This document shows positions 1-64,000 of a DNA stretch of 64,000 bases, piece by piece. The notes under the pieces are model-generated. The model had not been told where the DNA came from. It saw only the letters and a program-made list of their open reading frames with translations, and ran no database searches. The stretch covers positions 1 to 64,000 of IMG/VR virus record IMGVR_UViG_3300008954_003554; one strand, 5' to 3'. The stretch's first letter is position 1. Each line of letters begins with the position of its first letter. The stretch is from a virus. A program made the position numbers and the translations under genes.

Positions 1-206
1 AGAAGTTCGGTGGACTACGATTCTATATGACCTGCGGGACTGACGAAATCTTTGACCTGATTTCCGAAGCAGAAGCCTTATCTTACAAGACCTGTGAAGA
101 GTGCGGAGAGCCGGGAGAAGAAAGAAACACAGGCTGGATTCGAACTCTTTGCGATACATGCCACAAGAACTGGGATAAGATTCGAGCAAAGAGGTGGGAA
201 GAGTGA
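1..206 (+). CDS. Small two-CxxC zinc-binding protein (5' end missing)
   Basis: The reading frame is open from base 3 to the TGA at 204-206, so only the C-terminal ~67 residues are present. It carries CEECG and CDTCH pairs about 23 residues apart, a likely single zinc-knuckle fold. Small proteins with this LRFYMTxGTDE...CxxC...LCDxC layout are common unnamed genes in large phages (recalled, not searched). The stop overlaps the GTG start of the next gene by 4 nt, so translation is probably coupled. Confidence 0.75.
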   Translation, partial: KFGGLRFYMTCGTDEIFDLISEAEALSYKTCEECGEPGEERNTGWIRTLCDTCHKNWDKIRAKRWEE

Positions 207-406
207 AAGTCGGTGATTTGGTGAAGAGAAATACGTGGGATGATATTGAATACAATCCACACAAAATTCAGCGCTCTATGGGTATCATTATTTCATATGA
301 AAAAGATAAAGAAAGCCTGGGCGGTGCTGGCATTGGTGTGGCGTTTTCTGATGGAATACACTATGAGTATTCTCATCATCTGGAGGTAGTCAATGAAATC
401 GGGTGA
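203..406 (+). CDS. Small SH3/KOW-like protein, MKVGDLV family
   Basis: 67 residues from GTG at 203. I chose this start because the peptide then begins MKVGDLV like about 15 relatives in this window. The family layout is an N-terminal xVGDLV strand, a central GIIIS/GVIVEI strand, and a C-terminal strand ending in EVVNE. This fits a small SH3-like barrel, but the function is unknown. Its last codons are read again in another frame as the start of the next gene (393-406). It is the first member of a two-gene chain at the left edge. Confidence 0.75.
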   Translation: MKVGDLVKRNTWDDIEYNPHKIQRSMGIIISYEKDKESLGGAGIGVAFSDGIHYEYSHHLEVVNEIG

Positions 407-584
407 TTTGGTTCGTGGGTGGTGCCAGGAGACGACGCTGGGTGAGCAGGTAGGGATTGTTATTGAGATTGTGCGGACCCATCCGGGGATGGAGCTTATT
501 CCGCCAGCCGCCAGAGTCTTGTGGGCATCAGGTGAAATCGGAAAAGAATGGACAGATGATGTCGAGGTGATCAGTGAAAGTTAA
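393..584 (+). CDS. Small SH3/KOW-like protein, MKVGDLV family
   Basis: 63 residues beginning MKSGDLV, with GIVIEI in the middle and ending EVISES. It starts inside the last 14 nt of the upstream gene. Its own tail (GTGAAAGTT) forms the GTG start of the next gene at 574. There is no separate ribosome-binding site beyond the GGAGGT inside the upstream coding sequence, so expression is probably by translational coupling. Function not recognised. Confidence 0.75.
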   Translation: MKSGDLVRGWCQETTLGEQVGIVIEIVRTHPGMELIPPAARVLWASGEIGKEWTDDVEVISES

Positions 585-849
585 AGATTTAAAAATTGGA
601 ATGATACTTAGGCCTATGAACGATAGCCAAGTCTTTGGGGAAACTTATGCCGGAGAATGGCTTCAGGTTACCAACAAGTACACGAGGAGCGGGCGCGAAT
701 TCTTGAAGCCAAGTTTTGCGATGTACCTGGGAACAAAAGAGGATCTGGCCGATATTGACACTAAGTGGTCTGACAAGTTTGTTTTATTTAAAAATAAGAT
801 TCTAGCTGTAGACCCGTCAGCGTGGAGATATATTGAGGAGGTAAAATGA
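574..849 (+). CDS. Hypothetical 91-residue protein starting MKVKDLKIGM
   Basis: Starts at GTG 574 inside the preceding gene's tail. The first residues (MKVKDLKIGM) recall the MKVGDLV family, but the body differs: it is longer and lacks the closing EVxxES. An AGGAGG-like sequence inside its last codons (836-841) serves the following gene at 846, overlapped by 4 nt. No known domain recognised. Confidence 0.65.
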   Translation: MKVKDLKIGMILRPMNDSQVFGETYAGEWLQVTNKYTRSGREFLKPSFAMYLGTKEDLADIDTKWSDKFVLFKNKILAVDPSAWRYIEEVK

Positions 850-1169
850 AAAACGGAAAACTTGTTCGAGATCTTATACCACAAATAATTGAAGAGACCG
901 GATCATTTTGCGCTAGTTCACTAGTAAAGAATTCTGAAGAACATCACAGTAGACTCAAAGATAAGATTATTGAGGAGGCTCAGGAGTTTATTGAGAATCC
1001 GTCATATGAAGAGGCAGCGGACATGGTAGAGGTTATCAAGGCGTTCTGCCACTTGAACAACCTGGAATGGGAAGTGGTGCTGGGTGTTGCTGTGAATAAG
1101 CAAGAAACACACGGTGGGTTTCATATAGGCACTATCTTGGAGAGAGTTGAATATGAAATCAAAGACTAA
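846..1169 (+). CDS. MazG-like / phosphoribosyl-ATP pyrophosphatase-like NTP hydrolase
   Basis: 107 residues. The N-terminal KLVRDLIPQII, an acidic EEAQEF helix, EEAADMVEVIKAF and the C-terminal GGF pattern match the all-alpha MazG/HisE-like superfamily, where clustered Glu/Asp bind Mg2+. Family members hydrolyse nucleoside triphosphates to monophosphate and pyrophosphate. Phage copies are thought to adjust nucleotide or (p)ppGpp pools. The exact substrate cannot be told here. Preceded by GAGGAGGTAAA. Confidence 0.7.
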   Translation: MKNGKLVRDLIPQIIEETGSFCASSLVKNSEEHHSRLKDKIIEEAQEFIENPSYEEAADMVEVIKAFCHLNNLEWEVVLGVAVNKQETHGGFHIGTILERVEYEIKD

Positions 1170-1398
1170 AGAGAGCATTAGTTATAATATCGATATAGAA
1201 AAGACCACAGCTGGTAGACTTCAAGCTGGTGACGTCTTTCTATTTAGAAAAAACGTTTGGACAGTTATGAATAGATCCGAGAGTGGGAGGTTTGTTAGAA
1301 CCCTTCTCGGAAAATATCATGAGTCTAAAACTATTCCCCCCGATGCTAAGGTAAAGAGAATTGTATCAATGAAGAGATCTAGAGATAAAAGTGGGTAG
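1153..1398 (+). CDS. Hypothetical 81-residue basic protein
   Basis: I take ATG 1153 (GAGAGTTG upstream) over the in-frame TTG at 1147. It overlaps the MazG-like gene by 17 nt. The middle reads RLQAGDVFLFRKNVWTVMNR, which resembles the GDxV...V strand pattern of the SH3-like small proteins nearby. The C-terminus is strongly basic (KRSRDKSG). No family recognised. Confidence 0.55.
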   Translation: MKSKTKESISYNIDIEKTTAGRLQAGDVFLFRKNVWTVMNRSESGRFVRTLLGKYHESKTIPPDAKVKRIVSMKRSRDKSG

Positions 1399-1401
1399 GT
1401 C

Positions 1402-1620
1402 GTGAAAGAGGGCGACCTTGTTAGATTTAGGTGGGAAGAATTTCCGAGAAAAAATCCTAATGACTGCGGAATATGGAGGTGGAGAATTGGACTGCTGATA
1501 GAATACCAGACCTGGGAGAAAGTAGCAACAATTTTATCAGAAGGAAAGACCTTTAGGATTCAAGGAAGTGAAGTTCAAAAAGCAGGAAAAAAAGATATAG
1601 AAAGATTTAAATCATTTTGA
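1402..1620 (+). CDS. Small SH3/KOW-like protein, MKVGDLV family (variant)
   Basis: 72 residues from GTG 1402, beginning MKEGDLVRFRWEEF with a central IGLLIEY strand. The N-terminal half matches the MKVGDLV family. The C-terminal half is lysine-rich (KAGKKDIERFKSF) and lacks the usual ES(R) ending, and no gene overlaps its stop. Likely a stand-alone member that does not chain to a neighbour. Confidence 0.65.
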   Translation: MKEGDLVRFRWEEFPRKNPNDCGIWRWRIGLLIEYQTWEKVATILSEGKTFRIQGSEVQKAGKKDIERFKSF

Positions 1621-1732
1621 ATGACGGGGGTGTACATCTACTTTCTGGTGATTATAATTTAAATAGGTTAGGAAATTGCTTAATGGATTTCTTAGACCTT
1701 TAGTTAACTTGCTTAAAAAAGGAGATAATACT

Positions 1733-2176
1733 ATGAGCAACAACGCACTTACAACCTTCGGTTCTAGACCTTCGCTATTGGGTAATACTGTATTCAATAG
1801 CTTTTTTAATGATTTTTTTAGAGATGAAGTTTTCCCTTCTCATCTGATTAAATCAACGTCAGGTTATCCTGTTGCAGACATCTACACCCTGGAGAATGGA
1901 TCAACAGCAATGGAATTTGCTCTTGCTGGGTTTAGCAGAGATGAGCTTACTATCGATGTCAAGCCTGAAAACCGAACAATTACAGTCTCTGCAGACTCCT
2001 CAGGTGAAAGTAGTGACAATCGAAGAATTGCTCGACGCAGCTTTACAAAGACTTATGTAAATTATGACAACAATCTGGACATGGCAAATACAACAGCTAC
2101 GTTTGAGAACGGGCTACTTACTGTGACTGTTCCAACTCGAGCAGAAATTGAGCCCATTAAGATTGAGATTCAGTAA
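1733..2176 (+). CDS. Hsp20-family small heat-shock protein
   Basis: 147 residues from ATG 1733, chosen because GGAGATAATACT lies just upstream; an in-frame upstream ATG at 1676 lacks this. The alpha-crystallin domain runs from about residue 40. It shows VADIYTLENGS, EFALAGFSRDELTIDV, and ENGLLTVTVP, the conserved GxLxxxxP-like motif near the C-terminus; an IKIEI tail provides the I-x-I inter-dimer motif. These ATP-independent holdases prevent aggregation. Hsp20 genes are known in T4-like cyanophages. A strong terminator follows, so this is probably a monocistron. Confidence 0.88.
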   Translation: MSNNALTTFGSRPSLLGNTVFNSFFNDFFRDEVFPSHLIKSTSGYPVADIYTLENGSTAMEFALAGFSRDELTIDVKPENRTITVSADSSGESSDNRRIARRSFTKTYVNYDNNLDMANTTATFENGLLTVTVPTRAEIEPIKIEIQ

Positions 2177-2182
2177 TATCTT

Positions 2183-2213
2183 GCCGGTGTCGAACTGGCA
2201 CCGGCTTTTTTTT
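2183..2213 (+). terminator. Rho-independent terminator after the Hsp20 gene
   Basis: Perfect stem GCCGGTG/CACCGGC (2183-2189 with 2199-2205), loop of about 9 nt, then a run of eight T. It lies 6 nt past the Hsp20 stop codon. Confidence 0.92.
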
Positions 2214-2222
2214 GGGAGATTT

Positions 2223-2423
2223 TTGAAACTTAGTCTAAAGAAAACACTTGTAAAAGTTTTCGCCTGGAGGGTAACTTCAGTTTTAACAACTTTAATTTTT
2301 ACATTATTGATTACTGGTGACTTTAGGGAAGCAACATCTTTTACACTCATGCTACATGCTATTTTAATGACAGCTCACACTATTTTTGAAATTATCTGGG
2401 AGAAAAATTGGGAGAAAAAATGA
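2223..2423 (+). CDS. Small membrane protein, DUF2061-like
   Basis: 66 residues from TTG 2223, with GGGAG (2214-2218) as ribosome-binding site; the frame stays open upstream through the terminator but that part has no start signal. The pattern KxLVKVFAWRV, TTLIFTLLITGDFREATSF, and HTIFEIIWEK matches the two-helix DUF2061 membrane family (WRv..T..i.yl.TG....A......E.. WEK). Role unknown. Its stop overlaps the next start (ATGA). Confidence 0.65.
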   Translation: MKLSLKKTLVKVFAWRVTSVLTTLIFTLLITGDFREATSFTLMLHAILMTAHTIFEIIWEKNWEKK

Positions 2424-2644
2424 AATCGGGAGAAATTTACACGTGGCTGGATCAGGGTCCAGCTGTCCTACTAGAAGAAAAAGAGATCCTGGATCCAATT
2501 CCAGAAAAAGATCTCGACAAGTTTCTGTCTAATCCAGATTTCTGGCCAAAAGAAACAGGATGGATAGTTAGATTGATTGAGACAGATGAGATACTTCATG
2601 TCCATGCTGAAACACTTTCGCCTTCTGGGACTCAATCATGTTAA
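2420..2644 (+). CDS. Hypothetical 74-residue acidic protein
   Basis: Starts at ATG 2420 (GGGAGAAAAA upstream), overlapping the previous stop by 4 nt. It begins MKSGEIYTW, with WIVRLIETDEILHVHAETL at the C-terminal half, a beta-rich layout distantly like the MKVGDLV proteins. It is very acidic in the middle (EEKEILDPIPEKD). No known family. Confidence 0.6.
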   Translation: MKSGEIYTWLDQGPAVLLEEKEILDPIPEKDLDKFLSNPDFWPKETGWIVRLIETDEILHVHAETLSPSGTQSC

Positions 2645-2687
2645 CGAGGTCCAGTCTTTAAGATACATTCTTTATTGAGGTGTAGGA

Positions 2688-3212
2688 ATGAAACTTTACT
2701 TAGCTAACGTACCTATGATTTCTTTAAAAGTCATTGAAACCTTAACAGGTGACGGGTCCATTGAAGTATCACCCGGGAATAAACAAGAAGTAGCAAAAGA
2801 TCTTGAGGCGATTATGGAAGAGTTTCTTAGAAGAGATAGAAATATAAGAAGGGAGACTAAAGACATGATGTCTCGGATGACATTGCCATACGATCAGTTT
2901 GGAATGCAGAAATCTAAAATTTCAAAAAGAAAAAATCATCCCACTGGGCCTGATATAGAAAAATTTTTATCGAGACAATTTATAGAAAGCTTTATGATTT
3001 CTAATTTTGTTGATGAAGTTTATTCAGAAGATGACCACATGTATAAAAAGTTATTACAAGTCTTAAGAGATTTCCATGTAGATGAAAATGAGATTAGAAA
3101 TGAAGCGATGTCTCGAATAATGAATATTACAAAGGGTACTGTTGAATATGAAATATCACTTCAGAATGCTATTAGAGAAGTTAAGAAAAAAAGAGGATTA
3201 ATAAAAAATTGA
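2688..3212 (+). CDS. DUF507-family protein
   Basis: 174 residues, preceded by GAGGTGTAGGA. The KLYLANVPMIS...KVIETLTGDGSIEV start, EFLRRDRNI, FVDEVYSEDDHMYKKLLQVLR and the closing AIREVKKKRGL follow the two-repeat layout of DUF507, a bacterial family of unknown function found mainly in Myxococcota, Desulfo-type and Aquificota genomes. Finding it in a phage-like setting is unusual and hints at the host lineage. No catalytic motif is visible. The next gene overlaps its stop by 4 nt. Confidence 0.7.
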   Translation: MKLYLANVPMISLKVIETLTGDGSIEVSPGNKQEVAKDLEAIMEEFLRRDRNIRRETKDMMSRMTLPYDQFGMQKSKISKRKNHPTGPDIEKFLSRQFIESFMISNFVDEVYSEDDHMYKKLLQVLRDFHVDENEIRNEAMSRIMNITKGTVEYEISLQNAIREVKKKRGLIKN

Positions 3213-3436
3213 ATATAAAGAGCTTGCTCGTTTTTGTGACCTGCCTGTGCTATATTGGGACAGTTGACTATGTAGACGGTGATTTTGCCCGAGTCGAGAT
3301 AAGAGGAGAAAGTGAAGTTTACGTCACTGATATTCCTATAGCTATGTTTCCTTGCAATCTATCTGAGGGAGACTTGTTTTACATAGACACGGTAGATGGA
3401 GTGACAGAAATTAGGTGCGGAGAGCCTGACTTGTAG
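3209..3436 (+). CDS. Small exported protein, DUF3006-like core
   Basis: 75 residues from TTG 3209 (TTGA overlap with the DUF507 stop). It opens with a short hydrophobic, signal-like stretch (SLLVFVTCLCYIG). The core VDYVDGDFARVEI...DIPIAMFPCNLSEGDLFYI matches the DUF3006 pattern. A clear relative lies at 27239-27478 (PLASFPCDIGEGSTF). Role unknown. Confidence 0.55.
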   Translation: MNIKSLLVFVTCLCYIGTVDYVDGDFARVEIRGESEVYVTDIPIAMFPCNLSEGDLFYIDTVDGVTEIRCGEPDL

Positions 3437-3440
3437 ACTC

Positions 3441-4322
3441 TTAGGGTCTTATTGTCTTGACAATAATTCCTCGATCAGAGACTTTTCTTCTTATCATTTC
3501 TGACTCAGAGTGAGTTAGCCTGATATCAGAGTCAAAATCAGATATTATTAAAAGAGTCTCCCCGGGTGACATATAATCTAAAACTTTCCAATAAGAGTAC
3601 CAGATCTCTGTCCCCCCACCCGGAGATACTCTGTCAAGAGACCTGTTTTGAAAACATCTTTCAGCCGTTGAAAGATATATTCTACTTCCCGGCTCAAATG
3701 ATGCATTAATTATACCTGTCCATCTTTGCCATTGTCCACTCATTGAGCCTGAGGCATCTATTAGATAGACATCAGCCGGTATTTTCTCAATCCTTGTTGT
3801 AACCGATCTGCTTGTATGAACTATTATATCTACCCTTCTAGCTTCAGGATCATGACTTCTTGATCCTTCGCCAGCTACCACGCTGTTGATTCTACCTCTG
3901 GGAATATTTCCATCAATTTCTTGTCTAACAGAGCCAATTCTTCTTCTTGCCAGATCTGAGTTGTGACCTCTTGTTCCACACCCATCAGTGTAGCCTACAA
4001 GGGTAATTTCTCTGCTTCCCGTTTCTGACATAATTTTGGATATATTTTGAATTTTATTTTCCTGAGAACCTATGATTTGATTGGAGTCTTCTGTAAAGTA
4101 AATTGAAATTCTTCTTTCTTCGGGAAGCAGAGAGGTTACTGGATCAGGAACTTCGCCGGGTGATGCCCTGCAGAGACAATGTAACGCTATGCATCTTGAT
4201 CCTCCGTGAGTTCTGTTATCAACTTGAACGCCGTGCCTGCTGAAATCAGGTTGTCTGGCTGATTTATTTGAAACATCAGCGGGAAATAGCATTAATAAAA
4301 ATAAAAGTAGTCCTATAAACAA
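3441..4322 (-). CDS. Exported OmpA-like + von Willebrand A fusion protein
   Basis: 293 residues on the minus strand. An N-terminal hydrophobic signal segment (MFIGLLLFLLMLFPADVS) is followed by an OmpA_C-like domain at about residues 85-170: ITLVGYTDGCGTRGHNSDLARRR and a VDIIV strand. OmpA_C domains bind peptidoglycan. Residues ~178-290 form a VWA domain with an intact MIDAS start (DASGSMS). Family knowledge suggests a periplasmic protein tethered to the wall that binds a partner through metal. The two-domain order on a phage-like element is unusual. Convergent with 3209-3436 (4-nt gap). Confidence 0.72.
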   Translation of the reverse strand: MFIGLLLFLLMLFPADVSNKSARQPDFSRHGVQVDNRTHGGSRCIALHCLCRASPGEVPDPVTSLLPEERRISIYFTEDSNQIIGSQENKIQNISKIMSETGSREITLVGYTDGCGTRGHNSDLARRRIGSVRQEIDGNIPRGRINSVVAGEGSRSHDPEARRVDIIVHTSRSVTTRIEKIPADVYLIDASGSMSGQWQRWTGIINASFEPGSRIYLSTAERCFQNRSLDRVSPGGGTEIWYSYWKVLDYMSPGETLLIISDFDSDIRLTHSESEMIRRKVSDRGIIVKTIRP

Positions 4323-4365
4323 TGTGAATGCCTAAATTTAAATAATTTAATTAATAAGTATTACT

Positions 4366-5142
4366 ATGCCAAAAATAACAGAACAAAAGCTTAGATCCAT
4401 TATAAGACAAATTTTACTCGAAGATGTCCCAGGCGGCTTTGAAGTCGAGGATCTTGGTGGGATCGGATCCTGGATTTCTGATCCCATTGATAAATACAAG
4501 GGTCGGTCTGATGTGACTGGCGAAATGTTCAAAGTGGCCCCTGAGACTTCAGACATTAGACTATCAAGATCTTCCCAAGACGTGAGACGGTTTGCGTCTG
4601 CCGTTGGAATAGTTTCAGATAGAATGGGATTCGAAACTCCTGTAGTCACATCAGGAAAGAGAAGTGCTCAAGGTCAAGCTGTTGCCATGCTTATGAAATT
4701 TAAGAACGGTGAAGACTTACTTGATCTTTACATTTATGAATGTTCTGAGTGTCTAGAGATTGTCGGAGACGAGTCTGCGGCAACTGAGTTGATCAACAGC
4801 ATAATCGATATCTTTTCCAGCATGTCAGGAGATGAGGGACTAACAGAGAGAGATGCCATCCGAGACGTAACAGCTTTGCTAAGAAGGATAAAGATATCTG
4901 CTCATCAAGCTGGTATGGCAATCGACTTCAGGCCAACACAGGGTCTATCGGAGATCTTTGAAGCCCTTAGAAATTATGCTTCTTTTAATATAATAGATGA
5001 AACAAATAGACCCGGAGCTTCTCACTGGCATGTTTTTGTCAAAGAGTTTTCAAGAAGCGGTTATGAAGATGTAGTTGGAAATGTACAGCGCCGAGACCCA
5101 AGATCTCAAGAGGGCATTGATCCGGATCAAGACATAGACTAG
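4366..5142 (+). CDS. Tagged M15-like peptidase
   Basis: 258 residues. The N-terminus (MPKITEQKLRSIIRQILLED) is a divergent copy of the shared tag. The C-terminal half shows TSGKRSAQGQA, SAHQAGMAIDFRP and ASHWHVF, the S-x-H...D...H-x-H zinc-ligand set of M15/DD-carboxypeptidase-like and endolysin peptidases. The predicted role is cutting peptidoglycan cross-links. If the tag is a capsid-targeting propeptide, this would be a virion-carried wall enzyme. Divergent from the OmpA-VWA gene. Confidence 0.68.
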   Translation: MPKITEQKLRSIIRQILLEDVPGGFEVEDLGGIGSWISDPIDKYKGRSDVTGEMFKVAPETSDIRLSRSSQDVRRFASAVGIVSDRMGFETPVVTSGKRSAQGQAVAMLMKFKNGEDLLDLYIYECSECLEIVGDESAATELINSIIDIFSSMSGDEGLTERDAIRDVTALLRRIKISAHQAGMAIDFRPTQGLSEIFEALRNYASFNIIDETNRPGASHWHVFVKEFSRSGYEDVVGNVQRRDPRSQEGIDPDQDID

Positions 5143-5155
5143 ATCGAGATAATCA

Positions 5156-5183
5156 TGTAATATCTCGTGAGCTGTGGTATAAT
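5156..5183 (+). promoter_or_regulatory. Promoter TGTAAT-N16-TATAAT
   Basis: -35-like TGTAAT 5156-5161, 16-nt spacer ending TGG, TATAAT 5178-5183. It drives the lipoprotein gene at 5209 through a short leader containing AAAAGGAG. Confidence 0.85.
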
Positions 5184-5208
5184 ATAAACATCAAAAGGAG
5201 ATTTTTTT

Positions 5209-5487
5209 ATGCAAACTCTTATGAACACTTTCCTGATTCTTTCTATTGGTGTGGTAGTAGTTTCTTCATGTGGGCCATCTGGCAATGAAGCGATGACTTC
5301 CAATAGAGAGCTTTCATCAAGCTTGTGCTTCGATGAAATTGACGGCGATGGCGATGGCAAAGTAGATTGTGAAGATAGTGATTGCTGCTGGGCATGCTTG
5401 CCAGACTGCGGCGGAGATCCTGATTGTAAGGGTGAGGACTGGGTCATGAAACAATTGGTTGAGAGTGAGACCCAGCAATCCCTGTAG
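5209..5487 (+). CDS. Small lipoprotein with EF-hand-like Asp-rich, Cys-rich segment
   Basis: 92 residues. A signal peptide ends in a lipobox (VVSSC). The middle contains DEIDGDGDGKVDCEDSDC, followed by CCWACLPDC. This DxDGDGxxDCxDxDC pattern is typical of calcium-binding MopE-like repeats in exported Myxococcota proteins, suggesting capture from such a host. Predicted to be lipid-anchored outside the cytoplasm. It has its own promoter, and the L,D-transpeptidase follows. Confidence 0.72.
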   Translation: MQTLMNTFLILSIGVVVVSSCGPSGNEAMTSNRELSSSLCFDEIDGDGDGKVDCEDSDCCWACLPDCGGDPDCKGEDWVMKQLVESETQQSL

Positions 5488-5543
5488 GATTTATATTTTT
5501 AACCTGCTTTGTAATAATTATTTTATATTGTAGGTAGTGCACA

Positions 5544-6230
5544 ATGGCTTGTGAAAAAGATCTCGATCGGGGAATGACATTCACTGAGATCCACCGTTCT
5601 CTTGTAGAAAGTGATGCTGTATCAGAAAATGAGGCTATCTTAATAGTTGATGGGTACAGACAAAAAATCTATTTAATGGAAGGGGGGGAAGTTTCCGCCT
5701 CTTATATGTGCAGTACAGGATCCAGTGGCTTCGGAAATGAAGAGGGTAGTGAAAAGACATCAACTGGCCTGATGTATGTCTCCAGAAAAATAGGTAACGG
5801 TGAACCTATCGGGAGAGTCTTTCAGTATAAAACTCCGACGCAGTACATTCTACCTGAAGACGCAGGTGAGTATGCATGGGTTTGTACAAGGATTCTTGTT
5901 CTTTCTGGGCGCCAGCCAGAAAATAACAATGTCTACCAGAGAGCAATATACATACACGGAACAAATAGAAAAAGTAGACTCGGCCTGCCGGCTAGCGGAG
6001 GATGCATTAGAATGAGCAATGATGGGTGCATCAATCTGTTTAACAGAATTTCAGTTGGTACAAAGGTTTTTGTTGCTTCGTCAAACCCGGAAGATAATCC
6101 CCCGCTTCCCTGTGGGGATGCTGATAGATCTCTACTTCAAGTTGCTAAAGATAAATATGCACAAATATTTAGAACCCCTGACCCCTATGAGGGAGAAGAT
6201 GACATCGGGTCTGAGCCAGAGCATGATTAA
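5544..6230 (+). CDS. L,D-transpeptidase (YkuD fold)
   Basis: 228 residues. AILIVDGYRQKIYLMEGG begins the YkuD domain. The catalytic signature is complete: IYIHGTN at about residue 134 and LPASGGCIRMSNDGCINL about 20 residues later (H...S-x-G-C-x-R). The family makes 3-3 or lipoprotein cross-links in peptidoglycan through the Cys. There is no obvious N-terminal signal or membrane segment, so how it reaches the wall is unclear. It sits between a lipoprotein and a possible holin-like membrane protein. Confidence 0.88.
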   Translation: MACEKDLDRGMTFTEIHRSLVESDAVSENEAILIVDGYRQKIYLMEGGEVSASYMCSTGSSGFGNEEGSEKTSTGLMYVSRKIGNGEPIGRVFQYKTPTQYILPEDAGEYAWVCTRILVLSGRQPENNNVYQRAIYIHGTNRKSRLGLPASGGCIRMSNDGCINLFNRISVGTKVFVASSNPEDNPPLPCGDADRSLLQVAKDKYAQIFRTPDPYEGEDDIGSEPEHD

Positions 6231-6279
6231 ACGAGCTTGGGAGAATATGTATATCTGTCATCTATAGGAGTTTTTTGAT

Positions 6280-6687
6280 ATGACAGGAATACTACAATCT
6301 CTCGGAGACTTTGTTCTCAGCGTTTTAGAATTGGCATGGGGTCTCTTGGTTTCAGGATTTGATCTTGTGTGGGGAGTTCTTTACCACCTCCACGTCGACG
6401 CACCTAGACTAGAAGGTCTTCTCATTGGTGTTGGACTAGCTTGGCTACTCTCTCGAAGAGATAGACATCCATTGCTTAGGGCTTTAAGTGCACCCCTGAA
6501 GCTTGTTATTGATATTTTAGATCTTGCCTGGGATCAGTGTGCAGAAGTCGTCAAGGATGTCTGGGGCGTCGTGTGGGACTCAGTTACCGGAACAGCCGGA
6601 TGGGCAAGAGATAGGGTTAAAGGTGCTTACGGATTTTTGCTAAGATCTCTTCGAGGCTTTAAGAATACCCTTCTGAGGAAAAGGTGA
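6280..6687 (+). CDS. Membrane-associated protein with amphipathic repeats
   Basis: 135 residues; GGAGTTTTTTGAT precedes the ATG. The N-terminal half has hydrophobic Trp-rich stretches (LVLSVLELAWGLLVSGFDLVWGVL) and a second segment, GLLIGVGLAWLL. The C-terminal half repeats xLDLAWDQ / DVWGVVWD and ends very basic (FKNTLLRKR). Size, basic tail and position between wall enzymes make a holin or membrane-scaffold role possible, but this is a guess. Confidence 0.6.
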   Translation: MTGILQSLGDFVLSVLELAWGLLVSGFDLVWGVLYHLHVDAPRLEGLLIGVGLAWLLSRRDRHPLLRALSAPLKLVIDILDLAWDQCAEVVKDVWGVVWDSVTGTAGWARDRVKGAYGFLLRSLRGFKNTLLRKR

Positions 6688-6690
6688 GAA

Positions 6691-7113
6691 ATGAAGAAGC
6701 TTACTGCTAGAGAACTTCGAAGAATCATTCGAGAGGAGACAATTTCGATCGGAGGTAGAGAAATGGATGTAAGTGTTCAGGGCGGGGATATCTACGTTGA
6801 TGAAGACTTGGACGGTAAAGACGATTATCAGTACTCTGCTAAAGTCATGGGCAGGGGCGCAGATATTAGTGATTTCTCATATGACACCGGGACTGAGACG
6901 CTCAATGCAAAGGGAAGCGTCGGGCTCTTTGGGTTTGACGAAGATATGCCGCCTCCTGATGCTGAGGACATGGCCAGGGACCTTGGAGATGATGAGATTA
7001 TAATATCTAAGAATGATGGCGGTCCGGCCTATGATGTTACATTAACAAAGGTAAATGAGGTTCGTAGATTAATAAGGATGCTAGTGCGTGAGGAGATCAT
7101 AAGAGAGAGATGA
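6691..7113 (+). CDS. Tagged protein with a tag-like helix at both ends
   Basis: 140 residues. The N-terminus MKKLTARELRRIIREE is a clear tag. The last 20 residues (NEVRRLIRMLVREEIIRER) repeat the same helix pattern. The body is acidic, with DEDLDGKDDYQ resembling a calcium loop. Its stop overlaps the next start (ATGA), so the C-terminal copy directly abuts the next gene's tag. No enzymatic motif. Confidence 0.75.
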   Translation: MKKLTARELRRIIREETISIGGREMDVSVQGGDIYVDEDLDGKDDYQYSAKVMGRGADISDFSYDTGTETLNAKGSVGLFGFDEDMPPPDAEDMARDLGDDEIIISKNDGGPAYDVTLTKVNEVRRLIRMLVREEIIRER

Positions 7114-8645
7114 AGATTACCCTCGCTAAGCTAGAAAACCTTATTAATGAAGAGCTAAGAGCTCTTAACGAGGCTCCTTCTATGCCATGGGAAGATGATT
7201 TTGGCTGGGATGATGTGGGAGGATGGGCAAAGACTGCTGCTATCGGCGGACCGTCTTCGGCAATTGCGCTTGCGCATGCAAAGACTGTCGGGGCAGCATC
7301 TGGTGAGTTGACCAAGGTTGCATGGAATAAGCTTGGGCCGTCAAATGCGCAGATCATTGCTTACCTAGATACCTGGGCAATGGAGCACCCTACAGTGAAG
7401 AAGCTAGTGGCCTCGGAAGGCAGGGGCATAACACGATATCTTCTTAAAAATCTCCCAGAGCCTACAAAATCAATAACCCTGACACCGTACAAAGGGAAGA
7501 ATGTTAGCATTAAAGTCATTCTGGACACAGACGGGGATGCATCTGTTATTCTTCAAGCCTCCTTCGCTCGCCAAGGTGTGACCCTAAAGTATGACCTTGA
7601 TGATCTTCTTCTCAATTATCTTTCAACTGATAGTGGATTTGATACATGGACAGCCGGGTTTGCATCTTCAATTATTGAACAACTCGAGCCAATGATCCAT
7701 AATCTGGTGGCCACAAAAGACACGCTTGACAAGGGGGTAAAATTTATAACCACCGCGGGTGGCCTCCTCGGAGATGAAGAAGATGAGGGTGATGGTGAGG
7801 AAGAGACCCTTGATGTTCAGGCCGTGATAAAAGACGTAAGGAGAAGAATAAACGGTCAGATTACCAGAAACATAGTTCCCCGCAAGAGCGAAATAATCTC
7901 AGGAGTCGAAGAGATATTTGACGGTGTTAAATCTTTTGTTGAGGATCATCCGTCCTACATAGTAGGACATTACGTTGTCCAGTGGCTGTCAACCCTCGAT
8001 GTACCCGGTGACTGGCAGTCGGAATGGGAAACCAGGGCAGCCAAAGAAATAGCAGAGATGATTGAATCTGAAATGGAGTCTGCTGACTTGTTTACAAAAA
8101 TAGGAAAAGCTCTTCAACCTCTCGATCGTGCCATAGAGCAACAATTTGGCATGAATGAAAATATACACAACCAAAAAATCGCTATGACAAAAACGGAGAT
8201 TAGACAAATCATACGAGAAGAGCTGAAGATAGGCTTTGAACGCCTGCCCGGAGGTTCCTATAAGATGTATGATCCTGATCCAGACGATTCTACTTTCACC
8301 ATATCTGCCGAGCCTCTAAGAAATTCCGAGGTAAGGCTTAAGATAGAAGAGTATTTGGGATTTGATAGTGAGAAAGATATCGATCGATTTCTTCGAATTC
8401 ACAATGAGCCTCTAAGCATGATATTCTGGCATGCACAGAAACAAGGCGGTGAGCTATTATCAGCTTGGGATAATGCCAAGGATTATATTGATACCATGTC
8501 CGAGAAAGATATGCTAATGAAGAACAGACCTATCCGCCAAAAAAGAATTGCCAAGCAGATCATAAGTGAAGATGTTGATCGAGACAGTGAGTCACAAGGT
8601 GACATAGTCGGTGAGCCTCCGGGAATGCCGGATCCTACAGCATAA
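7110..8645 (+). CDS. Large tagged protein with an internal second tag
   Basis: 511 residues. The N-terminal tag MKITLAKLENLINEELRALNE ends in an LNE site. A second tag (MTKTEIRQIIREEL) sits at about residue 359, after NENIHNQKIA. It divides the protein into a ~355-residue module and a ~150-residue module, as if two tagged proteins had fused. An acidic linker (DEEDEGDGEEE) lies near residue 225. No enzyme motif recognised. Confidence 0.72.
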   Translation: MKITLAKLENLINEELRALNEAPSMPWEDDFGWDDVGGWAKTAAIGGPSSAIALAHAKTVGAASGELTKVAWNKLGPSNAQIIAYLDTWAMEHPTVKKLVASEGRGITRYLLKNLPEPTKSITLTPYKGKNVSIKVILDTDGDASVILQASFARQGVTLKYDLDDLLLNYLSTDSGFDTWTAGFASSIIEQLEPMIHNLVATKDTLDKGVKFITTAGGLLGDEEDEGDGEEETLDVQAVIKDVRRRINGQITRNIVPRKSEIISGVEEIFDGVKSFVEDHPSYIVGHYVVQWLSTLDVPGDWQSEWETRAAKEIAEMIESEMESADLFTKIGKALQPLDRAIEQQFGMNENIHNQKIAMTKTEIRQIIREELKIGFERLPGGSYKMYDPDPDDSTFTISAEPLRNSEVRLKIEEYLGFDSEKDIDRFLRIHNEPLSMIFWHAQKQGGELLSAWDNAKDYIDTMSEKDMLMKNRPIRQKRIAKQIISEDVDRDSESQGDIVGEPPGMPDPTA

Positions 8646-8650
8646 TATCA

Positions 8651-8678
8651 TGTAAACATTCACTTCTTGTTGTATAAT
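8651..8678 (+). promoter_or_regulatory. Promoter TGTAAA-N16-TATAAT
   Basis: TGTAAA 8651-8656, 16-nt spacer, TATAAT 8673-8678; it then gives GGGAGTGAGG ahead of the M15 gene at 8699. Confidence 0.85.
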
Positions 8679-8698
8679 AAGGGAGTGAGGTTAGTCTT

Positions 8699-9319
8699 AT
8701 GAAACGAACACTTCTTGTCTCTGCTGGTTTAATTCTCGGCTGCGGAGAATATGTCGCTGAGTTTGGTCATCATGTTATCAATAAATCGCACTGGTCAAAA
8801 AGTGTGTTTGATGCTGCAGTACATCTTCAGGACAAGACAGATTTTAACAACTGGATCGCAGATGAGAATCTTGATCGTGACTACCAAGACTTTCTTATTT
8901 ATCTTGAAGAGAACAGCGTGCTGGATGCAGTTGAACCTTGGCAACTTATGAGACAAGGGACAGACTGGGAAGATGTAGGTCACTCACCGTTTTCCATGCC
9001 ACCGAGAGATAAGTGGCATGAAATATTGCCGACTTTAGAATTGATTAGAGATGAGATTGTCCCTAAGGTCGGGGCAGTTGAAGTCGTGTCAGGATACAGA
9101 ACTAGAGAGTACAACTCTGTTGCCGGGGGAAGTGTAAATAGTCAGCACTTATATTTCTCTGCTGTTGATTTAATTCCCAAGGAGAGAATAGGCAGGGATG
9201 ATCTTGTAAGCAGCCTTAGAGGTATCTACGTTGAATCTGGTGATCACCGACACATGGGCTTGGGTATATACTCGAATGTTAGATTCCACGTTGACACGCA
9301 TAGAAAGAGGACGTGGTAA
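8699..9319 (+). CDS. M15A-like peptidase, probable lipoprotein
   Basis: 206 residues. A short hydrophobic leader ends ILGCGEY, a plausible lipobox. The C-terminal domain has the M15A zinc set: SGYRTREYNSVAGGSVNSQH, AVDLIP and RFHVDTH, as in phage endolysins and DacL-like proteins that cleave D-Ala or stem peptides. Unlike the M15-like proteins at 4366 and 18526 it carries no tag, and has its own early-type promoter. So it probably acts in the periplasm of the infected cell rather than in the virion. Confidence 0.8.
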   Translation: MKRTLLVSAGLILGCGEYVAEFGHHVINKSHWSKSVFDAAVHLQDKTDFNNWIADENLDRDYQDFLIYLEENSVLDAVEPWQLMRQGTDWEDVGHSPFSMPPRDKWHEILPTLELIRDEIVPKVGAVEVVSGYRTREYNSVAGGSVNSQHLYFSAVDLIPKERIGRDDLVSSLRGIYVESGDHRHMGLGIYSNVRFHVDTHRKRTW

Positions 9320-9672
9320 AATTGTGGAGTAATCTCTTAATTGGTGTTACTTTCTTTATCGTGCTTCACGTTATGGTGTGGTTTAGTACAAACCTTCAGT
9401 TTGTCAACTCTGAAATATCCGATAAGAGTCTCTTAATTTCTCTTTTCCTTGCTATTCCAATTTCTCTTTGTGCATATTACGGTAGTCGATTTACTTATAC
9501 AGGACTAGACAGCTCGGTCTGGGCTGTGAGATTTATTGGGTTCGGGACTTCATATCTTATTTTTCCCATTCTGACTTGGGTTATTTTGAAAGAATCAATG
9601 TTCACACCAAAGACCCTTGTTTGTATTTTGCTTTCAGCAGTTATAGTTTGTATTCAGGTTTTCTGGAAGTGA
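9313..9672 (+). CDS. Four-helix small membrane protein
   Basis: 119 residues. GTG 9313 overlaps the M15 stop; a TTG at 9322 is an alternative. Four hydrophobic segments are visible (LIGVTFFIVLHVMVWF, LLISLFLAIPISLCAYY, FIGFGTSYLIFPILTWV, TLVCILLSAVIVCIQVF), and the ESMFTPKT turn between the last two recalls small multidrug/DMT-type transporters. Function not established. Confidence 0.65.
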   Translation: MVKLWSNLLIGVTFFIVLHVMVWFSTNLQFVNSEISDKSLLISLFLAIPISLCAYYGSRFTYTGLDSSVWAVRFIGFGTSYLIFPILTWVILKESMFTPKTLVCILLSAVIVCIQVFWK

Positions 9673-9872
9673 AAATTAAGGAATTTACTGTAGGAGACTT
9701 GGTTTCAATTCGGCCAGGACCCGGTGAGATGTCTTGCGGAATAGTAGTTCGAAACGGCAGGTGTAGCATGTATGACCCGTCAACACCAGGCAGATCCTTC
9801 TATGTCTACTCCGTTTTGGTTGAAGGAGATGTTCAGTATGTTCCAGAAGATTACATGACCTTGCAAGAATGA
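9669..9872 (+). CDS. Small SH3/KOW-like protein, MKVGDLV family
   Basis: 67 residues from GTG 9669, overlapping the membrane protein's stop. It starts MKIKEFTVGDLVSIRPGPGEMSCGIVVR, with a VLVEGDVQYV closing strand. The core matches the MKVGDLV family, but the overlap into the next gene is the common ATGA type, not the 14-nt type. Confidence 0.65.
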   Translation: MKIKEFTVGDLVSIRPGPGEMSCGIVVRNGRCSMYDPSTPGRSFYVYSVLVEGDVQYVPEDYMTLQE

Positions 9873-10243
9873 AAAAGACAAGATACAAACCAGGAGACAT
9901 TGTTCTTGTCAAGTCTCCGGCTGGAGACTGCATCCCTAGAATTCACGTCAAACTTTTAAAAAGAGTTGTAGTGAAACCCCGGCCAGGGAAAAAAATCGGG
10001 ATAAGAACTTCAATCGACTGGCCCGGATACGCTGGCTGGGAGGCAACCCCCGTGTTTCAGGAAGAGATTGATGTACTTAGAAAAGTGTGGTCAATTCCTT
10101 TTACAACTCCCGGTAAAGACGAGACCTGGGTATACGAAGAAAATATTATTAAAAAGCCTAGAAACCCCAAGCCTAATATTAAAAAGAAGTCAAAAAGGAG
10201 GGGGTCAGCTGTATTAAGAAAAAAATCTACAAAGAGATCATAA
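9869..10243 (+). CDS. SH3/KOW-like protein with basic tail
   Basis: 124 residues. It begins KPGDIVLVKSPAGDCIPR, a longer SH3-like domain, followed by WVYEENIIKKP. The last ~35 residues are almost all Lys/Arg/Pro/Ser, suggesting nucleic-acid binding. ATGA overlap with the upstream relative. Confidence 0.6.
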   Translation: MKKTRYKPGDIVLVKSPAGDCIPRIHVKLLKRVVVKPRPGKKIGIRTSIDWPGYAGWEATPVFQEEIDVLRKVWSIPFTTPGKDETWVYEENIIKKPRNPKPNIKKKSKRRGSAVLRKKSTKRS

Positions 10244-10271
10244 TTATCTGGTAATCTCTGATCAGGTATCA

Positions 10272-10505
10272 ATGATAAAAAAACCTCTAAGATATGAACC
10301 CGGTGACTTATGCCTCCTGCTAAGTGCAGTTACAGGAGAAGTATTGTCAGGATCGAGTTCTGTGTTAATACTTGAAGAGAAAATTGGTTACGCTAACGCT
10401 CCGGGATATTCTCATAAGCCTGGGTATGTGTATACTATTCTATGGGATTCGAAAATAGAAGAAAGAATATCACCCGAATGGCTTACCCTTTTTGTTAAAT
10501 TGTAA
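10272..10505 (+). CDS. SH3/KOW-like protein related to its upstream neighbour
   Basis: 77 residues. EPGDLCLLLSAVTGE, SVLILEEKIG and YTILWDSKIEERISPEWL follow the same strand order as the two genes before it. Its stop (TTG TAA) forms part of the -35 of the next promoter. Confidence 0.6.
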   Translation: MIKKPLRYEPGDLCLLLSAVTGEVLSGSSSVLILEEKIGYANAPGYSHKPGYVYTILWDSKIEERISPEWLTLFVKL

Positions 10506-10528
10506 ATTTTCATTTGTTTTGTTATAAT
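10501..10528 (+). promoter_or_regulatory. Promoter TGTAAA-N16-TATAAT, leaderless layout
   Basis: TGTAAA 10501-10506 contains the upstream stop codon TAA. TATAAT 10523-10528 lies only 6 nt before ATG 10535, so the transcript should begin at or next to the start codon. Confidence 0.8.
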
Positions 10529-10534
10529 TCAAAT

Positions 10535-10771
10535 ATGGAAATGCATAAAGAAAAATACGAAGAGTTGTTGCTTCGTTTTGCAAAAGAACTGCACGAAGTG
10601 GGTGTAACTGAAAATGTTAAGAAGCTCATCGAAAGCAAGTATACAAGAACTCCCAACATTGCTTCTGCGGGTGCCGATGAGAATACACGTAAATTTACGT
10701 ATCGTCACAATGGATACGAAATTGAAGCAGTCCAAAACGTCAAGCTTACTATAAAAAAGGTATCACAGTGA
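10535..10771 (+). CDS. Hypothetical 78-residue protein, possibly leaderless mRNA
   Basis: Starts at ATG 10535 (or the second Met at 10541). No Shine-Dalgarno fits in the 6 nt after the -10 box. The N-terminal half is a charged helix (HKEKYEELLLRFAKELHEVG). The C-terminal half is beta-rich (TRKFTYRHNGYEIEAV). No family recognised. Its last codons overlap the GIY-YIG gene. Confidence 0.6.
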   Translation: MEMHKEKYEELLLRFAKELHEVGVTENVKKLIESKYTRTPNIASAGADENTRKFTYRHNGYEIEAVQNVKLTIKKVSQ

Positions 10772-11346
10772 AACAGGTTTGGTTATATGAAGACTGGAGA
10801 GATATAACCATAAGGGATATGAGGGAAGCTTTTGTAGAGAGATCTCGTAAATCTCCCAGGCTTGGTGATCTAAAAGTATTTGACCTTTGCTGCCTTGCCT
10901 GTGAGCAATCTTCTCCCGTGGGCCTCTACGCATTTACTAGAGATACTGATGTCCTGTACGTCGGGAAAACTCACGGGAGATCTTTGCAAGAAAGAATGAT
11001 ATCACATATTGACAACAGGAAGCCTGCTGAAGGCTCTCCCCATCTTGCCCAGCTTGTTTCAACCCTTGTTAAATCGAACGGGTGCAGCAATGAAAGTGAA
11101 GCTGTGTTTCATATTCTCAATATGAAGGTTACGTGGCTTCCGGTACCTTCGGGTAAAGAATCACTAGAGATTTTAAAGAAATCAATAGCCCTGATCGAAA
11201 GAAGACTTTTATGGAAACAATGCTTAGATCCCATTTATAATTCGCCTAGGGTGAAGAGGAATAATTCATTTACTATCAAGGGAAAGCGATATCATCTTTC
11301 AGAATCTGATTTAGTAGGAGAGTTAGTTAAAAATGAGATTGTTTAG
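10768..11346 (+). CDS. GIY-YIG nuclease domain protein
   Basis: 192 residues from GTG 10768 (GTGA overlap). The domain starts around residue 50: GLYAFTRDTDVLYVGKTHGRSLQERMISH holds the GLY...YVG pair and the catalytic Arg. A later ALIERRLLWKQ with Glu and ILYNSP-like PIYNSPR complete the fold. GIY-YIG enzymes cut one DNA strand through a single metal. It is free-standing rather than within an intron, so a homing or repair role is uncertain. Confidence 0.72.
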   Translation: MKQVWLYEDWRDITIRDMREAFVERSRKSPRLGDLKVFDLCCLACEQSSPVGLYAFTRDTDVLYVGKTHGRSLQERMISHIDNRKPAEGSPHLAQLVSTLVKSNGCSNESEAVFHILNMKVTWLPVPSGKESLEILKKSIALIERRLLWKQCLDPIYNSPRVKRNNSFTIKGKRYHLSESDLVGELVKNEIV

Positions 11347-11635
11347 GTGGATTAAAAATAGGCTTAGGCATAAGCTACAACACTTGAAATGGTCAACTAT
11401 TAAATCGACAATGAGAGAGCACGGTCTCTCTCTTGTGGTAATTATAATTGCTTGGGAAATCATTGAAGATATTTTATTCCCTCTGCTTTTTATATTTCTT
11501 GGAAATCATATTCATCCCATCTTTTATGCTGGTGTGCCCGGTGCATGGTTGCTATGTGTACATTGGCTTGCTGTTCCTTTGATTTGGAAATGGTGGATTA
11601 AAATTCGTGGTGAGAAAAATGTTGAACCTGAGTAG
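11333..11635 (+). CDS. Small two-helix membrane protein
   Basis: 100 residues overlapping the nuclease gene by 14 nt. A basic N-terminus (RWIKNRLRHKLQ) precedes two hydrophobic helices (LSLVVIIIAWEIIEDILFPLLFIFLG and IFYAGVPGAWLLCVHWLAVPLIW), ending basic/acidic. Role unknown. Confidence 0.6.
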   Translation: MRLFRWIKNRLRHKLQHLKWSTIKSTMREHGLSLVVIIIAWEIIEDILFPLLFIFLGNHIHPIFYAGVPGAWLLCVHWLAVPLIWKWWIKIRGEKNVEPE

Positions 11636-11720
11636 TGCTGGCTTAGCAGTGATTTCTATTTTGCTGTATGCAGGTATTTTATTTTTACGAGAGAGGATTG
11701 AAAAAAATGAAGACAGTTGA
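11619..11720 (+). CDS. 33-residue single-helix membrane peptide
   Basis: ATG 11619 to TGA 11718-11720, overlapping the gene before by 17 nt and the gene after by 14 nt. It encodes one hydrophobic helix (GLAVISILLYAGILFL) and a charged tail, RERIEKNEDS. Overlap on both sides and a membrane-like composition favour a real tiny gene, but no ribosome-binding site is clear. Confidence 0.42.
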   Translation: MLNLSSAGLAVISILLYAGILFLRERIEKNEDS

Positions 11721-12138
11721 CAAGAAGAAAAGAAATTGGGCAAAAAATAGAGAGATTCTTAAGTCTATTCCGAACCCAAGCAAAGAAGCATATGAAATTA
11801 AGATGAAAATTCCCGAACTCACGTTTGAAGGAGTCAGGGGACAGCCTGACTTTGCAAAGCTTTATATTACCTTTTATCCCGGAGATAAGGTTATTGAATT
11901 GAAATCTCTTAAGGAATATTTCTTTGCATTTCGTAGCCAGCTATATTCGTATGAAAGAGTTATAAATGTGATTTATGACGATATGGTAGCTGCGTATGAG
12001 CCCTCTAGGTTGCGCTTGGTCATGACATGCAATCCAAGAGGGGGAATATCATCTAAGCTGACAGTGGATTCAGATTGGGTTGCAAGAGGCGGAGAAGATA
12101 CATTCAGAGATTGGGTCGGCCAGTCAGATGAATGGTAA
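11707..12138 (+). CDS. QueF-like (7-cyano-7-deazaguanine reductase family) protein lacking the catalytic Cys
   Basis: 144 residues from ATG 11707 (GAGAGG upstream). The T-fold core is clear: GQPDFAKLYITFYPGDKVIELKSLKEYFFAFR and NPRGGIS. In QueF enzymes the residue five before GQPDFA is the nucleophilic Cys (L-C-P-x-T-GQPDFA); here that position is Glu (F-E-G-V-R-GQPDF). The active-site His in the FHED motif is Tyr (YSYERV), while the Asp and the Glu remain. So it probably does not reduce preQ0. It may bind a deazapurine or have another role in phage DNA or tRNA modification. Length is close to short bacterial QueF. Confidence 0.78.
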   Translation: MKTVDKKKRNWAKNREILKSIPNPSKEAYEIKMKIPELTFEGVRGQPDFAKLYITFYPGDKVIELKSLKEYFFAFRSQLYSYERVINVIYDDMVAAYEPSRLRLVMTCNPRGGISSKLTVDSDWVARGGEDTFRDWVGQSDEW

Positions 12139-12334
12139 GAGTGTTCATGAATGGAATGTGATAGTTGTCAATGAATACGGGTTTCCAAGAAAACCAGCTG
12201 AAGAGTTTCAGGTATTTTCAAAATCCCTGATGGGTGCCTCGATACATGCGAAGAATAAAATCAAAAAAGATTTCCCAGGGTGGAAAGTTAAATCAATATG
12301 GTGGATGGATCCCAATAGAATTAGGAGAGAATAA
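12128..12334 (+). CDS. Hypothetical 68-residue protein
   Basis: ATG 12128 overlaps the QueF-like stop. A beta strand (HEWNVIVVNEYGFPR) and an amphipathic helix (IHAKNKIKKDFPGWKVKSIWW) suggest a compact alpha/beta fold. Not recognised. Confidence 0.55.
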   Translation: MNGKSVHEWNVIVVNEYGFPRKPAEEFQVFSKSLMGASIHAKNKIKKDFPGWKVKSIWWMDPNRIRRE

Positions 12335-12335
12335 T

Positions 12336-12431
12336 GTGAAATTAATACTAATTAAGAGTTTATCTTTTGTAATTCTTCTTGTTTCTTGTACGTGGTTATC
12401 TCTGTTTCTCGGAAACATGATCACTTTCTGA
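12336..12431 (+). CDS. 31-residue hydrophobic peptide with lipobox-like motif
   Basis: GTG 12336 to TGA 12429-12431, preceded by TTAGGAGAGA. It encodes one hydrophobic segment containing LLVSC and then another hydrophobic run. Its 3' end overlaps the end of the opposite-strand gene at 12396. Either a tiny membrane protein/lipoprotein or noise. Confidence 0.4.
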   Translation: MKLILIKSLSFVILLVSCTWLSLFLGNMITF

Positions 12432-12716
12432 CAGGGTTTGAATAACCGCCAGATCACAGGCAAACTCCTCCGACAGCCCGGTCTCCGGACTGTTCCACTT
12501 TTCCTCAGACCATCTCACGTAGATTACTTCAAGAAGTGATTGCGTCTCCGGGTCATCTCCGATTGTTTTTGAAGCTATCTCAACTATGACTCCAATTGGT
12601 CTTTTATCATGAGGAATGACTCTTCTTGATGGAACCCTAGCTGGTGGGTTTGTTTCGAATCTCACTAGATCACCCGCTTTCACTTGCCCCCTTTCTGATA
12701 AAGTTAGTAGACTCAA
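12396..12716 (-). CDS. SH3/KOW-like protein, MKVGDLV family, on the minus strand
   Basis: 106 residues if ATG 12716 is used. An internal GTG at about 12682 would start it as MKAGDLVRFETNPP, the family form. IGVIVEIASK and a VRWSEEKW strand match relatives. This is the only family member on the minus strand, and its ending (ESDHVSEKQR) lacks the overlap signature, so it may have moved by inversion. Confidence 0.65.
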   Translation of the reverse strand: MSLLTLSERGQVKAGDLVRFETNPPARVPSRRVIPHDKRPIGVIVEIASKTIGDDPETQSLLEVIYVRWSEEKWNSPETGLSEEFACDLAVIQTLSESDHVSEKQR

Positions 12717-12752
12717 ATACTTATTTAAGTCTCATCGCTTGAGGGGAGTAAA

Positions 12753-13382
12753 GTGAAAAAGTTTTTAATCTTTCTTTTTTGTATCTTGTTTTTTTCTGGA
12801 GAGGTGAGGTCTGAAACGCCTATACACATTCCCCTAATTAATCCAGAAGATACTGAGGCACTACCTGCTAGAGTTCAGGATGCTGCACTTTTTAATAGGA
12901 GGCCTTTTATAACATCTTACTGGACCATTCCACCCTCTATTAGAATATGTCAATCATCTGGTGTGACAGAGGAGAGGCTGGAAAGTGCAGCTAATTTTTG
13001 GAGGAGGCTTGGGTATACTATCGGAAATGTCTTTGTGGACGAGGGCTCTAGTGCTTGCATGTCCGGAGGGTTGACCGGAGAGATTACAATTCTTCTGGTC
13101 AATGCTGATGTTCCAATGGGAGATAACATAGCTCTTACAAAAACGTATTATTACACAAGCTCTAGACAAATTATTAGATCACAAATCTATATAAATTCTT
13201 ATGCTGCTGACAAAGAAAGAGTGTTAGAGCATGAGATAGGTCATGCCCTGGGGTGGATGCATTACAATAGGAGTTATCATATCATGCATAGGGAGTATAG
13301 AAGGGGTGGTCATAATATAACTGGCTTGAGATATAGTGAATATCTTTCTCAATCCGAAAGAATAAATCAGCAAGATGATTAA
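12753..13382 (+). CDS. Exported M10-like zinc metalloprotease
   Basis: 209 residues. A signal peptide (MKKFLIFLFCILFFSGEVRS) precedes a catalytic domain carrying the full metzincin zinc motif HEIGHALGWMH at about residue 162 and a downstream Met (YHIMHREY) that can form the Met-turn. AGGGGAGTAA precedes the ATG. Matrixin-like proteases act outside the cytoplasm. Here it could process wall or outer-membrane proteins. It is the first of several zinc peptidases in the window. Confidence 0.82.
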   Translation: MKKFLIFLFCILFFSGEVRSETPIHIPLINPEDTEALPARVQDAALFNRRPFITSYWTIPPSIRICQSSGVTEERLESAANFWRRLGYTIGNVFVDEGSSACMSGGLTGEITILLVNADVPMGDNIALTKTYYYTSSRQIIRSQIYINSYAADKERVLEHEIGHALGWMHYNRSYHIMHREYRRGGHNITGLRYSEYLSQSERINQQDD

Positions 13383-13400
13383 AATCGCTGTCAAGAGTAA

Positions 13401-13409
13401 TATTTAATA
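13401..13409 (+). promoter_or_regulatory. Candidate late promoter TATTTAATA
   Basis: TATTTAATA at 13401, 40 nt before ATG 13441. The sequence that follows (ATTGATCAGG) is nearly shared with the copy at 21357. The motif resembles the T4 late TATAAATA box in composition only. Confidence 0.5.
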
Positions 13410-13440
13410 ATTGATCAGGTATACCTGATGAGCGCATACA

Positions 13441-13635
13441 ATGAAAATTAATTGTCGACATCTTAGAGACTATAACATATCGTGGATTGATCACCACAAG
13501 AGGGCTGTAAAGTGGGCATGGACTATGCAAAAAGCTACGATATGCCTGACTATTCACTCAATTCTCCCCTGGGCTTTTGAATCTTACGCATCCGCTAGAG
13601 TTCACGAGATATCGAAAGAAATGAGAGTACAGTGA
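13441..13635 (+). CDS. Small membrane protein, DUF6356-like
   Basis: 64 residues. HHKRAVKWAWTMQKATICLTIHSILPWAFESYASARVHEIS resembles the DUF6356 pattern (His/Pro-containing single membrane helix, S...I..L). A weak ribosome-binding site precedes it. It overlaps the start of the tagged gene at 13632 by 4 nt (GTGA). Confidence 0.55.
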   Translation: MKINCRHLRDYNISWIDHHKRAVKWAWTMQKATICLTIHSILPWAFESYASARVHEISKEMRVQ

Positions 13636-14222
13636 GAGTTACATACAGACAGCTAAGACAAATTATTAGAGAGGCTCTAGAGAAGCCTCTCCCCACGGGT
13701 GCGTGGGAGTTTACAGAAGAAGAAAGAGAAGATCTCCGGTCCATCGGTGATTGGGTTCTTCCTGCAGAGTATGAAAATATCCAAATTGATATGAAGGATA
13801 GTGAGATTCCCAAGGTTAAGAAAAAAATAATATCAGCCCTAGAGCTTCTTTCTAAAAAAGCCAGGCCGGAATTTGAGATAGTTCGAAATAATCTAAAAAA
13901 GATAACGTCTGGTGAAAAAAGCGGGATCGACATAAGAAACAAAAAATTCTCTGTATCTGATGTTTCTATTTTAGATCAGACGACCGAGTGGCTTGCAAGC
14001 ATAATTTATCATGATGCATATCATGTTGAGCAAGGTGAGAAGGGCTGGCATAAAAAAGATAGAGAGACACCTGCAAATCTTAAGCAGCTAGATCTCCTAA
14101 GAAAGCTCGGAGCTGACAATGAAATTGCCCATCTCGCGGCTGTTATAAAAGCAGGCGACCACTCAGACCTTGATGGAGATGGAGACTTTGATATGGACGA
14201 TTATAATTTAAGGACTTATTAA
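13632..14222 (+). CDS. Tagged zincin-like protein with C-terminal EF-hand loop
   Basis: 196 residues from GTG 13632. The N-terminal tag is MRVTYRQLRQIIREALEKPLP. Mid-protein SIIYHDAYHVEQGEKG has an H-x-x-x-H arrangement on a helix, suggesting a zincin-like site, although the Glu of HExxH is replaced (HDAYH). A DLDGDGDFDMDDY calcium loop lies near the C-terminus. First member of the long tagged cluster. Confidence 0.7.
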   Translation: MRVTYRQLRQIIREALEKPLPTGAWEFTEEEREDLRSIGDWVLPAEYENIQIDMKDSEIPKVKKKIISALELLSKKARPEFEIVRNNLKKITSGEKSGIDIRNKKFSVSDVSILDQTTEWLASIIYHDAYHVEQGEKGWHKKDRETPANLKQLDLLRKLGADNEIAHLAAVIKAGDHSDLDGDGDFDMDDYNLRTY

Positions 14223-14223
14223 A

Positions 14224-14982
14224 ATGAAAATCACACGTAGACAATTAAGACAGATCATCAAGGAAGAGCTAAGCAGGCTAGATGAGAGTATGAGCGTGGA
14301 CACCATGGAGGCTCTTGAAAATGCTGTAAAGAGCGGCAACAGGGAAGAACTTAATCGTGTCTTAAAGATTGCGTATGAGGAAGGAATGCGCTCTTACTCT
14401 CCGGACCAAAGAGTCATAGGAATCCCTGGCAAGACAGGGGATCGACCTGTGGATCCTGATCCACACGCTGAGGTTGTCAACACACTTGTATCTCTTGTGA
14501 AAAGCATGCAAGATGACACAGACAGTGATCGTGTCGAGAAGCTAGACCCTGATCTTCTGAAAGGCGCGTATGTATCTTCAAAAGAAGATCGGGAGGCTAT
14601 GAAAGATTACATTGCTAAGTTAAAGGCGAAGAAAAAGTCTATGGACACCGACGGTGACGGTGCTCTCGACGCAGATGAACTGAGAGCTATCGCTGACGAT
14701 CTAGAAGGAGAAGGCCAGGATCCTCCTAAAAGCTTTAGTGTTCCATACAGAAGCTCCGGCTATCAAGGTAGGCGTATCATCTCACGTGACAGGGCGTGGC
14801 TTGAGTTTGTACCCAAGGGAAACCCGTCCCGGACTCCGGAAGACATGTTTAGAGAAGTTACCCTACTCAAGAACTGGGATCCAGAGATTCAAAAGGCTCT
14901 AGACGCCTCCGATCATGACCTCTCGAGAGGCGATATAGATCAGTACGACGTTTACAGCGTGTACGCAACGACAACAGGATAA
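14224..14982 (+). CDS. Tagged EF-hand protein
   Basis: 252 residues. A textbook tag, MKITRRQLRQIIKEEL, then SRLDE gives an LDE site. At about residue 141 there is a canonical 12-residue EF-hand loop, DTDGDGALDADE, followed by LRAIADDLEG. That LRxIADDLE continuation recurs in the proteins at 17396 and 18526. The C-terminal half has no recognised family. Starts right after the upstream stop. Confidence 0.78.
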   Translation: MKITRRQLRQIIKEELSRLDESMSVDTMEALENAVKSGNREELNRVLKIAYEEGMRSYSPDQRVIGIPGKTGDRPVDPDPHAEVVNTLVSLVKSMQDDTDSDRVEKLDPDLLKGAYVSSKEDREAMKDYIAKLKAKKKSMDTDGDGALDADELRAIADDLEGEGQDPPKSFSVPYRSSGYQGRRIISRDRAWLEFVPKGNPSRTPEDMFREVTLLKNWDPEIQKALDASDHDLSRGDIDQYDVYSVYATTTG

Positions 14983-14985
14983 ACA

Positions 14986-15327
14986 GTGAAAATCACACGC
15001 AGACAACTAAAGAGAATCATTAAGGAGGAACTGGATTTACTAAATGAAGGGCAGTCTCTTGGACTTACAGTTCGTCAAGACTTAGAAGACTTTGACCAGC
15101 TGGGAGATCCCAGTAGGGACGTTTTCTCAAATGCTCACTCCGAGATGTCAGAGCTTATTTGTGATCTTCAGAGTAAAAACGATGAAGCCGGATTAAAAGA
15201 TGTCAGGTCCGACTGGGAACATACTATCAATACACACCATAACAGGGGAGCCGGTGAGCTTAGTGATGCAACAAGACAAGCAGCACACGAAGCACTTGAT
15301 ATCCTCTTTTCTACGCAGTGCGGATAA
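14986..15327 (+). CDS. Tagged helical protein
   Basis: 113 residues from GTG 14986. Tag MKITRRQLKRIIKEELDLLNE with LNE before GQSLG. The cargo is predicted mostly helical and polar (DLEDFDQLGDPSRDV, MSELICDLQSKND). Not recognised. Confidence 0.75.
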   Translation: MKITRRQLKRIIKEELDLLNEGQSLGLTVRQDLEDFDQLGDPSRDVFSNAHSEMSELICDLQSKNDEAGLKDVRSDWEHTINTHHNRGAGELSDATRQAAHEALDILFSTQCG

Positions 15328-15339
15328 AAGGAGACTAAA

Positions 15340-16044
15340 ATGAAAATCACACGCAAACAATTAAGACAGATTATTGAGGAGACGGCGGGTCCCGAAGGGG
15401 CTGATGATTTTGCAATACCCCAGCTTTCAGCCCATGATTTAAAGCTTAGGGCAAGTACAGACCATGTTCTCGATCTTCGTCGTAAGATGCAAAACGTGAA
15501 ATGGATGAGTCCAGAGTGGAAACGGATGCATGATGAGGTAAAAGAAATACAAGCTTCATACACAGATGTTGAGACAACCGCTACACACCCACTTGATGTG
15601 GATGGCGATGGTAAGTTGACAATATCTGAAATGAAAATCACACGTGGACAATTAAGACAAATCATCAAAGAGGAAAGATCCAAACTTCTCTCAGAAGGTG
15701 TCACTAGCGAAGCAGCAAGAATAGGAAGAGAGTTGAACAACATACCAAGTCAGGCAATGCGCGCTGTTGGCGGTGATTTTTCAAAGCTTAATGACGCAGT
15801 TAATAAAGCTCAAGAAAAAATATTTGTTGACATCTTTCTGTCATACATGGATCAGAATCTTGCAAAGATGGATCAGCGGTATGGTCTCTCACCGGGTCAA
15901 GCGCATGACGTTGCAGACAGGGCAAGGGCTAGATATCAGGATATGCTTAGCAATATGGGAGCCATCTCTACAGAGATTGGAGAGGCGATCAAGCCATTCA
16001 TGAGGCTACTTGGGAAGTATTCTGAGGACATGGAGTTGGGATAG
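15340..16044 (+). CDS. Double-tag fusion protein with EF-hand joint
   Basis: 234 residues, GGAGACTAAA before the ATG. Tag 1 at residues 1-15 heads a ~70-residue cargo. The EF-hand loop DVDGDGKLTISE then leads straight into a second complete tag, MKITRGQLRQIIKEE, at about residue 98, with its own cargo (LLSEG...). The joint I-S-E/M fits an [LI]xE cleavage site. The same joint occurs at the end of the gene at 26259. It looks like two tagged genes fused in frame. Confidence 0.8.
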   Translation: MKITRKQLRQIIEETAGPEGADDFAIPQLSAHDLKLRASTDHVLDLRRKMQNVKWMSPEWKRMHDEVKEIQASYTDVETTATHPLDVDGDGKLTISEMKITRGQLRQIIKEERSKLLSEGVTSEAARIGRELNNIPSQAMRAVGGDFSKLNDAVNKAQEKIFVDIFLSYMDQNLAKMDQRYGLSPGQAHDVADRARARYQDMLSNMGAISTEIGEAIKPFMRLLGKYSEDMELG

Positions 16045-16045
16045 A

Positions 16046-16426
16046 ATGAAAATCACACGCAGACAATTAAGACAGATCATACAAGAAGAGCTGGGAAGAC
16101 TTAATGAAGGTCCTAAACCAGAAGGGTACATAAAAACTGTTAATGTCGGAAAAGATGGAAAAACAATAGATGACGTTCGTAATGGCTTAAAAAATCCAGC
16201 CTACGTCGACAGACTATTCATCCACGCGACATCTAAGCGCCCATCAGGACAATTCTTTATTGCTTCGCTAGAGTCGCTGGGCGGCATAGAACATCATCAC
16301 AGCCAGGAAGGAAAGGATGAGCTCAAGAAACTTGCTAAAGAGAAGGGCCTCGCCGGCAAGATCATGCACCTTGACAGTGTTCTTATTGATGGAAAACCAT
16401 CAGTAGTAGTAATTGAGTTATTGTAG
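16046..16426 (+). CDS. Tagged protein of unknown function
   Basis: 126 residues from ATG 16046, selected over an in-frame upstream ATG (16010) because it gives the tag MKITRRQLRQIIQEEL and starts just past the upstream stop. An LNE site precedes GPKPEG. The cargo has alternating strands and a His-rich GIEHHHSQEGKDELKKLAKE segment. Not recognised. Confidence 0.77.
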   Translation: MKITRRQLRQIIQEELGRLNEGPKPEGYIKTVNVGKDGKTIDDVRNGLKNPAYVDRLFIHATSKRPSGQFFIASLESLGGIEHHHSQEGKDELKKLAKEKGLAGKIMHLDSVLIDGKPSVVVIELL

Positions 16427-16434
16427 GATAAAAA

Positions 16435-17391
16435 ATGAAAATCACACGCAAACATTTAATAAGGATAATCAAGGAAGAGCTTCTAAGAGAGCAGTATCAA
16501 CCTCATGAGCCCGGGATTAGAACTGATGAAGACGGTCTAGCCAGGTCTTACGGAAGAAGGGTTGCTGACAACGTTTATATGCATGATAATGTGGACAGAG
16601 ACGGAAGTAAATATTTCGAAAGCCCCGGTGCGATGACCGGTGTGCCAGACGCTGTGCTTATCCTTACGGGATCCGGCACAGAAAGAATAAGGCCTGAGCC
16701 CACGCCTAAGCCTGAGCCCATGCCCGAGCCGGCATCTGATCCGTCGCCCACACCTGAGCCTGAACCTGAGACTCAGACCCAATACCAGCCTCGGTCATGG
16801 ACCGACGACGAATCCGTTACTAAGAGCTCTATTAAGTCTCGATGGTTTCCAAAGTTCGCCAAAACTGATACAACTTCATCACCAAACGGAAGCTATGTAG
16901 ATCTCGTTGATAATGATGGTGACGGGCCATGGTACGTCACACCTGGAATGGGAGGATTAGATCAGAGTCACTTCGACAGAGATGGATGGGTCTGGTGGAA
17001 GATGACCAAGAAGGGAATATATTACACACCCAAAAAGCCAGGAGGAAGAGTTGGAGACTGGGATGACAGCGGAGATTCAGATATTGCATATGCCCCTATG
17101 GAAATTAGTGCTGATCTACCTGGGGGATACAGTATCAAAAATTTTAACCTTGATAACATGTTCTATAGATTTGGCGGGAAGACCGGACTTGGCTTAGAGG
17201 GTGATATCAATCTCGTCGGATCGGGCCTTCGACCGGACGTCAGTAGGTCTAATAGGCAAATGAATCAGCTTACTGACTGGGGTACCTTGCGGACATTTCT
17301 TAGCAGACTCTTTAGAACCGGTTCATCATCATTGACATTAAATATTGACACAACTATAGGGGACGTCCCCATAACTCTTTCAGTAGGATAG
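16435..17391 (+). CDS. Tagged protein with Pro-Glu linker and beta C-terminal domain
   Basis: 318 residues. Tag MKITRKHLIRIIKEELLRE, then QYQPHEP (the LREQYQP motif). A PEPxP-type linker spans about residues 85-120. The C-terminal half is beta-rich and ends VPITLSVG, almost the same as the end of the protein at 20741 (DVTITLSVA), so the two share a C-terminal domain. An aspartate pair (DNDGDGPWYV) may bind calcium. Role unknown. Confidence 0.77.
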   Translation: MKITRKHLIRIIKEELLREQYQPHEPGIRTDEDGLARSYGRRVADNVYMHDNVDRDGSKYFESPGAMTGVPDAVLILTGSGTERIRPEPTPKPEPMPEPASDPSPTPEPEPETQTQYQPRSWTDDESVTKSSIKSRWFPKFAKTDTTSSPNGSYVDLVDNDGDGPWYVTPGMGGLDQSHFDRDGWVWWKMTKKGIYYTPKKPGGRVGDWDDSGDSDIAYAPMEISADLPGGYSIKNFNLDNMFYRFGGKTGLGLEGDINLVGSGLRPDVSRSNRQMNQLTDWGTLRTFLSRLFRTGSSSLTLNIDTTIGDVPITLSVG

Positions 17392-17395
17392 ATAG

Positions 17396-17935
17396 ATGAA
17401 AATCACTCGTAGACATCTAAGACAGATTATCAGAGAAGAATTAATTAGAGAGGCAGATCCGGATACCGATGCTGATGATGCAGCTGAGCTGAGAGATATT
17501 GCAGATGATCTTGAAACACAAAGCTTGGACCCGGTCGTCGATAGCTGGATTAAATTTGTTGATAGAAACTCTGATATAAAGGACACTCTGCTTTCCGCGT
17601 GGGAAAAGATGACTACAGGTACCTCTGATCCCTGGGAGGTAGCTAGTGAAGTCGGCGAGGCTATTGGCCTCCCGTGGATCGAAAAGGGCCAGTTCTATTT
17701 GCCTGACAGGGGTAGTAAAGAAGAGGGTCTGTCTAGCGTTCGAACGGGAGTTTTATGGCATGCAAAGAAGATGAGACCTGGGAAGAAGTATCTCAATAGA
17801 GGTGAGATTGAACAAGAGCTTGAGAGGCGAAAATCTGATCGAGACACAGCCAGATCAGCAATGAAACCTGCGCCCTTAAGTAAAAAACCCTATGGGGGCG
17901 GTTCTCGTTATAGACCCTGGGGTCGGTCAACCTAA
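17396..17935 (+). CDS. Tagged protein with DPDTDADD acidic motif
   Basis: 179 residues. Tag MKITRRHLRQIIREELIRE, then an acidic DPDTDADDAAELRDIADDLE motif shared with the protein at 18526. Near the C-terminus IEQELERRKSDRD is encoded by a 34-nt stretch identical to one in the gene at 22699. The tail is basic and Pro-rich. Function unknown. Confidence 0.75.
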   Translation: MKITRRHLRQIIREELIREADPDTDADDAAELRDIADDLETQSLDPVVDSWIKFVDRNSDIKDTLLSAWEKMTTGTSDPWEVASEVGEAIGLPWIEKGQFYLPDRGSKEEGLSSVRTGVLWHAKKMRPGKKYLNRGEIEQELERRKSDRDTARSAMKPAPLSKKPYGGGSRYRPWGRST

Positions 17936-17944
17936 GCAAGAAAG

Positions 17945-18103
17945 ATGAATCTTACACCAGCCCAACTAAGAGAGATAGTCATTCTTACTTTAAAAGGCAA
18001 GACTGAAGAGAGAGATCAGTTTATAAGAGAGCTTAGAAAAAGATTTGAACATTCACAAAAATATCTAAATGAGAAAACAAGAAAGAAAAAATATGTAAAA
18101 TAG
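17945..18103 (+). CDS. 52-residue tag-like helical protein
   Basis: ATG 17945 to TAG 18101-18103. It begins MNLTPAQLREIVILTLKG, a divergent tag, followed only by a charged helix (EERDQFIRELRKRFEHSQKYL) and a Lys-rich end. It may be a tag with almost no cargo, or a small helical adaptor. AGCAAGAAAG precedes the start, a weak ribosome site. Confidence 0.55.
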   Translation: MNLTPAQLREIVILTLKGKTEERDQFIRELRKRFEHSQKYLNEKTRKKKYVK

Positions 18104-18110
18104 GATTGCA

Positions 18111-18503
18111 ATGGAACTTATCTCGACACATTTTTGTAAAGCTGCGAACGTTGGATATCATGGAAATCTTTTTGGAGGAACTATGCTCGGATGGCTTGAT
18201 GAAGCCGGAGCGATATTTGCGTGTGAGGCATGTGACACTCCGAGAATGGTGACAAAAAAAATCACTGAGGTTGTATTCAATAAGCCAGTTCGACCAGGAC
18301 AAATTATAAAAATATACGGTGAAGTGGTGGGGGTTGGAAACAGGTCGATTACAGTTAGGCTAGAAGCCAGACGACACAGCGTGTACAATGGCTCTCAGCG
18401 CACTGTCCTGACTACAGATATGACTTTTGTAAGAATTGACGGTGACGGTGAGCCTATTCCTATTAGTGATAAAGTAAAATCTAAATATAGTGATTTATCG
18501 TAA
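18111..18503 (+). CDS. Hotdog-fold acyl-CoA thioesterase (YciA-like)
   Basis: 130 residues. GYHGNLFGGTMLGWLDEAGAIFA contains the N-x-x-x-G...D signature of YciA/ACOT-type hotdog thioesterases. VRPGQIIKIYGEVVGVGNRSITVRLEARR is the conserved second half. These enzymes hydrolyse acyl-CoA to free acid and CoA. No tag, and it is placed within the tagged cluster. A phage-carried thioesterase would act on host lipid metabolism; that is inference. Confidence 0.85.
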   Translation: MELISTHFCKAANVGYHGNLFGGTMLGWLDEAGAIFACEACDTPRMVTKKITEVVFNKPVRPGQIIKIYGEVVGVGNRSITVRLEARRHSVYNGSQRTVLTTDMTFVRIDGDGEPIPISDKVKSKYSDLS

Positions 18504-18512
18504 TATTTATCT
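18504..18512 (+). promoter_or_regulatory. Weak late-promoter-like TATTTATCT
   Basis: TATTTATCT directly past the thioesterase stop, 22 nt before ATG 18526. It differs from the TATTTAATA consensus at the end and has shorter spacing, so it is only a possible site. Confidence 0.3.
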
Positions 18513-18525
18513 ACAGGGACAATTG

Positions 18526-20292
18526 ATGAATCTAAAACTTTTAAGAAACATTATTAAGGAAGAAATGCTTCGTGAGCAAACTCCGAGAGAGAGGAAGCCC
18601 ACGAGCTGGTGGCTAAGGCAAGAAGTTCCTGAGACTCCTGCCTCCTCAGACACTCCCTGGCGGGCACTCTCTGACGATAGCTTTCCTATGCTTACTAAAA
18701 TATCTACGGGTAGCAGCAATGAGCTAATTAGATCTGGTGCGAGTAGTGAAAGCATTACTGAGTTGCAGAAAGCGCTAGTATCTCTTGGGTTTGATATTGG
18801 TAGATCTGGACCTAACAGCGACGGTGTCGACGGGAAGTGGGGCCGGAAAACCAGAAATGCTCTAATTGATTTTCAGACTGAGATGGTTGCGGACCACCCT
18901 GAGACATACACCACCGACGATATTGACGGTGTCGCAGGAGAAAAAACAGCCGCTGTCCTGCTAACATCACTCCTAGATGTACCCCCATATGATTCAGCCT
19001 CTCCAGAACCTGGGCCTGAAGATGATGATATCAGTCTTGACCTTGACTCTATTCAGAATCTTGGGAGAGTGCTGACTCCCGAAGAAGTTCCGCTGGAGCA
19101 GGTCGGTGATCAGGAGCCGTTTAGAATGGATACATCAGATGAGCCAGACGATTGGGATGAGGATCTTGCTGATGACTGGGAACATCTTCAGAATAGAACA
19201 AAAGGTTTTATTTCTGCAATGCCCGCTACTATCGCCTCAATGGGACATGCTAGAAATGTGGACGACGCAAAAGATCAGTCTGAGGACATCCTGGGTAGCG
19301 CATATAGAGATGCCTGGGACCAATCTGTAGCTGTTTATAACTTCCCATATTTGTGGGATCTTAGAGTTAGAAGACAAAACCCAGAACTTCAACCGGGAGA
19401 TTATTACAAGTTCGGACAAGCCGAGGATGAGGGAAGACTGGAGATGATGCAGCAAGCTCTCAGAGATCTGGGTGCCAGCGGTGACACTAAAGGTGTATAC
19501 AACAATACATCTTCAAGCCAATATATACAGGTGTTTGACGATTGGGAAGCTTTGACTGGAGGTGATCTCGATAATCATCGAAACAATCGACAAGCAGCCT
19601 ATCGACTTCTTTATGATAGGATTCACGATACCTATGCTAACGGACACGGAGACGGCAAAGCAATTGATGTACCCCTTTTTCGAGGTGCAAGAGACGTTCT
19701 AGATAAGGCAGAGCAAATTGCTGGCGTTAATCACAAGACGCACAAAGAAGCCGACCACTGGCACGTAACAATTTCTGAAAATGAGGATTTAAAAATGGAA
19801 AAAGAAAAAAGAAAAATGACACTCCTGGAAAGAAACATTCAGGCATTTCTTGTGGAGTCAGACCCAGATACGGATGCTGATGATTCCGATGAGCTTAGAG
19901 ATATTGCAGATGACCTTGAAGGATCTAAAAGTTACTCTATGTCTGCACAGTTGCAAGACGTTATGGGGCCCGATGAGCTTGAGGCATACGGGGCGAGTTA
20001 CGATGAAGGAGGAGATCCTACAGATGATGACCCGCGAAACGACCTGGCAGATAACCTTAATAACGCTGTATACGCTGCAAAAGTTTCCAAAATGGATCTA
20101 AAGAATATAATTGATGTTCTTGCTGAAATTCTTGTTACGTCACAGGGATATGATGAAGTTGCTGTTCTTGACGCATTTAGTAGTTATGTCAGAGCTGCAG
20201 ACGAGGGTGCCCACAGGTGGATGATGAGGGAAAGAAGACTATTTGAAGCTTCACGAGGAAGATGGCAGAAACTTTCTGGTCTCACAGAGTAG
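18526..20292 (+). CDS. Large tagged peptidoglycan-binding + M15-like peptidase
   Basis: 588 residues from ATG 18526 (ACAGGGAC upstream). The start MNLKLLRNIIKEEMLRE is a shortened tag with an LRE site. A PG_binding_1-type domain follows (ITELQKALVSLGFDIGRSG, DGVDGKWGRKTRNALIDFQ). Near residues 380-420, GHGDGKAIDVPLF and ADHWHVTI give an M15-like zinc ligand set. A second tag-like helix (TLLERNIQAFLVESDPDTD) then leads to the DPDTDADD...IADDLE motif and a C-terminal helical module. Likely a virion-carried or late wall hydrolase. Confidence 0.76.
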   Translation: MNLKLLRNIIKEEMLREQTPRERKPTSWWLRQEVPETPASSDTPWRALSDDSFPMLTKISTGSSNELIRSGASSESITELQKALVSLGFDIGRSGPNSDGVDGKWGRKTRNALIDFQTEMVADHPETYTTDDIDGVAGEKTAAVLLTSLLDVPPYDSASPEPGPEDDDISLDLDSIQNLGRVLTPEEVPLEQVGDQEPFRMDTSDEPDDWDEDLADDWEHLQNRTKGFISAMPATIASMGHARNVDDAKDQSEDILGSAYRDAWDQSVAVYNFPYLWDLRVRRQNPELQPGDYYKFGQAEDEGRLEMMQQALRDLGASGDTKGVYNNTSSSQYIQVFDDWEALTGGDLDNHRNNRQAAYRLLYDRIHDTYANGHGDGKAIDVPLFRGARDVLDKAEQIAGVNHKTHKEADHWHVTISENEDLKMEKEKRKMTLLERNIQAFLVESDPDTDADDSDELRDIADDLEGSKSYSMSAQLQDVMGPDELEAYGASYDEGGDPTDDDPRNDLADNLNNAVYAAKVSKMDLKNIIDVLAEILVTSQGYDEVAVLDAFSSYVRAADEGAHRWMMRERRLFEASRGRWQKLSGLTE

Positions 20293-20303
20293 GGAGAGAG
20301 TTT

Positions 20304-20723
20304 ATGAAAATTTCCGAGAAAAATCTTAGAAAGCTGGTTTTATTGGAAATCCTAAAAGAACAGTATCAGCCCCGGGACGACGACCCCGAAGAAAGCCCTG
20401 AAAGCCCTGAAGGATCAGAAGAAAATGAATCCTACCAGGTTAATAAAAGAGTTGAGAAGGCAATAAAAAAAGCTTCTACTTCCACCTTTAGGAATAGAAA
20501 ATTTCGATCTCTTCTTAATAAGTTGCAGACCGTTACGGTTCCTCTTTACGGCAACAAGACGATAGATTTTAAGCTAGACCCGAAGCAGCCGACCAGCCTT
20601 CATTTTACTATTAAGAATATTGTAACAAGCCCAAAACTCCAAAATATCAACCTAACAGGAAAGGTAGATGATCTGATGAAACGTGATCCCAAGGTTTCAT
20701 TGAGAATCTCTGGACGATTTTAG
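20304..20723 (+). CDS. Tagged protein with LKEQYQPR motif
   Basis: 139 residues from ATG 20304 (GGGAGAGAG upstream). Tag MKISEKNLRKLVLLEILKE, then QYQPRDDDPEE and an acidic linker with a short SPEGSEE-type repeat. The C-terminal 80 residues are strand-rich (TVTVPLYGNKTIDFKL, VSLRISGRF). Not recognised. Confidence 0.74.
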   Translation: MKISEKNLRKLVLLEILKEQYQPRDDDPEESPESPEGSEENESYQVNKRVEKAIKKASTSTFRNRKFRSLLNKLQTVTVPLYGNKTIDFKLDPKQPTSLHFTIKNIVTSPKLQNINLTGKVDDLMKRDPKVSLRISGRF

Positions 20724-20740
20724 CACAAGGAAAATTTACT

Positions 20741-21319
20741 ATGAAAGTCACACGCAAACAATTAAGAAATCTTGTCAGGAAGACCCTCAAGTCTGATCTG
20801 AGAGAGCAGTATGAACCCAGAGAGCCTAGTCTTCCGAATCCGGAAGATCATGACTTTACAGGTCCGATCGGAGATGGAAATATTCTCAGGAAGTGGATCT
20901 GCATGAGCGGAATCCCTGGGGGTGAGGGAGAGGAACAATGGGGGTGGATGCGAATTCAACCTAACAAGAAAATTAAATTTGGAAATTGGGGTGATCAAAG
21001 TGTAGTCTCGATTTCCCAACTCGAGATAGAATCTAGGGTTGATAAGTCTTTTAACGAGGATGAGATTAGGGTTTATGGATTTAAGAGGGGTCGGAACGGT
21101 AAGCTCTACGTTTCTGGAGAAGTCAACATGGGTCGACTTCTTGGAGGCTGGCAGGGTGTAGAGCCCGGAACCTGGAAAAGGGTTGATGCTCCCGATGCGA
21201 ATTCTGTGATTAGAAGCATACTCACCCAATTATACCGACATGAGGAAGCTTCTGTTGAACTCGAAAGACACGATGTTCCTGTGGTAGGGGATGTCACAAT
21301 AACACTTTCTGTGGCATAA
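20741..21319 (+). CDS. Tagged protein sharing a C-terminal domain with the gene at 16435
   Basis: 192 residues. Tag MKVTRKQLRNLVRKTLKSDLRE, then QYEPREPS. The tag has an insertion, and the LRE site is kept. The final ~60 residues, ending VVGDVTITLSVA, match the end of the 16435 protein. AAGGAAAATT precedes the start. Confidence 0.74.
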   Translation: MKVTRKQLRNLVRKTLKSDLREQYEPREPSLPNPEDHDFTGPIGDGNILRKWICMSGIPGGEGEEQWGWMRIQPNKKIKFGNWGDQSVVSISQLEIESRVDKSFNEDEIRVYGFKRGRNGKLYVSGEVNMGRLLGGWQGVEPGTWKRVDAPDANSVIRSILTQLYRHEEASVELERHDVPVVGDVTITLSVA

Positions 21320-21356
21320 TTTAAAAGAGTCTTCTGATAATAAATGAGCAGCATAA

Positions 21357-21365
21357 TATTTAATA
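21357..21365 (+). promoter_or_regulatory. Candidate late promoter TATTTAATA
   Basis: TATTTAATA at 21357, exactly 40 nt before ATG 21397, followed by AATGATCAG as at 13401. Confidence 0.5.
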
Positions 21366-21396
21366 AATGATCAGTGAATTAGGGAGCTTTTGATTG

Positions 21397-21717
21397 ATGA
21401 AAATATCAAAAAAATATCTTAGAAGACTCATCAAGGAAGAGCTCACACACCTATCAGAGGGAGTCGTACGTCTTAGATTTCTCCACAAACAGAAGATTGA
21501 TGACTATGTGTGGCGGGCAACCTCCGATAGCGGCGGCGGTGGCCAGCATGAAATCACAACACCTGATGGTGAAGAATGGGTGAAGGAGGACAGTGAGCTC
21601 GTAAAGGTTCACCGCAGCGGTGATTATAATCCAGCGGATGACATAGATGAGATCCACGCTGCCATGAAGAGTCACCGTGACACAGGCGAGTTTCCTGAGG
21701 GATGGACTAAACGATGA
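21397..21717 (+). CDS. Tagged small protein
   Basis: 106 residues from ATG 21397. Tag MKISKKYLRRLIKEELTHLSE, LSE before GVVRL. The cargo is a small basic/beta fold (RLRFLHKQKIDDYVWRATSD, GGGGQHEITTPDGEEW). ATGA overlap with the next gene. Confidence 0.75.
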   Translation: MKISKKYLRRLIKEELTHLSEGVVRLRFLHKQKIDDYVWRATSDSGGGGQHEITTPDGEEWVKEDSELVKVHRSGDYNPADDIDEIHAAMKSHRDTGEFPEGWTKR

Positions 21718-22079
21718 AGATAACACGTAGACAATTAAGAAGAATCATACTTGAGGAGAAGCAGAGGTTGATGCTTGAGTCTAGCGCTGGTGAGAAAAGA
21801 CAGTCAGAGATGCGCCAGTTTGCAGAGAGCAGAGGCGGAGCTAGAGTCAGGAGTGAGGGCAACAAGATTAAAGCATCTTCCGAGGCGATTCAGCGACTGG
21901 CAACAGAGCAGACCGGTCTCATGAGGGACACACTCTATAGGATGTCTGAGTTTGTTAGGAAGGTCGGTGAGTCATATGGAAGCATCGGCTTGCTAGATGA
22001 GGGTGGTTCGGTCGGAGACACCCTGCCATCGATCAAAGAGCTGAAAGCCTTAGCGAAGTCAATGAAAAAACTTGAATAG
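21714..22079 (+). CDS. Tagged helical protein
   Basis: 121 residues. Tag MKITRRQLRRIILEEKQRLMLE (an MLE site). The cargo is rich in Arg/Glu/Ser and predicted helical (RDTLYRMSEFVRKVGESYG; ELKALAKSMKKLE). Overlaps the upstream stop by 4 nt. Not recognised. Confidence 0.74.
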   Translation: MKITRRQLRRIILEEKQRLMLESSAGEKRQSEMRQFAESRGGARVRSEGNKIKASSEAIQRLATEQTGLMRDTLYRMSEFVRKVGESYGSIGLLDEGGSVGDTLPSIKELKALAKSMKKLE

Positions 22080-22087
22080 GAAGCATC

Positions 22088-22702
22088 ATGAAAATAACAC
22101 GCAGACAATTAAGACAGATTATTAAAGAAGAGATGAATAGGTCACTTCTGAAAGAAGGCGAAAGCGCACGGATGGCAGCCCGTGCACTGAACCGCTCTCG
22201 GGTAGGTACAGCATACTGGCAAAGTAGTGGCCTAAACTATAGTGGAAATCCTGCCTTTAGAATGATGCCGCCTGCTCACATTGCTCTCGCAGTCGCTGCC
22301 GGGGTTGTGTCTGCTGCTGTAGCTACAGAGGTGATGAGAGCTGCCGGGATGCTTCCGACCGCGTCAGGTGAAGCTCTAACAATATATGATATCGGAAAGA
22401 TAGATCCTTTCTATAGCGCGCCTGACGTTAAAAAGAGTGCTGAATGGCAGATATGTCTCGCAGATGCTCGGACTCACGCAAGGAGTGTTGGGAAAGTTTG
22501 TGTCTGGGTGAAGGGAAACATCGGTGAAGAGAAGGTTTATGTCATACATCCTGATGGAAATCTAACAAGTGGGGACAGAGATCAGAACGTGATGACTGTG
22601 AGTGAGAATGGAAGATTTGCCCGTGACGGCAGGCTTTTCTATGAGAGAAGTTGTTCTATATGTGATGATGCAGCAGAGGTTAGAAGCAGATGTCATCGAT
22701 GA
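22088..22702 (+). CDS. Tagged protein with one membrane helix
   Basis: 204 residues, AGGAAGCATC before the ATG. Tag MKITRRQLRQIIKEEMNRSLLKE (LKE before GESAR). A hydrophobic segment (HIALAVAAGVVSAAVATEVM) around residue 65 is long enough to cross a membrane. The C-terminal domain holds several Cys (WQICLADARTHA, KVCVWVKG, SCSICDDAAEVRSRC), which may form disulfides or bind metal. Function unknown. Confidence 0.74.
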   Translation: MKITRRQLRQIIKEEMNRSLLKEGESARMAARALNRSRVGTAYWQSSGLNYSGNPAFRMMPPAHIALAVAAGVVSAAVATEVMRAAGMLPTASGEALTIYDIGKIDPFYSAPDVKKSAEWQICLADARTHARSVGKVCVWVKGNIGEEKVYVIHPDGNLTSGDRDQNVMTVSENGRFARDGRLFYERSCSICDDAAEVRSRCHR

Positions 22703-22926
22703 AAATCACCCGCAGACAACTAAGACAGATAATCAGGGAGCAAGCGGGGGAGCAATCTAAGATTGAACAAGAGCTTGAGAGGCGAAAATCTGATCAAGTA
22801 CTCACTTCAGTGTCTGATCTTATGGATCAGTTCATTAGGGCTCAGAATGCTCCGGCGCTACTTGGGGTTTTAGAAAGATTGCAGAGCCTGATTGGCCATT
22901 ATTCTGAAGCGGAGATACTACAATGA
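22699..22926 (+). CDS. Tagged short helical protein
   Basis: 75 residues from ATG 22699 (4-nt overlap; an in-frame ATG at 22690 is possible). Tag MKITRRQLRQIIREQAGEQ, then IEQELERRKSDQV encoded by a 34-nt block identical to one in the gene at 17396. The rest is a coiled-coil-like helix. Confidence 0.72.
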   Translation: MKITRRQLRQIIREQAGEQSKIEQELERRKSDQVLTSVSDLMDQFIRAQNAPALLGVLERLQSLIGHYSEAEILQ

Positions 22927-23129
22927 AGATCACGCGAGAACAACTAAGGCGAATGATTTTAGAAAGCTGGGGTGAGGCATCCAGACCCGCAACACCCGAG
23001 GAGGCTGAATATTTTGAAAGGTTGCAGAATATTCAAAGATCAAGACAGCCTGGCCAAACTGTGGAACAAAGAATGGAAAAGCTTGAAGCGAAGGTTGATG
23101 CTATCCTAGATATGATAGGAGAGCTATAG
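22923..23129 (+). CDS. Tagged coiled-coil protein
   Basis: 68 residues. Tag MKITREQLRRMILESWGE; the remainder is a long heptad-like helix (VEQRMEKLEAKVDAILDMIGEL). 4-nt ATGA overlap with the gene before, and 1-nt overlap (TAGTG) with the gene after. It may mediate oligomerisation. Confidence 0.72.
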   Translation: MKITREQLRRMILESWGEASRPATPEEAEYFERLQNIQRSRQPGQTVEQRMEKLEAKVDAILDMIGEL

Positions 23130-23230
23130 TGAAAACAGATTTGGACAAAGCTCTGGAGAGTTTATCACCAGAAGAGCTAGCAGAGTATGAAGAGATCATA
23201 GAGCTCTGGATCACATACGGAGGGGATTAG
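23129..23230 (+). CDS. 33-residue acidic helical peptide
   Basis: GTG 23129 to TAG 23228-23230, starting on the last base of the upstream stop and ending at the base before the next ATG. Content: KALESLSPEELAEYEEIIELW, a single acidic helix. Exact packing between neighbours supports a real gene, and the GGAGGGG for the next gene lies in its tail. Confidence 0.6.
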   Translation: MKTDLDKALESLSPEELAEYEEIIELWITYGGD

Positions 23231-24295
23231 ATGAAAATTACAAGAAGACAACTGAGAAGGCTAGTTGAGGTTGAGGTCAAGCTGACGGATGAGGAGATGA
23301 ACGCTGCAAGAGACGAGTTAATGCAGAAAGGTGGAACTTCAGACCCAGGAGACTTTGTTCAAGCTGTCAGGATGGCATCAGCTGATGATACTGACGAAGA
23401 TCTTTCAGATGAAGAGCTTTTGAAAATAGTCACAGATCAAGTTGATGATATCGCTGTTCATCCAATGGGAGACATCATTGACACCGAAAAACTTAATGAG
23501 GGATCTTGGGTGGGTTCTCGGAGAAAACTACTCCAGATTATTCAAGAAGAGCATGCTCGAATTGTGGAAGGCGACGTCGTCGGAATGTTCCCTCCGGGAC
23601 AGACAGCGATTCTGCAAATTGCAAGGGCACTAGCTTCCCGTGCTGAGGAGATGCTTGATCTCGACGGCGCTGGTGATGATATTGAGGTTCGTGTCGAACC
23701 AAACCTCTTTCTTACTCCTTACATAGATTTTGACGGACATGGCCAAGAGGTTCCCTCTCTTGCAAATCACGTCTATACCAACTATGTATCAGGAAAAGCC
23801 GGAGACCAGGCAGACTCGCTTGATGATATTCTTACGAGAATTAGTATTGACTATTTTGATGAACCCATTGAATACGCACTGGAGGCATTAGGTGATGACA
23901 GGTTCACAATGCCTGACACATATCACCAGGGTGATAAGTCGCAGATGATGAAGACAAAGGAGCTAGCATCTCAACAGGATCCCGAAGAGGTTGAGAAGAT
24001 GGGCATGGACTTTGAGAGATTCTTGCAAGGTATTGATCCAGAGGACCTGAGTGAGCAGCATCAGCCTCGCAACAACAAGCTGAATCAAGTAAATATACTT
24101 TTAGATGATGCTCTCAAACTTGTCGGAACGAACAACAAAGAAGCTTCCAGGAAGGTCCGGTCTGCTTCTAAAATTATGGACGGCGAGGCGGACGAGGGTG
24201 CTGTTGAGCAAGTTTCTCGTCTCGGTGACAAGCAAACAATAGTTGATATGAAGAGAATGGTAAACTCTAAGGGGTTTTCGTTTGCGCCAGACTAA
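23231..24295 (+). CDS. Tagged multi-module protein
   Basis: 354 residues, with TACGGAGGGG before the ATG. Tag MKITRRQLRRLVEVEVKL at the start. A second tag-like helix (SRRKLLQIIQEEHARIVEGD) follows KLNEGSWVG at about residue 95, and a LSEQHQPR motif lies at about residue 280. The three sites KLNE/G, RIVE/G and DLSE/Q could cut it into separate pieces. No enzyme motif found. Acidic throughout. Confidence 0.74.
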   Translation: MKITRRQLRRLVEVEVKLTDEEMNAARDELMQKGGTSDPGDFVQAVRMASADDTDEDLSDEELLKIVTDQVDDIAVHPMGDIIDTEKLNEGSWVGSRRKLLQIIQEEHARIVEGDVVGMFPPGQTAILQIARALASRAEEMLDLDGAGDDIEVRVEPNLFLTPYIDFDGHGQEVPSLANHVYTNYVSGKAGDQADSLDDILTRISIDYFDEPIEYALEALGDDRFTMPDTYHQGDKSQMMKTKELASQQDPEEVEKMGMDFERFLQGIDPEDLSEQHQPRNNKLNQVNILLDDALKLVGTNNKEASRKVRSASKIMDGEADEGAVEQVSRLGDKQTIVDMKRMVNSKGFSFAPD

Positions 24296-24349
24296 GAAGC
24301 TTTTCTGAAATTAAGTAAGAATTATTATGAACTCAATCGGGAGATGTGT

Positions 24350-24355
24350 TATAAT
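24350..24355 (+). promoter_or_regulatory. TATAAT box, leaderless layout
   Basis: TATAAT at 24350-24355, 5 nt before ATG 24361. The expected -35 position (24328) holds TGAACT, a weak match to the TGTAAA form. Transcription would start at about the A of the start codon. Confidence 0.45.
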
Positions 24356-24360
24356 AATTC

Positions 24361-25521
24361 ATGGATTTATTTACAGTTGCTGGCCACGGAACTAATACTC
24401 AGATTATTGAAAGACGACTGACTACATGTCAATATAGGCCCGAAGCTGTCTTCATGTCACCGGGAGTTCAATACGATTTTTGGGCTAAGTTCGATCCTAA
24501 AATTGAACCAGTTGTAGATTCTCCAGAGGGAAAGTTGATTCATGTACCGACATTTATAAATCCCGGACAGCACCACGTGAATTCTGTTTTTGACCTGAGT
24601 GATACACTTTCGCTTAGAGGTTTTAGCAAAGATTTGCATCTTAGGGGTCTTAATTTTGGTCGAAATGGTAGACATTTTCATGCTATCCTATCATGTGCTG
24701 CGCTTAGAGAGTCTACAGGAGACTTGGTCAGGTGGTCAGTGGGAAGAAAAAATATTTTAGACGTGGGAAATGCAGGAGAAACATGGCTTTATCAGGCACT
24801 TAAACTTTCTGGACCTATGTTTGTGGAGAATTTAAACTATTACACCCTTGATATCTGTGATGATGTAAAGTTAGCAAGAAACAGTACATCCCTAGAAGTT
24901 CCCGCTGATAGATGGCATCATTTCGCTCACGATGCTAGAAAGGTTGACGGGATAGACAAAAGACTTCTACCCGAAGAGGGGTTTGATGTCATTCACATTG
25001 CACAGGCTTCATGTGAACTTTTCACGGGTACTGACTATATTCAAACACTTGAAAAACTTTATAACTTACTTGCCCCCGGTGGCACAATAATATTTCCTGC
25101 TAAAAAATTAGAACTAGATACTTCGTGTGACCCCGAGAAGAGCAATGAAACATTATATAAAATGGGTGAAGGAGAGTTTAGAATTGGAGGAAATATTTCA
25201 GTTTTAACAGCTGAAACTGAAGACCTGATTGCTGAAAGAGGAACCATTAGTACTCGGGACTGGATTGCTTATAAGTTTTGGGTGCAATCCAACATACAAT
25301 ATTTCTATCAAAGCAACCGATCAGGAATTGATCTGTTTACGTATTGTAAAAGATATTTTGATGCAAGGGAGCCGCTGAGAATAGACTCGCTCTCGTTTTT
25401 CAATAACGTTAGAATTAGATCAGTTTCTATTCAGACTTCCGACGTTCTGCTGACTCAAAATTATATTCCAACACTCACGAGTCGTGCCACTCTTACGGCG
25501 ACAAAACCTTTCGATAAATAG
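24361..25521 (+). CDS. SAM-dependent methyltransferase-like protein
   Basis: 386 residues. Around residue 130, KNILDVGNAGETWLYQAL resembles methyltransferase motif I (LDVG-x-G). VIHIAQASCELFTG and LYNLLAPGGTIIFPAKKL match the motif IV and post-motif (L.PGG...) region of class I enzymes. Flanking N- and C-terminal domains are not recognised. Substrate unknown. No tag; it follows a -10 box with almost no leader. A PD-(D/E)XK nuclease gene follows, so a modification/nuclease pairing is possible but unproven. Confidence 0.6.
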   Translation: MDLFTVAGHGTNTQIIERRLTTCQYRPEAVFMSPGVQYDFWAKFDPKIEPVVDSPEGKLIHVPTFINPGQHHVNSVFDLSDTLSLRGFSKDLHLRGLNFGRNGRHFHAILSCAALRESTGDLVRWSVGRKNILDVGNAGETWLYQALKLSGPMFVENLNYYTLDICDDVKLARNSTSLEVPADRWHHFAHDARKVDGIDKRLLPEEGFDVIHIAQASCELFTGTDYIQTLEKLYNLLAPGGTIIFPAKKLELDTSCDPEKSNETLYKMGEGEFRIGGNISVLTAETEDLIAERGTISTRDWIAYKFWVQSNIQYFYQSNRSGIDLFTYCKRYFDAREPLRIDSLSFFNNVRIRSVSIQTSDVLLTQNYIPTLTSRATLTATKPFDK

Positions 25522-25546
25522 AAGATCCGACATGCCTATTTAATAT

Positions 25547-25936
25547 GTGGCACGAAAAAGGCGACAACGTAGGCGTAAGAGGGAGCTGTGGAGCAAGAAG
25601 TCAGACTACACATGTCTTGACGGATCGATAGTCTCAATGGATAGTACCTGGGAAGTTGCCTGTGCCAACCGTCTGGATGAACTTGGAATCCGATGGATAA
25701 GAAACCCATCTCTTAAGTTGAAGTACACCACGCGGGGCAGGAGACTCCGGAATTATATCCCAGACTTCTACCTGCCGGACCATGATGTCTACATCGAAGT
25801 CAAAGGGTATTGGACGGATTCGGCAAGACATAAGATGATGAGTGTGCAAGCACTGAATCCGGTAAAAATTATAATTCTCGAGAGCCTCGAAGAGATAGGA
25901 AGATTTGCCCCTGACCATCACGAAGATAAAGAATAA
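25547..25936 (+). CDS. PD-(D/E)XK-fold nuclease-like protein
   Basis: 129 residues from GTG 25547. A very basic start (RKRRQRRRKRELW) precedes STWEVACANRLDELGI, IPDFYLPDHDVYIEVKGYW and a KIIILE strand. Together these supply the E...PD...E-x-K metal-binding set of small PD-(D/E)XK nucleases (VSR/TnsA-like, phage homing or repair types). TATTTAATA lies directly upstream at 25537. Confidence 0.72.
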   Translation: MARKRRQRRRKRELWSKKSDYTCLDGSIVSMDSTWEVACANRLDELGIRWIRNPSLKLKYTTRGRRLRNYIPDFYLPDHDVYIEVKGYWTDSARHKMMSVQALNPVKIIILESLEEIGRFAPDHHEDKE

Positions 25937-25980
25937 AACACATCATTTCATAATAGTTATAATATGGACCGGAGCCGCCA

Positions 25981-26259
25981 ATGAAAATAACACGCAGACA
26001 GCTAAGACAGATTATTAAAGAAGAAACTAGAAAACTATCAGAAGGGTGGGGTATAGATACTGGGATAGCGATTCCGAAACACGGCGTGACAATCGGTGAT
26101 GTCCAGGACGAGGCTATGAGGCTTGATCAAGACCTTTATTTCATTAACGACCGTGGAAAAACATATAAGGTGATGTCAGATGGTAATCTCCAAGGTCTGC
26201 CCGGAGATGAGCTTCCATCAGGTGTTGATGATAGATTAGTATATACAAGGAGATCATAA
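25981..26259 (+). CDS. Tagged small protein
   Basis: 92 residues. Tag MKITRRQLRQIIKEETRKLSE, LSE before GWGIDTG. Cargo is beta-rich (GKTYKVMSDGNLQGLPGDE). A TATAAT-like box at 25959-25964 lies upstream without a good -35. 1-nt overlap (TAATG) with the next gene. Confidence 0.75.
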   Translation: MKITRRQLRQIIKEETRKLSEGWGIDTGIAIPKHGVTIGDVQDEAMRLDQDLYFINDRGKTYKVMSDGNLQGLPGDELPSGVDDRLVYTRRS

Positions 26260-26870
26260 TGAAAATCACGCGCAGACAGCTAAGGCAGATCATTAAGGAA
26301 GCTGGCGGGTATCGTGATTATTCTGATGATGAAGTTGAATATACCTCGCGTGCCGGAACATTATATGACGAGCTCCCTGGCTTAGGCCCGAGAGACGATC
26401 ATCTTGAAAACATAAGTTCGCAAGACATGGCTGACGCAAAAAGACATGCGGGTGATGACCCAAAGGCACAAGCAGATTATCTCGACATCAGTGTTGAAGA
26501 TTGGAATCGAATTCGCCAAGAGACAGATGATTGGTACGAAGAGAGACACATTCTTGATCAGATGGAGATGGTTGATGACAAATTTATTGACTGGTCCAGA
26601 GACTTAGCAAAAGCTTTGAAGTATAGAAGCGTTGAAGATATGCCTGCCGATATGACAAGTGATTCTTACGGAGGACCCTATGATGCTTGGGACAGAGGTG
26701 TAAGTCCTGCAGACTATGCAGCGAGTGCTTATTCTCCAGGGCTAGATAAGACTTCTTCGGGCGGGAGGCACCCGCTCGACGTCGACGGAGACGGAAAGCT
26801 GACAATATCTGAAATGAAGATCACGCGTAGACAGCTAAGAAGAATCATAAGAGAGGCTGCTGAGATATAA
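26259..26870 (+). CDS. Tagged protein with EF-hand and a second tag at its C-terminus
   Basis: 203 residues. Tag MKITRRQLRQIIKEAGG. The cargo is helical and acidic (LDISVEDWNRIRQETDDWYEE). The end reads HPLDVDGDGKLTISE followed by MKITRRQLRRIIREAAEI and stop. This EF-hand/tag joint is the same peptide as at about residue 85 of the 15340 protein, but with many synonymous base changes. The second tag has no cargo, like a fusion whose following gene was lost. Confidence 0.78.
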   Translation: MKITRRQLRQIIKEAGGYRDYSDDEVEYTSRAGTLYDELPGLGPRDDHLENISSQDMADAKRHAGDDPKAQADYLDISVEDWNRIRQETDDWYEERHILDQMEMVDDKFIDWSRDLAKALKYRSVEDMPADMTSDSYGGPYDAWDRGVSPADYAASAYSPGLDKTSSGGRHPLDVDGDGKLTISEMKITRRQLRRIIREAAEI

Positions 26871-26897
26871 ATCGAGCGCCCGGGCACGAGACACGCG

Positions 26898-26925
26898 TGT
26901 AGTCAAGAGCAGACTGTGGTACAAT
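26898..26925 (+). promoter_or_regulatory. Promoter TGTAGT-N16-TACAAT
   Basis: TGTAGT 26898-26903, TACAAT 26920-26925 preceded by TGG, then CCAAGGAGG. Drives the genes from 26952. Confidence 0.82.
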
Positions 26926-26951
26926 AGAAACATCCAAGGAGGATGTAAACT

Positions 26952-27239
26952 ATGTCACTATCAGTTAATCAACAAATGCAAAATGCTAAGCTGCTCACTC
27001 TTGGCGAGCTGCTGGAACTCAATCAATTTATCGTGGAGCAAATTAAGCAAGGGAGAGCAGAACAGGCACGCCAAATGAAACGAATGCTTTCTGTCGGAAG
27101 CAAGGTCTCGTTCGAAAACAATGACAGTAAGGTCGTTCAAGGTGAGGTCATCAAGATCATGAGGAAGTTCGCCCGGGTTAAGATCGGATCGGATACATGG
27201 CGAGTCCCGCTCAATCTTCTGACACTGGAGATGTCGTAA
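26952..27239 (+). CDS. Small protein with helical start and SH3-like C-terminus
   Basis: 95 residues with a strong AAGGAGG. Residues 1-45 are helical (TLGELLELNQFIVEQIKQGR). Residues ~48-95 (VGSKVSFENNDSKVVQGEVIKIMRKFARVKIG) form a KOW/SH3-like barrel. This layout is common in unnamed phage proteins (recalled). Confidence 0.68.
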   Translation: MSLSVNQQMQNAKLLTLGELLELNQFIVEQIKQGRAEQARQMKRMLSVGSKVSFENNDSKVVQGEVIKIMRKFARVKIGSDTWRVPLNLLTLEMS

Positions 27240-27478
27240 TGAATCTAGTAACAGTACTCTTCGTAAACGGGATCGTAAGCTCGGTCAGCGGGCAGTCGGT
27301 AACAGTCCAGATGGATGCGAAACCCGAATGTGATCCCGTCGTCCTGGTGATGCCACTCGCCTCCTTTCCGTGTGACATCGGTGAGGGATCTACTTTTCAT
27401 CTCATGAAACTAGAAGAGGATTCTGAGACGATCGTTGTTTGTGGAAACTTCAACCAGTCAATCAAGGAAAGGAGGTAG
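27239..27478 (+). CDS. DUF3006-like small protein, relative of 3209-3436
   Basis: 79 residues from ATG 27239 (TAATG overlap). VNGIVSSVSGQSVTVQMD and VMPLASFPCDIGEGSTFHL match the pattern of the protein at 3209 (PIAMFPCNLSEGD), but there is no signal peptide here. Function unknown. Confidence 0.6.
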   Translation: MNLVTVLFVNGIVSSVSGQSVTVQMDAKPECDPVVLVMPLASFPCDIGEGSTFHLMKLEEDSETIVVCGNFNQSIKERR

Positions 27479-27480
27479 AC

Positions 27481-27633
27481 ATGGATGATATCGAATATCC
27501 ATTTACTTTGAGTTATACCAAGCCTGATGGTGAGAAGATCAGTGTGGAAATCCACAATGACGGACAAGCCGAGGACGAGTATCACAATATGTGGTGGTTC
27601 TGCGGATATGACGTCAAATTTAGTGTGGACTGA
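27481..27633 (+). CDS. 50-residue hypothetical protein
   Basis: ATG 27481 preceded by AAAGGAGGTAGAC. A small beta-type protein (YPFTLSYTKPDGEKISVEIHND) with DEYHNMWWFCGYDV. Not recognised. 3 nt before the exonuclease gene, so co-transcribed. Confidence 0.62.
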   Translation: MDDIEYPFTLSYTKPDGEKISVEIHNDGQAEDEYHNMWWFCGYDVKFSVD

Positions 27634-27636
27634 TAG

Positions 27637-28458
27637 ATGAAAGTAGTATTATTTGATGCAATGAATCTGATACACAGGTCACGAAATGGTTTTCACAAAG
27701 GTGATCACCCACTAACATATCAGTTTTTTAGATCATTCAAGCCCCTCCTAGAGAAGCTTCAGCCTGACCTGGCTTACTTTGTCTTAGAGGGCAGACCTAA
27801 GAGTCGAACTGAGGCATATACAGACTATAAGTCTAATCGGCCATCACTACCCGATTCGTTTTGGCGGCAGCAAGGAGAGATTCTAAGCATCATGCAAAAT
27901 CTACCTGTCGTCCAGATCAGACATCCTGATCATGAGTGTGATGATGTTATCGCCAATCTTGCGAAGCATCACACAGAGTCAGGGAATAGTGTTGTCATTG
28001 TGTCAGGTGATTCTGACTTCATTCAGGTGTTTGACTCAATGGATCGTGAGCTCGTTGATATTTATCACCCAATTAAAAAGACGTTTGTCGAAAAACCTAA
28101 CTACACCTATCTCGACTGGAAAGCACTCCGGGGAGATGTAAGTGACAACATTCCTGGAATCAAGGGGGTGGGAGATAAGACGGCGACTAAGCTCATCAAT
28201 AATCCTGACCTGTTGAGTGAGACACTATCCAATCCCGAGAAGCGTGAGATATTTGAAAGGAATAAGTCACTCATTGCTTTTCACTGGTTCGAAGATCTAA
28301 GTGATGACTTAAGAAATGAAGGTGCTGAGATCTTCTATCCTGTGCCCTCTATGAAAAATGTCATGGAATCGTTTGATCAGATGGGATTCAAGACCATGCT
28401 GACAGACAAGTACTGGCCGAAGTTTGAAGGTGCTTTTCACTCTCTGCTTACTGACTGA
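27637..28458 (+). CDS. 5'-3' exonuclease / flap endonuclease (T4 RNase H / T5 D15 type)
   Basis: 273 residues. VVLFDAMNLIHRSRNG gives the first catalytic Asp; YFVLEGRPKSRTEAYTDYKSNR, HECDDVIANLAKHH and VIVSGDSDFIQVFD supply the other metal ligands. GDVSDNIPGIKGVGDKTATKLI is the helix-3-turn DNA-binding segment. The family removes RNA primers and flaps from lagging-strand fragments. It is the clearest replication gene in the window. Size is as expected for the phage members. Confidence 0.92.
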   Translation: MKVVLFDAMNLIHRSRNGFHKGDHPLTYQFFRSFKPLLEKLQPDLAYFVLEGRPKSRTEAYTDYKSNRPSLPDSFWRQQGEILSIMQNLPVVQIRHPDHECDDVIANLAKHHTESGNSVVIVSGDSDFIQVFDSMDRELVDIYHPIKKTFVEKPNYTYLDWKALRGDVSDNIPGIKGVGDKTATKLINNPDLLSETLSNPEKREIFERNKSLIAFHWFEDLSDDLRNEGAEIFYPVPSMKNVMESFDQMGFKTMLTDKYWPKFEGAFHSLLTD

Positions 28459-28496
28459 TCCAGCACCCAGCATCTCGTGCGCTACTAATAATAAAA
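28455..28496. repeat. Intergenic repeat A (42 nt)
   Basis: Begins on the exonuclease stop and is nearly repeated at 29195-29236: both read CTGATCCAG-ACCCAGCATCT then GCTACTAATAATAAAA, with about four differences. Confidence 0.75.
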
Positions 28497-28547
28497 TAAT
28501 AGAGTAGCTTAATAGTTATATAGGAGCTGCAAGGGAGAGCACAAGAC

Positions 28548-29198
28548 ATGCGCATTACTCGTAAACAACTGAGAAGAATCGTACAAGAAGAGATCTTGAG
28601 AGAGCAACAGTACCAACCTAGACCACCCAGCCTCGGTCGCGCCGGAGATTCCCGACCCTTAGACCCCTCAGATGTGGAGGCAGGTGATGAGCTTCTTGAC
28701 GTTCAGTTTAATATTCCAAACCGAGGGGGAAATCCCAGGATGTTCACTGCCACTGCTAGCGGCGTCGATGCCCCGGGAGGTTTTGCCTATGTCTATGCAA
28801 AGCCAGTAAAGATACGCAGTGATCATCTCACTAAAAGCTACGACCCAGAAGAAGAGACCGGGGGACTTCGTCGGATAGTGCCAGCTGTAGGAGTGAGCGA
28901 GGACGATATTGAGATTGAAATAACTAGCTTTGAATGTGTTGATCCCGCAGCAGGAACATACAGGATTAGCTGCGATTATGCATATGACGTCACTCTTGCC
29001 GGCCAAGATGCTGCGTCAGGTGATGGTACGACCACCACCACATTGTCCTGGGCTGAGATGCAGGCTTTAGCCACAGCACTTAAGAGGGGTGAGCAGTTTG
29101 GAAAATATGAACCCCCTGCCCCGCACAATCAGCATATAGGCATCAAGATATGCGTAACAGCTGGCACACCTAGATGGATATCCATCCGAGAGACCTGA
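28548..29198 (+). CDS. Tagged protein with LREQQYQPR motif
   Basis: 216 residues. Tag MRITRKQLRRIVQEEILRE, then QQYQPRPPS. The cargo is beta-rich with DVQFNIPNRGGNPRMFTAT, an acidic centre and Cys pairs (FECVD, RISCDYAY). Isolated from other tagged genes, in its own 0.65-kb block flanked by the intergenic repeats A and B. Confidence 0.74.
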   Translation: MRITRKQLRRIVQEEILREQQYQPRPPSLGRAGDSRPLDPSDVEAGDELLDVQFNIPNRGGNPRMFTATASGVDAPGGFAYVYAKPVKIRSDHLTKSYDPEEETGGLRRIVPAVGVSEDDIEIEITSFECVDPAAGTYRISCDYAYDVTLAGQDAASGDGTTTTTLSWAEMQALATALKRGEQFGKYEPPAPHNQHIGIKICVTAGTPRWISIRET

Positions 29199-29236
29199 TC
29201 CAGGACCCAGCATCTCACCCGCTACTAATAATAAAA
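29195..29236. repeat. Intergenic repeat B (42 nt)
   Basis: Second copy of the 28455 repeat, again starting on a stop codon (29196-29198). Shorter pieces of it (GAGCGCCCAGCATC) occur twice at about 30718-30742. Confidence 0.75.
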
Positions 29237-29339
29237 GCTCTAAGAGTAGATCAAGGGCGTAAGGAACAGAGAGCCGCTAAACCTCTCAGAGAATCATCAA
29301 TCACCCACACATACGTTACCACCCCTAAGAGAGCGCGCG

Positions 29340-29367
29340 TGTAATCAGGAGCTGACCGTGGTACAAT
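29340..29367 (+). promoter_or_regulatory. Promoter TGTAAT-N16-TACAAT
   Basis: TGTAAT 29340-29345, TACAAT 29362-29367 after TGG, then ATAAGGAGG. It is the only promoter seen for the seven-gene MKVGDLV array. The 29240-29339 stretch before it shows no gene. Confidence 0.82.
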
Positions 29368-29388
29368 AGATCTATAAGGAGGTTCTCA

Positions 29389-29571
29389 ATGAAAGCCGGT
29401 GATTTGGTGAGAATGAGAGGCACGCTTGAGTGGAATGGTCAGGTTGGGCTAATCACTAAGGTTCCTAGAACTCAGTGGGGCATGTGGGTTGTTATGCTTG
29501 CTTCCGGTGATGACACTTTTGTTGCGACCGGTCGTAAAGAGTGCATGGAGGTAATCAGTGAAAGTCGGTGA
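29389..29571 (+). CDS. MKVGDLV-family gene 1 of the seven-gene array
   Basis: 60 residues. MKAGDLVRMRGTLEWNGQVGLITKV... ends CMEVISESR. ATG with AAGGAGG. The last 14 nt (GTGAAAGTCGGTGA, 29558-29571) are also the start of gene 2. The ESR ending is dictated by the neighbour's start in the other frame. Confidence 0.82.
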   Translation: MKAGDLVRMRGTLEWNGQVGLITKVPRTQWGMWVVMLASGDDTFVATGRKECMEVISESR

Positions 29572-29782
29572 TTTGGTAATCAGGAAGATCCCTGAGCGTG
29601 GCACCAGCCGTAGGGCATCAGCCCTTAGCCAACGCCGGGAGCTGGGCCATGGCCTTATTTTAACGAAGCAAATGGGGGGAAGTAATCCTGTCCACCCATG
29701 TGTTACAGTCTATTATCCGTTGACTGGTGAAATGTATGATATCGCAGAGTCGCTCATGGAGGTAATCAGTGAAAGTCGGTGA
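29558..29782 (+). CDS. MKVGDLV-family gene 2 of the array
   Basis: 74 residues from GTG. MKVGDLVIRKIPERG, GHGLILTK, PCVTVYYPLTGE, MEVISESR. 14-nt overlaps on both sides. GGAGGTAATCA inside the upstream coding region acts as ribosome-binding site for this GTG. Confidence 0.82.
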   Translation: MKVGDLVIRKIPERGTSRRASALSQRRELGHGLILTKQMGGSNPVHPCVTVYYPLTGEMYDIAESLMEVISESR

Positions 29783-29972
29783 TCTGGTCGCACTTAGATT
29801 ATGTCAACAAGCAGGTACGATTGGAATGATTACAATGCTAACCAAGCCATCTCATCTTGCTAGGACTAAGCCTGAGCTCCGACTATACTGGGTTTTGACT
29901 GATTTGGGTAACCAATGCTTCACGGGTAGTCAGTTGATAAGACATGTCTGGATGGAAAATGAAACTCGGTGA
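29769..29972 (+). CDS. MKVGDLV-family gene 3 of the array
   Basis: 67 residues from GTG. MKVGDLVALRLCQQAGTIGMITML then a tail ending WMENETR. The closing overlap still spans 14 nt, although the sequence is ATGAAACTCGGTGA. Confidence 0.78.
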   Translation: MKVGDLVALRLCQQAGTIGMITMLTKPSHLARTKPELRLYWVLTDLGNQCFTGSQLIRHVWMENETR

Positions 29973-30138
29973 TTTGATATATGATTCTCACTTCAAAGAA
30001 CACGGTGTGGTGGTCGAAGCTAAACCCTGCGAGATTGGGCAAGGTGAGTGGTGTGCGATCCTTTATGCAGACGGTGAGCTAGTAGAGGGCATTCGGTCAT
30101 GGGAAGAAACAGTTGAGGTGGTTAATGAAAGTCGGTGA
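29959..30138 (+). CDS. MKVGDLV-family gene 4 of the array
   Basis: 59 residues from ATG 29959 (14-nt overlap). MKLGDLIYDSHFKEHGVVVEA, WCAILYADGELVEG, VEVVNESR. An in-frame ATG at 29944 is possible but breaks the family pattern. Confidence 0.8.
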   Translation: MKLGDLIYDSHFKEHGVVVEAKPCEIGQGEWCAILYADGELVEGIRSWEETVEVVNESR

Positions 30139-30322
30139 TCTCGTCCAGGTAGTGCAATCGGAATCGTGCACACTTCACACACCATTTGAAGGACAAGTAG
30201 GCGTAATCATTAATGTCTGTCTAGCTAAGTCTAAAGAACAGGATAGGTTTGTAGTACTAACAAGGAACTGTACTCTAATATTCGGACCAAGTTACCTCGA
30301 GGTTATACATGAAAGTCGGTGA
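30125..30322 (+). CDS. MKVGDLV-family gene 5 of the array
   Basis: 65 residues from ATG 30125. MKVGDLVQVVQSESC, QVGVIINV, RFVVLTRNCTL, LEVIHESR. 14-nt overlaps with both neighbours. Confidence 0.8.
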   Translation: MKVGDLVQVVQSESCTLHTPFEGQVGVIINVCLAKSKEQDRFVVLTRNCTLIFGPSYLEVIHESR

Positions 30323-30497
30323 TCTGGTAAAGAATCTAAACTCGGAATCGATGATGCATGGCGTTGTTGTGGACTTTGAGTTGCGGAGGGCGGGCGGCGG
30401 ACTTTACTCTGTGAGAATGCCTGTGGTGTTGTGGGCAGATAAAAGGTGCAGTCCAATTATGCCAGATATGGTGGAGAAAGCAAATGAAAGTCGGTGA
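30309..30497 (+). CDS. MKVGDLV-family gene 6 of the array
   Basis: 62 residues from ATG. MKVGDLVKNLNSESMMHGVVVDFELRR, PVVLWADKR, VEKANESR. Overlap of 14 nt each side. Confidence 0.8.
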   Translation: MKVGDLVKNLNSESMMHGVVVDFELRRAGGGLYSVRMPVVLWADKRCSPIMPDMVEKANESR

Positions 30498-30705
30498 TCT
30501 AGTTTTGTTTCCATGCGACTGGGAGCGCTATCAAAAAAGAATTGGAGTTTTGGTAGAGATTAGAGATAATCCAGCCGATTTAAATAATATTTTTATGCAG
30601 AGGCAAGGGCACTCGCCGCGAAAAATTGCTGACATTTTGTATAAAGGAAAAATGACTGGGTGCTGGGTGTCACATTTGGAAGAGGTGGCCAGTGAAAGTC
30701 GGTGA
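30484..30705 (+). CDS. MKVGDLV-family gene 7, end of the array
   Basis: 73 residues from ATG. MKVGDLVLFPCDWERYQKRIGVLVEI, then LEEVASESR. It still ends in the 14-nt overlap sequence although no full gene follows, showing that a downstream member was lost. Confidence 0.8.
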   Translation: MKVGDLVLFPCDWERYQKRIGVLVEIRDNPADLNNIFMQRQGHSPRKIADILYKGKMTGCWVSHLEEVASESR

Positions 30706-30709
30706 TTAG
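30692..30709 (+). pseudogene. Vestigial MKVGD start of a lost array member
   Basis: GTG AAA GTC GGT GAT TAG: the family start peptide MKVGD is followed at once by a stop, inside and just after the end of array gene 7. Confidence 0.6.
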
Positions 30710-30768
30710 TGACTGATCGAGCGCCCAGCATCGAGCGCCCAGCGAATCGTAGCAGCGAGCCCGGGACA

Positions 30769-30880
30769 AGACAGTCTGACATCGCTGTCGACACACTGTC
30801 ATCGTCTGTGACAAATGGTCATACCTAAAGACAACATGTCACTAGCTGTGACAACATGTCAATACTGTGACACCGTGTCA
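30769..30880. repeat. 20-bp-periodic TGACA-N3-TGTCA palindrome array (operator/iteron candidate)
   Basis: Five copies of a 13-bp palindrome start at 30789 (CGACA-CAC-TGTCA), 30809 (TGACA-AAT-GGTCA), 30829 (AGACA-ACA-TGTCA), 30849 (TGACA-ACA-TGTCA) and 30868 (TGACA-CCG-TGTCA). A degenerate sixth at 30769 is AGACA-GTC-TGACA. The spacing is 20, 20, 20, 20, 19 bp, about two helical turns, so all sites face the same side. It fills the centre of the 330-bp gene-free stretch 30710-31039. The rest of that stretch holds repeat fragments, a promoter and nothing else I can see. Confidence 0.75.
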
Positions 30881-30976
30881 TTTCCCATCTAGCACCCAGG
30901 ATAATGCATTTCATCTAGCGCCCAATAGTTACAGACTTAAACAGGGGGGACACCCCGACTCGCCCTAACTTTCTCG

Positions 30977-31004
30977 TGTACATCGGGTCAGCATGTGGTA
31001 TGAT
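30977..31004 (+). promoter_or_regulatory. Promoter TGTACA-N16-TATGAT
   Basis: TGTACA 30977-30982, TATGAT 30999-31004 after TGG. About 100 bp downstream of the palindrome array, so it may be the regulated promoter. Drives the small membrane genes from 31040. Confidence 0.78.
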
Positions 31005-31039
31005 ATAGATATGGAGGTGCCGGTAGTTGGGAGGCAGAG

Positions 31040-31195
31040 GTGTCGAGGGATCGGATCAGGGTCAGAGTCGACCTGTTCAGGCGGATGGTCAAGGAGCAAG
31101 AGAGAATTCGGAGGGTGGCGCTGACGACGCAGGTCATCAGTCTGCTCGCGCTTGCGATCTCTGTCGGGGCGATGATCGTTGCGTACACGGGCTAA
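31040..31195 (+). CDS. 51-residue membrane protein with basic N-terminus
   Basis: GTG 31040 (GGGAGGCAGAG upstream) to TAA 31195. A charged helix (SRDRIRVRVDLFRRMVKEQERIRR) leads into one membrane helix (VISLLALAISVGAMIVAY). First of three tiny membrane genes rich in GTCGAC hexamers. Confidence 0.65.
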   Translation: MSRDRIRVRVDLFRRMVKEQERIRRVALTTQVISLLALAISVGAMIVAYTG

Positions 31196-31496
31196 GGAGA
31201 CGATGTGTTCGGTAGACGGGAGGTGGACACTGTGCTCCTGCGAGTACGAGAGTCAGAGGCCAGGTCGACCCAAAAGATCAAGGATCTCCAGGAAAGGGTC
31301 GACGCCGTTGAGGATGCCTGGGTCGACACCCTGGGGGAGATTCATCGTTGGCGCACCTGGATGACGCTTAGTGTCTTCTCTCTGGCTGTCACCTCTCTCG
31401 TCCTGTCAGGCATCTACCTCGGGGGTGTGCTTTTCTAGGGGGTCGACCCGAGGAGAAAGGGGGTCGACTCTGCAGGGCAGTGGAGGTGGGGTCGAC
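31067..31496. repeat. Cluster of seven GTCGAC palindromes
   Basis: GTCGAC occurs at 31067 and then six more times up to 31491, several within GGGGTCGACCC-like contexts (31439-31496). It is scarce elsewhere in the window. Confidence 0.6.
31205..31438 (+). CDS. 77-residue coiled-coil plus membrane-helix protein
   Basis: GTG 31205 with AAGGAGACGAT. A long charged helix (VLLRVRESEARSTQKIKDLQERVDAVED) is followed by one C-terminal membrane helix (WMTLSVFSLAVTSLVLSGIYL). Size and order are like small spanin- or holin-associated proteins, but no specific match. Confidence 0.68.
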   Translation: MFGRREVDTVLLRVRESEARSTQKIKDLQERVDAVEDAWVDTLGEIHRWRTWMTLSVFSLAVTSLVLSGIYLGGVLF

Positions 31497-31500
31497 CCTG

Positions 31501-31611
31501 GTGTTCAGCTGGAGTCTGGCGGTCGCGATTCTCGTGTCAGCCCAGCTCTACACCCGGAGAAAACGACGTGAGGAGGAGAAGGCGAGGAAAAAAAGAGTTC
31601 GACGTTGGTGA
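31501..31611 (+). CDS. 36-residue membrane peptide with very basic tail
   Basis: GTG 31501 to TGA 31609-31611. One hydrophobic helix (WSLAVAILVSAQLY) then TRRKRREEEKARKKRVRRW. No clear ribosome site. It overlaps the next gene by 44 nt in another frame, so it is less certain. Confidence 0.42.
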   Translation: MFSWSLAVAILVSAQLYTRRKRREEEKARKKRVRRW

Positions 31612-31774
31612 GCTAGTGACGTGGAGCTGGGGAGGCAAGAAGGCGAATATCTTCCACGGACTCGTGATTGACAAGCGGGACCACATGGGTATCTGGGTCT
31701 ACACGGTCATGTTTGAGAATCAGATTGTCAGTGGCTTCAATCCCGAGGAGCTGCGTCGGCTCAAGATCTTGTAA
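31568..31774 (+). CDS. SH3/KOW-like protein, MKVGDLV family (variant)
   Basis: 68 residues from GTG 31568. A basic leader (RRRRRGKKEF) precedes DVGELVTWSWGG, FHGLVIDK, and YTVMFENQIV, the family strand order. Its stop TAA lies inside the next promoter's TGTAAA. Confidence 0.7.
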   Translation: MRRRRRGKKEFDVGELVTWSWGGKKANIFHGLVIDKRDHMGIWVYTVMFENQIVSGFNPEELRRLKIL

Positions 31775-31797
31775 ATCTCAAAATCCTGAGGTATAAT
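31770..31797 (+). promoter_or_regulatory. Promoter TGTAAA-N16-TATAAT
   Basis: TGTAAA 31770-31775 includes the upstream stop codon; TATAAT 31792-31797. Confidence 0.88.
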
Positions 31798-31814
31798 AGA
31801 GACAGGAGGCATAC

Positions 31815-32138
31815 ATGGCTAAGTACAAGCTAACCGCGGCCCAAAAGCGTGACATCAAGAAACAGGTGGGTGTCGCTAGGTCGAATGGAGCATCGCTTCC
31901 CCGGCAGAAGAAGACCTGGTCTTTCAAGAAGGGAGACCTGGTGACCCTAAATAAGAAAGGCATGCGCCAGCAGGGGTTGACAGAACCTCCCTGGGGTGTG
32001 GTCGCGGGACCCTACCACGAGGGGTCGAATAACGGGGGCTACTTCAGGGTGATGACCAGCACAGGCATGCAGGATTGGCACGGTGGTCAGATGGACAGGA
32101 TTCAGGAACTTGACAAGGAAGACGCTGAAGACGTGTAG
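31815..32138 (+). CDS. SH3/KOW-like protein, 107 residues
   Basis: ATG with AGGAGG (31804-31809). A basic helical start (YKLTAAQKRDIKKQVGVAR) then FKKGDLVTLNKKGMRQQGL, PWGVVAGPYHEG, YFRVMTSTGMQDW. The stop TAG is part of the next -35 element (TGTAGC). Confidence 0.72.
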   Translation: MAKYKLTAAQKRDIKKQVGVARSNGASLPRQKKTWSFKKGDLVTLNKKGMRQQGLTEPPWGVVAGPYHEGSNNGGYFRVMTSTGMQDWHGGQMDRIQELDKEDAEDV

Positions 32139-32161
32139 CAGCCGCCTACTTATGGTATAAT
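32134..32161 (+). promoter_or_regulatory. Promoter TGTAGC-N16-TATAAT
   Basis: TGTAGC 32134-32139 overlaps the upstream stop, TATAAT 32156-32161. The 40-nt leader has an unusual CCCAAACCCCGAGGAAA before the MoxR start. Confidence 0.9.
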
Positions 32162-32203
32162 AGAAACACAGGACAACAATAAACCCAAACCCCGAGGAAA
32201 CTC

Positions 32204-33259
32204 ATGGATATCAAGACCTTCGCATCCACCGTTCGCGCCCTTCCGGCCGACGTCTCCGTTCTTATTCGAGGCCCACACGGGATCGGTAAGTCCCACCTCG
32301 CCGAGAAAGCGGCTGAGGACATAGGGCTGCCCCTCATCGACCGGCGTCTCTCGCAGATGTCCGAAGGTGACCTGGTCGGGTTGCCGGAACTGGTGGACGG
32401 TGTCACCCGCTTCTGCCCTCCGGACTGGTACGCTCGGGCTTGCCGCGAACCGGTGGTTCTCCTCCTGGACGAAATCAACCGGGCGACCCCGGAGCTCCAG
32501 CAGGGAGCCTTCCAGATCGTTCTGGCCCGGGAGCTTAACGGCCACAAGCTGCACCCCGACACCCGCGTCATCGCGGCAGTCAATGCCTCGGCAGAATACC
32601 AGGTGAACGAGATGGATCCGGCTCTGCTGGACCGATTCTGGGTTGTGGACCTGGACCCCACCACCGATGATTGGATCGAGTGGGCATCTGGCCCTGGAGA
32701 TATTGACTCGGTCATCGTGGACTTCATTCGCCACAATCCGGCTCACCTTCGATTCAAGGGACAGGCGGAGCCGGATAAGATCTACCCCTCTCCTCGGTCC
32801 TACGACCGGTTGAACCACACCTTGCAGCACGCCTCGATGGCACCTTCCGAGGTGGCTGGAGACGTCAAGTCGAACGTTGGATTCTACGCCATCTCTCACG
32901 GCTTCCTCGGTACCGAGGCTGCTATCGCCTTCCGGGACTTCGTTGATAACTACGAACTCCAGGTATCTCCGGAGGACGTGCTGAATGACTACAAGAAGAA
33001 CAAGAAGTCTCTTGAGGCGCTCACCAATGATCAGGGGAATGGTCTGATCGCCAAGGTGGTTGACCACTGCAAGCAGAACAGCTGGACGGTGGATCAGTGC
33101 TCCAACCTCTCCAAGTGGGCTAAGACCCTGCCTGGTGAGATGATGGTGAGTCTCTGGAACGGTGTGATGGAGACCAAGGAGGTCAAGAACATCACCAAGC
33201 TCCACAAGTTCCTGGGTCAGTCTGTTGTTGAAGCAGTTCAGCGGTCACGCAGTCTGTAG
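32204..33259 (+). CDS. MoxR-type AAA+ ATPase
   Basis: 351 residues. Walker A GPHGIGKSHLAEK at about residue 26, Walker B VLLLDEINRA near residue 85, sensor-1 VIAAVNASAEY and an arginine-finger-type MDPALLDRFWVVDL follow the MoxR/dynein-related AAA+ order. MoxR ATPases act as chaperones that load or remodel metal-containing partners, usually with a VWA protein encoded next door, as here. GC-rich codon use differs from the AT-rich right end. Confidence 0.9.
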   Translation: MDIKTFASTVRALPADVSVLIRGPHGIGKSHLAEKAAEDIGLPLIDRRLSQMSEGDLVGLPELVDGVTRFCPPDWYARACREPVVLLLDEINRATPELQQGAFQIVLARELNGHKLHPDTRVIAAVNASAEYQVNEMDPALLDRFWVVDLDPTTDDWIEWASGPGDIDSVIVDFIRHNPAHLRFKGQAEPDKIYPSPRSYDRLNHTLQHASMAPSEVAGDVKSNVGFYAISHGFLGTEAAIAFRDFVDNYELQVSPEDVLNDYKKNKKSLEALTNDQGNGLIAKVVDHCKQNSWTVDQCSNLSKWAKTLPGEMMVSLWNGVMETKEVKNITKLHKFLGQSVVEAVQRSRSL

Positions 33260-33270
33260 TTGTCCTGCCC

Positions 33271-33305
33271 CCTCCCGTGTAGCACACACGGGAGGGTGGT
33301 ATAAT
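33271..33305 (+). promoter_or_regulatory. Promoter TGTAGC-N16-TATAAT superposed on a hairpin
   Basis: A 10-bp perfect stem CCTCCCGTGT/ACACGGGAGG (33271-33280 with 33286-33295) has a 5-nt loop. TGTAGC (33278-33283) lies across the loop and TATAAT at 33300-33305 follows. The hairpin may end the upstream transcript while the same DNA starts the next. Confidence 0.82.
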
Positions 33306-33322
33306 ATAGTCAGGAGGTACTA

Positions 33323-34621
33323 ATGGAACCCATGGAACAGAAAGATCAAGGCACCGCGACCGAGCTTCCGAGCAAGCTGGAAGCCACTGATGAACAGGTG
33401 TCTCGATTCAAGCTCGATGATCATCTCGTCAACCTCATGTTGCACGAGCCTTTCTTCAGTCAGGTGATGGTTAAGCTCAACAAGTCAGAGACCAGCGCGG
33501 TGCCGACAGCAGGCGTCATGGTGAAGGACTGTGTCCCTCACTTCGTCTGGAACCCTCGATTCGTAGCAGCACTCTCGGCACTCAAGGTGCGAGGGCTTCT
33601 CAAGCACGAGTGCTACCATCTCATCTTCAATCACTGCACCCAGCGTCGACAGGAGCCACACCGTGTGTGGAACTTCGCCACCGACCTGGCCATCAACTCA
33701 ATCATTCCTCGCAAGGAGCTGCCAGACGGTGGTCTCTTCCCGGGTGAGGCACTCGACCTAAGCGGGATCACAGATCCCGAGCGGTTGAAGAAGTGGCAGA
33801 AGGTATCAGACCTGATCGCCTCGTTTCCTACCGAGAAGTCAGCTGATTGGTACTTCACCGAGCTGATGAAGGACCCTGAGATCTCTGAGACCATCGAGCC
33901 GGAGCCCGGTGAGGGTGAGCCCGGTGGGATGGACGATCACGAAGGCTGGGGTGACATGTCTGATGAGGAACGTCAGGTGGTCGAAGGCCGCATCAAGCAG
34001 GCACTGGCAGAGGCAACTCGACGCTGTGATGGTAACGGGCAGTGGGGATCGGTCCCTAGCTCCGTCCAATCTCGAATCCGTCAGATGGTAAGTAACGAGG
34101 TGGACTGGAAGTCGCTTCTCAGGAACTTCTGTGGTCGGACACAAAGGGCTCACCGAAGCTCGACCATGAAGAGAATCAACCGGAAGTATCCGTACATTCA
34201 CCCTGGTCGGAAGCGAGGTCACAGCGCTCACCTGGCCATCTACCTCGATCAGTCCGGTTCGGTTGCTGACGATGATATCGCCCTGCTGTTTGGTGAGCTC
34301 AACAACCTGGGCCGGATGGTTGAGTTCACGCTCATCCCGTTCGACTCCACTGTGGACACAGAGAACGAGATGAAGTGGCGACGCGGTGCCAAGGTCCCAC
34401 CCCAGCGCTGGCGGTCAGGAGGTACCTGCTTCGATGCTGTGGCTAAGCACGCTGTCGAGAATAAGCACCGATTTGACGGCTACATCGTCCTCACTGACGG
34501 TGAGTGCTCTGATCCCGGGCCATCAAAGATGCGACGGGCCTGGGTGATCGTTCCAGATCGGAAGCTCTACTTCAAGCCACACCCCAAGGATATGCTCATC
34601 AATATGAAGCGTAGCGTGTAG
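33323..34621 (+). CDS. VWA protein with putative metallopeptidase-like N-terminus (DUF2201 type)
   Basis: 432 residues, CAGGAGGTACTA before the ATG. N-terminal half: FVAALSALKVRGLLKHECYHLIFNHCTQR has an H-E-x-x-H motif typical of the DUF2201 metallopeptidase-like domain. An acidic linker (EPGEGEPGGMDDHEGW) follows. C-terminal half: VWA domain with AIYLDQSGSV (D-x-S-x-S) and IVLTDGECSD. This is the standard partner of the MoxR ATPase upstream. Confidence 0.88.
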   Translation: MEPMEQKDQGTATELPSKLEATDEQVSRFKLDDHLVNLMLHEPFFSQVMVKLNKSETSAVPTAGVMVKDCVPHFVWNPRFVAALSALKVRGLLKHECYHLIFNHCTQRRQEPHRVWNFATDLAINSIIPRKELPDGGLFPGEALDLSGITDPERLKKWQKVSDLIASFPTEKSADWYFTELMKDPEISETIEPEPGEGEPGGMDDHEGWGDMSDEERQVVEGRIKQALAEATRRCDGNGQWGSVPSSVQSRIRQMVSNEVDWKSLLRNFCGRTQRAHRSSTMKRINRKYPYIHPGRKRGHSAHLAIYLDQSGSVADDDIALLFGELNNLGRMVEFTLIPFDSTVDTENEMKWRRGAKVPPQRWRSGGTCFDAVAKHAVENKHRFDGYIVLTDGECSDPGPSKMRRAWVIVPDRKLYFKPHPKDMLINMKRSV

Positions 34622-34644
34622 CACGCGCCAGGCGGTGGTATAAT
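34617..34644 (+). promoter_or_regulatory. Promoter TGTAGC-N16-TATAAT
   Basis: TGTAGC 34617-34622 contains the upstream stop TAG; GCGTG-TAG-CACGC forms a mini hairpin; TATAAT 34639-34644; then CCCAAGGAGG. Confidence 0.9.
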
Positions 34645-34666
34645 AGAAACACCCAAGGAGGATAAC

Positions 34667-35365
34667 ATGGAAGACAGTCGCAGAGACGCCATCATTGACG
34701 ATCTACTCAAACTCAGACCTGAAGGTCTACCCACAGAGAAAGTTGAGTACGAGGAGTACACGGAGTTCTGTTACCAGGCATACAAGGACAAGACACGATA
34801 TCGTTGTACTCACCCAAACTGGGGATACGACATCGACACGCTGTTCAGCCTGGGTCTCCGTACTCGAAACGAGCTGGAGGAATACGTCGCTAAGCGCTTC
34901 TATGAGGTTGAACATTCCAGCAGGCTCAAGAAAGGAAAGAAGTCCGGCCACAGCCGGAAGGTCAATCGACTCTGGTCTCGAATTGATTCCGCTGTCACCC
35001 AGGTCCAAGACGAAGGTCGACCAGGGATCTACACTCTCACCAAGAGGTGGGGGTCAGCAGTCCTCGCCTCAGTGTGGGCTACGGACCATGATGAAGCTCG
35101 AACAATGGGAGAGATGTTCTACGGTCATGTCCTCAATGAGGAAGACGGACTTCGGACTCGCTTTGTGAGAATCGGTTCACCCGAAGAGGTGATTCCAGTT
35201 AACGTCGAGGCGGTAACTAGTTTGAGAGAAGACATCGATAGCTGTCAGAGTCGCATCAAGAGACTACAGAATCAGATCGACCAGGCAAAGGCACGTATCG
35301 GGGCCATTCAGATGATGCAGTCTCACATTCTGGGAAGCTGTGCCTCCCGTGCAGAAGAAGGCTAG
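34667..35365 (+). CDS. Hypothetical 232-residue protein with C-terminal coiled coil
   Basis: Starts MEDSRRDAIIDDLLKL with AAGGAGGATAAC. A central globular part contains YRCTHPNWGYDIDTLF and RFYEVEHSSRLKKGKKSG. Residues ~185-220 form a heptad helix (LREDIDSCQSRIKRLQNQIDQAKARIGAI). It sits between VWA and RadA-like genes, each with its own promoter. Not recognised. Confidence 0.75.
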   Translation: MEDSRRDAIIDDLLKLRPEGLPTEKVEYEEYTEFCYQAYKDKTRYRCTHPNWGYDIDTLFSLGLRTRNELEEYVAKRFYEVEHSSRLKKGKKSGHSRKVNRLWSRIDSAVTQVQDEGRPGIYTLTKRWGSAVLASVWATDHDEARTMGEMFYGHVLNEEDGLRTRFVRIGSPEEVIPVNVEAVTSLREDIDSCQSRIKRLQNQIDQAKARIGAIQMMQSHILGSCASRAEEG

Positions 35366-35377
35366 TGGTGGTATAAT
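35350..35377 (+). promoter_or_regulatory. Promoter TGCAGA-N16-TATAAT
   Basis: TATAAT 35372-35377 after TGG, with TGCAGA at the -35 position (35350), a weaker variant. The leader to 35420 includes CCCAAATCCATCGAGGAAA. Confidence 0.75.
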
Positions 35378-35419
35378 AAGAAGGTAAGCTAAAACAAACC
35401 CAAATCCATCGAGGAAACA

Positions 35420-36166
35420 ATGAAGCTTAAAGTCAATCACAGTGTCTCACGAGGCACAAACATCCTGAATGTGGATGTCCCAGATCAACTTCGAAAGAGG
35501 ATTCCTACCGGACTTCCTCACATTGATGATGCACTGGGAGGCAGGGGATTTACCCCGTCCATGGTTACTCTCTTCACCGGAACACCTGGTGCGGGTAAGA
35601 CCACACTCATGCTCGAAGCAGCCAATGCTTTGCAGGGAAAGGGTGCCACAGTTCTCTTCAATACCGCTGAGGAATCTCTCTTTCAGCTCAAGATGACAGT
35701 TGAGCGACTGGGTCTCCGTCACGGTTTTGTGGCAGGACAGGATACCATGGTCAAGAACTTGCTGGAGCACGCTGATGAGCTTCGCGCTAGCAATCCGAAC
35801 AAGCCCTTCTTCCTCATCGTGGACTCTCTGCAGTGCCTCAATGATGGTAAGTACGGTAACCACCAGACCAACAGCAAGACAGCTCAGCGGTCGTTGTCGA
35901 TGATTACGGATTATTGTAAGAAGCACTTCTGCAATGCTGTTATCATTGGGCAGGTCACCAAGTCAGGTGCTATGGCAGGAGCAAACGTCCTGAAGCACAT
36001 GGTTGATGCTTACATCACTCTTGATGTGGAGCGCAAGGATCAGGATCTGCTCGGTTGTCGGGTACTCGCCACTGAGAAGAATCGGTTCGGCGGTGCTGGT
36101 CACATCTTCTTCCTCGCTCTGAGGGAATCTGGTTTTATGGAGGTATCACGGGTTTCGGTGGGTTAA
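35420..36166 (+). CDS. RadA/KaiC-like RecA-fold ATPase
   Basis: 248 residues. GLPHIDDALGG, the Walker A GTPGAGKTTLMLEAA, NTAEESLFQLKMTVERLG and Walker B FFLIVDSLQCLND match the RadA/Sms ATPase core; KNRFGG is the RadA-specific KNRFG motif. It lacks RadA's N-terminal zinc finger and C-terminal Lon-like domain. RadA promotes branch migration in recombination. A phage version could serve recombination-dependent replication. Confidence 0.86.
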   Translation: MKLKVNHSVSRGTNILNVDVPDQLRKRIPTGLPHIDDALGGRGFTPSMVTLFTGTPGAGKTTLMLEAANALQGKGATVLFNTAEESLFQLKMTVERLGLRHGFVAGQDTMVKNLLEHADELRASNPNKPFFLIVDSLQCLNDGKYGNHQTNSKTAQRSLSMITDYCKKHFCNAVIIGQVTKSGAMAGANVLKHMVDAYITLDVERKDQDLLGCRVLATEKNRFGGAGHIFFLALRESGFMEVSRVSVG

Positions 36167-36223
36167 CCGCCGAACCTGCCGGCCGGGTGTGATACCTCTA
36201 CCTCATGGGTTGCCCGGCCGGCA
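36140..36223 (+). promoter_or_regulatory. Competing hairpins at the end of the RadA-like gene
   Basis: A 10-bp stem GAGGTATCAC/GTGATACCTC (36140-36149 with 36189-36198) encloses a hairpin TTCGG...CCGAA (36154-36174). A perfect 11-bp stem TGCCGGCCGGG/CCCGGCCGGCA (36177-36187 with 36213-36223) cannot form in a simple nested way with the first. There is no T run. It could be an attenuator, pseudoknot or mRNA-stability element. Confidence 0.65.
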
Positions 36224-36253
36224 CCCCCTCCCACACGTCTAAGGAGAGCCAAA

Positions 36254-36460
36254 ATGACAGTCGGTGACATGGTACGAATCAAAGGCAACTTTCAGGTGCA
36301 GCATGGCGCTGCCCTCGGTGAAGTCTGGCCCGAGGTTTACGGCCAGATCGGTGTGATCGTTGGCTTGGCCAAGCGACTCTATATTCCCGCAGCCAAAGTC
36401 ATGGTACTGGGTGAGGTCGCTGAGTTCGACCTCGATGAACTGGAGAAAGTAAATGACTGA
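36254..36460 (+). CDS. SH3/KOW-like protein, MKVGDLV family
   Basis: 68 residues, TAAGGAGAGCCAAA before the ATG. MTVGDMVRIKGNFQ, GQIGVIVGL, AKVMVLGEVAEF. Its end overlaps the next ATG by 8 nt, not by the usual 14-nt module. Confidence 0.75.
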   Translation: MTVGDMVRIKGNFQVQHGAALGEVWPEVYGQIGVIVGLAKRLYIPAAKVMVLGEVAEFDLDELEKVND

Positions 36461-36611
36461 CAAAGAGATTATTCGTGAAGCATACTTCGCACTGGCCGGC
36501 TATCGAAGCCCGACACTAACAAGACAGCAGCGGGAGAATGAACTACAGAGATGTTATACACTTCTTGCGGACGCTCTGTATAGACGGGATGAGGAAGATG
36601 AAAGTAGGTGA
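36453..36611 (+). CDS. 52-residue helical protein ending in the ESR overlap
   Basis: ATG 36453 to TGA 36611. MTDKEIIREAYFALAGYR...YRRDEEDESR is helical and unlike the MKVGDLV family. Yet it ends in the same ESR-stop because its last 14 nt (ATGAAAGTAGGTGA, 36598-36611) are the start of the next MKVGDLV gene. It shows that unrelated genes can be linked by the same joint. Confidence 0.68.
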   Translation: MTDKEIIREAYFALAGYRSPTLTRQQRENELQRCYTLLADALYRRDEEDESR

Positions 36612-36765
36612 CCTGGTAAAGTATAAAGGTTCAGTCGGAATTGTTCTTGGGCCTTGCACAAAGCGCTGGGCTAAGCCCGCTGATGTTTGGGTACTTTGGC
36701 CTCATAAGCACAGGCCCATGATCGAGAGCAGCGACTTTATGGAGTTAGTAAATGCAAGTCGGTGA
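36598..36765 (+). CDS. MKVGDLV-family gene
   Basis: 55 residues from ATG 36598. MKVGDLVKYKGSVGIVLG, DVWVLWPHKHRP, MELVNASR. 14-nt overlaps at both ends. An in-frame ATG at 36538 is ignored as it lies inside the previous gene. Confidence 0.8.
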   Translation: MKVGDLVKYKGSVGIVLGPCTKRWAKPADVWVLWPHKHRPMIESSDFMELVNASR

Positions 36766-36943
36766 CCTGGTATCATTGAAGATGAAGAAGACACAACCCC
36801 CTCAGGTACCTTGCCATGGCATCGTACTCAATCTATGGCGGAATCATAAGGGACGGCTTGTTGAAGTAGAGGTGATGTGGTCAGAAGGTAATGTTAGAAG
36901 GTTCCGTGCTGATCTCTTCGAGGTGATCAATGGAAGTAGGTGA
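36752..36943 (+). CDS. MKVGDLV-family gene
   Basis: 63 residues. MQVGDLVSLKMKKTQ, CHGIVLNLW, VEVMWSEGNVRRF, EVINGSR. 14-nt overlaps both sides (ATGCAAGTCGGTGA and ATGGAAGTAGGTGA). Confidence 0.8.
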   Translation: MQVGDLVSLKMKKTQPPQVPCHGIVLNLWRNHKGRLVEVEVMWSEGNVRRFRADLFEVINGSR

Positions 36944-37112
36944 TATTGTTCATGATCATGCTGTTGGTCGCAATGGCATCATCCTATCTAAGACGGTGTG
37001 TGCGTGGAAAGTTAACTGGTTCTATGTCTTTTACGGCGACGGCTCCATCGAGCAGGCACGTGCCAATGAGCTAAGCATACTTTCTTGTAAAGCGCTCAGA
37101 AATGATGTATAA
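36930..37112 (+). CDS. MKVGDLV-family gene, last of this group
   Basis: 60 residues. MEVGDIVHDHAVGRNGIILS, WFYVFYGDGSIEQA, then a tail (SCKALRNDV) without ESR. Its 3' end lies over the promoter at 37086-37113. Confidence 0.76.
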   Translation: MEVGDIVHDHAVGRNGIILSKTVCAWKVNWFYVFYGDGSIEQARANELSILSCKALRNDV

Positions 37113-37113
37113 T
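37086..37113 (+). promoter_or_regulatory. Promoter TGTAAA-N16-TATAAT
   Basis: TGTAAA 37086-37091, TATAAT 37108-37113, then ATCACCAAGGAGG. It lies inside the end of the upstream gene. Confidence 0.88.
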
Positions 37114-37136
37114 ATAATCACCAAGGAGGAATATTC

Positions 37137-37544
37137 ATGTCAGTTCAGTTAGCAAATATTCAACACGACGGCGGCACTCACGATGTGTCTGTGGAAACAG
37201 AGGGTGATCAGTGTGTCATCAAGTTTGGCGGCAGCTTCACGCTCCGCGTGGATGAGGCAAATCTAAATAAGCTGCGTGAGATGATTCACATCGCGGCTCG
37301 TGACTTGACCATTGAGCGACGTGATACTGCCGGTGCTCGGGAGTGGTCGGAGTCGGGGTTAGACGACGTGTTTGACTTTGATGAGAGCGATGAGATCTCG
37401 GGTGAAGACCTGAAGGCGGCTGATGAGATCTGGCAATCGAGCGTTGAAGCTGACATGATCCAGCGTGGGATCGACGCGCGCGAGATGATGAAGGGAACAG
37501 CTAGCGCTGGAGACTGGAACCCGAACGATCCATCCAACTGGTAG
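37137..37544 (+). CDS. Hypothetical 135-residue acidic protein
   Basis: Strong AAGGAGGAATATTC. The N-terminal half is strand-rich (DVSVETEGDQCVIKFGGSFTLRVDE) then a helix (NLNKLREMIHIAARDL). The C-terminal half is acidic and disordered-like (DDVFDFDESDEISGED). No family recognised. Confidence 0.72.
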   Translation: MSVQLANIQHDGGTHDVSVETEGDQCVIKFGGSFTLRVDEANLNKLREMIHIAARDLTIERRDTAGAREWSESGLDDVFDFDESDEISGEDLKAADEIWQSSVEADMIQRGIDAREMMKGTASAGDWNPNDPSNW

Positions 37545-37550
37545 GTAGAT

Positions 37551-37760
37551 ATGTTACAAATTCCATGGACAGTCGTGTTTGCGAAAGAGAGACAATCATT
37601 TACGCACCCCTCAGAGTACGTTGCGAAGGAGCTCTACGGGTCGATAGAGCAGAAAGCTATGCTCGAACAGGCCAATCAGTATGCGACACATGTCGGCTAT
37701 GCGTCGGTTGTCTGCATCATCAAGGGGAGCCATGCTGGAGGATTCTATGCAAATCGGTGA
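37551..37760 (+). CDS. Hypothetical 69-residue protein ending in the 14-nt joint
   Basis: MLQIPWTVVFAKERQSFTHP...YASVVCIIKGSHAGGFYANR. It is not an MKVGDLV protein, but its last 14 nt (ATGCAAATCGGTGA) are the start of one, like the 36453 gene. Confidence 0.65.
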   Translation: MLQIPWTVVFAKERQSFTHPSEYVAKELYGSIEQKAMLEQANQYATHVGYASVVCIIKGSHAGGFYANR

Positions 37761-37920
37761 CATTGTTAGGTATAAGAACGAGAACACACCCTTTGGGACG
37801 ATTGTTTGGATCATGCCCAAGGAAGAGAGAAAGGATAATGTTCTTGTGATGTGGAGCAAGAATAGGAAGTGGTTTGTGTGGCCTGAGAACATCGAGGTAG
37901 TAAATGAACGTGCAGCTTAG
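37747..37920 (+). CDS. MKVGDLV-family gene
   Basis: 57 residues from ATG 37747. MQIGDIVRYKNENTPFGTIVWIM, VLVMWSKNRKWF, IEVVNERAA. Overlaps the next ATG by 17 nt. Confidence 0.77.
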   Translation: MQIGDIVRYKNENTPFGTIVWIMPKEERKDNVLVMWSKNRKWFVWPENIEVVNERAA

Positions 37921-38098
37921 TAAAGAAGAGTATGATACAATGATTGAGGCACTTGCACTCTATTCTAGCACCCATCACAAGGAGTTCCTAGATAACCAGG
38001 TCTACGCCGGAGTAGAGAGCAAAGGGTGTAGGGATCGATGGCTGAATTCACATAAGCTCATTGAAAAGCTTGAAATGATTGAAGGTCAGAATACGTAA
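37904..38098 (+). CDS. Hypothetical 64-residue helical protein
   Basis: MNVQLSKEEYDTMIEALALYSSTHHKEFLDNQ, polar and helical. It begins within the end of the upstream MKVGDLV gene. Not recognised. Confidence 0.65.
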   Translation: MNVQLSKEEYDTMIEALALYSSTHHKEFLDNQVYAGVESKGCRDRWLNSHKLIEKLEMIEGQNT

Positions 38099-38103
38099 CA
38101 ACG

Positions 38104-38131
38104 TGCAGCTCTTGCGCTTTGTTGGTATAAT
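38104..38131 (+). promoter_or_regulatory. Promoter TGCAGC-N16-TATAAT
   Basis: TGCAGC 38104-38109, TATAAT 38126-38131 after TGG, then TTCAAGGAGG. Confidence 0.8.
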
Positions 38132-38150
38132 AGATTCAAGGAGGCAAACC

Positions 38151-38933
38151 ATGCCACGCAAATCTCACGATCTTCGTCTTAGTCAGGCTGTTGAGCTTCT
38201 TCAGGCCTATGAGGCAGCTGACCATCAAGGGACCGAGGTCTCTTTCGTCAGGGACATGATTGCCCGCATGGGGCGTCGGAAGCAGATGTCTCCCAAGCAG
38301 AGGGGCTGGCTTGATTCACTCATCGAGCAGGGGGTTCCAGCTCCCAAGGGGGACTCAAAGCTTATTGATGAGATCGAGCGCCTGCTCAAAGTTCCCGGCG
38401 CTGATCACGTTCATCAGCCGCTGCGAGACTTTCTCTTCCGAGAAAAGAAGGGTTGGACACTTTCTCCCAAGCAGATCGCCTTTCGAGACAGGCTGATAGA
38501 TGAAGCCAGAGTCATCGAGCGCGACGGTCCTTGGTTCCCATCGAGCGAGCAAGCAGAAAAGCTCAGAAGCTGTGCAGCTATGTCTCCGAGCCGCAGCGGG
38601 ATGTACTGGTCCACGCACCCAGGCGAGGAGCGAGCGCTTAAGAAGGTTTTGTCGTGGCTAGAGGGCTGTGATAAGTTTGTAGACTCGTGGTCTGTAGACA
38701 AGGTGCTTCACAGCTTCAGGAGCGGATTGAAAGAGATGGAGGCACCTTACGCTTCCGCCGGTGATATCGTCTGGGGGAATCACGGAAAGTATTACGGAAA
38801 GATGGCTCTTGTTACCGGTGGTCCTGCCATCGCTGAGAACGGCCGTATCGGATACCCGGTCTTGATCGACGGGGTATCAACAACCTTCTCGAAAGGGATG
38901 ATCACCAAGCGCCGACCGAAGGCAAGGGAGTAA
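38151..38933 (+). CDS. Hypothetical 260-residue protein with repeated SPKQ helices and SH3-like end
   Basis: ATG 38151 with AAGGAGGCAAACC. Two similar segments, MSPKQRGWLDSLIEQG and LSPKQIAFRDRLIDEA, suggest an internal repeat. The last ~60 residues (AGDIVWGNHGKYYGKMALVTGG...YPVLIDGVSTTF) look like a KOW/SH3 barrel related to the small proteins around it. Function unknown. Confidence 0.74.
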   Translation: MPRKSHDLRLSQAVELLQAYEAADHQGTEVSFVRDMIARMGRRKQMSPKQRGWLDSLIEQGVPAPKGDSKLIDEIERLLKVPGADHVHQPLRDFLFREKKGWTLSPKQIAFRDRLIDEARVIERDGPWFPSSEQAEKLRSCAAMSPSRSGMYWSTHPGEERALKKVLSWLEGCDKFVDSWSVDKVLHSFRSGLKEMEAPYASAGDIVWGNHGKYYGKMALVTGGPAIAENGRIGYPVLIDGVSTTFSKGMITKRRPKARE

Positions 38934-38935
38934 CC

Positions 38936-39118
38936 ATGGGTGATACGATTAAGTCAGGGAAGTGCAGACTGTGCACGGGTCAAGGTCTCGGAGTTCAGAT
39001 GGTCGACACACGTGGTCAACCAGCTGTGTTCCACTGCAAGCAGTGCGAGCCCGTCTACTTCCACCGTCTATCGATGCTTGACAAGGAGAGGTTTCTCAAA
39101 GGTGCAGGTGTAGAGTGA
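38936..39118 (+). CDS. Small zinc-binding protein
   Basis: 60 residues. CRLCTGQG and HCKQCEP form a CxxC...CxxC pair set about 22 residues apart. GTAACC and GGGAG sequences precede the ATG. The next gene's GTG overlaps its stop (GTGA). Confidence 0.7.
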   Translation: MGDTIKSGKCRLCTGQGLGVQMVDTRGQPAVFHCKQCEPVYFHRLSMLDKERFLKGAGVE

Positions 39119-39234
39119 CATTTGATCTAGGCTTCTGGCTAAGTGGCGGGTTCTTCTTCTCTCTCGGCATGTTCATTGGGATTTGGGCTGAGCATCGAGC
39201 CCGAGAATATTATGAACGGAAGGGAAAGGAGTAG
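39115..39234 (+). CDS. 39-residue membrane peptide
   Basis: GTG 39115 to TAG 39234. One membrane helix (FWLSGGFFFSLGMFIGIWA) then a charged tail (EHRAREYYERKGKE). 4-nt overlap with the upstream gene supports it. Confidence 0.62.
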   Translation: MTFDLGFWLSGGFFFSLGMFIGIWAEHRAREYYERKGKE

Positions 39235-39254
39235 TCCCCGGACACCCTCTCTCA

Positions 39255-39282
39255 TGTAAACTTGGGTAGTCTGTGGTATAAT
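39255..39282 (+). promoter_or_regulatory. Promoter TGTAAA-N16-TATAAT
   Basis: TGTAAA 39255-39260, TATAAT 39277-39282 after TGG, then ATCACCAAGGAGG. Confidence 0.9.
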
Positions 39283-39303
39283 ATTATCACCAAGGAGGTC
39301 CAG

Positions 39304-39588
39304 ATGGATTTGAATGTTGATGTGATCGATAACGAGACCGGTGAGATTTACCGGGAGGGCGTGCTGCTTGCGAGTGCGCATATCTTTATTGCCAAAGAGA
39401 ATGGTAATATTGTCCGGGACGAAGTGAACACCGTTCACCTTGATGAGATTGATGGCGGCGGCGAGATAAAAGTCCGTGATATCTATGTCGATTTTCCGGA
39501 AGAGAGAAGGAAGAGAGATTTGTCAGCTGAGGCAATAATCAAGGCCAGGGAGTTCTGGCAGTATGAGAATGGCGGGGGTCAGGTATGA
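39304..39588 (+). CDS. Hypothetical 94-residue beta-type protein
   Basis: ATG 39304 with AAGGAGGTCCAG. LNVDVIDNETGEIYREGVLL and VNTVHLDEIDGGGEIKV strands, then a helix (SAEAIIKAREFWQYE). ATGA overlap with the next gene. Not recognised. Confidence 0.7.
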   Translation: MDLNVDVIDNETGEIYREGVLLASAHIFIAKENGNIVRDEVNTVHLDEIDGGGEIKVRDIYVDFPEERRKRDLSAEAIIKAREFWQYENGGGQV

Positions 39589-39833
39589 ATATCTATACAT
39601 TTGTAATCGGTAGCGCTGACGACTTCGAGGGAATCGAAGATTTGACGGACTATGTGGACCAGGAGGGTTGCGACGGCGGTTTGAACTACAGCTGCCATGA
39701 GTTCGCAGTACATCCGGAGTGTGACGAGGAGACAGTGACCCTGATCGGTCGTGGTATCGCGTTCAGTAACGACTGGTGCATGGACCACACTTTCAGTTTC
39801 CTCGTCCGCGGGGAGATTTCCCCTGTAGTCTGA
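39585..39833 (+). CDS. Hypothetical 82-residue protein
   Basis: MNIYTFVIGSADDFEGIEDLTDYVDQEGCDGG...CHEFAVHPECDEETVTLIGRGIAF. Four Cys, strand-rich and acidic. The stop TGA lies between the -35 and -10 of the promoter at 39824. Confidence 0.68.
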   Translation: MNIYTFVIGSADDFEGIEDLTDYVDQEGCDGGLNYSCHEFAVHPECDEETVTLIGRGIAFSNDWCMDHTFSFLVRGEISPVV

Positions 39834-39851
39834 AGTGTGTGGTGGTATAAT
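39824..39851 (+). promoter_or_regulatory. Promoter TGTAGT-N16-TATAAT
   Basis: TGTAGT 39824-39829 lies in the end of the upstream gene; TATAAT 39846-39851 after TGG; then CACCAAGCAAGGAG. Confidence 0.86.
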
Positions 39852-39875
39852 ATAATCACCAAGCAAGGAGATGCA

Positions 39876-40106
39876 ATGCCTATTCAAGAACTAGACGAAA
39901 TGGAAAAGCTACTCGATGAAACTGCAGACTGCTTCGAGGACACTATGAAGCAGCTGTTCGATGAGGATCCCGGGATGTTCGAGGGTCGGTCTACCCAGGC
40001 AAGCTGGTCAGCTCAGGTAAGTTTTGCTGGCGATGAGCTTCGCAAGGAACTCAACAAGGTTATCGAGCAGATAGAGATTCGACTACACGATGGACAGTTC
40101 GCATAA
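39876..40106 (+). CDS. Hypothetical 76-residue acidic helical protein
   Basis: ATG 39876 with AAGGAGATGCA. MEKLLDETADCFEDTMKQLFDEDPG and a C-terminal helix (LRKELNKVIEQIEIRLHDG). 1-nt overlap (TAATG) with the next gene. Confidence 0.68.
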   Translation: MPIQELDEMEKLLDETADCFEDTMKQLFDEDPGMFEGRSTQASWSAQVSFAGDELRKELNKVIEQIEIRLHDGQFA

Positions 40107-40186
40107 TGTGGAGGGTCGAAGCTATATTCTGGATTCTATCCGGACTTGCGGTTGGATGGCTCGTGCTGGGTGTTCCAGCACACTAG
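40106..40186 (+). CDS. 26-residue membrane peptide
   Basis: ATG 40106 to TAG 40186: MWRVEAIFWILSGLAVGWLVLGVPAH, essentially one membrane helix. It starts on the previous stop and ends 12 nt before the next ATG. Confidence 0.5.
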   Translation: MWRVEAIFWILSGLAVGWLVLGVPAH

Positions 40187-40198
40187 GGGATGATTGTT

Positions 40199-40369
40199 AT
40201 GTTAAGTCAAATGTGGTTATGGACAGCGACAGTGAGGCTCCCAAACGGAGATGCTCCTGCTACAGTGATCGCTCCCGATCAGTGGACAGCGCGACGAATG
40301 ATTGAAGCGCAGTTCGGGAAGGGATCGATTCTTGGTGACTACGTCGAGTGCGTAAAGGCTGTCGGATGA
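40199..40369 (+). CDS. Hypothetical 56-residue protein
   Basis: ATG 40199 to TGA 40369. MLSQMWLWTATVRLPNGDAPATVIAPDQWTARRMIEAQFG is a short strand plus helix layout. ATGATG overlap with the next gene. Confidence 0.62.
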   Translation: MLSQMWLWTATVRLPNGDAPATVIAPDQWTARRMIEAQFGKGSILGDYVECVKAVG

Positions 40370-40554
40370 TGGAGCGAGGGGACCAGGTCCTTGTAACTCA
40401 GGGAACTTATCGCGAGTGCACTGGGCAGGTTGTATTTCTTGATCATGTTGACAGCCTTGCCACCATTGCCCTCGACCAGCACAGCATGCTGCTGAAGATA
40501 AGTATTGCTAGTCTTGAGCTAGTCACGTGTAAATCCAGGGCTGGTAAGGTATAA
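40366..40554 (+). CDS. KOW-domain-like small protein
   Basis: 62 residues. RGDQVLVTQGTYRECTGQVVFLDHVDSLATIAL is close to a classical KOW motif (G-x-V-x-x-x-x-G-x-x). Its stop TAA lies in the next promoter's -10 box. Confidence 0.7.
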   Translation: MMERGDQVLVTQGTYRECTGQVVFLDHVDSLATIALDQHSMLLKISIASLELVTCKSRAGKV

Positions 40555-40555
40555 T
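40528..40555 (+). promoter_or_regulatory. Promoter TGTAAA-N16-TATAAT
   Basis: TGTAAA 40528-40533 and TATAAT 40550-40555 both lie within the last codons and stop of the upstream gene; CAGGAGG follows. Confidence 0.86.
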
Positions 40556-40573
40556 ATATCCAGGAGGCGACAC

Positions 40574-40735
40574 ATGCCCAAGAAGAAGCAGAAGAAGCAA
40601 TTCACCAGCAAGGCCCAGGAGCGTCGTGCTCGTAACTGGCTCGCTGTCCACGCGTTTCAGCGGAGCGGTGCTGGTCGGCATACTGATAAGAAGAAGAAGG
40701 CCAGCAAGCAGGCGTGCCGAGGGAGCCATCAGTGA
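40574..40735 (+). CDS. 53-residue highly basic protein
   Basis: ATG 40574 (CAGGAGGCGACAC) to TGA 40735. PKKKQKKQFTSKAQERRARNWLAVHAFQRSG...KKKKASKQ, probably nucleic-acid binding. 1-nt overlap (TGATG) with the next gene. Confidence 0.66.
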   Translation: MPKKKQKKQFTSKAQERRARNWLAVHAFQRSGAGRHTDKKKKASKQACRGSHQ

Positions 40736-40917
40736 TGGAGTCAGCTGTTGCTATCGTGTTCTTCATACTCTGGACAGTCTTGATTATCCTAGTCTTGAAC
40801 CCAGAGTTATTCATCCGGCTCAGGTACCGTATCGACATCGATGATGTGGATGATCAGTCTGACAAGCCTGATCTAGCGCCGGAGAAAGATGAACCAAAGC
40901 TAGATCGTTACGTGTAA
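40735..40917 (+). CDS. 60-residue single-helix membrane protein
   Basis: ATG 40735. One membrane helix (SAVAIVFFILWTVLIILVL) then a charged cytosolic tail (DIDDVDDQSDKPDLAPEKDE). Its stop TAA forms part of the next TGTAAA. Confidence 0.66.
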   Translation: MESAVAIVFFILWTVLIILVLNPELFIRLRYRIDIDDVDDQSDKPDLAPEKDEPKLDRYV

Positions 40918-40940
40918 AGCGCCCATAAGTTTTGTATAAT
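40913..40940 (+). promoter_or_regulatory. Promoter TGTAAA-N16-TATAAT
   Basis: TGTAAA 40913-40918 contains the upstream stop; TATAAT 40935-40940; CCCAGGAGG follows. Confidence 0.88.
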
Positions 40941-40959
40941 GTACCCAGGAGGTAATACC

Positions 40960-41190
40960 ATGACCGAGCTTGAAGAAGCACAGATGAGAGCAGCCGAGTT
41001 CACGAACTCATTGGCATGCTTGTATCACATTCAACAACTGCTTGCTGTGGGAGAGGAGGCTAAGGGAAGTATCCGAGACAGGACACTGCCTGATCCGGTT
41101 CGCAAGCAGGCAATTCAGGATCTTCGCCACGTCAATCTACAATTCAATGTGGTCGCTGCTGCGCGCGCTGTGTTGGGAATCTCAGCTTAG
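40960..41190 (+). CDS. Hypothetical 76-residue helical protein
   Basis: ATG 40960. TELEEAQMRAAEFTNSLACLYHIQQLLAVGEEAKG...HVNLQFNVVAAARAVLG, all helical. Not recognised. Confidence 0.7.
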   Translation: MTELEEAQMRAAEFTNSLACLYHIQQLLAVGEEAKGSIRDRTLPDPVRKQAIQDLRHVNLQFNVVAAARAVLGISA

Positions 41191-41200
41191 GAGAAGAATC

Positions 41201-41437
41201 ATGACAACTGCAGAGATCATTGCTAACTACAAGGCCATGCAGGAGATGAAGCCTCATAGCTCCATCCTCCGCGAAGTGCGCATCCAGTATGCCGACATGG
41301 CAGAGGGTGGCGACGGGGGGACCTTGGGTTACGCCCCTGACGGTTTCAATCGCCCACCAACCTGTCGTGAGTACAACTACCCTGGCAAACCGGACTCTTT
41401 CTTCCAGGAAGTCAGACAGGCTCTGGGATGGCAATGA
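41201..41437 (+). CDS. Hypothetical 78-residue protein
   Basis: ATG 41201 with TTAGGAGAAGAATC; a longer in-frame start at 41042 would overlap the previous gene, so I reject it. A helical start and a Gly/Pro-rich middle (GGDGGTLGYAPDGFNRPP). Overlaps the next gene by 10 nt. Confidence 0.66.
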   Translation: MTTAEIIANYKAMQEMKPHSSILREVRIQYADMAEGGDGGTLGYAPDGFNRPPTCREYNYPGKPDSFFQEVRQALGWQ

Positions 41438-41724
41438 GCGAATCCAATATTGTCTACCTTGATGACCACAGACAAATTAATCCCATCCTGGGTCGAGGCG
41501 ACCTGGTCCGAATTGTCTCTCCGGAGATAGATGGGATTGTTGTGGGGGTGACAGCTGTCATGGGACCCGATTCAGACGCACCAGGTCAGGCAGCGTCTGT
41601 TGATGTTGCTGTTCCTTACGACGAAGAATGGGTGATTCATGAGGACGTCCCAGTCCAGGAATTGCATCGAGTTATCAACAAGGAGTATCAGGTGTCGAGG
41701 ATGATAGACACAGAGGAGGGATAG
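41428..41724 (+). CDS. SH3/KOW-like protein, 98 residues
   Basis: ATG 41428. LGRGDLVRIVSPEIDGIVVGVTAV, SVDVAVPYDEEWVIHEDVPV. The core follows the MKVGDLV strand order, with a longer N-terminus and tail. Confidence 0.7.
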   Translation: MAMSESNIVYLDDHRQINPILGRGDLVRIVSPEIDGIVVGVTAVMGPDSDAPGQAASVDVAVPYDEEWVIHEDVPVQELHRVINKEYQVSRMIDTEEG

Positions 41725-41756
41725 AAAAAAGAATTGTGACCTACGTGTCGACTTCG

Positions 41757-41784
41757 TGTAGCACTGAGGGTGTGATGGTATAAT
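41757..41784 (+). promoter_or_regulatory. Promoter TGTAGC-N16-TATAAT
   Basis: TGTAGC 41757-41762, TATAAT 41779-41784 after TGG. The leader contains CTCAACCCCAAAACCCCCGAGG before the gene at 41841. Confidence 0.88.
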
Positions 41785-41840
41785 ATTATCATGGAGGGGA
41801 TGGATCCCTCCTCTCAACCCCAAAACCCCCGAGGTTAATC

Positions 41841-42200
41841 ATGGCTATCACCGCTAACTCCCGCTACCTGTTCGAAATCCTCAGCTCCGACGAGCTGGCT
41901 GCTCACCCGAAGTCCGGTCTCAAGACCGTCGTGGTCTCCGGGACCTGCACCAACGCTGACGGCGTCAGCTTTGACTTTATCGCTACCAACAACTTGGACC
42001 AGCGGTACCCCGACCGGTTCAAGGTGAACTGGAACGGAAAGGCAGCTCGGATGCCTAAGGTCGTCGGCTTCGGTATCGCGGAAGACGTCCGCACCGATCG
42101 CAAGGTGACTGAGGACCTCTACTTCACCCGCGGCGCTCGCATCGCAATCGCTCGGAAGTGCAAGTCGCTCTTCCCGCTTTGGAAGCAGGCGTCAAGCTAG
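41841..42200 (+). CDS. Hypothetical 119-residue protein
   Basis: ATG 41841 with CGAGGTTAATC, a ribosome site shared with the MoxR and RadA-like leaders. MAITANSRYLFEILSSDELAAHPKSGLKTVVVSGTCT, then strands and a basic C-terminus (RGARIAIARKCKSLFPLW). GC-rich codons suggest high expression. Function unknown. Confidence 0.74.
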   Translation: MAITANSRYLFEILSSDELAAHPKSGLKTVVVSGTCTNADGVSFDFIATNNLDQRYPDRFKVNWNGKAARMPKVVGFGIAEDVRTDRKVTEDLYFTRGARIAIARKCKSLFPLWKQASS

Positions 42201-42281
42201 GACACTGGCTGGGACTTCCGGTTGTTCGGCACCGTAACGGTTCTGATGACTTGACCGGCACTCCCAGCCTCACCTGGCTGT

Positions 42282-42315
42282 CCCGATGTACAATCGGGGC
42301 GGTCCTCTTTATAAT
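42282..42315 (+). promoter_or_regulatory. Hairpin plus promoter for the tRNA
   Basis: CCCGAT/ATCGGG (42282-42287 with 42293-42298) surrounds TGTACA (42287-42292). TATAAT at 42310-42315 follows after 17 nt (one more than the usual 16). It lies 8 nt before the tRNA, so the tRNA is probably transcribed from here. Confidence 0.72.
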
Positions 42316-42323
42316 GTTCACAT

Positions 42324-42400
42324 GCGCCCTTAGCTCAGTTGGATAGAGCATTGGCCTTCTAAGCCAAGGGTCGTAGGTTCGAATCCTACAGGGCGTACCA
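42324..42400 (+). tRNA. tRNA-Arg (anticodon TCT), CCA encoded
   Basis: 77 nt. Acceptor stem GCGCCCT/AGGGCGT (with one G-U), D-arm TAGCTCAGTTGGATAGAGCA, anticodon loop CTTCTAA inside a TTGGC/GCCAA stem, T-loop GGTTCGAATCC, and ACCA encoded at the 3' end. It reads AGA codons, which dominate the tagged genes (CGTAGACAATTAAGA contexts), a typical reason for phages to carry a tRNA. Confidence 0.96.
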
Positions 42401-42411
42401 TTTAGTTCTCG

Positions 42412-42439
42412 TGTAAAACAAGCAGAGTTGAGGTATAAT
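42412..42439 (+). promoter_or_regulatory. Promoter TGTAAA-N16-TATAAT for the large RNA
   Basis: TGTAAA 42412-42417, TATAAT 42434-42439, 12 nt past the tRNA. No start codon with a ribosome site follows for 770 nt. Confidence 0.85.
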
Positions 42440-42445
42440 AAAGAG

Positions 42446-43110
42446 GTAAGGAACAAGGAGCACTGTTCGCACCGGTTGCACGCCCTAGTGAGTAAGGATC
42501 TTCGTAAGGGGACCGCTCCAGGTGGTATCAAAGATGCAATGTCGTCTGGAGTCGAAAGACCTAAGCTCCGCTTCCCTTACTGATCTTTAACATTCTAATC
42601 CCCCAGGTCCGAAAGGAGGAGCTCAAAGAGGCACCGGACGGTCCAGCCAGTTATTGGTGTTCTGGGGGATTTATTTGAGGCCTTGGATTTAGCGGTCCGA
42701 GGAGCCGGTGGGAGTCGGCAGTCGTGGAACGAAGAGCTCACGGTGAGTGACATATTGGTAGTCACAAGAGGTCCGGGGTGCTGAGAGGTGTGTGCACCAA
42801 CCGCACATCGCGCAACAACTAAACGGACTCCCACCCCCTCTACCCTTTATGTGGGGGACACAGACCAGAGTGGTTGCCGATACTAGTTGTGGCAACTCGT
42901 GGTTGCGTAAGCGTGGTCAGGATTTCTGACTTTACAGGCTGTGTCTAGATAGAGAAGTTGGGAACTCTATCACCATCTCCGCGGCTGGCGGTAAAATGGG
43001 AGCGAAGTCAGACACGTCCATCCAGTCCTACCCGGCACCCGCCTGGGGAAACTGACAGCGGGTATATTTTAATAGAGGAGATTTGGGAAGAGCGAGGGTC
43101 TCTTCCAAGG
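42446..43110 (+). ncRNA. Large structured non-coding RNA candidate (GOLLD/ROOL-like in setting)
   Basis: About 660 nt with its own promoter, no convincing gene, and many perfect helices: GTAAGG/CCTTAC (42492/42575), CTCCAG/CTGGAG (42516/42546), AATCCCCCAG/CTGGGGGATT (42597/42662), GTCCG/CGGAC (42607/42635), GGTGGGAGTC/GACTCCCACC (42707/42826), GTGAC/GTCAC (42747/42761), GACACAG/CTGTGTC (42857/42939), GTTGCC/GGCAAC (42873/42891), GTCAG/CTGAC (42916/42926), ATAGAG/CTCTAT (42949/42965), TACCCG/CGGGTA (43029/43059), GGAAGAG/CTCTTCC (43086/43100). Giant ornate RNAs (GOLLD, ROOL) are known near tRNAs in phages. The exact family and ends are uncertain. A frame open from 42958 to the next gene is, in my view, not translated before 43210. 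Confidence 0.72.
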
Positions 43111-43209
43111 TTAACAAAAGGCGGGACGCTGCTGAAAGTGATGATAACAATCCCAGCTCGGGGGAACATTCCGGCCTTCACTAACCCTACATTTAAGGAG
43201 ACTCAGAGG

Positions 43210-43401
43210 ATGAGGTCAGGTGACATTGTTAGGAATCGAAACTCAGAGAGCGGAGAGATGGGTGTCTTCATGGGCATGACAGTGTTCAAGAACCAGACGA
43301 ACAACGAGCTCTATGAGTGTGCCGAGGTTTACTGGCCGGAGAGAAGGAAGGTGGGGACGATTCAGACTAGCCTAGTGGAGGTGATCAGTGCAGGTCGGTG
43401 A
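43210..43401 (+). CDS. MKVGDLV-family gene
   Basis: 63 residues from ATG 43210 (TAAGGAGACTCAGAGG). MRSGDIVRNRNSESGEMGVFMGM, AEVYWPERRK, VEVISAGR. Ends in the 14-nt joint GTGCAGGTCGGTGA. First gene after the structured RNA. Confidence 0.78.
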   Translation: MRSGDIVRNRNSESGEMGVFMGMTVFKNQTNNELYECAEVYWPERRKVGTIQTSLVEVISAGR

Positions 43402-43564
43402 TCTGGTAGGTCACATCAGCGGAGACGGCCCCACCGGCATTGTTCTGGCCACATGGGCGGATGTTCAACCCGGTATTGGCATCGAGGAAACATGGTGTGA
43501 GATCCTCTGGGGCTGCGGTGAGATCTGGGAATATGCCGAGAAAGATCTCGAGAGGGTTCAGTGA
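43388..43564 (+). CDS. MKVGDLV-family gene
   Basis: 58 residues from GTG 43388 to TGA 43564. MQVGDLVGHISGDGPTGIVLATW, CEILWGCGEIWEY, LERVQ. It ends without the ESR joint, closing a two-gene chain. Confidence 0.76.
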   Translation: MQVGDLVGHISGDGPTGIVLATWADVQPGIGIEETWCEILWGCGEIWEYAEKDLERVQ

Positions 43565-43572
43565 TTCGTGCA

Positions 43573-43600
43573 TGTAACAGCAAGACAGCTGTGGTATAAT
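43573..43600 (+). promoter_or_regulatory. Promoter TGTAAC-N16-TATAAT
   Basis: TGTAAC 43573-43578, TATAAT 43595-43600 after TGG, then CACCAAGGAG. Confidence 0.9.
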
Positions 43601-43620
43601 AGAAGCACCAAGGAGATATT

Positions 43621-43845
43621 ATGACAGAGGAAGAGAAACGAGCGCTGGTTGAGAGGTACGAGTGTGATTCATCGATTGCGTATGACGTCACAGACGATGA
43701 GCTGGATGTTTTGCTCCTAACGCTGGGAGAGATGGAGCCTATCGTCGACGCGATCAATGTTCGCTGCGGTGCAAGCATCGAACAGCGAGCAGCGGATATC
43801 GGGTGTGATCCGGAAGACTTTGCTTATGAGATCCAGGGATTTTAG
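43621..43845 (+). CDS. Hypothetical 74-residue acidic helical protein
   Basis: TEEEKRALVERYECDSSIAYDVTDDELDVLLLTLGEMEP, helical and acidic; single-gene promoter cassette. Not recognised. Confidence 0.7.
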   Translation: MTEEEKRALVERYECDSSIAYDVTDDELDVLLLTLGEMEPIVDAINVRCGASIEQRAADIGCDPEDFAYEIQGF

Positions 43846-43847
43846 CA

Positions 43848-43875
43848 TGTAATCATATCCTAGCTGTGGTATAAT
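43848..43875 (+). promoter_or_regulatory. Promoter TGTAAT-N16-TATAAT
   Basis: TGTAAT 43848-43853, TATAAT 43870-43875 after TGG, then ACGGGAGG. Confidence 0.88.
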
Positions 43876-43897
43876 GAGAACACAACGGGAGGTTGTC

Positions 43898-43999
43898 ATG
43901 AGAACTGGAACTTTGAAAGATAGGTATAACAACTACGTGAGCGCGATGATTAGCATGGGTCTTCCCTACGTTGACTTCGACACCTGGCTCAATCGATAG
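43898..43999 (+). CDS. 33-residue peptide gene with own promoter
   Basis: ATG 43898 (CGGGAGGTTGTC) to TAG 43999: MRTGTLKDRYNNYVSAMISMGLPYVDFDTWLNR. A complete promoter and ribosome site in front and a promoter behind argue that this tiny gene is real. Confidence 0.66.
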   Translation: MRTGTLKDRYNNYVSAMISMGLPYVDFDTWLNR

Positions 44000-44006
44000 G
44001 ACTGCG

Positions 44007-44034
44007 TGTAACCCACGAGCTGCCGTGGTATAAT
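44007..44034 (+). promoter_or_regulatory. Promoter TGTAAC-N16-TATAAT
   Basis: TGTAAC 44007-44012, TATAAT 44029-44034 after TGG, then CACCTAAGGAGG. Confidence 0.9.
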
Positions 44035-44055
44035 GGTATCACCTAAGGAGGTACA

Positions 44056-44235
44056 ATGAAGTACACAATCAAGAAGTTCAATGGCGACGATCAATACAGC
44101 TGGGCGGTCTTTCGCGCGGCAGACGTGAAGGGGATGCGGAGTCCGATCTTTTACGGTGATGCTGAGCCGATCATCAATGGTCTGGACCGCAGTGAGGCAC
44201 GGTACCACAGAGATCGACTGGAGAAGATCGCATGA
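44056..44235 (+). CDS. Hypothetical 59-residue protein
   Basis: ATG 44056 to TGA 44235: MKYTIKKFNGDDQYSWAVFRAADVKG then a helix (SEARYHRDRLEKIA). Overlaps the zinc-ribbon gene by 4 nt. Confidence 0.68.
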   Translation: MKYTIKKFNGDDQYSWAVFRAADVKGMRSPIFYGDAEPIINGLDRSEARYHRDRLEKIA

Positions 44236-44336
44236 AGTATTACTGTAGATTCTGCGGCGTCAAGTCGCACAACCCACACTGGGTGCAGGGTATGTGCCCT
44301 CGATGCGGAGCAAGAACACCCCCGAAGGAATGGTGA
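44232..44336 (+). CDS. 34-residue zinc ribbon
   Basis: ATG 44232 to TGA 44336. Two CxxC pairs, YYCRFCG and MCPRCGAR, about 15 residues apart. A clear relative lies at 45277 (MKYYCPTCG...RCPACGS). 1-nt overlap (TGATG) with the next gene. Confidence 0.7.
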   Translation: MKYYCRFCGVKSHNPHWVQGMCPRCGARTPPKEW

Positions 44337-44416
44337 TGATAATCTATGCACTGTTTATAGGTGGTGGGCTCTGGTTTACTATCGCTGCATTCATGAACAT
44401 CGTGCAGCACTCGTAG
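44336..44416 (+). CDS. 26-residue membrane peptide
   Basis: ATG 44336 to TAG 44416: MIIYALFIGGGLWFTIAAFMNIVQHS, one membrane helix. Starts on the zinc-ribbon stop; its last codons hold the next promoter's TGCAGC. Confidence 0.52.
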   Translation: MIIYALFIGGGLWFTIAAFMNIVQHS

Positions 44417-44430
44417 CCCTGTGGTATAAT
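44403..44430 (+). promoter_or_regulatory. Promoter TGCAGC-N16-TATAAT
   Basis: TGCAGC 44403-44408 and TATAAT 44425-44430 after TGG, then CACCAACCAAGGAGG. Confidence 0.86.
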
Positions 44431-44455
44431 AGAATCACCAACCAAGGAGGCCCAC

Positions 44456-44626
44456 ATGGCAACAACAGCAAATGCCAACCGAGCCGCCCACAAGAAGTGC
44501 GCGGGAAGCGGATACCCTGTAGCCTTGTTCCTTCTACGGCTGGGTCACACCAAAAACCCTTGCGGCCACTGCGGCCGGAAAGTAAGGATTCTCAAGAACG
44601 GCCGGATGGCGTCTCATCGGGCGTAG
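44456..44626 (+). CDS. 56-residue zinc-binding basic protein
   Basis: ATG 44456 to TAG 44626. ANRAAHKKCAGSGYPVALFLLRLGHTKNPCGHCGRKVRILKNG; one lone Cys plus a CGHC pair. Strong AAGGAGG. Possibly a nucleic-acid-binding knuckle. Confidence 0.66.
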   Translation: MATTANANRAAHKKCAGSGYPVALFLLRLGHTKNPCGHCGRKVRILKNGRMASHRA

Positions 44627-44660
44627 CTACCCAAACGAAAGACATAAGGGAGAAACCAAA

Positions 44661-44780
44661 ATGACCAAGACCCAGACCAGCCAGAAGCCCTACGTCAGTC
44701 AAACCGGCAGCAAGTACCATGTGCTCAACAGCCGGGGCAAAGTTGCGGCGACGTTCACCAGCATCTCACTTTCGGCGTGA
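44661..44780 (+). CDS. 39-residue protein
   Basis: ATG 44661 (AGGGAGAAACCAAA) to TGA 44780. TKTQTSQKPYVSQTGSKYHVLNSRGKVAATF, polar with a short strand pair. Not recognised. Confidence 0.58.
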   Translation: MTKTQTSQKPYVSQTGSKYHVLNSRGKVAATFTSISLSA

Positions 44781-44783
44781 ATA

Positions 44784-44999
44784 ATGGCGACTAGAACTTC
44801 AAAGCTCAAGGCAATCATCCCGGGAAACTGGGGTTACCAGAAGGTTGAGATATACTTTGGCCAGGTGCGGGTGACTAGCTGTCAGCAGTGGGTGATGGCC
44901 GGTGAACTGATGCAGCACATAGAAGGTGGATCGGTGTGGGAGTTTAGGTATCGTGAGGGAGATGTGCTGCGCGGATATCCTGTAAAGCATCACCGGTGA
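44784..44999 (+). CDS. Hypothetical 71-residue protein
   Basis: MATRTSKLKAIIPGNWGYQKVEIYFGQVRVTSCQQWVMAGELMQHI, a compact alpha/beta layout. Its end overlaps the promoter at 44981. Confidence 0.65.
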   Translation: MATRTSKLKAIIPGNWGYQKVEIYFGQVRVTSCQQWVMAGELMQHIEGGSVWEFRYREGDVLRGYPVKHHR

Positions 45000-45008
45000 T
45001 GGTATAAT
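44981..45008 (+). promoter_or_regulatory. Promoter TGTAAA-N16-TATAAT
   Basis: TGTAAA 44981-44986 lies within the upstream gene (different frame from its stop); TATAAT 45003-45008 after TGG; then CACCAACCAAGGAGG. Confidence 0.88.
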
Positions 45009-45034
45009 ACATACACCAACCAAGGAGGCCCACA

Positions 45035-45280
45035 GTGGCTATCAGAACTTTCAATTGTCGCTTTAACTCACTGACCACACATACAAAAAAGACGTTCCAC
45101 GTCCATGTGAAGTGGTGGGCATTTGACGATGATCGGCTCAATGCCCGGGGACCGGCGAGGCTGAATGAGGCCAACGTTGAGGTCCGGGCAGGAGATGCCG
45201 CGAAAGCCAGGGCACTGGTTGTCCGTGAGTGGAACGGTGTATCATCGTTCATCGGCCAGGCCGAAGAGGTGGCAGTATGA
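45035..45280 (+). CDS. Hypothetical 81-residue protein
   Basis: GTG 45035 (AAGGAGGCCCACA). FNCRFNSLTTHTKKTFHVHVKWWAFDDDRLN and ARALVVREWNGVSSFIG; strand-rich. 4-nt overlap with the second zinc ribbon. Confidence 0.68.
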   Translation: MAIRTFNCRFNSLTTHTKKTFHVHVKWWAFDDDRLNARGPARLNEANVEVRAGDAAKARALVVREWNGVSSFIGQAEEVAV

Positions 45281-45402
45281 AGTACTACTGCCCAACTTGC
45301 GGATATGCAACAATTCACAGACTGTGGCATCGGTGCCCAGCTTGTGGTTCTAGTCATCAACCGAAGGAGGTGGCAAGTGAAGCTATTCCTGTGGAAGCTT
45401 AG
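45277..45402 (+). CDS. 41-residue zinc ribbon, relative of 44232
   Basis: ATG 45277 to TAG 45402. YYCPTCGYATIHRLWHRCPACGSSHQPKE aligns with the 44232 protein, including the closing PKE. It extends past that paralogue and overlaps the next gene by 26 nt. Confidence 0.68.
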   Translation: MKYYCPTCGYATIHRLWHRCPACGSSHQPKEVASEAIPVEA

Positions 45403-45682
45403 TCAAGACGTCAACAATGATTACGACACGTACAGCGATGCTGTTGTGGTGTCGAGCAACCCAGTCGCAGCTAAGAGGATCCATCCGAGCGTCGATAGCC
45501 AGACAGGTGAGATGATGTTCCGGTGGGTCGAGGGAGAAGGTTGGCGCTGGACCCATGACGGAGAGCGCTATAGCAATGGCTGCTGGGCTGACCCGAAGGA
45601 CATTCAGGTCACATGTGTCGGTGAGGCAGCTGACTGGTTAGGTGAGGGTGCAGTGGTTTGTCGGTCCTTTCATGCTGGGTGA
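45377..45682 (+). CDS. Hypothetical 101-residue protein
   Basis: GTG 45377 (GAAGGAGGTGGCAA). MKLFLWKLSQDVNNDYDTYSDAVVVSSNP, MMFRWVEGEGWRWTHD, DIQVTCVGEAADWL, a pattern often seen in unnamed phage proteins. The frame is open upstream to 45305 but that part is the zinc ribbon in another frame. Confidence 0.7.
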   Translation: MKLFLWKLSQDVNNDYDTYSDAVVVSSNPVAAKRIHPSVDSQTGEMMFRWVEGEGWRWTHDGERYSNGCWADPKDIQVTCVGEAADWLGEGAVVCRSFHAG

Positions 45683-45684
45683 CG

Positions 45685-45712
45685 TGCAATTCTCACATCC
45701 CCGTGGTATAAT
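45685..45712 (+). promoter_or_regulatory. Promoter TGCAAT-N16-TATAAT
   Basis: TGCAAT 45685-45690, TATAAT 45707-45712 after TGG, then ATCAAGGAG. Confidence 0.85.
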
Positions 45713-45735
45713 ATAGAAGTAATCAAGGAGATTCC

Positions 45736-46191
45736 ATGAACTTCACCGCTCGCGAAAACAGCCTCCTCTCCAACACCGACGTCCTGGGTTACATCCAGGC
45801 GAAGAACGCCGAGCGCGACGCGCAGGCGAAGGCCGAGGGCTGGGAGTTCTGGACACTGATGCCTGAAGGTAATCTGTTCGTGGCGGAGTTCGCCAACGTC
45901 TATGAGCTGGAGATGCGCTACGCTCGCGGCACCTACAGCGACGTGTACAAGGAGTGGTGCGGCATCCGCCCGTCCATCCCGCAGGGTCTGACCCTGACTC
46001 AGCTGGAGGCAGAGATCGAGCAGCTGTCCGAGATGGCAGCTGAGTCCCACAAGGCGGACCTTGAGTGGCAGGCCGAGATGGACCGCCAGGATCGTGAGGC
46101 TATCGCGATGGGTCTGGCTGAGCCGACCGAGGAGACAGAGTTGGAGCAGTGGGAAATCTATGAGGCGAAAGCCGAAGCGGAGGGATACTAA
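45736..46191 (+). CDS. Hypothetical 151-residue acidic helical protein
   Basis: MNFTARENSLLSNTDVLGYIQAKNAERDAQAKAEGWEFWTL; the second half is a long acidic helix (LTQLEAEIEQLSEMAAESHKADLEWQAEMDRQDREAI). GC-rich codons. Not recognised. Confidence 0.74.
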   Translation: MNFTARENSLLSNTDVLGYIQAKNAERDAQAKAEGWEFWTLMPEGNLFVAEFANVYELEMRYARGTYSDVYKEWCGIRPSIPQGLTLTQLEAEIEQLSEMAAESHKADLEWQAEMDRQDREAIAMGLAEPTEETELEQWEIYEAKAEAEGY

Positions 46192-46192
46192 G

Positions 46193-46381
46193 ATGGAGGA
46201 ATCTATGCATCGTATTTATGTTGCCTGGGAGGGAGGTTACTTTGTTACCTCTCTTAACAACTCGAACTTTCATGCCGACCTTCAAGAGATGGTTGCAGAT
46301 CTAGGACCACCTACTACGGTGGAGTTTCGGCATACGGACGAAGGTTGGTATGTAGAACCAGAGGAAGAGGAGAAGTCGTGA
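46193..46381 (+). CDS. Hypothetical 62-residue protein
   Basis: ATG 46193. MHRIYVAWEGGYFVTSLNNSNFHADLQEMVADLGPP then an acidic tail. Overlaps the next GTG by 4 nt. Confidence 0.66.
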   Translation: MEESMHRIYVAWEGGYFVTSLNNSNFHADLQEMVADLGPPTTVEFRHTDEGWYVEPEEEEKS

Positions 46382-46545
46382 CCAAGTATCAAGTACACTA
46401 TGAGAAGGCAACCTGCAAAGGTATCAAGCGTGGCATACGCACAGTCAAGGCTCGCAATGAGGCTGAGGCTAAGCTGAAGGTGGCCTCTGTGGTTGATGGA
46501 AGCTTTGGTCACTGGGTTAACCGGCTCGCAAACGAGGCGCTATAA
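46378..46545 (+). CDS. Hypothetical 55-residue basic protein
   Basis: GTG 46378. MTKYQVHYEKATCKGIKRGIRTVKARNEAEAKLKVAS, strand then helix. Not recognised. Confidence 0.64.
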   Translation: MTKYQVHYEKATCKGIKRGIRTVKARNEAEAKLKVASVVDGSFGHWVNRLANEAL

Positions 46546-46548
46546 ATA

Positions 46549-46911
46549 ATGAAAAGAACTAGACGCGATACGGTCAGGAGACTCTACAGGGAAGCGATCC
46601 TTGAGTACTTCGGGGAGTCAGACCACCTAAGGGAGGCAGTAAAGAGAGATGTGCACTGCGCTAACAAGGCTCCAGGGGAGTGGGTAGGTGCTCACGGTGT
46701 CCTAGAGATCTACTGTGAGGGAGGGATCCCGAATGCTTCAGATATAATCGAGCCAGGCTGGTACGGCCTCGAAGGCCCTACACACTATAACAGCGACACC
46801 TGGGCCAAGGTAGATGACTGGGTGAATCTGGGACTAGCTGCTCTCGGCAAGACAGATCGTGTCCACCACGAGCCCTGGAACAGTGCAGTGATCGGGGTCT
46901 ACTGGTCCTAA
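46549..46911 (+). CDS. 120-residue protein with a possible divergent tag
   Basis: MKRTRRDTVRRLYREAILEYFGESD begins like a degenerate tag (TRRxxxRRLxRE...ILE). The cargo has a Cys pair (DVHCANKAPGEW; LEIYCEGGIP) and Trp-rich end. No promoter of its own seen. It marks the end of the GC-rich region. Confidence 0.62.
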   Translation: MKRTRRDTVRRLYREAILEYFGESDHLREAVKRDVHCANKAPGEWVGAHGVLEIYCEGGIPNASDIIEPGWYGLEGPTHYNSDTWAKVDDWVNLGLAALGKTDRVHHEPWNSAVIGVYWS

Positions 46912-46924
46912 CATCCTAGACCCA

Positions 46925-47110
46925 GGGACCCAGGGCCCTTCTACAGGGCCTTCATACAGGGCCCTATTTCTGTGCATCTAGCTCGGATAGGGGCCTAGGG
47001 CCCCCCTCAAAAAAGGGCTAAAAAGAGCCCTATAGAGCCCCAGGGGGTAGGGGCCCCCCAGGGCCCCCGGCAGGCTCAGTGGGCCCTCTGGGGCCTCCTG
47101 GAGGGGGCTA
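46925..47110. repeat. GGGCCC-rich palindromic island
   Basis: Within about 190 bp there are at least six GGGCCC palindromes, three direct repeats of ACAGGGCC at ~14-nt spacing (46939-46975), and stretches such as GGGGCCCCCCAGGGCCCCC. Multiple alternative GC hairpins could form. There is no coding frame of note. It separates the early-type region from the tagged region on the right. Confidence 0.65.
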
Positions 47111-47147
47111 AGGCTCTTAACCGATCACGACAAATTTCCAAAAACTT

Positions 47148-47336
47148 CTAGTCAGCTTCCTGGTTTCCTGTGCTGAAGTCTCTTGGTTCGTACAGCTCTA
47201 TAGTTTCAGACACGTGGTTATTACTGGTCATTGCACCAGCAGCACCCATCTTGATTAGAACATAGATGGTAAACATTGCTCCTGCTAGGGCCCACGCCAT
47301 TGCAACTACCAAGGGATGTTCATCACTATGATTCAT
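47148..47336 (-). CDS. Small membrane protein on the minus strand
   Basis: 62 residues: NHSDEHPLVVAMAWALAGAMFTIYVLIKMGAAGA gives one long membrane helix, followed by a polar tail. A GGGAG lies about 20 nt before the ATG, which is far. Plausible but uncertain. Confidence 0.5.
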   Translation of the reverse strand: MNHSDEHPLVVAMAWALAGAMFTIYVLIKMGAAGAMTSNNHVSETIELYEPRDFSTGNQEAD

Positions 47337-47485
47337 CGTACGGCAATAAGTATTACTCCCAGAAGAAAGAAGCTAAAATCTGGGCTGGAATCAAAAAGGA
47401 AAAGCTCATTTTTTGTCAAAAATTTCCGGAGAAAATTTAAAAACCATTCCATATGTATAAAGGATCATCATCAGGAGACAAAGGG

Positions 47486-47971
47486 ATGAGAGTTACTCGC
47501 AAGCAGTTAAGAAAAATAATCCGGGAAGAATCCTTCAGGGCACTTAGGGAGCAAACAGCACCTGAGCCCCCAGAGCCAGGAGAGGAAGATGAAGAAGATG
47601 AAGAGAGAGACTATGGAGACAGCCGAGCCGGACGACCAGACCCGAAAGCTGTCCCCTGGAGGAAAATTACTGAAGAGATGGCTGGACAGGGCGGTAAGCT
47701 CGTTGCCATGGACAAGGGTTCCGGTCTTGGACAGGTTTACTTTTTTGGTGTTGGAGATCACCCCCCGAAAGGGTGGCCAGTCAAAATGCTCATGCGAGTA
47801 AAGAATGAAAAAGGACAAAGTGCCAAGGAGCTTGGAATAGAGATACGAAGGGTCGGAAGTGCTGTAAGTGGAAATAAGAATGTGAAGCTCGGTCGAGCAA
47901 GCACAGACTTTGAGATGGTTTCAGATGCTGAGCTTATCTTTGTTGCTTACAATGCAAATGCAGACTTCTAA
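47486..47971 (+). CDS. Tagged protein with acidic linker
   Basis: 161 residues from ATG 47486 (CAGGAGACAAAGGG). Tag MRVTRKQLRKIIREESFRALRE, then QTAPEPPEPGEEDEEDEERD as linker. The cargo is a beta-type domain (KLVAMDKGSGLGQVYFFGVG; IEIRRVGSAVSGNKNVKLG). Not recognised. Confidence 0.75.
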   Translation: MRVTRKQLRKIIREESFRALREQTAPEPPEPGEEDEEDEERDYGDSRAGRPDPKAVPWRKITEEMAGQGGKLVAMDKGSGLGQVYFFGVGDHPPKGWPVKMLMRVKNEKGQSAKELGIEIRRVGSAVSGNKNVKLGRASTDFEMVSDAELIFVAYNANADF

Positions 47972-47979
47972 GGTTAAAA

Positions 47980-48528
47980 ATGAAAATTACACGTAGACAG
48001 CTAAGAATGCTTATTGAAAAAGTTCTAAGAGAGCAGACCGCCTCTGTCTCACCTTCACAGGCCCAAATCGAAAAGAACCTTGAGAAGTTGGCGAAGGGCC
48101 CTCCCGTGCTCACCCATCTGGGGACGGATCCCGGAAAAGAGAGCGTTTTCGACAAAGTCTCAGATGATGAATTTCCCAAGCAGATGGCCGGGGTATTGGC
48201 ACTTGAAATGATAAAGTCTACCAGAAAGACAAAGAGAGCTGCACGGAAAGCAGGTGTTGATAGGGTGGCTGATTTCTATGATGGAATAGAGCTACTAAGG
48301 ACCGATGATTCTCGAGGGCAAGGGGTAACAGAGCTTGTGTACACTGTCGACTTAGGGGACCAGACTCTCAAGGACGCATGGGTAGATAGTTACAATAAGT
48401 TCAATTCAAGTGCCCTGGATAGAATAATGCGTAATCATGACAAGACAGGTCAATATTCTGTCGGAAGCTTTGGGAACGCTGATGGGACTGCTATCCAGAT
48501 CGGAATCATTGACAGCCAGACAAAGTAA
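47980..48528 (+). CDS. Tagged protein of unknown function
   Basis: 182 residues. Tag MKITRRQLRMLIEKVLRE, then QTASVSPSQ. The cargo has a helix (GVLALEMIKSTRKTKRAARKAG) and strands (TELVYTVDLGDQTLKDAWVD; TAIQIGIID). 8 nt from the upstream gene; probably the same operon. Confidence 0.75.
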   Translation: MKITRRQLRMLIEKVLREQTASVSPSQAQIEKNLEKLAKGPPVLTHLGTDPGKESVFDKVSDDEFPKQMAGVLALEMIKSTRKTKRAARKAGVDRVADFYDGIELLRTDDSRGQGVTELVYTVDLGDQTLKDAWVDSYNKFNSSALDRIMRNHDKTGQYSVGSFGNADGTAIQIGIIDSQTK

Positions 48529-48597
48529 GTCAATTTAACTCATAAGTTTTAATACCATTAGAATACATATAATAGTCATTGATCAGGAGACAGAGAG

Positions 48598-48867
48598 ATG
48601 AAAATCACAAGAAGCCGGCTAAGAAAGATTATACTTGAAACAGTAGTTAATGAAGGTGATTCAGGTGCCGGAAGAGGTAAGATTCTGAATGCCATAGAAG
48701 ATGTATATGGAGTCGATCAGCAAGAGGCCCAGCAGATATGGGCTACTGTACCGGAAGATAGGGCTGCGCAAGCAGTCCAGCTTGCATCGTCAGACTGGGT
48801 CACAGAAGAACTAGTTGAGTCCATCATCAGAGCTCTTCAGGAGCGCGGTCATCTTCGTAGAAGCTAG
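48598..48867 (+). CDS. Tagged small helical protein
   Basis: 89 residues, CAGGAGACAGAGAG before the ATG. Tag MKITRSRLRKIILETVVNE, VNE before GDSGAG. The cargo looks like one small helical domain (ILNAIEDVYGVDQQEAQQIWATV). Confidence 0.74.
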   Translation: MKITRSRLRKIILETVVNEGDSGAGRGKILNAIEDVYGVDQQEAQQIWATVPEDRAAQAVQLASSDWVTEELVESIIRALQERGHLRRS

Positions 48868-48902
48868 GACCAGGTCAATTTAAAAATTTCTTTAAGAAAT
48901 TT

Positions 48903-48930
48903 TGTAAACTTCCCTCAGATATAGTAGAAT
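48903..48930 (+). promoter_or_regulatory. Promoter TGTAAA-N16-TAGAAT
   Basis: TGTAAA 48903-48908, TAGAAT 48925-48930. An early-type promoter within the tagged region, for the single gene at 48990. Confidence 0.78.
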
Positions 48931-48989
48931 TTAATATTGGATCGGTCATCGGTCCAATTTTTTATGCTTATATACAAGGAGAAAAAAGC

Positions 48990-49229
48990 ATGTCATTTAC
49001 CAAGTCAAAGTCCACGAAGCGCTTCAGCTTCGATATTAGCCGCAACCTCACTGCAAAGAAGGCCGGTAGCAACACTGTTACCATTGCAACCAACCCGATC
49101 GCAGAGGGCCGATACAGTTATGGAGGTACCCAACTTACCATGACAGTGCGTGAGGCACAGGCACTTCGTAGCTTTCTCAATGAGAATCTTACCCCGGTAA
49201 GCTACGACAGCGGCGAAGGAATTGGCTAG
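48990..49229 (+). CDS. Hypothetical 79-residue protein, monocistronic
   Basis: CAAGGAGAAAAAAGC before the ATG. SFTKSKSTKRFSFDISRNLTAKKAGSNTVTIATNP then a helix (VREAQALRSFLNENL). Promoter in front and terminator behind make it a stand-alone unit. No tag. Confidence 0.75.
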   Translation: MSFTKSKSTKRFSFDISRNLTAKKAGSNTVTIATNPIAEGRYSYGGTQLTMTVREAQALRSFLNENLTPVSYDSGEGIG

Positions 49230-49250
49230 CATCAAGACTTAGTCATCTAA

Positions 49251-49280
49251 AAGGCCTGGCTAGACACCAGGCCTTTTTTA
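49251..49280 (+). terminator. Rho-independent terminator
   Basis: AAGGCCTGG/CCAGGCCTT stem (49251-49259 with 49267-49275), 7-nt loop, then TTTTATTTTT. Confidence 0.93.
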
Positions 49281-49340
49281 TTTTTAAAATCAGCATCTAA
49301 GTGATAGTTATAAATGTGACTAACGCAAATAGGAGAAAAA

Positions 49341-49832
49341 ATGCGTAAACTTAAGATTAATGAGCTAAGACAGCTAATCAAAGAGGAGGCCGACACCGAC
49401 GAAGAGGGTGAGGAGGGCAGCGAGGCTGTTGATGAGCAACATCAACCCAGAGCTGGCAAGTTTAAGACACCAGCTGAGTACATCGCCAGCGGTCACGAGG
49501 ACACCTTTCTTGAAGTCACCGGACGCCTCATGGGATACAAGAAGCTCTGGGAAGGTACATGGGGCACCAAGGGAGTCGAAGAAATGGCTAAGCAGCAGGC
49601 GAGATTCTCCGGTGGCGAACTTAGCTACCATGAGCTGGATGTAGGTGGCCTGAGATTCTGGCTCACCATAGGAACGGTCCTATCAGATTACCACGACGGC
49701 AGCGTCGGCGCTAACGTCATCGAGGAGCTTGAGTCTGACGGGATCATCGACGGTAGTTTCAGGAGAGTGAGCAGCAACATGGGAATTAGCCTCGTAGCCC
49801 TAAACGGTTGGGCTAACAGGGAAGGGATCTAG
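49341..49832 (+). CDS. Tagged protein, paralogue of 51612
   Basis: 163 residues, AGGAGAAAAA before the ATG. Tag MRKLKINELRQLIKEEAD, then an acidic linker and DEQHQPRAGK. The domain from there on (AEYIASGHEDTFLEVTGRLMGYKKLW; LSDYHDGSVGANVIEELE...IDGSF) aligns with the 51612 protein along its full length. Function unknown. Confidence 0.76.
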   Translation: MRKLKINELRQLIKEEADTDEEGEEGSEAVDEQHQPRAGKFKTPAEYIASGHEDTFLEVTGRLMGYKKLWEGTWGTKGVEEMAKQQARFSGGELSYHELDVGGLRFWLTIGTVLSDYHDGSVGANVIEELESDGIIDGSFRRVSSNMGISLVALNGWANREGI

Positions 49833-49852
49833 GACCTTTAAGGCACCAATCA

Positions 49853-50176
49853 ATGAAGATCACGCGGGGACAGCTTAGGCACATACTCCAGGAGGAGATG
49901 ACACGGGCATTGCGTGAAGACGGTCACACCGATATCCCCTCAGCACAAAGGGCCATGATGACCTCGATGGAGGACGCGACAGACATTTTAAACGCGTTAG
50001 CCCATGCTGATGGCGGTCACCACCTGCCCTCCTGGTGGATGAAGAAGGTGCACTTAGCCGCGGATTACCTTAATGTGACTCGCGATTATCTCGTCACTAA
50101 GCCTCATACGGGACAACAAATTTCTGAAGAGGAGGGTTCCGGTGGATGCGACTGTGGTTGCGGTAACTGCGGCTAG
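49853..50176 (+). CDS. Tagged helical protein with Cys-rich tail
   Basis: 107 residues. Tag MKITRGQLRHILQEEMTRALRE. The cargo is helical with a His-rich turn (HADGGHHLPSWWMKKVHLAADYL). The tail GGCDCGCGNCG has four Cys in nine residues, a possible metal site. Its 3' end overlaps the next gene's GTG by 35 nt. Confidence 0.72.
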   Translation: MKITRGQLRHILQEEMTRALREDGHTDIPSAQRAMMTSMEDATDILNALAHADGGHHLPSWWMKKVHLAADYLNVTRDYLVTKPHTGQQISEEEGSGGCDCGCGNCG

Positions 50177-50450
50177 ATCCGGCAGCGCAGGTAAGGTCAC
50201 CCTGCGTAAGCGGGACCTGATTGAATTAATTAAATGCGATGTTGTCGATCTCACCGAGGGTGCCTTCCGGGTCGTGCTTGACTCTGACGACGGCGGCACT
50301 CTCATTAACGTCATGCTCGAGGATCACGCCAACACGCATGAGATCATGAAAGAGCTGTATCTGGCCTATCCTGGTCAGCGCCTGGTAATCACCAAGGTCC
50401 CACTTGGGTGGTTAAAGGTGTTTATGCCATTAAATAGCCACAGAGACTGA
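50142..50450 (+). CDS. Hypothetical 102-residue protein
   Basis: GTG 50142 (GAGGAGGGTTCCG). The first ~12 residues are encoded by the same bases as the Cys-rich tail upstream. KVTLRKRDLIELIKCDVVDLTEGAFRVVLDSDDGGTLINVML, alpha/beta layout, no tag. Not recognised. Confidence 0.65.
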   Translation: MDATVVAVTAARSGSAGKVTLRKRDLIELIKCDVVDLTEGAFRVVLDSDDGGTLINVMLEDHANTHEIMKELYLAYPGQRLVITKVPLGWLKVFMPLNSHRD

Positions 50451-50480
50451 TTTTGAGCGTGTAGTTTCAATTCTCGATCA

Positions 50481-50489
50481 TATTTATTA
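50481..50489 (+). promoter_or_regulatory. Weak late-promoter-like TATTTATTA
   Basis: TATTTATTA 25 nt before GTG 50506; spacing is shorter than at the four good sites. Confidence 0.3.
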
Positions 50490-50505
50490 CATGAGGGGTA
50501 TCGCC

Positions 50506-50856
50506 GTGAGAATCACATTGCAAGAGCTACGTCAAATAATCTCTGCGGAGATCAGTGGGCTAAGTGAGGATATGAGGACACCCGAATTCATGAGTATGAC
50601 GCAGGGTGCGAGACTCGGGGGATCGGAGGAATCCGAAGTGGAGCAAGAGGTCTCTCTTGCGACGCTCGGAGAAAGAGTTCTATTGGGTCTTTTTGGCATT
50701 AGGGGATCTCTTGAGACAGTATTATCTGAGATTGAGGATATGGCTAACCACCACGAATCACAGTCTCGGGGTCTAGAGATGCAATTTGCTGATAGTCATG
50801 CGGAACTAGCCATGGTTTTATCAAATCTTGAGCAAGCAATTGATAGGATGAAGTGA
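50506..50856 (+). CDS. Tagged helical protein
   Basis: 116 residues from GTG 50506, chosen over ATG 50491 because the peptide then starts MRITLQELRQIISAEISGLSE like the tag, and GAGGGGT is placed correctly. The cargo is helical with heptads (ETVLSEIEDMANHHESQS; LAMVLSNLEQAIDRMK). Confidence 0.72.
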   Translation: MRITLQELRQIISAEISGLSEDMRTPEFMSMTQGARLGGSEESEVEQEVSLATLGERVLLGLFGIRGSLETVLSEIEDMANHHESQSRGLEMQFADSHAELAMVLSNLEQAIDRMK

Positions 50857-50866
50857 GGGGAATGAT

Positions 50867-51019
50867 ATGGAAAGAATAAAAAAAATTTTTCGAAACCTGA
50901 ATTCAAAAATGGAGTGGCGAGGTATCACACCCAACGATATTATGATGTCAATTTTTTCTCTGGGAGTCCTGGCTGGTTTTATTTTTTGGATTGCGATAGG
51001 CTTTTTATCCCAGACATAA
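50867..51019 (+). CDS. 50-residue membrane protein
   Basis: ATG 50867 (GAGGGGAATGAT) to TAA 51019. A basic start (MERIKKIFRNLNSKMEWRG), then one membrane helix (IFSLGVLAGFIFWIAIGFL). Its stop region leads into the TATTTAATC box at 51020. Confidence 0.66.
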   Translation: MERIKKIFRNLNSKMEWRGITPNDIMMSIFSLGVLAGFIFWIAIGFLSQT

Positions 51020-51028
51020 TATTTAATC
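51020..51028 (+). promoter_or_regulatory. Candidate late promoter TATTTAATC
   Basis: TATTTAATC at 51020, 39 nt before GTG 51059. One base from the consensus. Confidence 0.45.
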
Positions 51029-51058
51029 CTATATCACTAACACACGGGAGATGTAACA

Positions 51059-51586
51059 GTGAAAAACTTAACCAAAAAAGGTCTTCAAAAATTGATTCTT
51101 CAAGAGGCCAAGAAACTTAATAGTAAAAAAAGAGCCCTCAACGAATCGGTCTTGATTGATAATAGCAGGGGAAGTAGAAAAAATCTTAGAACAATGATTC
51201 TCAGAGAGGCCAAAAAGATGGGTATCGTTGATGCACCCAAAGAAAACTGGCCCAGGCCTGGTGACAAAGTATCAGATATTGCAAATAAGGCTGAGTTCTC
51301 TAAGATGAAGGTTGACAAGGAAGCAGCGAAGCTCGTTTCTCACAGCTGTGCCAATCACGTCCTGATGGAATCACCTGGTGATCAGAAGACTCACGGTATT
51401 TCAGAAAAACACTCCCTTGGAACCTGTGTCTGGCACTCACTCAACGAATCAGGTCACGTCTCCCATTACGATGTTCGATTTGGTGATAAGGTTGTCAAGA
51501 ACATCCCGGCTAGCAGACTAATCGTAATATCTGAAAGAAGCCATCAACATGAAACCCGTTCAAAAAGAAAGTCTAAGAAAAGCTAA
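51059..51586 (+). CDS. Tagged protein with two tandem tags
   Basis: 175 residues from GTG 51059 (ACGGGAGATGTAACA). Tag 1 MKNLTKKGLQKLILQEAKKL ends at RALNE. Tag 2 (SRKNLRTMILREAKKM) follows about 20 residues later. The cargo contains SHSCANHVLMESPGDQKTHGISEKHSLGTCVWHS, a His/Cys-rich core, and a basic end. Not recognised. Confidence 0.73.
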   Translation: MKNLTKKGLQKLILQEAKKLNSKKRALNESVLIDNSRGSRKNLRTMILREAKKMGIVDAPKENWPRPGDKVSDIANKAEFSKMKVDKEAAKLVSHSCANHVLMESPGDQKTHGISEKHSLGTCVWHSLNESGHVSHYDVRFGDKVVKNIPASRLIVISERSHQHETRSKRKSKKS

Positions 51587-51611
51587 ATTTCAGAAAACTA
51601 TAGGAAAAAAA

Positions 51612-52043
51612 ATGAAAATTTCAATGAATCAACTTAAGAGCATCATCAGAGAGGAATCATCTCGAATGAGAGAGCAGCACCAACCCAGGTCAGGAGGAGG
51701 AAAAACCGCGGCTGAGTACATCTCCGGAGGACATGAGGGCGTATTTATGGAGGTAATGGGAGCTCTCGCTGCATGTGATAAAATATGGGATTGGGTCGAA
51801 GGGCAGGTAAGCAACTATGCAAGAATTAATCAGGGTCCAGTGTCTACTAGCAGCGGTACAGATTATCATGACATTTTAGTTGTTGGGGCAGTCTGCAGTG
51901 ATTACTTTGACGGTAGTTCAGGTGCAAAAACTTTTGAGGAGCTTGAAGCGGACAATAAGATTGACGGCTCCTGGAGAAAAGCAGCAGCTAGCGATGGGTT
52001 TAGCCTGATGTGGGCCAACGGAATTAAACAGAAGAATTGTTAA
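51612..52043 (+). CDS. Tagged protein, paralogue of 49341
   Basis: 143 residues from ATG 51612 (AGGAAAAAA). Tag MKISMNQLKSIIREESSRMRE, then QHQPRSGG. The domain AEYISGGHEGVFMEVMGAL...CSDYFDGSSGAKTFEELE...IDGSW aligns with the 49341 protein. An in-frame ATG at 51549 lies inside the gene before. Confidence 0.76.
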   Translation: MKISMNQLKSIIREESSRMREQHQPRSGGGKTAAEYISGGHEGVFMEVMGALAACDKIWDWVEGQVSNYARINQGPVSTSSGTDYHDILVVGAVCSDYFDGSSGAKTFEELEADNKIDGSWRKAAASDGFSLMWANGIKQKNC

Positions 52044-52075
52044 ATAAATAGTTTGATTATTTTTTAAACTTTTCT

Positions 52076-52103
52076 TGTAAATCGTATCACATAGTGGTAT
52101 AAT
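52076..52103 (+). promoter_or_regulatory. Promoter TGTAAA-N16-TATAAT
   Basis: TGTAAA 52076-52081, TATAAT 52098-52103 after TGG. Drives the lipoprotein gene at 52159. Confidence 0.88.
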
Positions 52104-52158
52104 AAAAGAGTTCTAAATAAGTAGAGCTCTTTTTCTTTTAATAAAAAAGGATTTAAAT

Positions 52159-52692
52159 ATGCTTAATGCAAAATCAATCGTTCTCCTCTCCCTTCTTCCT
52201 CTCACCCTCGTTGCATGTGAAGGCGACTATGACGAAAGTATTTCTTTTCCAGAAGATGCCCTTTCTGATACGAGCTCTTTTGAAACAGATGACGATGTTG
52301 TTTTCGATACTTCTCCAAGCACCCCGGATCATCCGTTTGGTCGATCTCCGATCATGACAGAAGATTTTGATAAATTTGGGGTCTGTTATTCTGAGGCACA
52401 GAGTGATCAGGCAGATTTTTTCAATAGCGGTACACCCTGTATTGACGGGATGGTGGCGTTGATTAGTGGCCGAGGCTGTCCCGAGGTTGTCTATGAGGAT
52501 AACGAGGATGGCACACACAGTATTTACTGCACCACTGAGCCGACATGCGATGTGGTCCACAGTGATGGTTATCTTGCTATTCCAAATAGCCTTGACTGGA
52601 GTGATTTTGGAAATCGGAGCCAGATGATGTGTCAAGATAATAATGTTACTCTTGTTTATTTTTCAAACAAGTCTAGTGTTATTGATCAATAG
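52159..52692 (+). CDS. Lipoprotein, 177 residues
   Basis: AAAAAAGGATTTAAAT before the ATG. Signal peptide MLNAKSIVLLSLLPLTLVACEGD with lipobox LVAC. The mature part is acidic with eight or so Cys in pairs (FGVCYSEAQ, PCIDGM, GRGCPEVV, SIYCTTEPTCDVV, MMCQDNN). Expected to be anchored outside the cytoplasm, possibly a surface/superinfection protein, but no family recognised. Monocistron between promoter and terminator. Confidence 0.76.
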   Translation: MLNAKSIVLLSLLPLTLVACEGDYDESISFPEDALSDTSSFETDDDVVFDTSPSTPDHPFGRSPIMTEDFDKFGVCYSEAQSDQADFFNSGTPCIDGMVALISGRGCPEVVYEDNEDGTHSIYCTTEPTCDVVHSDGYLAIPNSLDWSDFGNRSQMMCQDNNVTLVYFSNKSSVIDQ

Positions 52693-52711
52693 ATCTTAAA
52701 AATTATTTTTT

Positions 52712-52736
52712 AAGCCCGCAATTTGCGGGCTTTTTT
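52712..52736 (+). terminator. Rho-independent terminator
   Basis: AAGCCCGCA/TGCGGGCTT stem (52712-52720 with 52724-52732), short loop, and a run of T. Placed 20 nt after the lipoprotein stop. Confidence 0.92.
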
Positions 52737-52847
52737 ATTGCTCTGTATCAGCTCTGTTTGACACGAGAGTCCTGGCTTGATAATCTAATCATTATAGCAC
52801 CTAAGATGCAATAGAGTTCAAGCTAGATACTACAGATAGTTATTGGT

Positions 52848-53192
52848 ATGAGTTCTATACTCTTGCCAAACCAACCCTTTAAACTTGTTATCAGCATGGA
52901 GGGGGTCAACCCAACAGCAGATGGTTTTGCAACATTTTCATGGTTTGGGAAAAGAATGAAACTATATGAAAAAGTTGATCTTGATACCTACCCGTCTATG
53001 AAAGACTTTAAAGGGAATAGTTTTTATTTTGATATTGGGACGGTAGGGACCGTCGTTAGACTTGTAGGTCGACCAGACAAGATAAAAAAAGATCCAATCT
53101 GGTGCAAATTTGATCTATATGAAGTTCTAATTGGAGGAAAAATTATTCAGATGTTTAGACAAAACATGGAACCAATAAGTTATCATATATAG
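52848..53192 (+). CDS. Hypothetical 114-residue beta-type protein
   Basis: MSSILLPNQPFKLVISMEGVNPTADGFATFSWFGKRMKLYEKVD...IGTVGTVVRLVGRPDKI, strand-rich. The IGTVGTVVRLVGRPDK and KFDLYEVLIGG strands resemble a larger SH3-like fold. No good ribosome site. Not recognised. Confidence 0.6.
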   Translation: MSSILLPNQPFKLVISMEGVNPTADGFATFSWFGKRMKLYEKVDLDTYPSMKDFKGNSFYFDIGTVGTVVRLVGRPDKIKKDPIWCKFDLYEVLIGGKIIQMFRQNMEPISYHI

Positions 53193-53215
53193 TTATATAA
53201 GCTAAGAGGCACTTA

Positions 53216-54022
53216 ATGAAAATTACAGCGCGCGAAATTAGAAAAATGATCCTAGAAGAATCTCAAAAGCTAGAGAGAGAGAAAAGAGATCAAGACGATG
53301 AAATCCTAAGAGAAGCCTGGTTAGATCTTAGAGATCGAGGATACACAGATTCAGAAGTGATTGATGGTTTGCTTTCTAGTGCAGGCGTTATGATTGAGTC
53401 AAGATTTCTCAACGAAGAAGATGCTGCCGGAGAAAATGGAGGCGCGGGTTTCTTTTCCACTATTGCGACTGGGGCAGGAGATGTCCTTAAAGGTAAAATT
53501 TCACAGATTGTAATTGATACAATTCTATCTGCATTCCAGGTAGATCTTCGAACACCTTTTGGAAGAATGGTCAGAGCCTTAGCAATCAACGTCGGTGAAA
53601 ACTTTGAGTATGCGAGGTGGAGAGAATATTTCGGAGGGGAAAGTAGTTGTGGTCTTTGGGCAGAAACAATTTCACAAGCTGTTGGAGAAACTGTGATCTT
53701 AGAGCCGATAATGTCAGCAATTTTAGTGCAGCTCGGACTTCGAGGAGCGGGAGGGGCAGCAACGCCGACGCGACCTCCCGATATTGCTGCACCAGACGCA
53801 GGTATTGGGGGAGTGCTCGCGGGAACTTTAATTAGAACCATAGAAGAGGCAATAAACGAAGCCCTTGTGGGACCCGTTTCCGATGCAATTGCTGACAGGT
53901 TGTGTAGAATTAGAGTTAGGGATCTGGTTGGAGATACTTTTGGACTAGGCTCTATAGCCCGCAGACTAACTGGGTCTGACAGGCCTGAAGGATATTACTC
54001 AGCACTATCCGGTGCAACTTGA
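53216..54022 (+). CDS. Tagged protein with hydrophobic central region
   Basis: 268 residues, AAGAGGCACTTA before the ATG. Tag MKITAREIRKMILEESQKLERE. A second short helix ends SRFLNEEDAAG (LNE site). Residues ~80-230 are Gly/Ala/Ile-rich with amphipathic or membrane-active segments (FFSTIATGAGDVLKGKISQIVIDTIL; ILEPIMSAILVQLGLRGAGG; GIGGVLAGTLIRTIEEAI). It could insert into a membrane. Function unknown. Confidence 0.73.
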   Translation: MKITAREIRKMILEESQKLEREKRDQDDEILREAWLDLRDRGYTDSEVIDGLLSSAGVMIESRFLNEEDAAGENGGAGFFSTIATGAGDVLKGKISQIVIDTILSAFQVDLRTPFGRMVRALAINVGENFEYARWREYFGGESSCGLWAETISQAVGETVILEPIMSAILVQLGLRGAGGAATPTRPPDIAAPDAGIGGVLAGTLIRTIEEAINEALVGPVSDAIADRLCRIRVRDLVGDTFGLGSIARRLTGSDRPEGYYSALSGAT

Positions 54023-54023
54023 T

Positions 54024-54677
54024 ATGGTGGTAGACAAAGCTGCTCTAAGAGAAATCATAAGATCTGTAATTTTTGAAGATCTCGGTAAGCACAAAACTAG
54101 AATGTTCAAGGGTACGGGTGCATCTCATAGCTACAATACAAAGTCCGGACCTAGCATGCTTGGAGATCTAGATCCTTTTGACGTTGAGGACGAGACACCT
54201 GACAGTCCAGTTGAAAAAATAAAAACTAGTCGAGCCTTTAAAGAAGATATAAAAAACATGTTTGAAAATAAATCTGATCAGTTCAGATCTGTCTACGACT
54301 CTAAGATAAATTACAAAGTAAGGCCTGAAAAATATAGAACCACGCGAGATGCCCAAGGTGTTTATACTGTCATGCCATACAAGTCAGACTTTATTAATTA
54401 TTTTAGTTTTTCTTCTCCCGGCCAAGCAAGAAAATCTGCACAAAAAATATATGAAATTTTTACAGACTATAGGGATAGGAATGATTTTGTCGGAATGGAC
54501 ATGGCTAGAAAATATTTACAGCTAGGGTACAAGCTTTCAAAAAGATTTGAAAAATATCCCTCCGGAAAAAGGTCCCTAAGGAGCGAATCGGGAGATAGAG
54601 ATATGTCGCTATCTGCACTAGAATTTAAAAAAAAATTAGTTAAAGTAATGAAAGACAAAGAGTATAATCCTTTTTAG
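54024..54677 (+). CDS. Protein with divergent tag
   Basis: 217 residues from ATG 54024; GTG 54012 is an alternative. MVVDKAALREIIRSVIFEDLGKH keeps the tag helix pattern. The cargo is polar with KTRMFKGTGASHSYNTKSGP and many Lys. The GSPGQARKSAQKIYEIFTDYRDRNDF-like C-terminal part is helical. Not recognised. Confidence 0.68.
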   Translation: MVVDKAALREIIRSVIFEDLGKHKTRMFKGTGASHSYNTKSGPSMLGDLDPFDVEDETPDSPVEKIKTSRAFKEDIKNMFENKSDQFRSVYDSKINYKVRPEKYRTTRDAQGVYTVMPYKSDFINYFSFSSPGQARKSAQKIYEIFTDYRDRNDFVGMDMARKYLQLGYKLSKRFEKYPSGKRSLRSESGDRDMSLSALEFKKKLVKVMKDKEYNPF

Positions 54678-54709
54678 ATTACTGTTTTGTATTTTTATCC
54701 ACGCCGCTA

Positions 54710-54718
54710 TATTTAATA
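54710..54718 (+). promoter_or_regulatory. Candidate late promoter TATTTAATA
   Basis: TATTTAATA at 54710, 39 nt before TTG 54749, as at the three other good sites. Confidence 0.5.
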
Positions 54719-54748
54719 ATATAGTTTCACCTGGAATGGGAGTGTATT

Positions 54749-56881
54749 TTGGAATTTACTGAAGACAAACTTCGAAAGCTTGTTAGAGAAGAGGCAGCCA
54801 AAAAGCTTGTCTCTGAGAAAAAAACTGAAGTAAAAAAGTTTTTAACTCTGCAGGAGCAGCGGAGTACAGCACAGGTTCGTAGTGATAATCAGCGGGGATA
54901 TCTTGGAGGCTCAGTTGTGGGGGCTTTTCAAGGACAGCTTGGAATAACAAGTCGCATCTTCACTCCGGATTTTAAGGTAGAGTTTGCAGCCAACTACATG
55001 GATGGAAGAAAGGGGAGGGCTACGCGTAGCACCAACGAAGATGAGATCGATAGTGCACTACGTGATTTTCAACTTGAAGTTGAAGAACACAAGCTAGGAC
55101 CCTACACACATCGTGCCTGGGAGATCTGGGTCGGAGATAACTACACATCCGAACAAAGAAACAAAGCAACTCAGGTGTACAATGATCCAAGGTGGGGTGC
55201 AGAGCTAGCAAAAATATTTGATGATAGTGATGAAACTGTGCCTATTCAGGCACCATCAGCTGGATCAGTAGCCCACACCTGGGAGGTTGCAGGAAGAGAG
55301 CTAGGCTGGACAATAGGAACCCGATCAAGACTTCAAGGATATTCGAGATCTACCACGTATCATGTTGAAAATGCAAGGGACTTTATGCAGGCAATCATAA
55401 GTAACAGCAATTTTGGTGGCTTCAATCCTAGATTAGTTGCCCTGGCCCTGGCAGAAACTGACGAGGCAGCAGAAAGGGCGCGTCGCCGAACCGATGAGGA
55501 GCCTGATGAAGCTGATCGATCTCGTCAGGTAGACATTAGCACGATCGAAGGATCAGACGTCGCTGCTGTTGTACCTCAACGGCAAAATGAGCCCCAGACA
55601 GACTATGGTGACCGACTTGATGCTTCGGCTGCCTATCTTAACGGTGCACCCCTCCAGTTCGGACTTTCAGACATTCCCCTTGAGGAAAATCCAGCAGAAA
55701 TTGAGCTGGGTGGTCTCTATGATTATGGCGGGCAGTGGCAAAGCAACGTTCCAACACAAGTTTATTTTCTTATCACCCCTGGTAACCTACCCGGCCCCAG
55801 GGGTCAGAAAAAAATGCACCCAATCATTACAAAAGGAGCACTAAATACCCTTTCCCAGCAGATGGCAGAGGGATTTTATCACGGTGCTTTTTCAGGGATA
55901 GGTGCCAACGTTGGAGCGGGATCAATAGAGTCGTGGATCCAACTAATCAAATGGCTATCAGGTACAGGTAACAGATGCGGCGGAGGAGTCTTTGACGGAA
56001 CAGGTGGAGGAAATCTATCAGGAAGGGTCGGATATAGGGATGGCGGAGGGGTTTATGATGCCCTAAGTTATCTTTTGGCCCAATTCAAATCAAATAGTTC
56101 AGCAACCATTGATAGCGATTTTGCCAACATGACCCTTGTCGATGCTGCACTTCAGTCAGAATACACAGATGACAGTGATGACTGGGGCGACGACGATGAT
56201 GTAAATAAAAGAAGGGATTATCTTGGACGATTAACAAGGGCTTTTGTTCAGAGACCCGGGGGTAGAAGGAGAGCAAATACTGATACAGTTCTACAAAACC
56301 CTTGGGTTGTAAGACTAGCTAAAGAAAGAACAGATGAAATAGCAAGAGAGATTAACCCCAGGATAGTAAGAGAGTCAGCATCTGAAACATTTTCCAGAAA
56401 GGAAATCTCATCATTATCTTCAATTATCACCGGGGCAATACAGGAGTCATTCGGCGTTGAAAACGTGTCTAGGAGAACCGGTCGATCACAAAGAAGGGCC
56501 CCGGTGAGACCAGTTGCTGAACCCCCTGCAGCGCCACCGACCCGAAGAGGAACGGTGTTTTCAATTGGAATGTCCAATGACCCGAATTCAATTATTAAAA
56601 TCCAAAGATTCTTCAATACCGCAAACACGGGTGTGTGGAGTGGCGACGATGACCGATCATTTCTTTCATATTTTGAACTTTACTACTCTGGTAGGCTTAA
56701 GCCTGGACTGAGTGGAGTACTGCAAACCGGGGGTTGGGATGCAATGGCTCAGTACCTTGCCGTAAATCAGATCGGAGGCGGATATAATAGTGGGCCTAGT
56801 GGCCTATTAAGCTTTATCACCACCCCGGGGTATTTCTCTAGTCAGCGAAGAAGAATACGAAATTTTGAAAGAGATGAGTGA
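54749..56881 (+). CDS. Largest tagged protein, 710 residues
   Basis: TTG 54749 with TGGGAGTGTATT. Tag MEFTEDKLRKLVREEAAKKLVSE. An N-terminal region of mixed helix and strand reaches about residue 250. A Gly-rich middle follows (GTGNRCGGGVFDGTGGGNLSGRVGYRDGGG), then an acidic DDSDDWGDDDDVNKR segment. Near the end, SIIKIQRFFNTANTGVWSGDDDRSFLSYFELYYSG resembles a peptidoglycan-binding-1-type repeat. Function unknown; size and late-type promoter fit a virion or injected protein. Confidence 0.72.
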   Translation: MEFTEDKLRKLVREEAAKKLVSEKKTEVKKFLTLQEQRSTAQVRSDNQRGYLGGSVVGAFQGQLGITSRIFTPDFKVEFAANYMDGRKGRATRSTNEDEIDSALRDFQLEVEEHKLGPYTHRAWEIWVGDNYTSEQRNKATQVYNDPRWGAELAKIFDDSDETVPIQAPSAGSVAHTWEVAGRELGWTIGTRSRLQGYSRSTTYHVENARDFMQAIISNSNFGGFNPRLVALALAETDEAAERARRRTDEEPDEADRSRQVDISTIEGSDVAAVVPQRQNEPQTDYGDRLDASAAYLNGAPLQFGLSDIPLEENPAEIELGGLYDYGGQWQSNVPTQVYFLITPGNLPGPRGQKKMHPIITKGALNTLSQQMAEGFYHGAFSGIGANVGAGSIESWIQLIKWLSGTGNRCGGGVFDGTGGGNLSGRVGYRDGGGVYDALSYLLAQFKSNSSATIDSDFANMTLVDAALQSEYTDDSDDWGDDDDVNKRRDYLGRLTRAFVQRPGGRRRANTDTVLQNPWVVRLAKERTDEIAREINPRIVRESASETFSRKEISSLSSIITGAIQESFGVENVSRRTGRSQRRAPVRPVAEPPAAPPTRRGTVFSIGMSNDPNSIIKIQRFFNTANTGVWSGDDDRSFLSYFELYYSGRLKPGLSGVLQTGGWDAMAQYLAVNQIGGGYNSGPSGLLSFITTPGYFSSQRRRIRNFERDE

Positions 56882-56887
56882 TAGATC

Positions 56888-58069
56888 GTGAAATATTTAA
56901 AAAATATTATTCTGACAGAGAGGGATCTAAGAAGTATTATCTCTGATAATATACTTTCTGAAAAAAGATTTTATTCTTACGACGGGCCCAGGCGTGCAGG
57001 ATTTCAAACTTCTGGAGAAGCGGCGTGTAGTGTTGCAGGCGCAGTAGGTACCAGAATATCGAGTGACAAAGCTAGGATAAAGGCTGGTATCATACTCGGA
57101 GTCGGGGTCGATGACGATGACCCGATAGCCAAAGAAACCTTTGTATCTGATCCGATTAGAAAGAGTGAGTCAGCGGCTGCAATAGGGAGCGATTCAGAGG
57201 TAGACGCTGATAGGATGTGGAAGATGACTATTGGGTATGCTGACGGAGATGGGCCTCAGGCTAACAAACACATGCTAGCACTTTTCATCCTACCAAAACC
57301 CGATGAGATTACAATCAGGGCTGCAGAAACTGCGGAAGACGATGAGGGAGATGAGGTTGTGTTGACCCCGGCGGTAACTACTCCCGGAAGCACTTTAAGA
57401 TTTATTCTAAGGTACGCAAATAGTGACGGTTCTCCCATCACCGACGACAGCGGGCACATAGCAGTTGATCCACACACGGGGGCAGTGACTGACAACGATG
57501 ATAAGTGGTTTAAATCTGTTGTTCCAATAGCTTTTGAGTGGATGGCACGGTATGTTAATAATGTTGAACTGTGTGATGAAAGGACCCGGGCAAGCATTAG
57601 TCGCAGGTCTGGAAGAACTGGGGGGACTACGGGCGTTTATGCTGCAGGAGCCCTCGCGTTGTCATCGTGGTGGGACGGAGACAGGGATACAGGGCTGCCC
57701 GTAAGAGCAGCTTCAGATATTGAAGCCCCCGCCCGACGGGTTCTTGTTGTGTCCAGAATGACTAGCACTGTGAACGAAAAGCTCGAACAAAAAGCTTCAG
57801 GCCTGAGGCGCTGGAGGGTTGATGTAACAGAGAGTGGAACTCATGTCTATCTTATTCCAACGGGTACCTTCCAGAAAGACAACTCTTATGCAACATCAGC
57901 CCGTGAAGATTACAGCACCAACAAAGCAAGAGTTGGGAGTGCCGATGCGGCCATGCGTAAATTTGGATCCCACGGAAATTTTAAAACATTTTTACAAATT
58001 TTAACAAAAGTTTGTGAAGAGCTGGGGGAAAATGATCCAGGCTCGACTCTTATTGATATGTCAAGATAG
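56888..58069 (+). CDS. Protein with divergent tag, 393 residues
   Basis: GTG 56888. MKYLKNIILTERDLRSIISDNILSE carries the tag helix shifted by a short leader, ending in an LSE site before KRFYSYDG. The cargo is alpha/beta with LRRWRVDVTESGTHVYLIPTG and a Cys in VELCDERTRASISRR. 6 nt from the 710-residue gene, so co-expressed. Not recognised. Confidence 0.68.
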   Translation: MKYLKNIILTERDLRSIISDNILSEKRFYSYDGPRRAGFQTSGEAACSVAGAVGTRISSDKARIKAGIILGVGVDDDDPIAKETFVSDPIRKSESAAAIGSDSEVDADRMWKMTIGYADGDGPQANKHMLALFILPKPDEITIRAAETAEDDEGDEVVLTPAVTTPGSTLRFILRYANSDGSPITDDSGHIAVDPHTGAVTDNDDKWFKSVVPIAFEWMARYVNNVELCDERTRASISRRSGRTGGTTGVYAAGALALSSWWDGDRDTGLPVRAASDIEAPARRVLVVSRMTSTVNEKLEQKASGLRRWRVDVTESGTHVYLIPTGTFQKDNSYATSAREDYSTNKARVGSADAAMRKFGSHGNFKTFLQILTKVCEELGENDPGSTLIDMSR

Positions 58070-58077
58070 AAATATCC

Positions 58078-58497
58078 CTAGATAAGCTTTTTGTGTAAAT
58101 TTTCATATATCTTTTTTCTGCCCGGTTTTTTTGCATAAAGCTTTATAAGCTCACCCGCCCTGGCATTTGCTTGATCTTCGTGAAAACCTCCGGCATCTCT
58201 AATGTTGCCGTGCAATAAATCTTGTTCATCTTGCATCATGTGCGTCATTTCGTGGGCGATGGATCTCAGGACATCGACTGTGGCACGATTTTTTCCATAG
58301 ATTCTAATTTCACCATCTCCAACCATGTAAGCAGCGGTTGTTGATATTGAGTATGGCTCTCTCTCTGAGACTATATAGACATTACAATTACCGTGAATTG
58401 GGAGTGATTCACAGCAGAATATAATAAAGTCACCTATTAACAGTGCTTTTTCTGGATCTATTTCAAGATCTTGGGAAATAAATAGTTTTCTTTTCAT
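58078..58497 (-). CDS. Zincin-type metallopeptidase-like protein
   Basis: 139 residues on the minus strand. SIAHEMTHMMQDEQ holds the HExxH motif, and FHEDQANARAGEL about 25 residues later offers the third ligand Glu. Small phage and bacterial zincins of this kind are common. No signal peptide and no tag. Convergent with 56888-58069. Confidence 0.76.
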   Translation of the reverse strand: MKRKLFISQDLEIDPEKALLIGDFIIFCCESLPIHGNCNVYIVSEREPYSISTTAAYMVGDGEIRIYGKNRATVDVLRSIAHEMTHMMQDEQDLLHGNIRDAGGFHEDQANARAGELIKLYAKKPGRKKIYENLHKKLI

Positions 58498-58765
58498 ATT
58501 ATTTTTTTCAATATTTGTGTAAACGGTTTTCTTTCCTGTGTACTATTTAATTATACAGGGACAGAGGATTAGGTCAGACCTTTTTCATTTTGAATTTAGG
58601 AGAAATGAGATGAAATTTGTAATTTATAGGTAAACATATTCAAACAGTAATTCAATAGAAAGGTGAAATATCTTTAAGCTTTTCTTTGAAACTTAAAACT
58701 AAACGTATTAGGTGAAAGAGGTGTAGATATTTCCTCCTTTAGTAACCAACACCTTAAAATAAAAA

Positions 58766-59032
58766 ATGACAGATCAAATATTAATAAAGATAAAAATGTT
58801 GGAACAGGGAATATTGCCTGCTAGAACGGGACGGGATTTAGTAAAAATGCTAGAGTCAATCCCAAAAGATGAAAGAAGAGAATTTAAAAGAAAATTTAGA
58901 AAAGCTTGGAGAAAAATTGCCAAAAAAGATCCTGACCTTAAGTTTCCAATGGGACTAGGAAACAAAAAGCCCACCAGAGAGCAAAAGATACAAAGAGTTT
59001 CAAGAGTTTATATGAATGCCGCGAAAAAGTAA
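58766..59032 (+). CDS. Hypothetical 88-residue very basic protein
   Basis: TDQILIKIKMLEQGILPARTGRDLVKMLESIPKDERREFKRKFRKAWRKIAKK; helical and Lys/Arg-rich, probably nucleic-acid binding. No clear ribosome site. The 58498-58765 gap before it holds a promoter-like TGTAAA-N17-TACTAT at 58518 and a TATTTAATT at 58544, then only a 7-codon frame after AGGAG (58599). Confidence 0.6.
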   Translation: MTDQILIKIKMLEQGILPARTGRDLVKMLESIPKDERREFKRKFRKAWRKIAKKDPDLKFPMGLGNKKPTREQKIQRVSRVYMNAAKK

Positions 59033-59285
59033 AAGAAAAAGTAAAATTAAAAAAGAAGAACCCGGGATCATCGAGCACAAGGGTTTTACTGTAGGTCAAA
59101 AAATATGGTCAAAATATCTGACTGGTAAAATTATATCAGGTGTAATTACCAGATTTATTCTTGCAGAGGGTCAAGAAGAGGCAATAGAGATAATTACCGA
59201 AGACATGGGGTATAGAACAGTCAGGCTTTCTGAGTCTAGTGAGAATAGAATTATAAAGAGAAGAAATAAAGGTTTTCAGTTGTAG
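59016..59285 (+). CDS. SH3/KOW-like small basic protein
   Basis: 89 residues overlapping the gene before by 17 nt. A basic leader (PRKSKRKSKIKKEE), then FTVGQKIWSKYLTGKIISGVITRFI and a YRTVRLSES strand, a larger relative of the MKVGDLV fold. Its stop overlaps the protease gene on the other strand by 10 nt. Confidence 0.62.
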   Translation: MPRKSKRKSKIKKEEPGIIEHKGFTVGQKIWSKYLTGKIISGVITRFILAEGQEEAIEIITEDMGYRTVRLSESSENRIIKRRNKGFQL

Positions 59286-60055
59286 TCTACGCTGTTTCTA
59301 TCAAGAAAATCCCTAATATTTTCTACTCCGACACCCATTCCGACAGCTGGAAATCTTGGATCCGCCATCTGTATCATTCCTATAACTTCAAATCTAGAGT
59401 TGAGAATAAGGCTCCCAGAGCTTCCAAATATTGCAGGAGTGGTGAAGAAGCAAATGCCGCTCAAATCACATCCAGAAAAATTTCCATCGAAGTGGGGGGC
59501 AGCACCTTCTGATCGAATAGAGAGCGGGGCTGATATTGTATAGACGTCGCTTCCTATTTCCGGCATAGAGCTAGCAATTCTAATTTTTCTAAATGCTGGC
59601 ATGTCTGACTTTATTAGACATAGATCATTCTCTTCGTCTATGTCAACAATCTCTGCGGACCAGATTGCTCCATAGAAGTCTGTTACCGTTAGCTCTGTTT
59701 TCATTTGAAACAACATGTTAAGCAAGTATGTATCCGGAGAGTCTGACTCTGGGTTGTCACAAAAATGACCTGCAGTTAAAATAAGGGACTCGCCTGTCTC
59801 TAGTTCAGAAAATATCATCCCGGAGGCAGAGCTACCTTCGACTACTACACTATCACAGTCCCCTGTATCAGATTCACAATCATCATATATGATAGATTTT
59901 GATATATTTAAACTAACAAAATTTTCTGTTGGGAACTTTGTTATTTTCGGGGGCGTCTTGTCTATAACAAATGACACCATCGAAACTATAAGAGATAAAA
60001 ATAAACATAGAATTAAAATTCTTAGAAGTTTTTCTTTTAATCCTATGCTTTCCAC
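59276..60055 (-). CDS. Membrane-anchored trypsin-like serine protease
   Basis: 259 residues on the minus strand. An N-terminal helix (LLRILILCLFLSLIVSMVSFVI) acts as a signal anchor. The catalytic triad is visible in order: LILTAGHFCDN (His), DEENDLCLIKSD (Asp), AIFGSSGSLILNS (GxSGS Ser). The fold is that of S1/HtrA-type proteases without a PDZ domain. It likely faces the periplasm. Phage-borne trypsin-like proteases are rare. Confidence 0.8.
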   Translation of the reverse strand: MESIGLKEKLLRILILCLFLSLIVSMVSFVIDKTPPKITKFPTENFVSLNISKSIIYDDCESDTGDCDSVVVEGSSASGMIFSELETGESLILTAGHFCDNPESDSPDTYLLNMLFQMKTELTVTDFYGAIWSAEIVDIDEENDLCLIKSDMPAFRKIRIASSMPEIGSDVYTISAPLSIRSEGAAPHFDGNFSGCDLSGICFFTTPAIFGSSGSLILNSRFEVIGMIQMADPRFPAVGMGVGVENIRDFLDRNSVDYN

Positions 60056-60137
60056 GATATTTATCTCACTTTTAAAATTTTAAATTCTCTGCCATTCTCT
60101 TTTATAGTTTGTCTATCTCTATTAAATATGTATTATC

Positions 60138-60614
60138 ATGAAATTACGAGACGAAAATTTTCTAAGAGACTATATTAGGAACATTATTAGAGAAAGAAAA
60201 TATGATTCTATTTCTTGCGGAATAGTGGTCGTAAAAAAATTTGGAAACAAATGGAAGCCCCTTGCGCTGATTGTCGGCAGCAAGATAGATATTCCCAAAG
60301 GAAGGGTTGAAGATGGCGAAAATACGCTAGAGACTGCGACTAGGGAGACTTATGAAGAGTCGGGAATTTCTGATCTTAATTTTTCCTGGGGAAGGGATTT
60401 CCTTAGGGTTCAAAACATGGTTGTATATCTTGCATCAACAACGCAGGAACCTAAAATAATTCCAAACCCTGTTACCGGTCGAATGGAACATGATTTTTGG
60501 AAGTGGATGGATTGGGAGGATATGATATCAAGAAGTAGTCCCAAGATAAGGCACTCTCTTAGGTGGGCAAAAAGAAAAATTCAGCAAAATGATTTATTGA
60601 CATCAGTTTTTTAA
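60138..60614 (+). CDS. Nudix hydrolase with tag-like N-terminus
   Basis: 158 residues. The Nudix box GRVEDGENTLETATRETYEESGI is complete (G-x5-E-x7-RE-x-x-E-E-x-G). These enzymes split nucleoside diphosphates linked to other groups (capped RNA, dNTPs, ADP-sugars). The start MKLRDENFLRDYIRNIIRE looks like a divergent copy of the shared tag. That would make this the clearest enzyme carrying it. Confidence 0.86.
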   Translation: MKLRDENFLRDYIRNIIRERKYDSISCGIVVVKKFGNKWKPLALIVGSKIDIPKGRVEDGENTLETATRETYEESGISDLNFSWGRDFLRVQNMVVYLASTTQEPKIIPNPVTGRMEHDFWKWMDWEDMISRSSPKIRHSLRWAKRKIQQNDLLTSVF

Positions 60615-60650
60615 TTATAATGTATTGGACAGGTGGAAATAAATATAAAC

Positions 60651-61826
60651 ATGTCGATATTCAAATCAAACCCAAGGCATGCAGATAGATCAGCATCAGA
60701 CAGGTCTCGTCATAAGAAAAAGATAGCGCATGCCATAAGAGAGGGAATTCATCATATTGTATCTGATGAGTCAATTATTGGAAAAGATGGAAAGAAAAAA
60801 ATCAAAATCCCAGTCAGGGGAATTAAAGAATATAGGTTTGTATTTGGGGATAACAACAGAAAAAAAGTAGGTTCGGCACCGGGAAAGGATATCTCAAGGG
60901 GACAGCGGATAGGACAGTCTGATCAGCAGCAGCAAGGGTCAGGAAACAAACCGGGAAATGAAGAGGGTGAGGAGTATTACGAAGTAGAAATAACCCTAGA
61001 AGAGTTAAGTGAATATCTTTTTGATAGCCTTAAGCTTCCCGATATTGAAAAAAAGAAATTCAAAAGCATAGTTGGAGAAAAATATAAAAGATCAGGATAC
61101 AGAAAAAAAGGTATTCGTCCCAGGCTGTCGAAGAAACAAACACTTATTAATAAAATAAAGCGTAGAAAAAAAGCCTATTTTGAAAATAGTGAAGATGAGA
61201 ATGAAAGATTTCCATTCCACAAAGATGATTTAAAATATCATCATATTAAAACTAAACCAAAAGAAGTAACAAGCGCTGTTATATTTTTTATGATGGATGT
61301 TTCTGGATCCATGACGCAGACAAAAAAGTTCATGGCACGATCTTTTTTCTTTCTCTTGTATCATTTCTTGAGAGCAAAATATAATAATGTTGAAATAGTT
61401 TTCATATCTCACACAACAGTTGCCAAAGAAGTTTCTGAAGATGAGTTCTTTACAAGAGGAGCTAGCGGGGGTACCAAAATATCTTCTGCTCTAGAGCTAT
61501 GTCTTGACATTGTCAATAAGCGTTTTCATCCTTCCGCGTGGAATATATACACTTTTCACTGTTCAGACGGAGATAATTGGACCGATGATAATGAAAAGTG
61601 TGTTTCACTTTCTAGAACTATCAAATCACTTTCACAACTTTACTGTTTTGTTGAAATAACACCTGAAATATTTGAAAATGATGGAAATACAACCTTTGGA
61701 TTTTCCCAAGAAAGTAAAATATCCAACTCATACACACCGATGAAAGATTCTAAATTTAAAATAGTAAACCTGTTTCACAGTGATGACATATGGAAAGAAT
61801 TTAAAAGAATATTTGGAGGAAGCTAG
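60651..61826 (+). CDS. YeaH/YhbH-family (DUF444) VWA protein
   Basis: 391 residues from ATG 60651 (GTG 60633 possible). DRSASDRSRHKKKIAHAIREGIHHIV, KIPVRGIKEYRFVFGDN, and the YEVEITLEELSEYLFDSLKLP segment match UPF0229. The VWA domain starts at FFMMDVSGSMTQTKKFMARSFFFLLYHFL and contains the HCSDGDNW motif of E. coli YeaH. YeaH works with the kinase YeaG (PrkA) in stationary-phase and nitrogen-starvation survival. Here the partner genes follow directly. AT-rich. Confidence 0.9.
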   Translation: MSIFKSNPRHADRSASDRSRHKKKIAHAIREGIHHIVSDESIIGKDGKKKIKIPVRGIKEYRFVFGDNNRKKVGSAPGKDISRGQRIGQSDQQQQGSGNKPGNEEGEEYYEVEITLEELSEYLFDSLKLPDIEKKKFKSIVGEKYKRSGYRKKGIRPRLSKKQTLINKIKRRKKAYFENSEDENERFPFHKDDLKYHHIKTKPKEVTSAVIFFMMDVSGSMTQTKKFMARSFFFLLYHFLRAKYNNVEIVFISHTTVAKEVSEDEFFTRGASGGTKISSALELCLDIVNKRFHPSAWNIYTFHCSDGDNWTDDNEKCVSLSRTIKSLSQLYCFVEITPEIFENDGNTTFGFSQESKISNSYTPMKDSKFKIVNLFHSDDIWKEFKRIFGGS

Positions 61827-63143
61827 ATGTCTGACTGGTCAATGAAAGATTTAGAAACCTGGGATGAGAAGATTATACAGATTGCCAAGGGATATAATTT
61901 AGATTGGTTTCCAATAAACTATGAAATATCCGACTACTATGACATGATTGGTAGCATGGTATATCATGGGATGCCATCACACTACGGTCACTGGTCTTAT
62001 GGAAAATCATTTGAAAGAACTCATTTAAACTATAATTTTGGGATGACTGGGTTGCCATACGAGCTTATAATCAATTCGAATCCATCGATTGCGTATCTTA
62101 TGAAAGAAAATCCTCTATACCTTCAGATATTGATTATGGCTCACTGTATTGGACATTCTGATTTTTTTAAAAATAGTAGAATATTTTCACACACAAGGCC
62201 CGGGGACATTGTTACCAAGCTTAGAAGTGCAAAAAAGAGAATTCAAAAATATTCTGAAGATCCGGGTATTGGAATGGAAAAAGTAGAGAAGACTCTTGAC
62301 TCTCTAAGGTCGATACAGTATCAAACGAGCAGATTTAATCTTCCTCAGCTTTCACATGTAGAGAAAAAAAGAAGAATTGTAGAAAAAATAAATAAAACTA
62401 GTTCAAAAAAAGAAAGTGCAAAACTTAGAGAGAGTCTAGATAGGATTCCAGTTGAGCCAGAAACAGATCTTTTATGGACAATTCTTGAATTTGGAAACCA
62501 CATACCCGAATGGAAAAAAGATATTATAAACATAGTAAGAGAAGAATCTCTCTACTTTATACCCCAGATTAGAACAAAAATTTTAAATGAAGGGTGGGCC
62601 AGTTTTTGGCACTATAGAATATTAAATGATCTAAATCTGCCTCAAAAGTATCATATTCCATTTTTAAGAAGTCACAATCAAGTAATTAGACCCCATTTGG
62701 GTGGAATTAATCCGTATCATTTGGGATTTTATTTATTTGACAAGGTAGAGAAAAGAGACGGAATAGAGGAATGTTTTCTAATTAGAGAAATACATGATGA
62801 TGCCTCTGCAATTAGGTTCCTATTGGAACAAGAAGATTGTGAAAATTTAAACCTATTCTCCTATTCAAAGAAAAAAAAGCTAACTTCAATAGACGATGTC
62901 TCTGATGACGTGGGGTGGAGAAACATTAAGAATGATCTAGTAATGACAACAGGGGTTAACTCTATCCCTGTAATCGGAGTTGATGAAATTTTATCTGATG
63001 GTACTTTAATTTTATTACACGACCATGACGGAAGAGATTTAGAGTTAAATTATGCCGAAGAGGTTGTCGAGCATATTAGATATTTATGGGATAGAGATGT
63101 TAAGCTGTTTACGATTATCGAAGAAGAAACGTGGGAAATCTAA
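61827..63143 (+). CDS. SpoVR/YcgB-family protein
   Basis: 438 residues starting right after the YeaH stop. EISDYYDMIGSMVYHGMPSHYGHWSYGKSFERTHLNYNFGMTGLPYELIINSNPSIAYLM... and NEGWASFWHYRILN and GINPYHLGFYLF are the SpoVR signature. It is somewhat shorter than E. coli YcgB. Named for spore cortex formation in Bacillus; in Gram-negatives it is linked to the YeaG/YeaH pathway. Function at molecular level unknown. Confidence 0.92.
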   Translation: MSDWSMKDLETWDEKIIQIAKGYNLDWFPINYEISDYYDMIGSMVYHGMPSHYGHWSYGKSFERTHLNYNFGMTGLPYELIINSNPSIAYLMKENPLYLQILIMAHCIGHSDFFKNSRIFSHTRPGDIVTKLRSAKKRIQKYSEDPGIGMEKVEKTLDSLRSIQYQTSRFNLPQLSHVEKKRRIVEKINKTSSKKESAKLRESLDRIPVEPETDLLWTILEFGNHIPEWKKDIINIVREESLYFIPQIRTKILNEGWASFWHYRILNDLNLPQKYHIPFLRSHNQVIRPHLGGINPYHLGFYLFDKVEKRDGIEECFLIREIHDDASAIRFLLEQEDCENLNLFSYSKKKKLTSIDDVSDDVGWRNIKNDLVMTTGVNSIPVIGVDEILSDGTLILLHDHDGRDLELNYAEEVVEHIRYLWDRDVKLFTIIEEETWEI

Positions 63144-63197
63144 TGCAAAGGGTTTATATTTCCATAATTCAAAGTAAAATCTCATATAGAGGATCAG

Positions 63198-64000
63198 ATG
63201 CCTGATAAGAACAAATTTTTAAAAATCATAGAAGATCAAAGAAAAGGAAAAAAGAAAGAAAAGTTTTCTGGTAATTTCCTAGAGTATCTTAATATTATAA
63301 AGGAAAATCCTGAGACAACTCAGACGGCTCATCAGAGACTCTACAGGAAGATTGAAAGCTTTGGTGTGAGTGAGATAGATCGATCTGACCCTAGATTCCA
63401 GGGGGTTTTTTGCGGAGAAAAAGTTAAAACATATGAATATTTCAAAGATGAATTTTTTGGAATGGAAAATGTAATTTCAAAAATAATGAGATTTCTTAGG
63501 TCTGCTGCACACAGAGGTGAAGAGAGCAGGCAGGTTCTTCTCCTTCTTGGCCCAGTTGGTGCAGGTAAATCAGCGCTGACAGAGCATGTAAAAAAATCGC
63601 TCGAAGGGGAGAGGTTTTATCATTTATCAGGAGATCCCCAGAAAGGGGAGCCCCTCCAGTTGATCCCTAGAAACCTAAGGGAAAAATTTGAAGAAATTCT
63701 AGGTGTAAAAATAGAGGGAGATATCAGTCCCGTTGCCAGATTTAAGCTCCTCGAAGAGTTCAAGGGAAAATATGAGAATTTTCCTGTTGTAGAATCAAGC
63801 TTTTCCCAGAGAGCTCGTAGAGGGATAGCTGTTGTTCCTCCCATGGATCCAAATAGTCAGGACACCAGCGTTCTAATAGGGTCGGAAGATATATCTAAAT
63901 TAGACTTATATCCAGAAGACGATCCCAGAACGCTATCTCTCAATGGAGCTTTTAACGTCGGAAATAGGGGAATCGTAGAGTTTGTTGAAATTTTTAAAAA
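63198..64000 (+). CDS. PrkA/YeaG-type serine protein kinase, 3' truncated by the window
   Basis: At least 267 residues from ATG 63198 (AGAGGATC), running off the end. SGNFLEYLNIIKENPETTQTAHQRLYRKI and the DPRFQGVFCGEKVKTYEYFKDEFFGMENVI start match PrkA. LLLLGPVGAGKSALTEHVK is the Walker A of its AAA domain, and FSQRARRGIAVVPPMDPNSQDTSVLIG follows as in PrkA. The kinase domain lies beyond the window. It completes the YeaH-SpoVR-PrkA triad. Confidence 0.9.
   Translation, partial: MPDKNKFLKIIEDQRKGKKKEKFSGNFLEYLNIIKENPETTQTAHQRLYRKIESFGVSEIDRSDPRFQGVFCGEKVKTYEYFKDEFFGMENVISKIMRFLRSAAHRGEESRQVLLLLGPVGAGKSALTEHVKKSLEGERFYHLSGDPQKGEPLQLIPRNLREKFEEILGVKIEGDISPVARFKLLEEFKGKYENFPVVESSFSQRARRGIAVVPPMDPNSQDTSVLIGSEDISKLDLYPEDDPRTLSLNGAFNVGNRGIVEFVEIFK

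Follow-up and report, generated by a model that had tools for sequence, protein, structure and literature searches.

A lineage of large, uncultivated tailed phages carries the complete YeaH-SpoVR-PrkA triad of bacteria, and the gene trees indicate that phages acquired this triad from bacterial sources on at least four separate occasions, all three partners being present in the phage genome in every case. Such repeated capture of the set suggests that the three genes, working as a unit, probably help infection. We consider the chances about even that it is a bacterial stress-response machine captured whole which, by analogy with the bacterial set, acts on the starvation physiology of the host during infection. 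The stretch of DNA analysed here (the window) comprised positions 1-64000 of an 83,333-bp IMG/VR virus record, which is without end repeats and is thus a fragment. The triad and its closest neighbours are listed below, the last two with positions on the record.

60138..60614, + strand, NUDIX hydrolase directly upstream of YeaH (PF00293, 1e-11)
60651..61826, + strand, YeaH/YhbH (DUF444) gene, ~391 aa with a VWA domain (Pfam PF04285, 1.6e-111)
61827..63143, + strand, SpoVR (YcgB) gene, 438 aa (Pfam PF04293, 1.5e-112, plus SpoVR_C, 2.7e-9)
63198..64000, + strand, 5' part of the PrkA (YeaG) gene (PF08298, AAA_PrkA, 3.6e-82 for the portion in the window)
65142-66536 of the record, GroEL-like gene directly after PrkA, recognized by its predicted chaperonin fold
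67752-68120 of the record, tmRNA gene (Rfam RF00023, 109 bits)

A sequence-only reading of this DNA had described YeaH, SpoVR and PrkA as adjacent on the same strand and 0-55 nt apart, and the Pfam matches agreed: the three genes were intact and adjoining, with gaps of 0 nt between YeaH and SpoVR and 54 nt between SpoVR and PrkA. The GTG start listed for YeaH (60633) is probably wrong; the starts of the homologues resemble the ATG at 60651, where that reading had placed the start. Purine-rich ribosome-binding sites precede SpoVR (GGAGG) and PrkA, and the promoter-like sites returned by promoter and terminator scans were uninformative. The NUDIX hydrolase was a recurrent neighbour of the triad in many relatives.

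The window's record has genes of PhoH, endolysin-like and exonuclease type, and many of its proteins are unknown to PHROGs. The terminase search of this record matched only PhoH and the portal search found none, as the record is a fragment, and a nucleotide search against known phages gave no match to the window. The missing genes were found on the contigs of relatives. On one relative's 100.7-kb contig the triad is accompanied by genes for terminase, portal, head maturation protease and baseplate wedge, and strong terminase and portal matches lay on the PrkA-bearing contig in ten of twelve large relatives (103-361 kb). The phage-type triad and the GroEL-like gene also occur on a 305.8-kb contig that is filed under a Methylococcaceae MAG.

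The triad behaves as a fixed unit in this lineage. The PrkA search of IMG/VR matched 201 contigs, and among the best 80 of these, retained as relatives, YeaH, SpoVR and PrkA stood together in that order in 77 (four with a small ORF called between); two of the other three were cut by the contig end and one had an interrupted SpoVR frame. The SpoVR search returned 19 IMG/VR loci, one of them near-identical to the window's own, all ordered YeaH-SpoVR-PrkA. The view that a full triad is kept as a unit in a phage genome was therefore upheld by these 77 relatives and by the terminase and portal on relatives' contigs. Bacteria mostly have the order PrkA-YeaH-SpoVR, which the module does not require, and the phage order was found only in some Sulfobacillus-like Bacillota. 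Median dN/dS values of 0.04-0.08 within the lineage indicated strong purifying selection. The AT-rich block had been taken as a sign of separate acquisition, but this did not survive comparison. The AT-rich stretch (~35% GC against 44% for the whole record) is not confined to the triad, and the GC content of the triad tracked that of the DNA around it in 77 relatives (r 0.95, median difference 0.004). Recent acquisition inferred from AT content was rejected because the triad follows the local GC of each phage; the capture in the window's lineage is old, single and common to the whole lineage.

The comparison of all three genes with bacterial copies, proposed in the sequence-only reading, gave a consistent placement. 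In each of the PrkA, SpoVR and YeaH trees, which were built quickly and contain some long branches, the lineage formed one clade with a support of 100, beside or within Clostridia/Deltaproteobacteria-type genes. The Thermus phages adjoined Sulfobacillus for PrkA and YeaH, and for SpoVR they made up a basal clade of their own. The huge phages LR745206, LR756502 and LR756504 grouped, for PrkA and YeaH, with genes of Enterobacter type; the huge phage LR756511 grouped with Planctomycetes/Chloroflexi/Myxococcota types. Because the Thermus phages and the two kinds of huge phages branch apart from the window's lineage, the count of captures stands at no fewer than four. A single origin of all phage PrkAs was rejected, as constraining them to one clade cost 1021.6 lnL units (p-AU 3e-7).

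The same three families make up the bacterial operons (E. coli yeaGH and ycgB; B. subtilis prkA, yhbH and spoVR; Clostridium prkA-yhbH-spoVR), with which the phage triad has catalytic and metal-site motifs in common. The phage PrkA is 52-60% identical to Clostridia/Delta-type copies and ~31% identical to that of E. coli. Unlike these operons, the window's triad runs in the order YeaH-SpoVR-PrkA, is phage-borne and is followed by a degenerate GroEL-like gene. The cultured Thermus phages phiYS40, phiLo, MN1 and Lalka27b encode the complete triad in the same order as the window, with one extra gene inserted ahead of PrkA in phiYS40; their PrkA is ~30-33% identical to that of the window, and their triad was captured independently, from another bacterial source. 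The metagenomic huge phages LR745206, LR756502, LR756504 and LR756511 possess PrkA, YeaH and SpoVR with PrkA first, as in the bacterial order, and SpoVR lies far from PrkA and YeaH in LR756502. The full triad in phages, which had been called notable, is thus real but not unique. The suspicion that jumbo phages harbour SpoVR-family genes was borne out by RsoM2USA, known here from its paper alone, in which SpoVR and PrkA are listed as ORF28 and ORF30 (PMC8504454). Bacillus phage CM1 was set aside as a further case, encoding a DUF444 protein only, without the triad. The database annotation of phiYS40 names SpoVR and a serine kinase. The reviews searched leave phage triads unmentioned, and literature text searches, which covered few subscription journals, returned no paper in which they are considered as a system. 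What is new is the size of the lineage and its synteny, the independent capture on repeated occasions, the reading of the SpoVR fold and the chaperonin/tmRNA context.

Extension of the sequence, which had been suggested for confirming the PrkA domain, showed that the frame runs on without interruption past the window, to record position 65129, and encodes 643 aa. The full-length protein has a complete AAA domain (PF08298, 3.4e-138) and a complete PrkA C-terminal domain (PF06798, 7.4e-79), and has a sequence relative of solved structure (PDB 9xip, E 8e-97). Neither a broken kinase domain nor a bacterial chromosome, the two objections foreseen by the sequence-only reading, was found. The Walker A motif is GPVGAGKS (residues 118-125), and the AAA+ residues G118, G121, K124, S125, N256, E261, E264, H303, N305 and R324 are present and are retained across all phage groups. 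PrkA was rejected as a MoxR-family AAA+ protein, since bpMoxR scored only 15.5-16.4 bits against a cut-off of 27, and belongs to an AAA family of its own. The label of 'stress-kinase' fared less well. Both the Walker-A K116 and K426 of E. coli YeaG are required in vivo (PMC4664914); K116 maps to K124 of the phage PrkA, and K426 is also present in PrkA here. But K426 is replaced by Asp or Glu in many family members, and neither kinase nor protease activity could be detected in B. anthracis PrkA after purification (PMC13001217). The name 'kinase' is therefore doubtful, the activity being disputed in the literature and K426 not being conserved across the family. In YeaH, the VWA MIDAS is complete (D222-x-S224-x-S226, T281 and D312, in the numbering of the frame started at GTG 60633), and its residues were identical in all 143 aligned phage and bacterial sequences.

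SpoVR carries the motifs H106-C-I-G-H110 and N254-E255-G256-W-A (HxxGH...NEGWA). When its AlphaFold2 model (pLDDT 89.5) was compared by VIA-align with re-aligned chains, the top rows were nearly all zinc peptidases (M3, M32, M2 and M61), the best match having a Z of 10.6 and an rmsd of 4.0 over 180 residues. With this model Foldseek by itself found nothing significant, and a sequence search against the PDB gave no credible match. The best local profile alignment with M3 paired HCIGH with HEMGH, weakly (E 0.015, probability 3%), and the global and M32 profile alignments gave nothing usable. H106-x-x-[G/A]-H110 and N254-E255-G256 are conserved in all 62 aligned SpoVRs, as one would expect in a gluzincin. 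The first His is followed in these proteins by Cys, Val or Ala and never by the catalytic Glu, so that a classical HExxH zincin metallopeptidase was rejected. On our reading, SpoVR would be a metal-binding and probably non-classical zinc-peptidase-like protein without the usual catalytic Glu. The H127Y mutation of E. coli ycgB rose under iron(III) selection (PMC10044975), and H127 aligns exactly with H110 of HxxGH; this is a suggestive pointer, and only that, to the metal site of SpoVR.

The genes downstream of the triad suggest a protein-quality-control island around it. The GroEL-like gene follows PrkA in 60 of the best 80 relatives, and its model (pLDDT 92.1) matched with Foldseek E values down to 1e-29 and TM scores up to 0.78. 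The protein diverges fast, with identities of 14-34%; its near-invariant columns lie almost wholly in the apical part, and the N-terminal equatorial columns examined vary freely. It has no DGTTT, lacks the conserved equatorial ATP-binding motifs and has no Pfam match to Cpn60. The tmRNA scored above the Rfam cut-off in seven of 13 IMG/VR records and in the huge phage LR756511, where it lies ~2 kb downstream of the triad; none was within reach of prkA at 79 bacterial loci. A search of 14 phage records found no SmpB gene, and the tmRNA would thus need SmpB of the host. The same genome encodes a MoxR-VWA-metallopeptidase pair at 32204-34621, with HECYH and DQSGS. About 28 other proteins of this phage are marked by an N-terminal tag, the function of which is only guessed, and the triad proteins are without it.

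In the mechanism that we favour, the ancestor of a large tailed-phage lineage would have taken the triad whole and kept it as one operon. PrkA would form an ATP-driven AAA+ ring, YeaH would be its VWA partner or adaptor, and SpoVR would be the metal-binding component of zinc-peptidase-like kind; together they would remodel target proteins in the cytoplasm of the infected cell. The likeliest target would be the starvation or metabolic control of the host, as for the bacterial set, and a slow or starved cell would then support phage production on the schedule of the phage and not of the host. E. coli yeaG and yeaH mutants have a common phenotype (PMC4664914), and the YeaG/YeaH pair is described as a 'metabolic brake' (PMC10954441, PMC4664914), in nitrogen starvation (PMC10954441), which makes it plausible that the triad keeps the host in a starved state or frees it from one, as the sequence-only reading had suggested. 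Induction by starvation or stress and a quiescence phenotype are known from the bacterial copies. It may also be argued from the repeated capture of all three genes that a bacterial function needing them together is retained. A broader proposal, which we hold only tentatively, is that phages repeatedly captured a quiescence machine and built a proteostasis island of the triad, a chaperonin-like protein without an ATP site and the tmRNA to control or exploit growth-arrested hosts, SpoVR being the metal-binding pseudo-peptidase of an AAA+ remodelling complex.

The main rival, which we regard as rather unlikely, is that the triad acts on phage proteins, as an AAA+/VWA/zincin-like chaperone or processing complex which serves virion assembly with its GroEL-like neighbour. 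Jumbo-phage MoxR-VWA-metallopeptidase pairs have been proposed for virion assembly, and an archaeal virus needs a MoxR-VWA pair to assemble its tail (PMC7824862); as noted above, such a pair is encoded in the same genome, and the chaperonin-like gene usually adjoins the triad. These pairs resemble the triad in having an AAA+ ATPase, a VWA partner and a metallopeptidase-type domain, but in the pairs the VWA is fused to a metallopeptidase whose HExxH is intact, and PrkA is of another AAA+ family, so that the likeness would be an analogy in working mode only. The triad of Lalka27b lies between the portal/minor head genes and TerL, a position between head genes and terminase that fits virion assembly better than host starvation; that of phiYS40 lies three genes from TerL. 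Within the window's lineage, however, the triad is tens of kb or more from the terminase and portal (for example 37 versus 121 kb and 67 versus 167 kb). The absence of the N-terminal tag from the triad proteins also speaks against this rival, and the same repurposing would have had to follow every one of the four or more captures from different bacteria.

Less probable still is a role in counter-defence or takeover, in which an AAA+/VWA/SpoVR complex would unfold or inactivate host defence or stress-toxin proteins. The influence of yeaG on toxin/antitoxin gene expression in E. coli and a weak PADLOC match of the PrkA AAA domain to DolB (1.6e-5) are in its favour, yet no proper defence-family match was found among the triad proteins, and their genes evolve slowly, unlike typical arms-race genes. 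A yeaG mutation, which may or may not be causal, also swept in one T7-resistant E. coli population. That the sequence is bacterial, or that the triad is passing host cargo without a role, is hardly credible. Triad-type genes are indeed widespread in bacteria, and Enterobacter phage LAU1 illustrates host yeaG-yeaH on a phage record: the two genes lie at the record's end and resemble the host flank of a lambdoid prophage, so that LAU1 was rejected as a phage case of the triad. But the window belongs to a virus record, about 200 IMG/VR contigs encode PrkA, the synteny is conserved, terminase and portal are on the same contigs, and purifying selection and a phage-specific clade in all three trees also contradict cargo; a bacterial-chromosome origin was rejected on these grounds. 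Chimeric contigs are very unlikely given independent assemblies from many samples.

Starvation is the state of most bacteria in nature, and the success of phages in such cells is an open question. The host-starvation reading of the triad offers, in a conserved and repeatedly captured starvation module, a testable handle on the phage infection of starved cells. The phage copies, those of the cultured Thermus phages among them, provide a new genetic route to the roles of PrkA, YeaH and SpoVR, unresolved for ~30 years in bacteria, and the metal site predicted for SpoVR and the iron-selected E. coli mutation may serve as concrete leads.

The gene directly behind PrkA encodes a GroEL-fold protein and is followed by a phage-encoded tmRNA gene, and the features of this neighbourhood and of the rest of the window are listed here.

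Features of the window, the record beyond it and one relative
Window 393-1620, 29389-30497, 36538-37112: MKVGDLV-type paralogue copies
Window 13632-28548, window 47453-53216, record 68174-69904: genes of tag-bearing proteins
Window 32204-34621: MoxR-like AAA+ gene, then DUF2201 metallopeptidase-VWA fusion gene
Window 58078-58497, minus strand: 139-aa HEMTH protein, metallopeptidase-like by motif
Record 65142-66536 (L002:2043-3437, the piece spanning the window end), directly 3' of PrkA: GroEL-fold protein gene
Record 67752-68120 (L002:4653-5021), just past the window end: tmRNA gene (RF00023, 109 bits)
L068:3634-5262, locus from a relative: ~540-aa chaperonin (Cpn60_TCP1, 8e-73)

The GroEL-fold gene stands immediately behind PrkA in 60 of the 80 best relatives (of 201), its sequence changes fast, and no ATP-site motifs are recognisable in the protein. 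Some phages without it at this place, such as the one with locus L068, carry a chaperonin of ~540 aa a few kilobases away. The tmRNA, whose encoded tag is ANNNYHFESVRLAA, is also present in several relatives and in the huge phage LR756511 (L118:15301-15655, ~2 kb from its triad), and was absent from bacterial prkA loci (0/79); no SmpB gene was found in 14 records of these phages. The HEMTH protein, which has no match in Pfam or PHROG, recurs close to the triad in relatives.

Contig NHDW01000006.1 (305,838 bp), catalogued in the Methylococcaceae MAG TMED69, carries a phage-type triad and a GroEL-like gene. Because a phage portal gene (phrog_213) is present in the same assembly as this triad, the bin probably contains a misbinned large phage. 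In E. coli, ycgB H127Y was reported from an iron(III)-selected population (PMC10044975), and codon 127 is the second His of the SpoVR HxxGH motif, which is invariant.

About ten small paralogues form a family whose N-termini are variants of MKVGDLV. Separately, a ~17-aa N-terminal tag (consensus MKITRRQLRQIIKEE) is common to ~28 otherwise unlike proteins, the triad proteins not among them, while shuffled sequences gave one match; the tag may direct proteins to the capsid or serve as a propeptide signal. HECYH and DQSGS are both intact in the DUF2201 fusion, and the pair at 32204-34621 is a second AAA+/VWA/metallopeptidase system of the triad-bearing phage.
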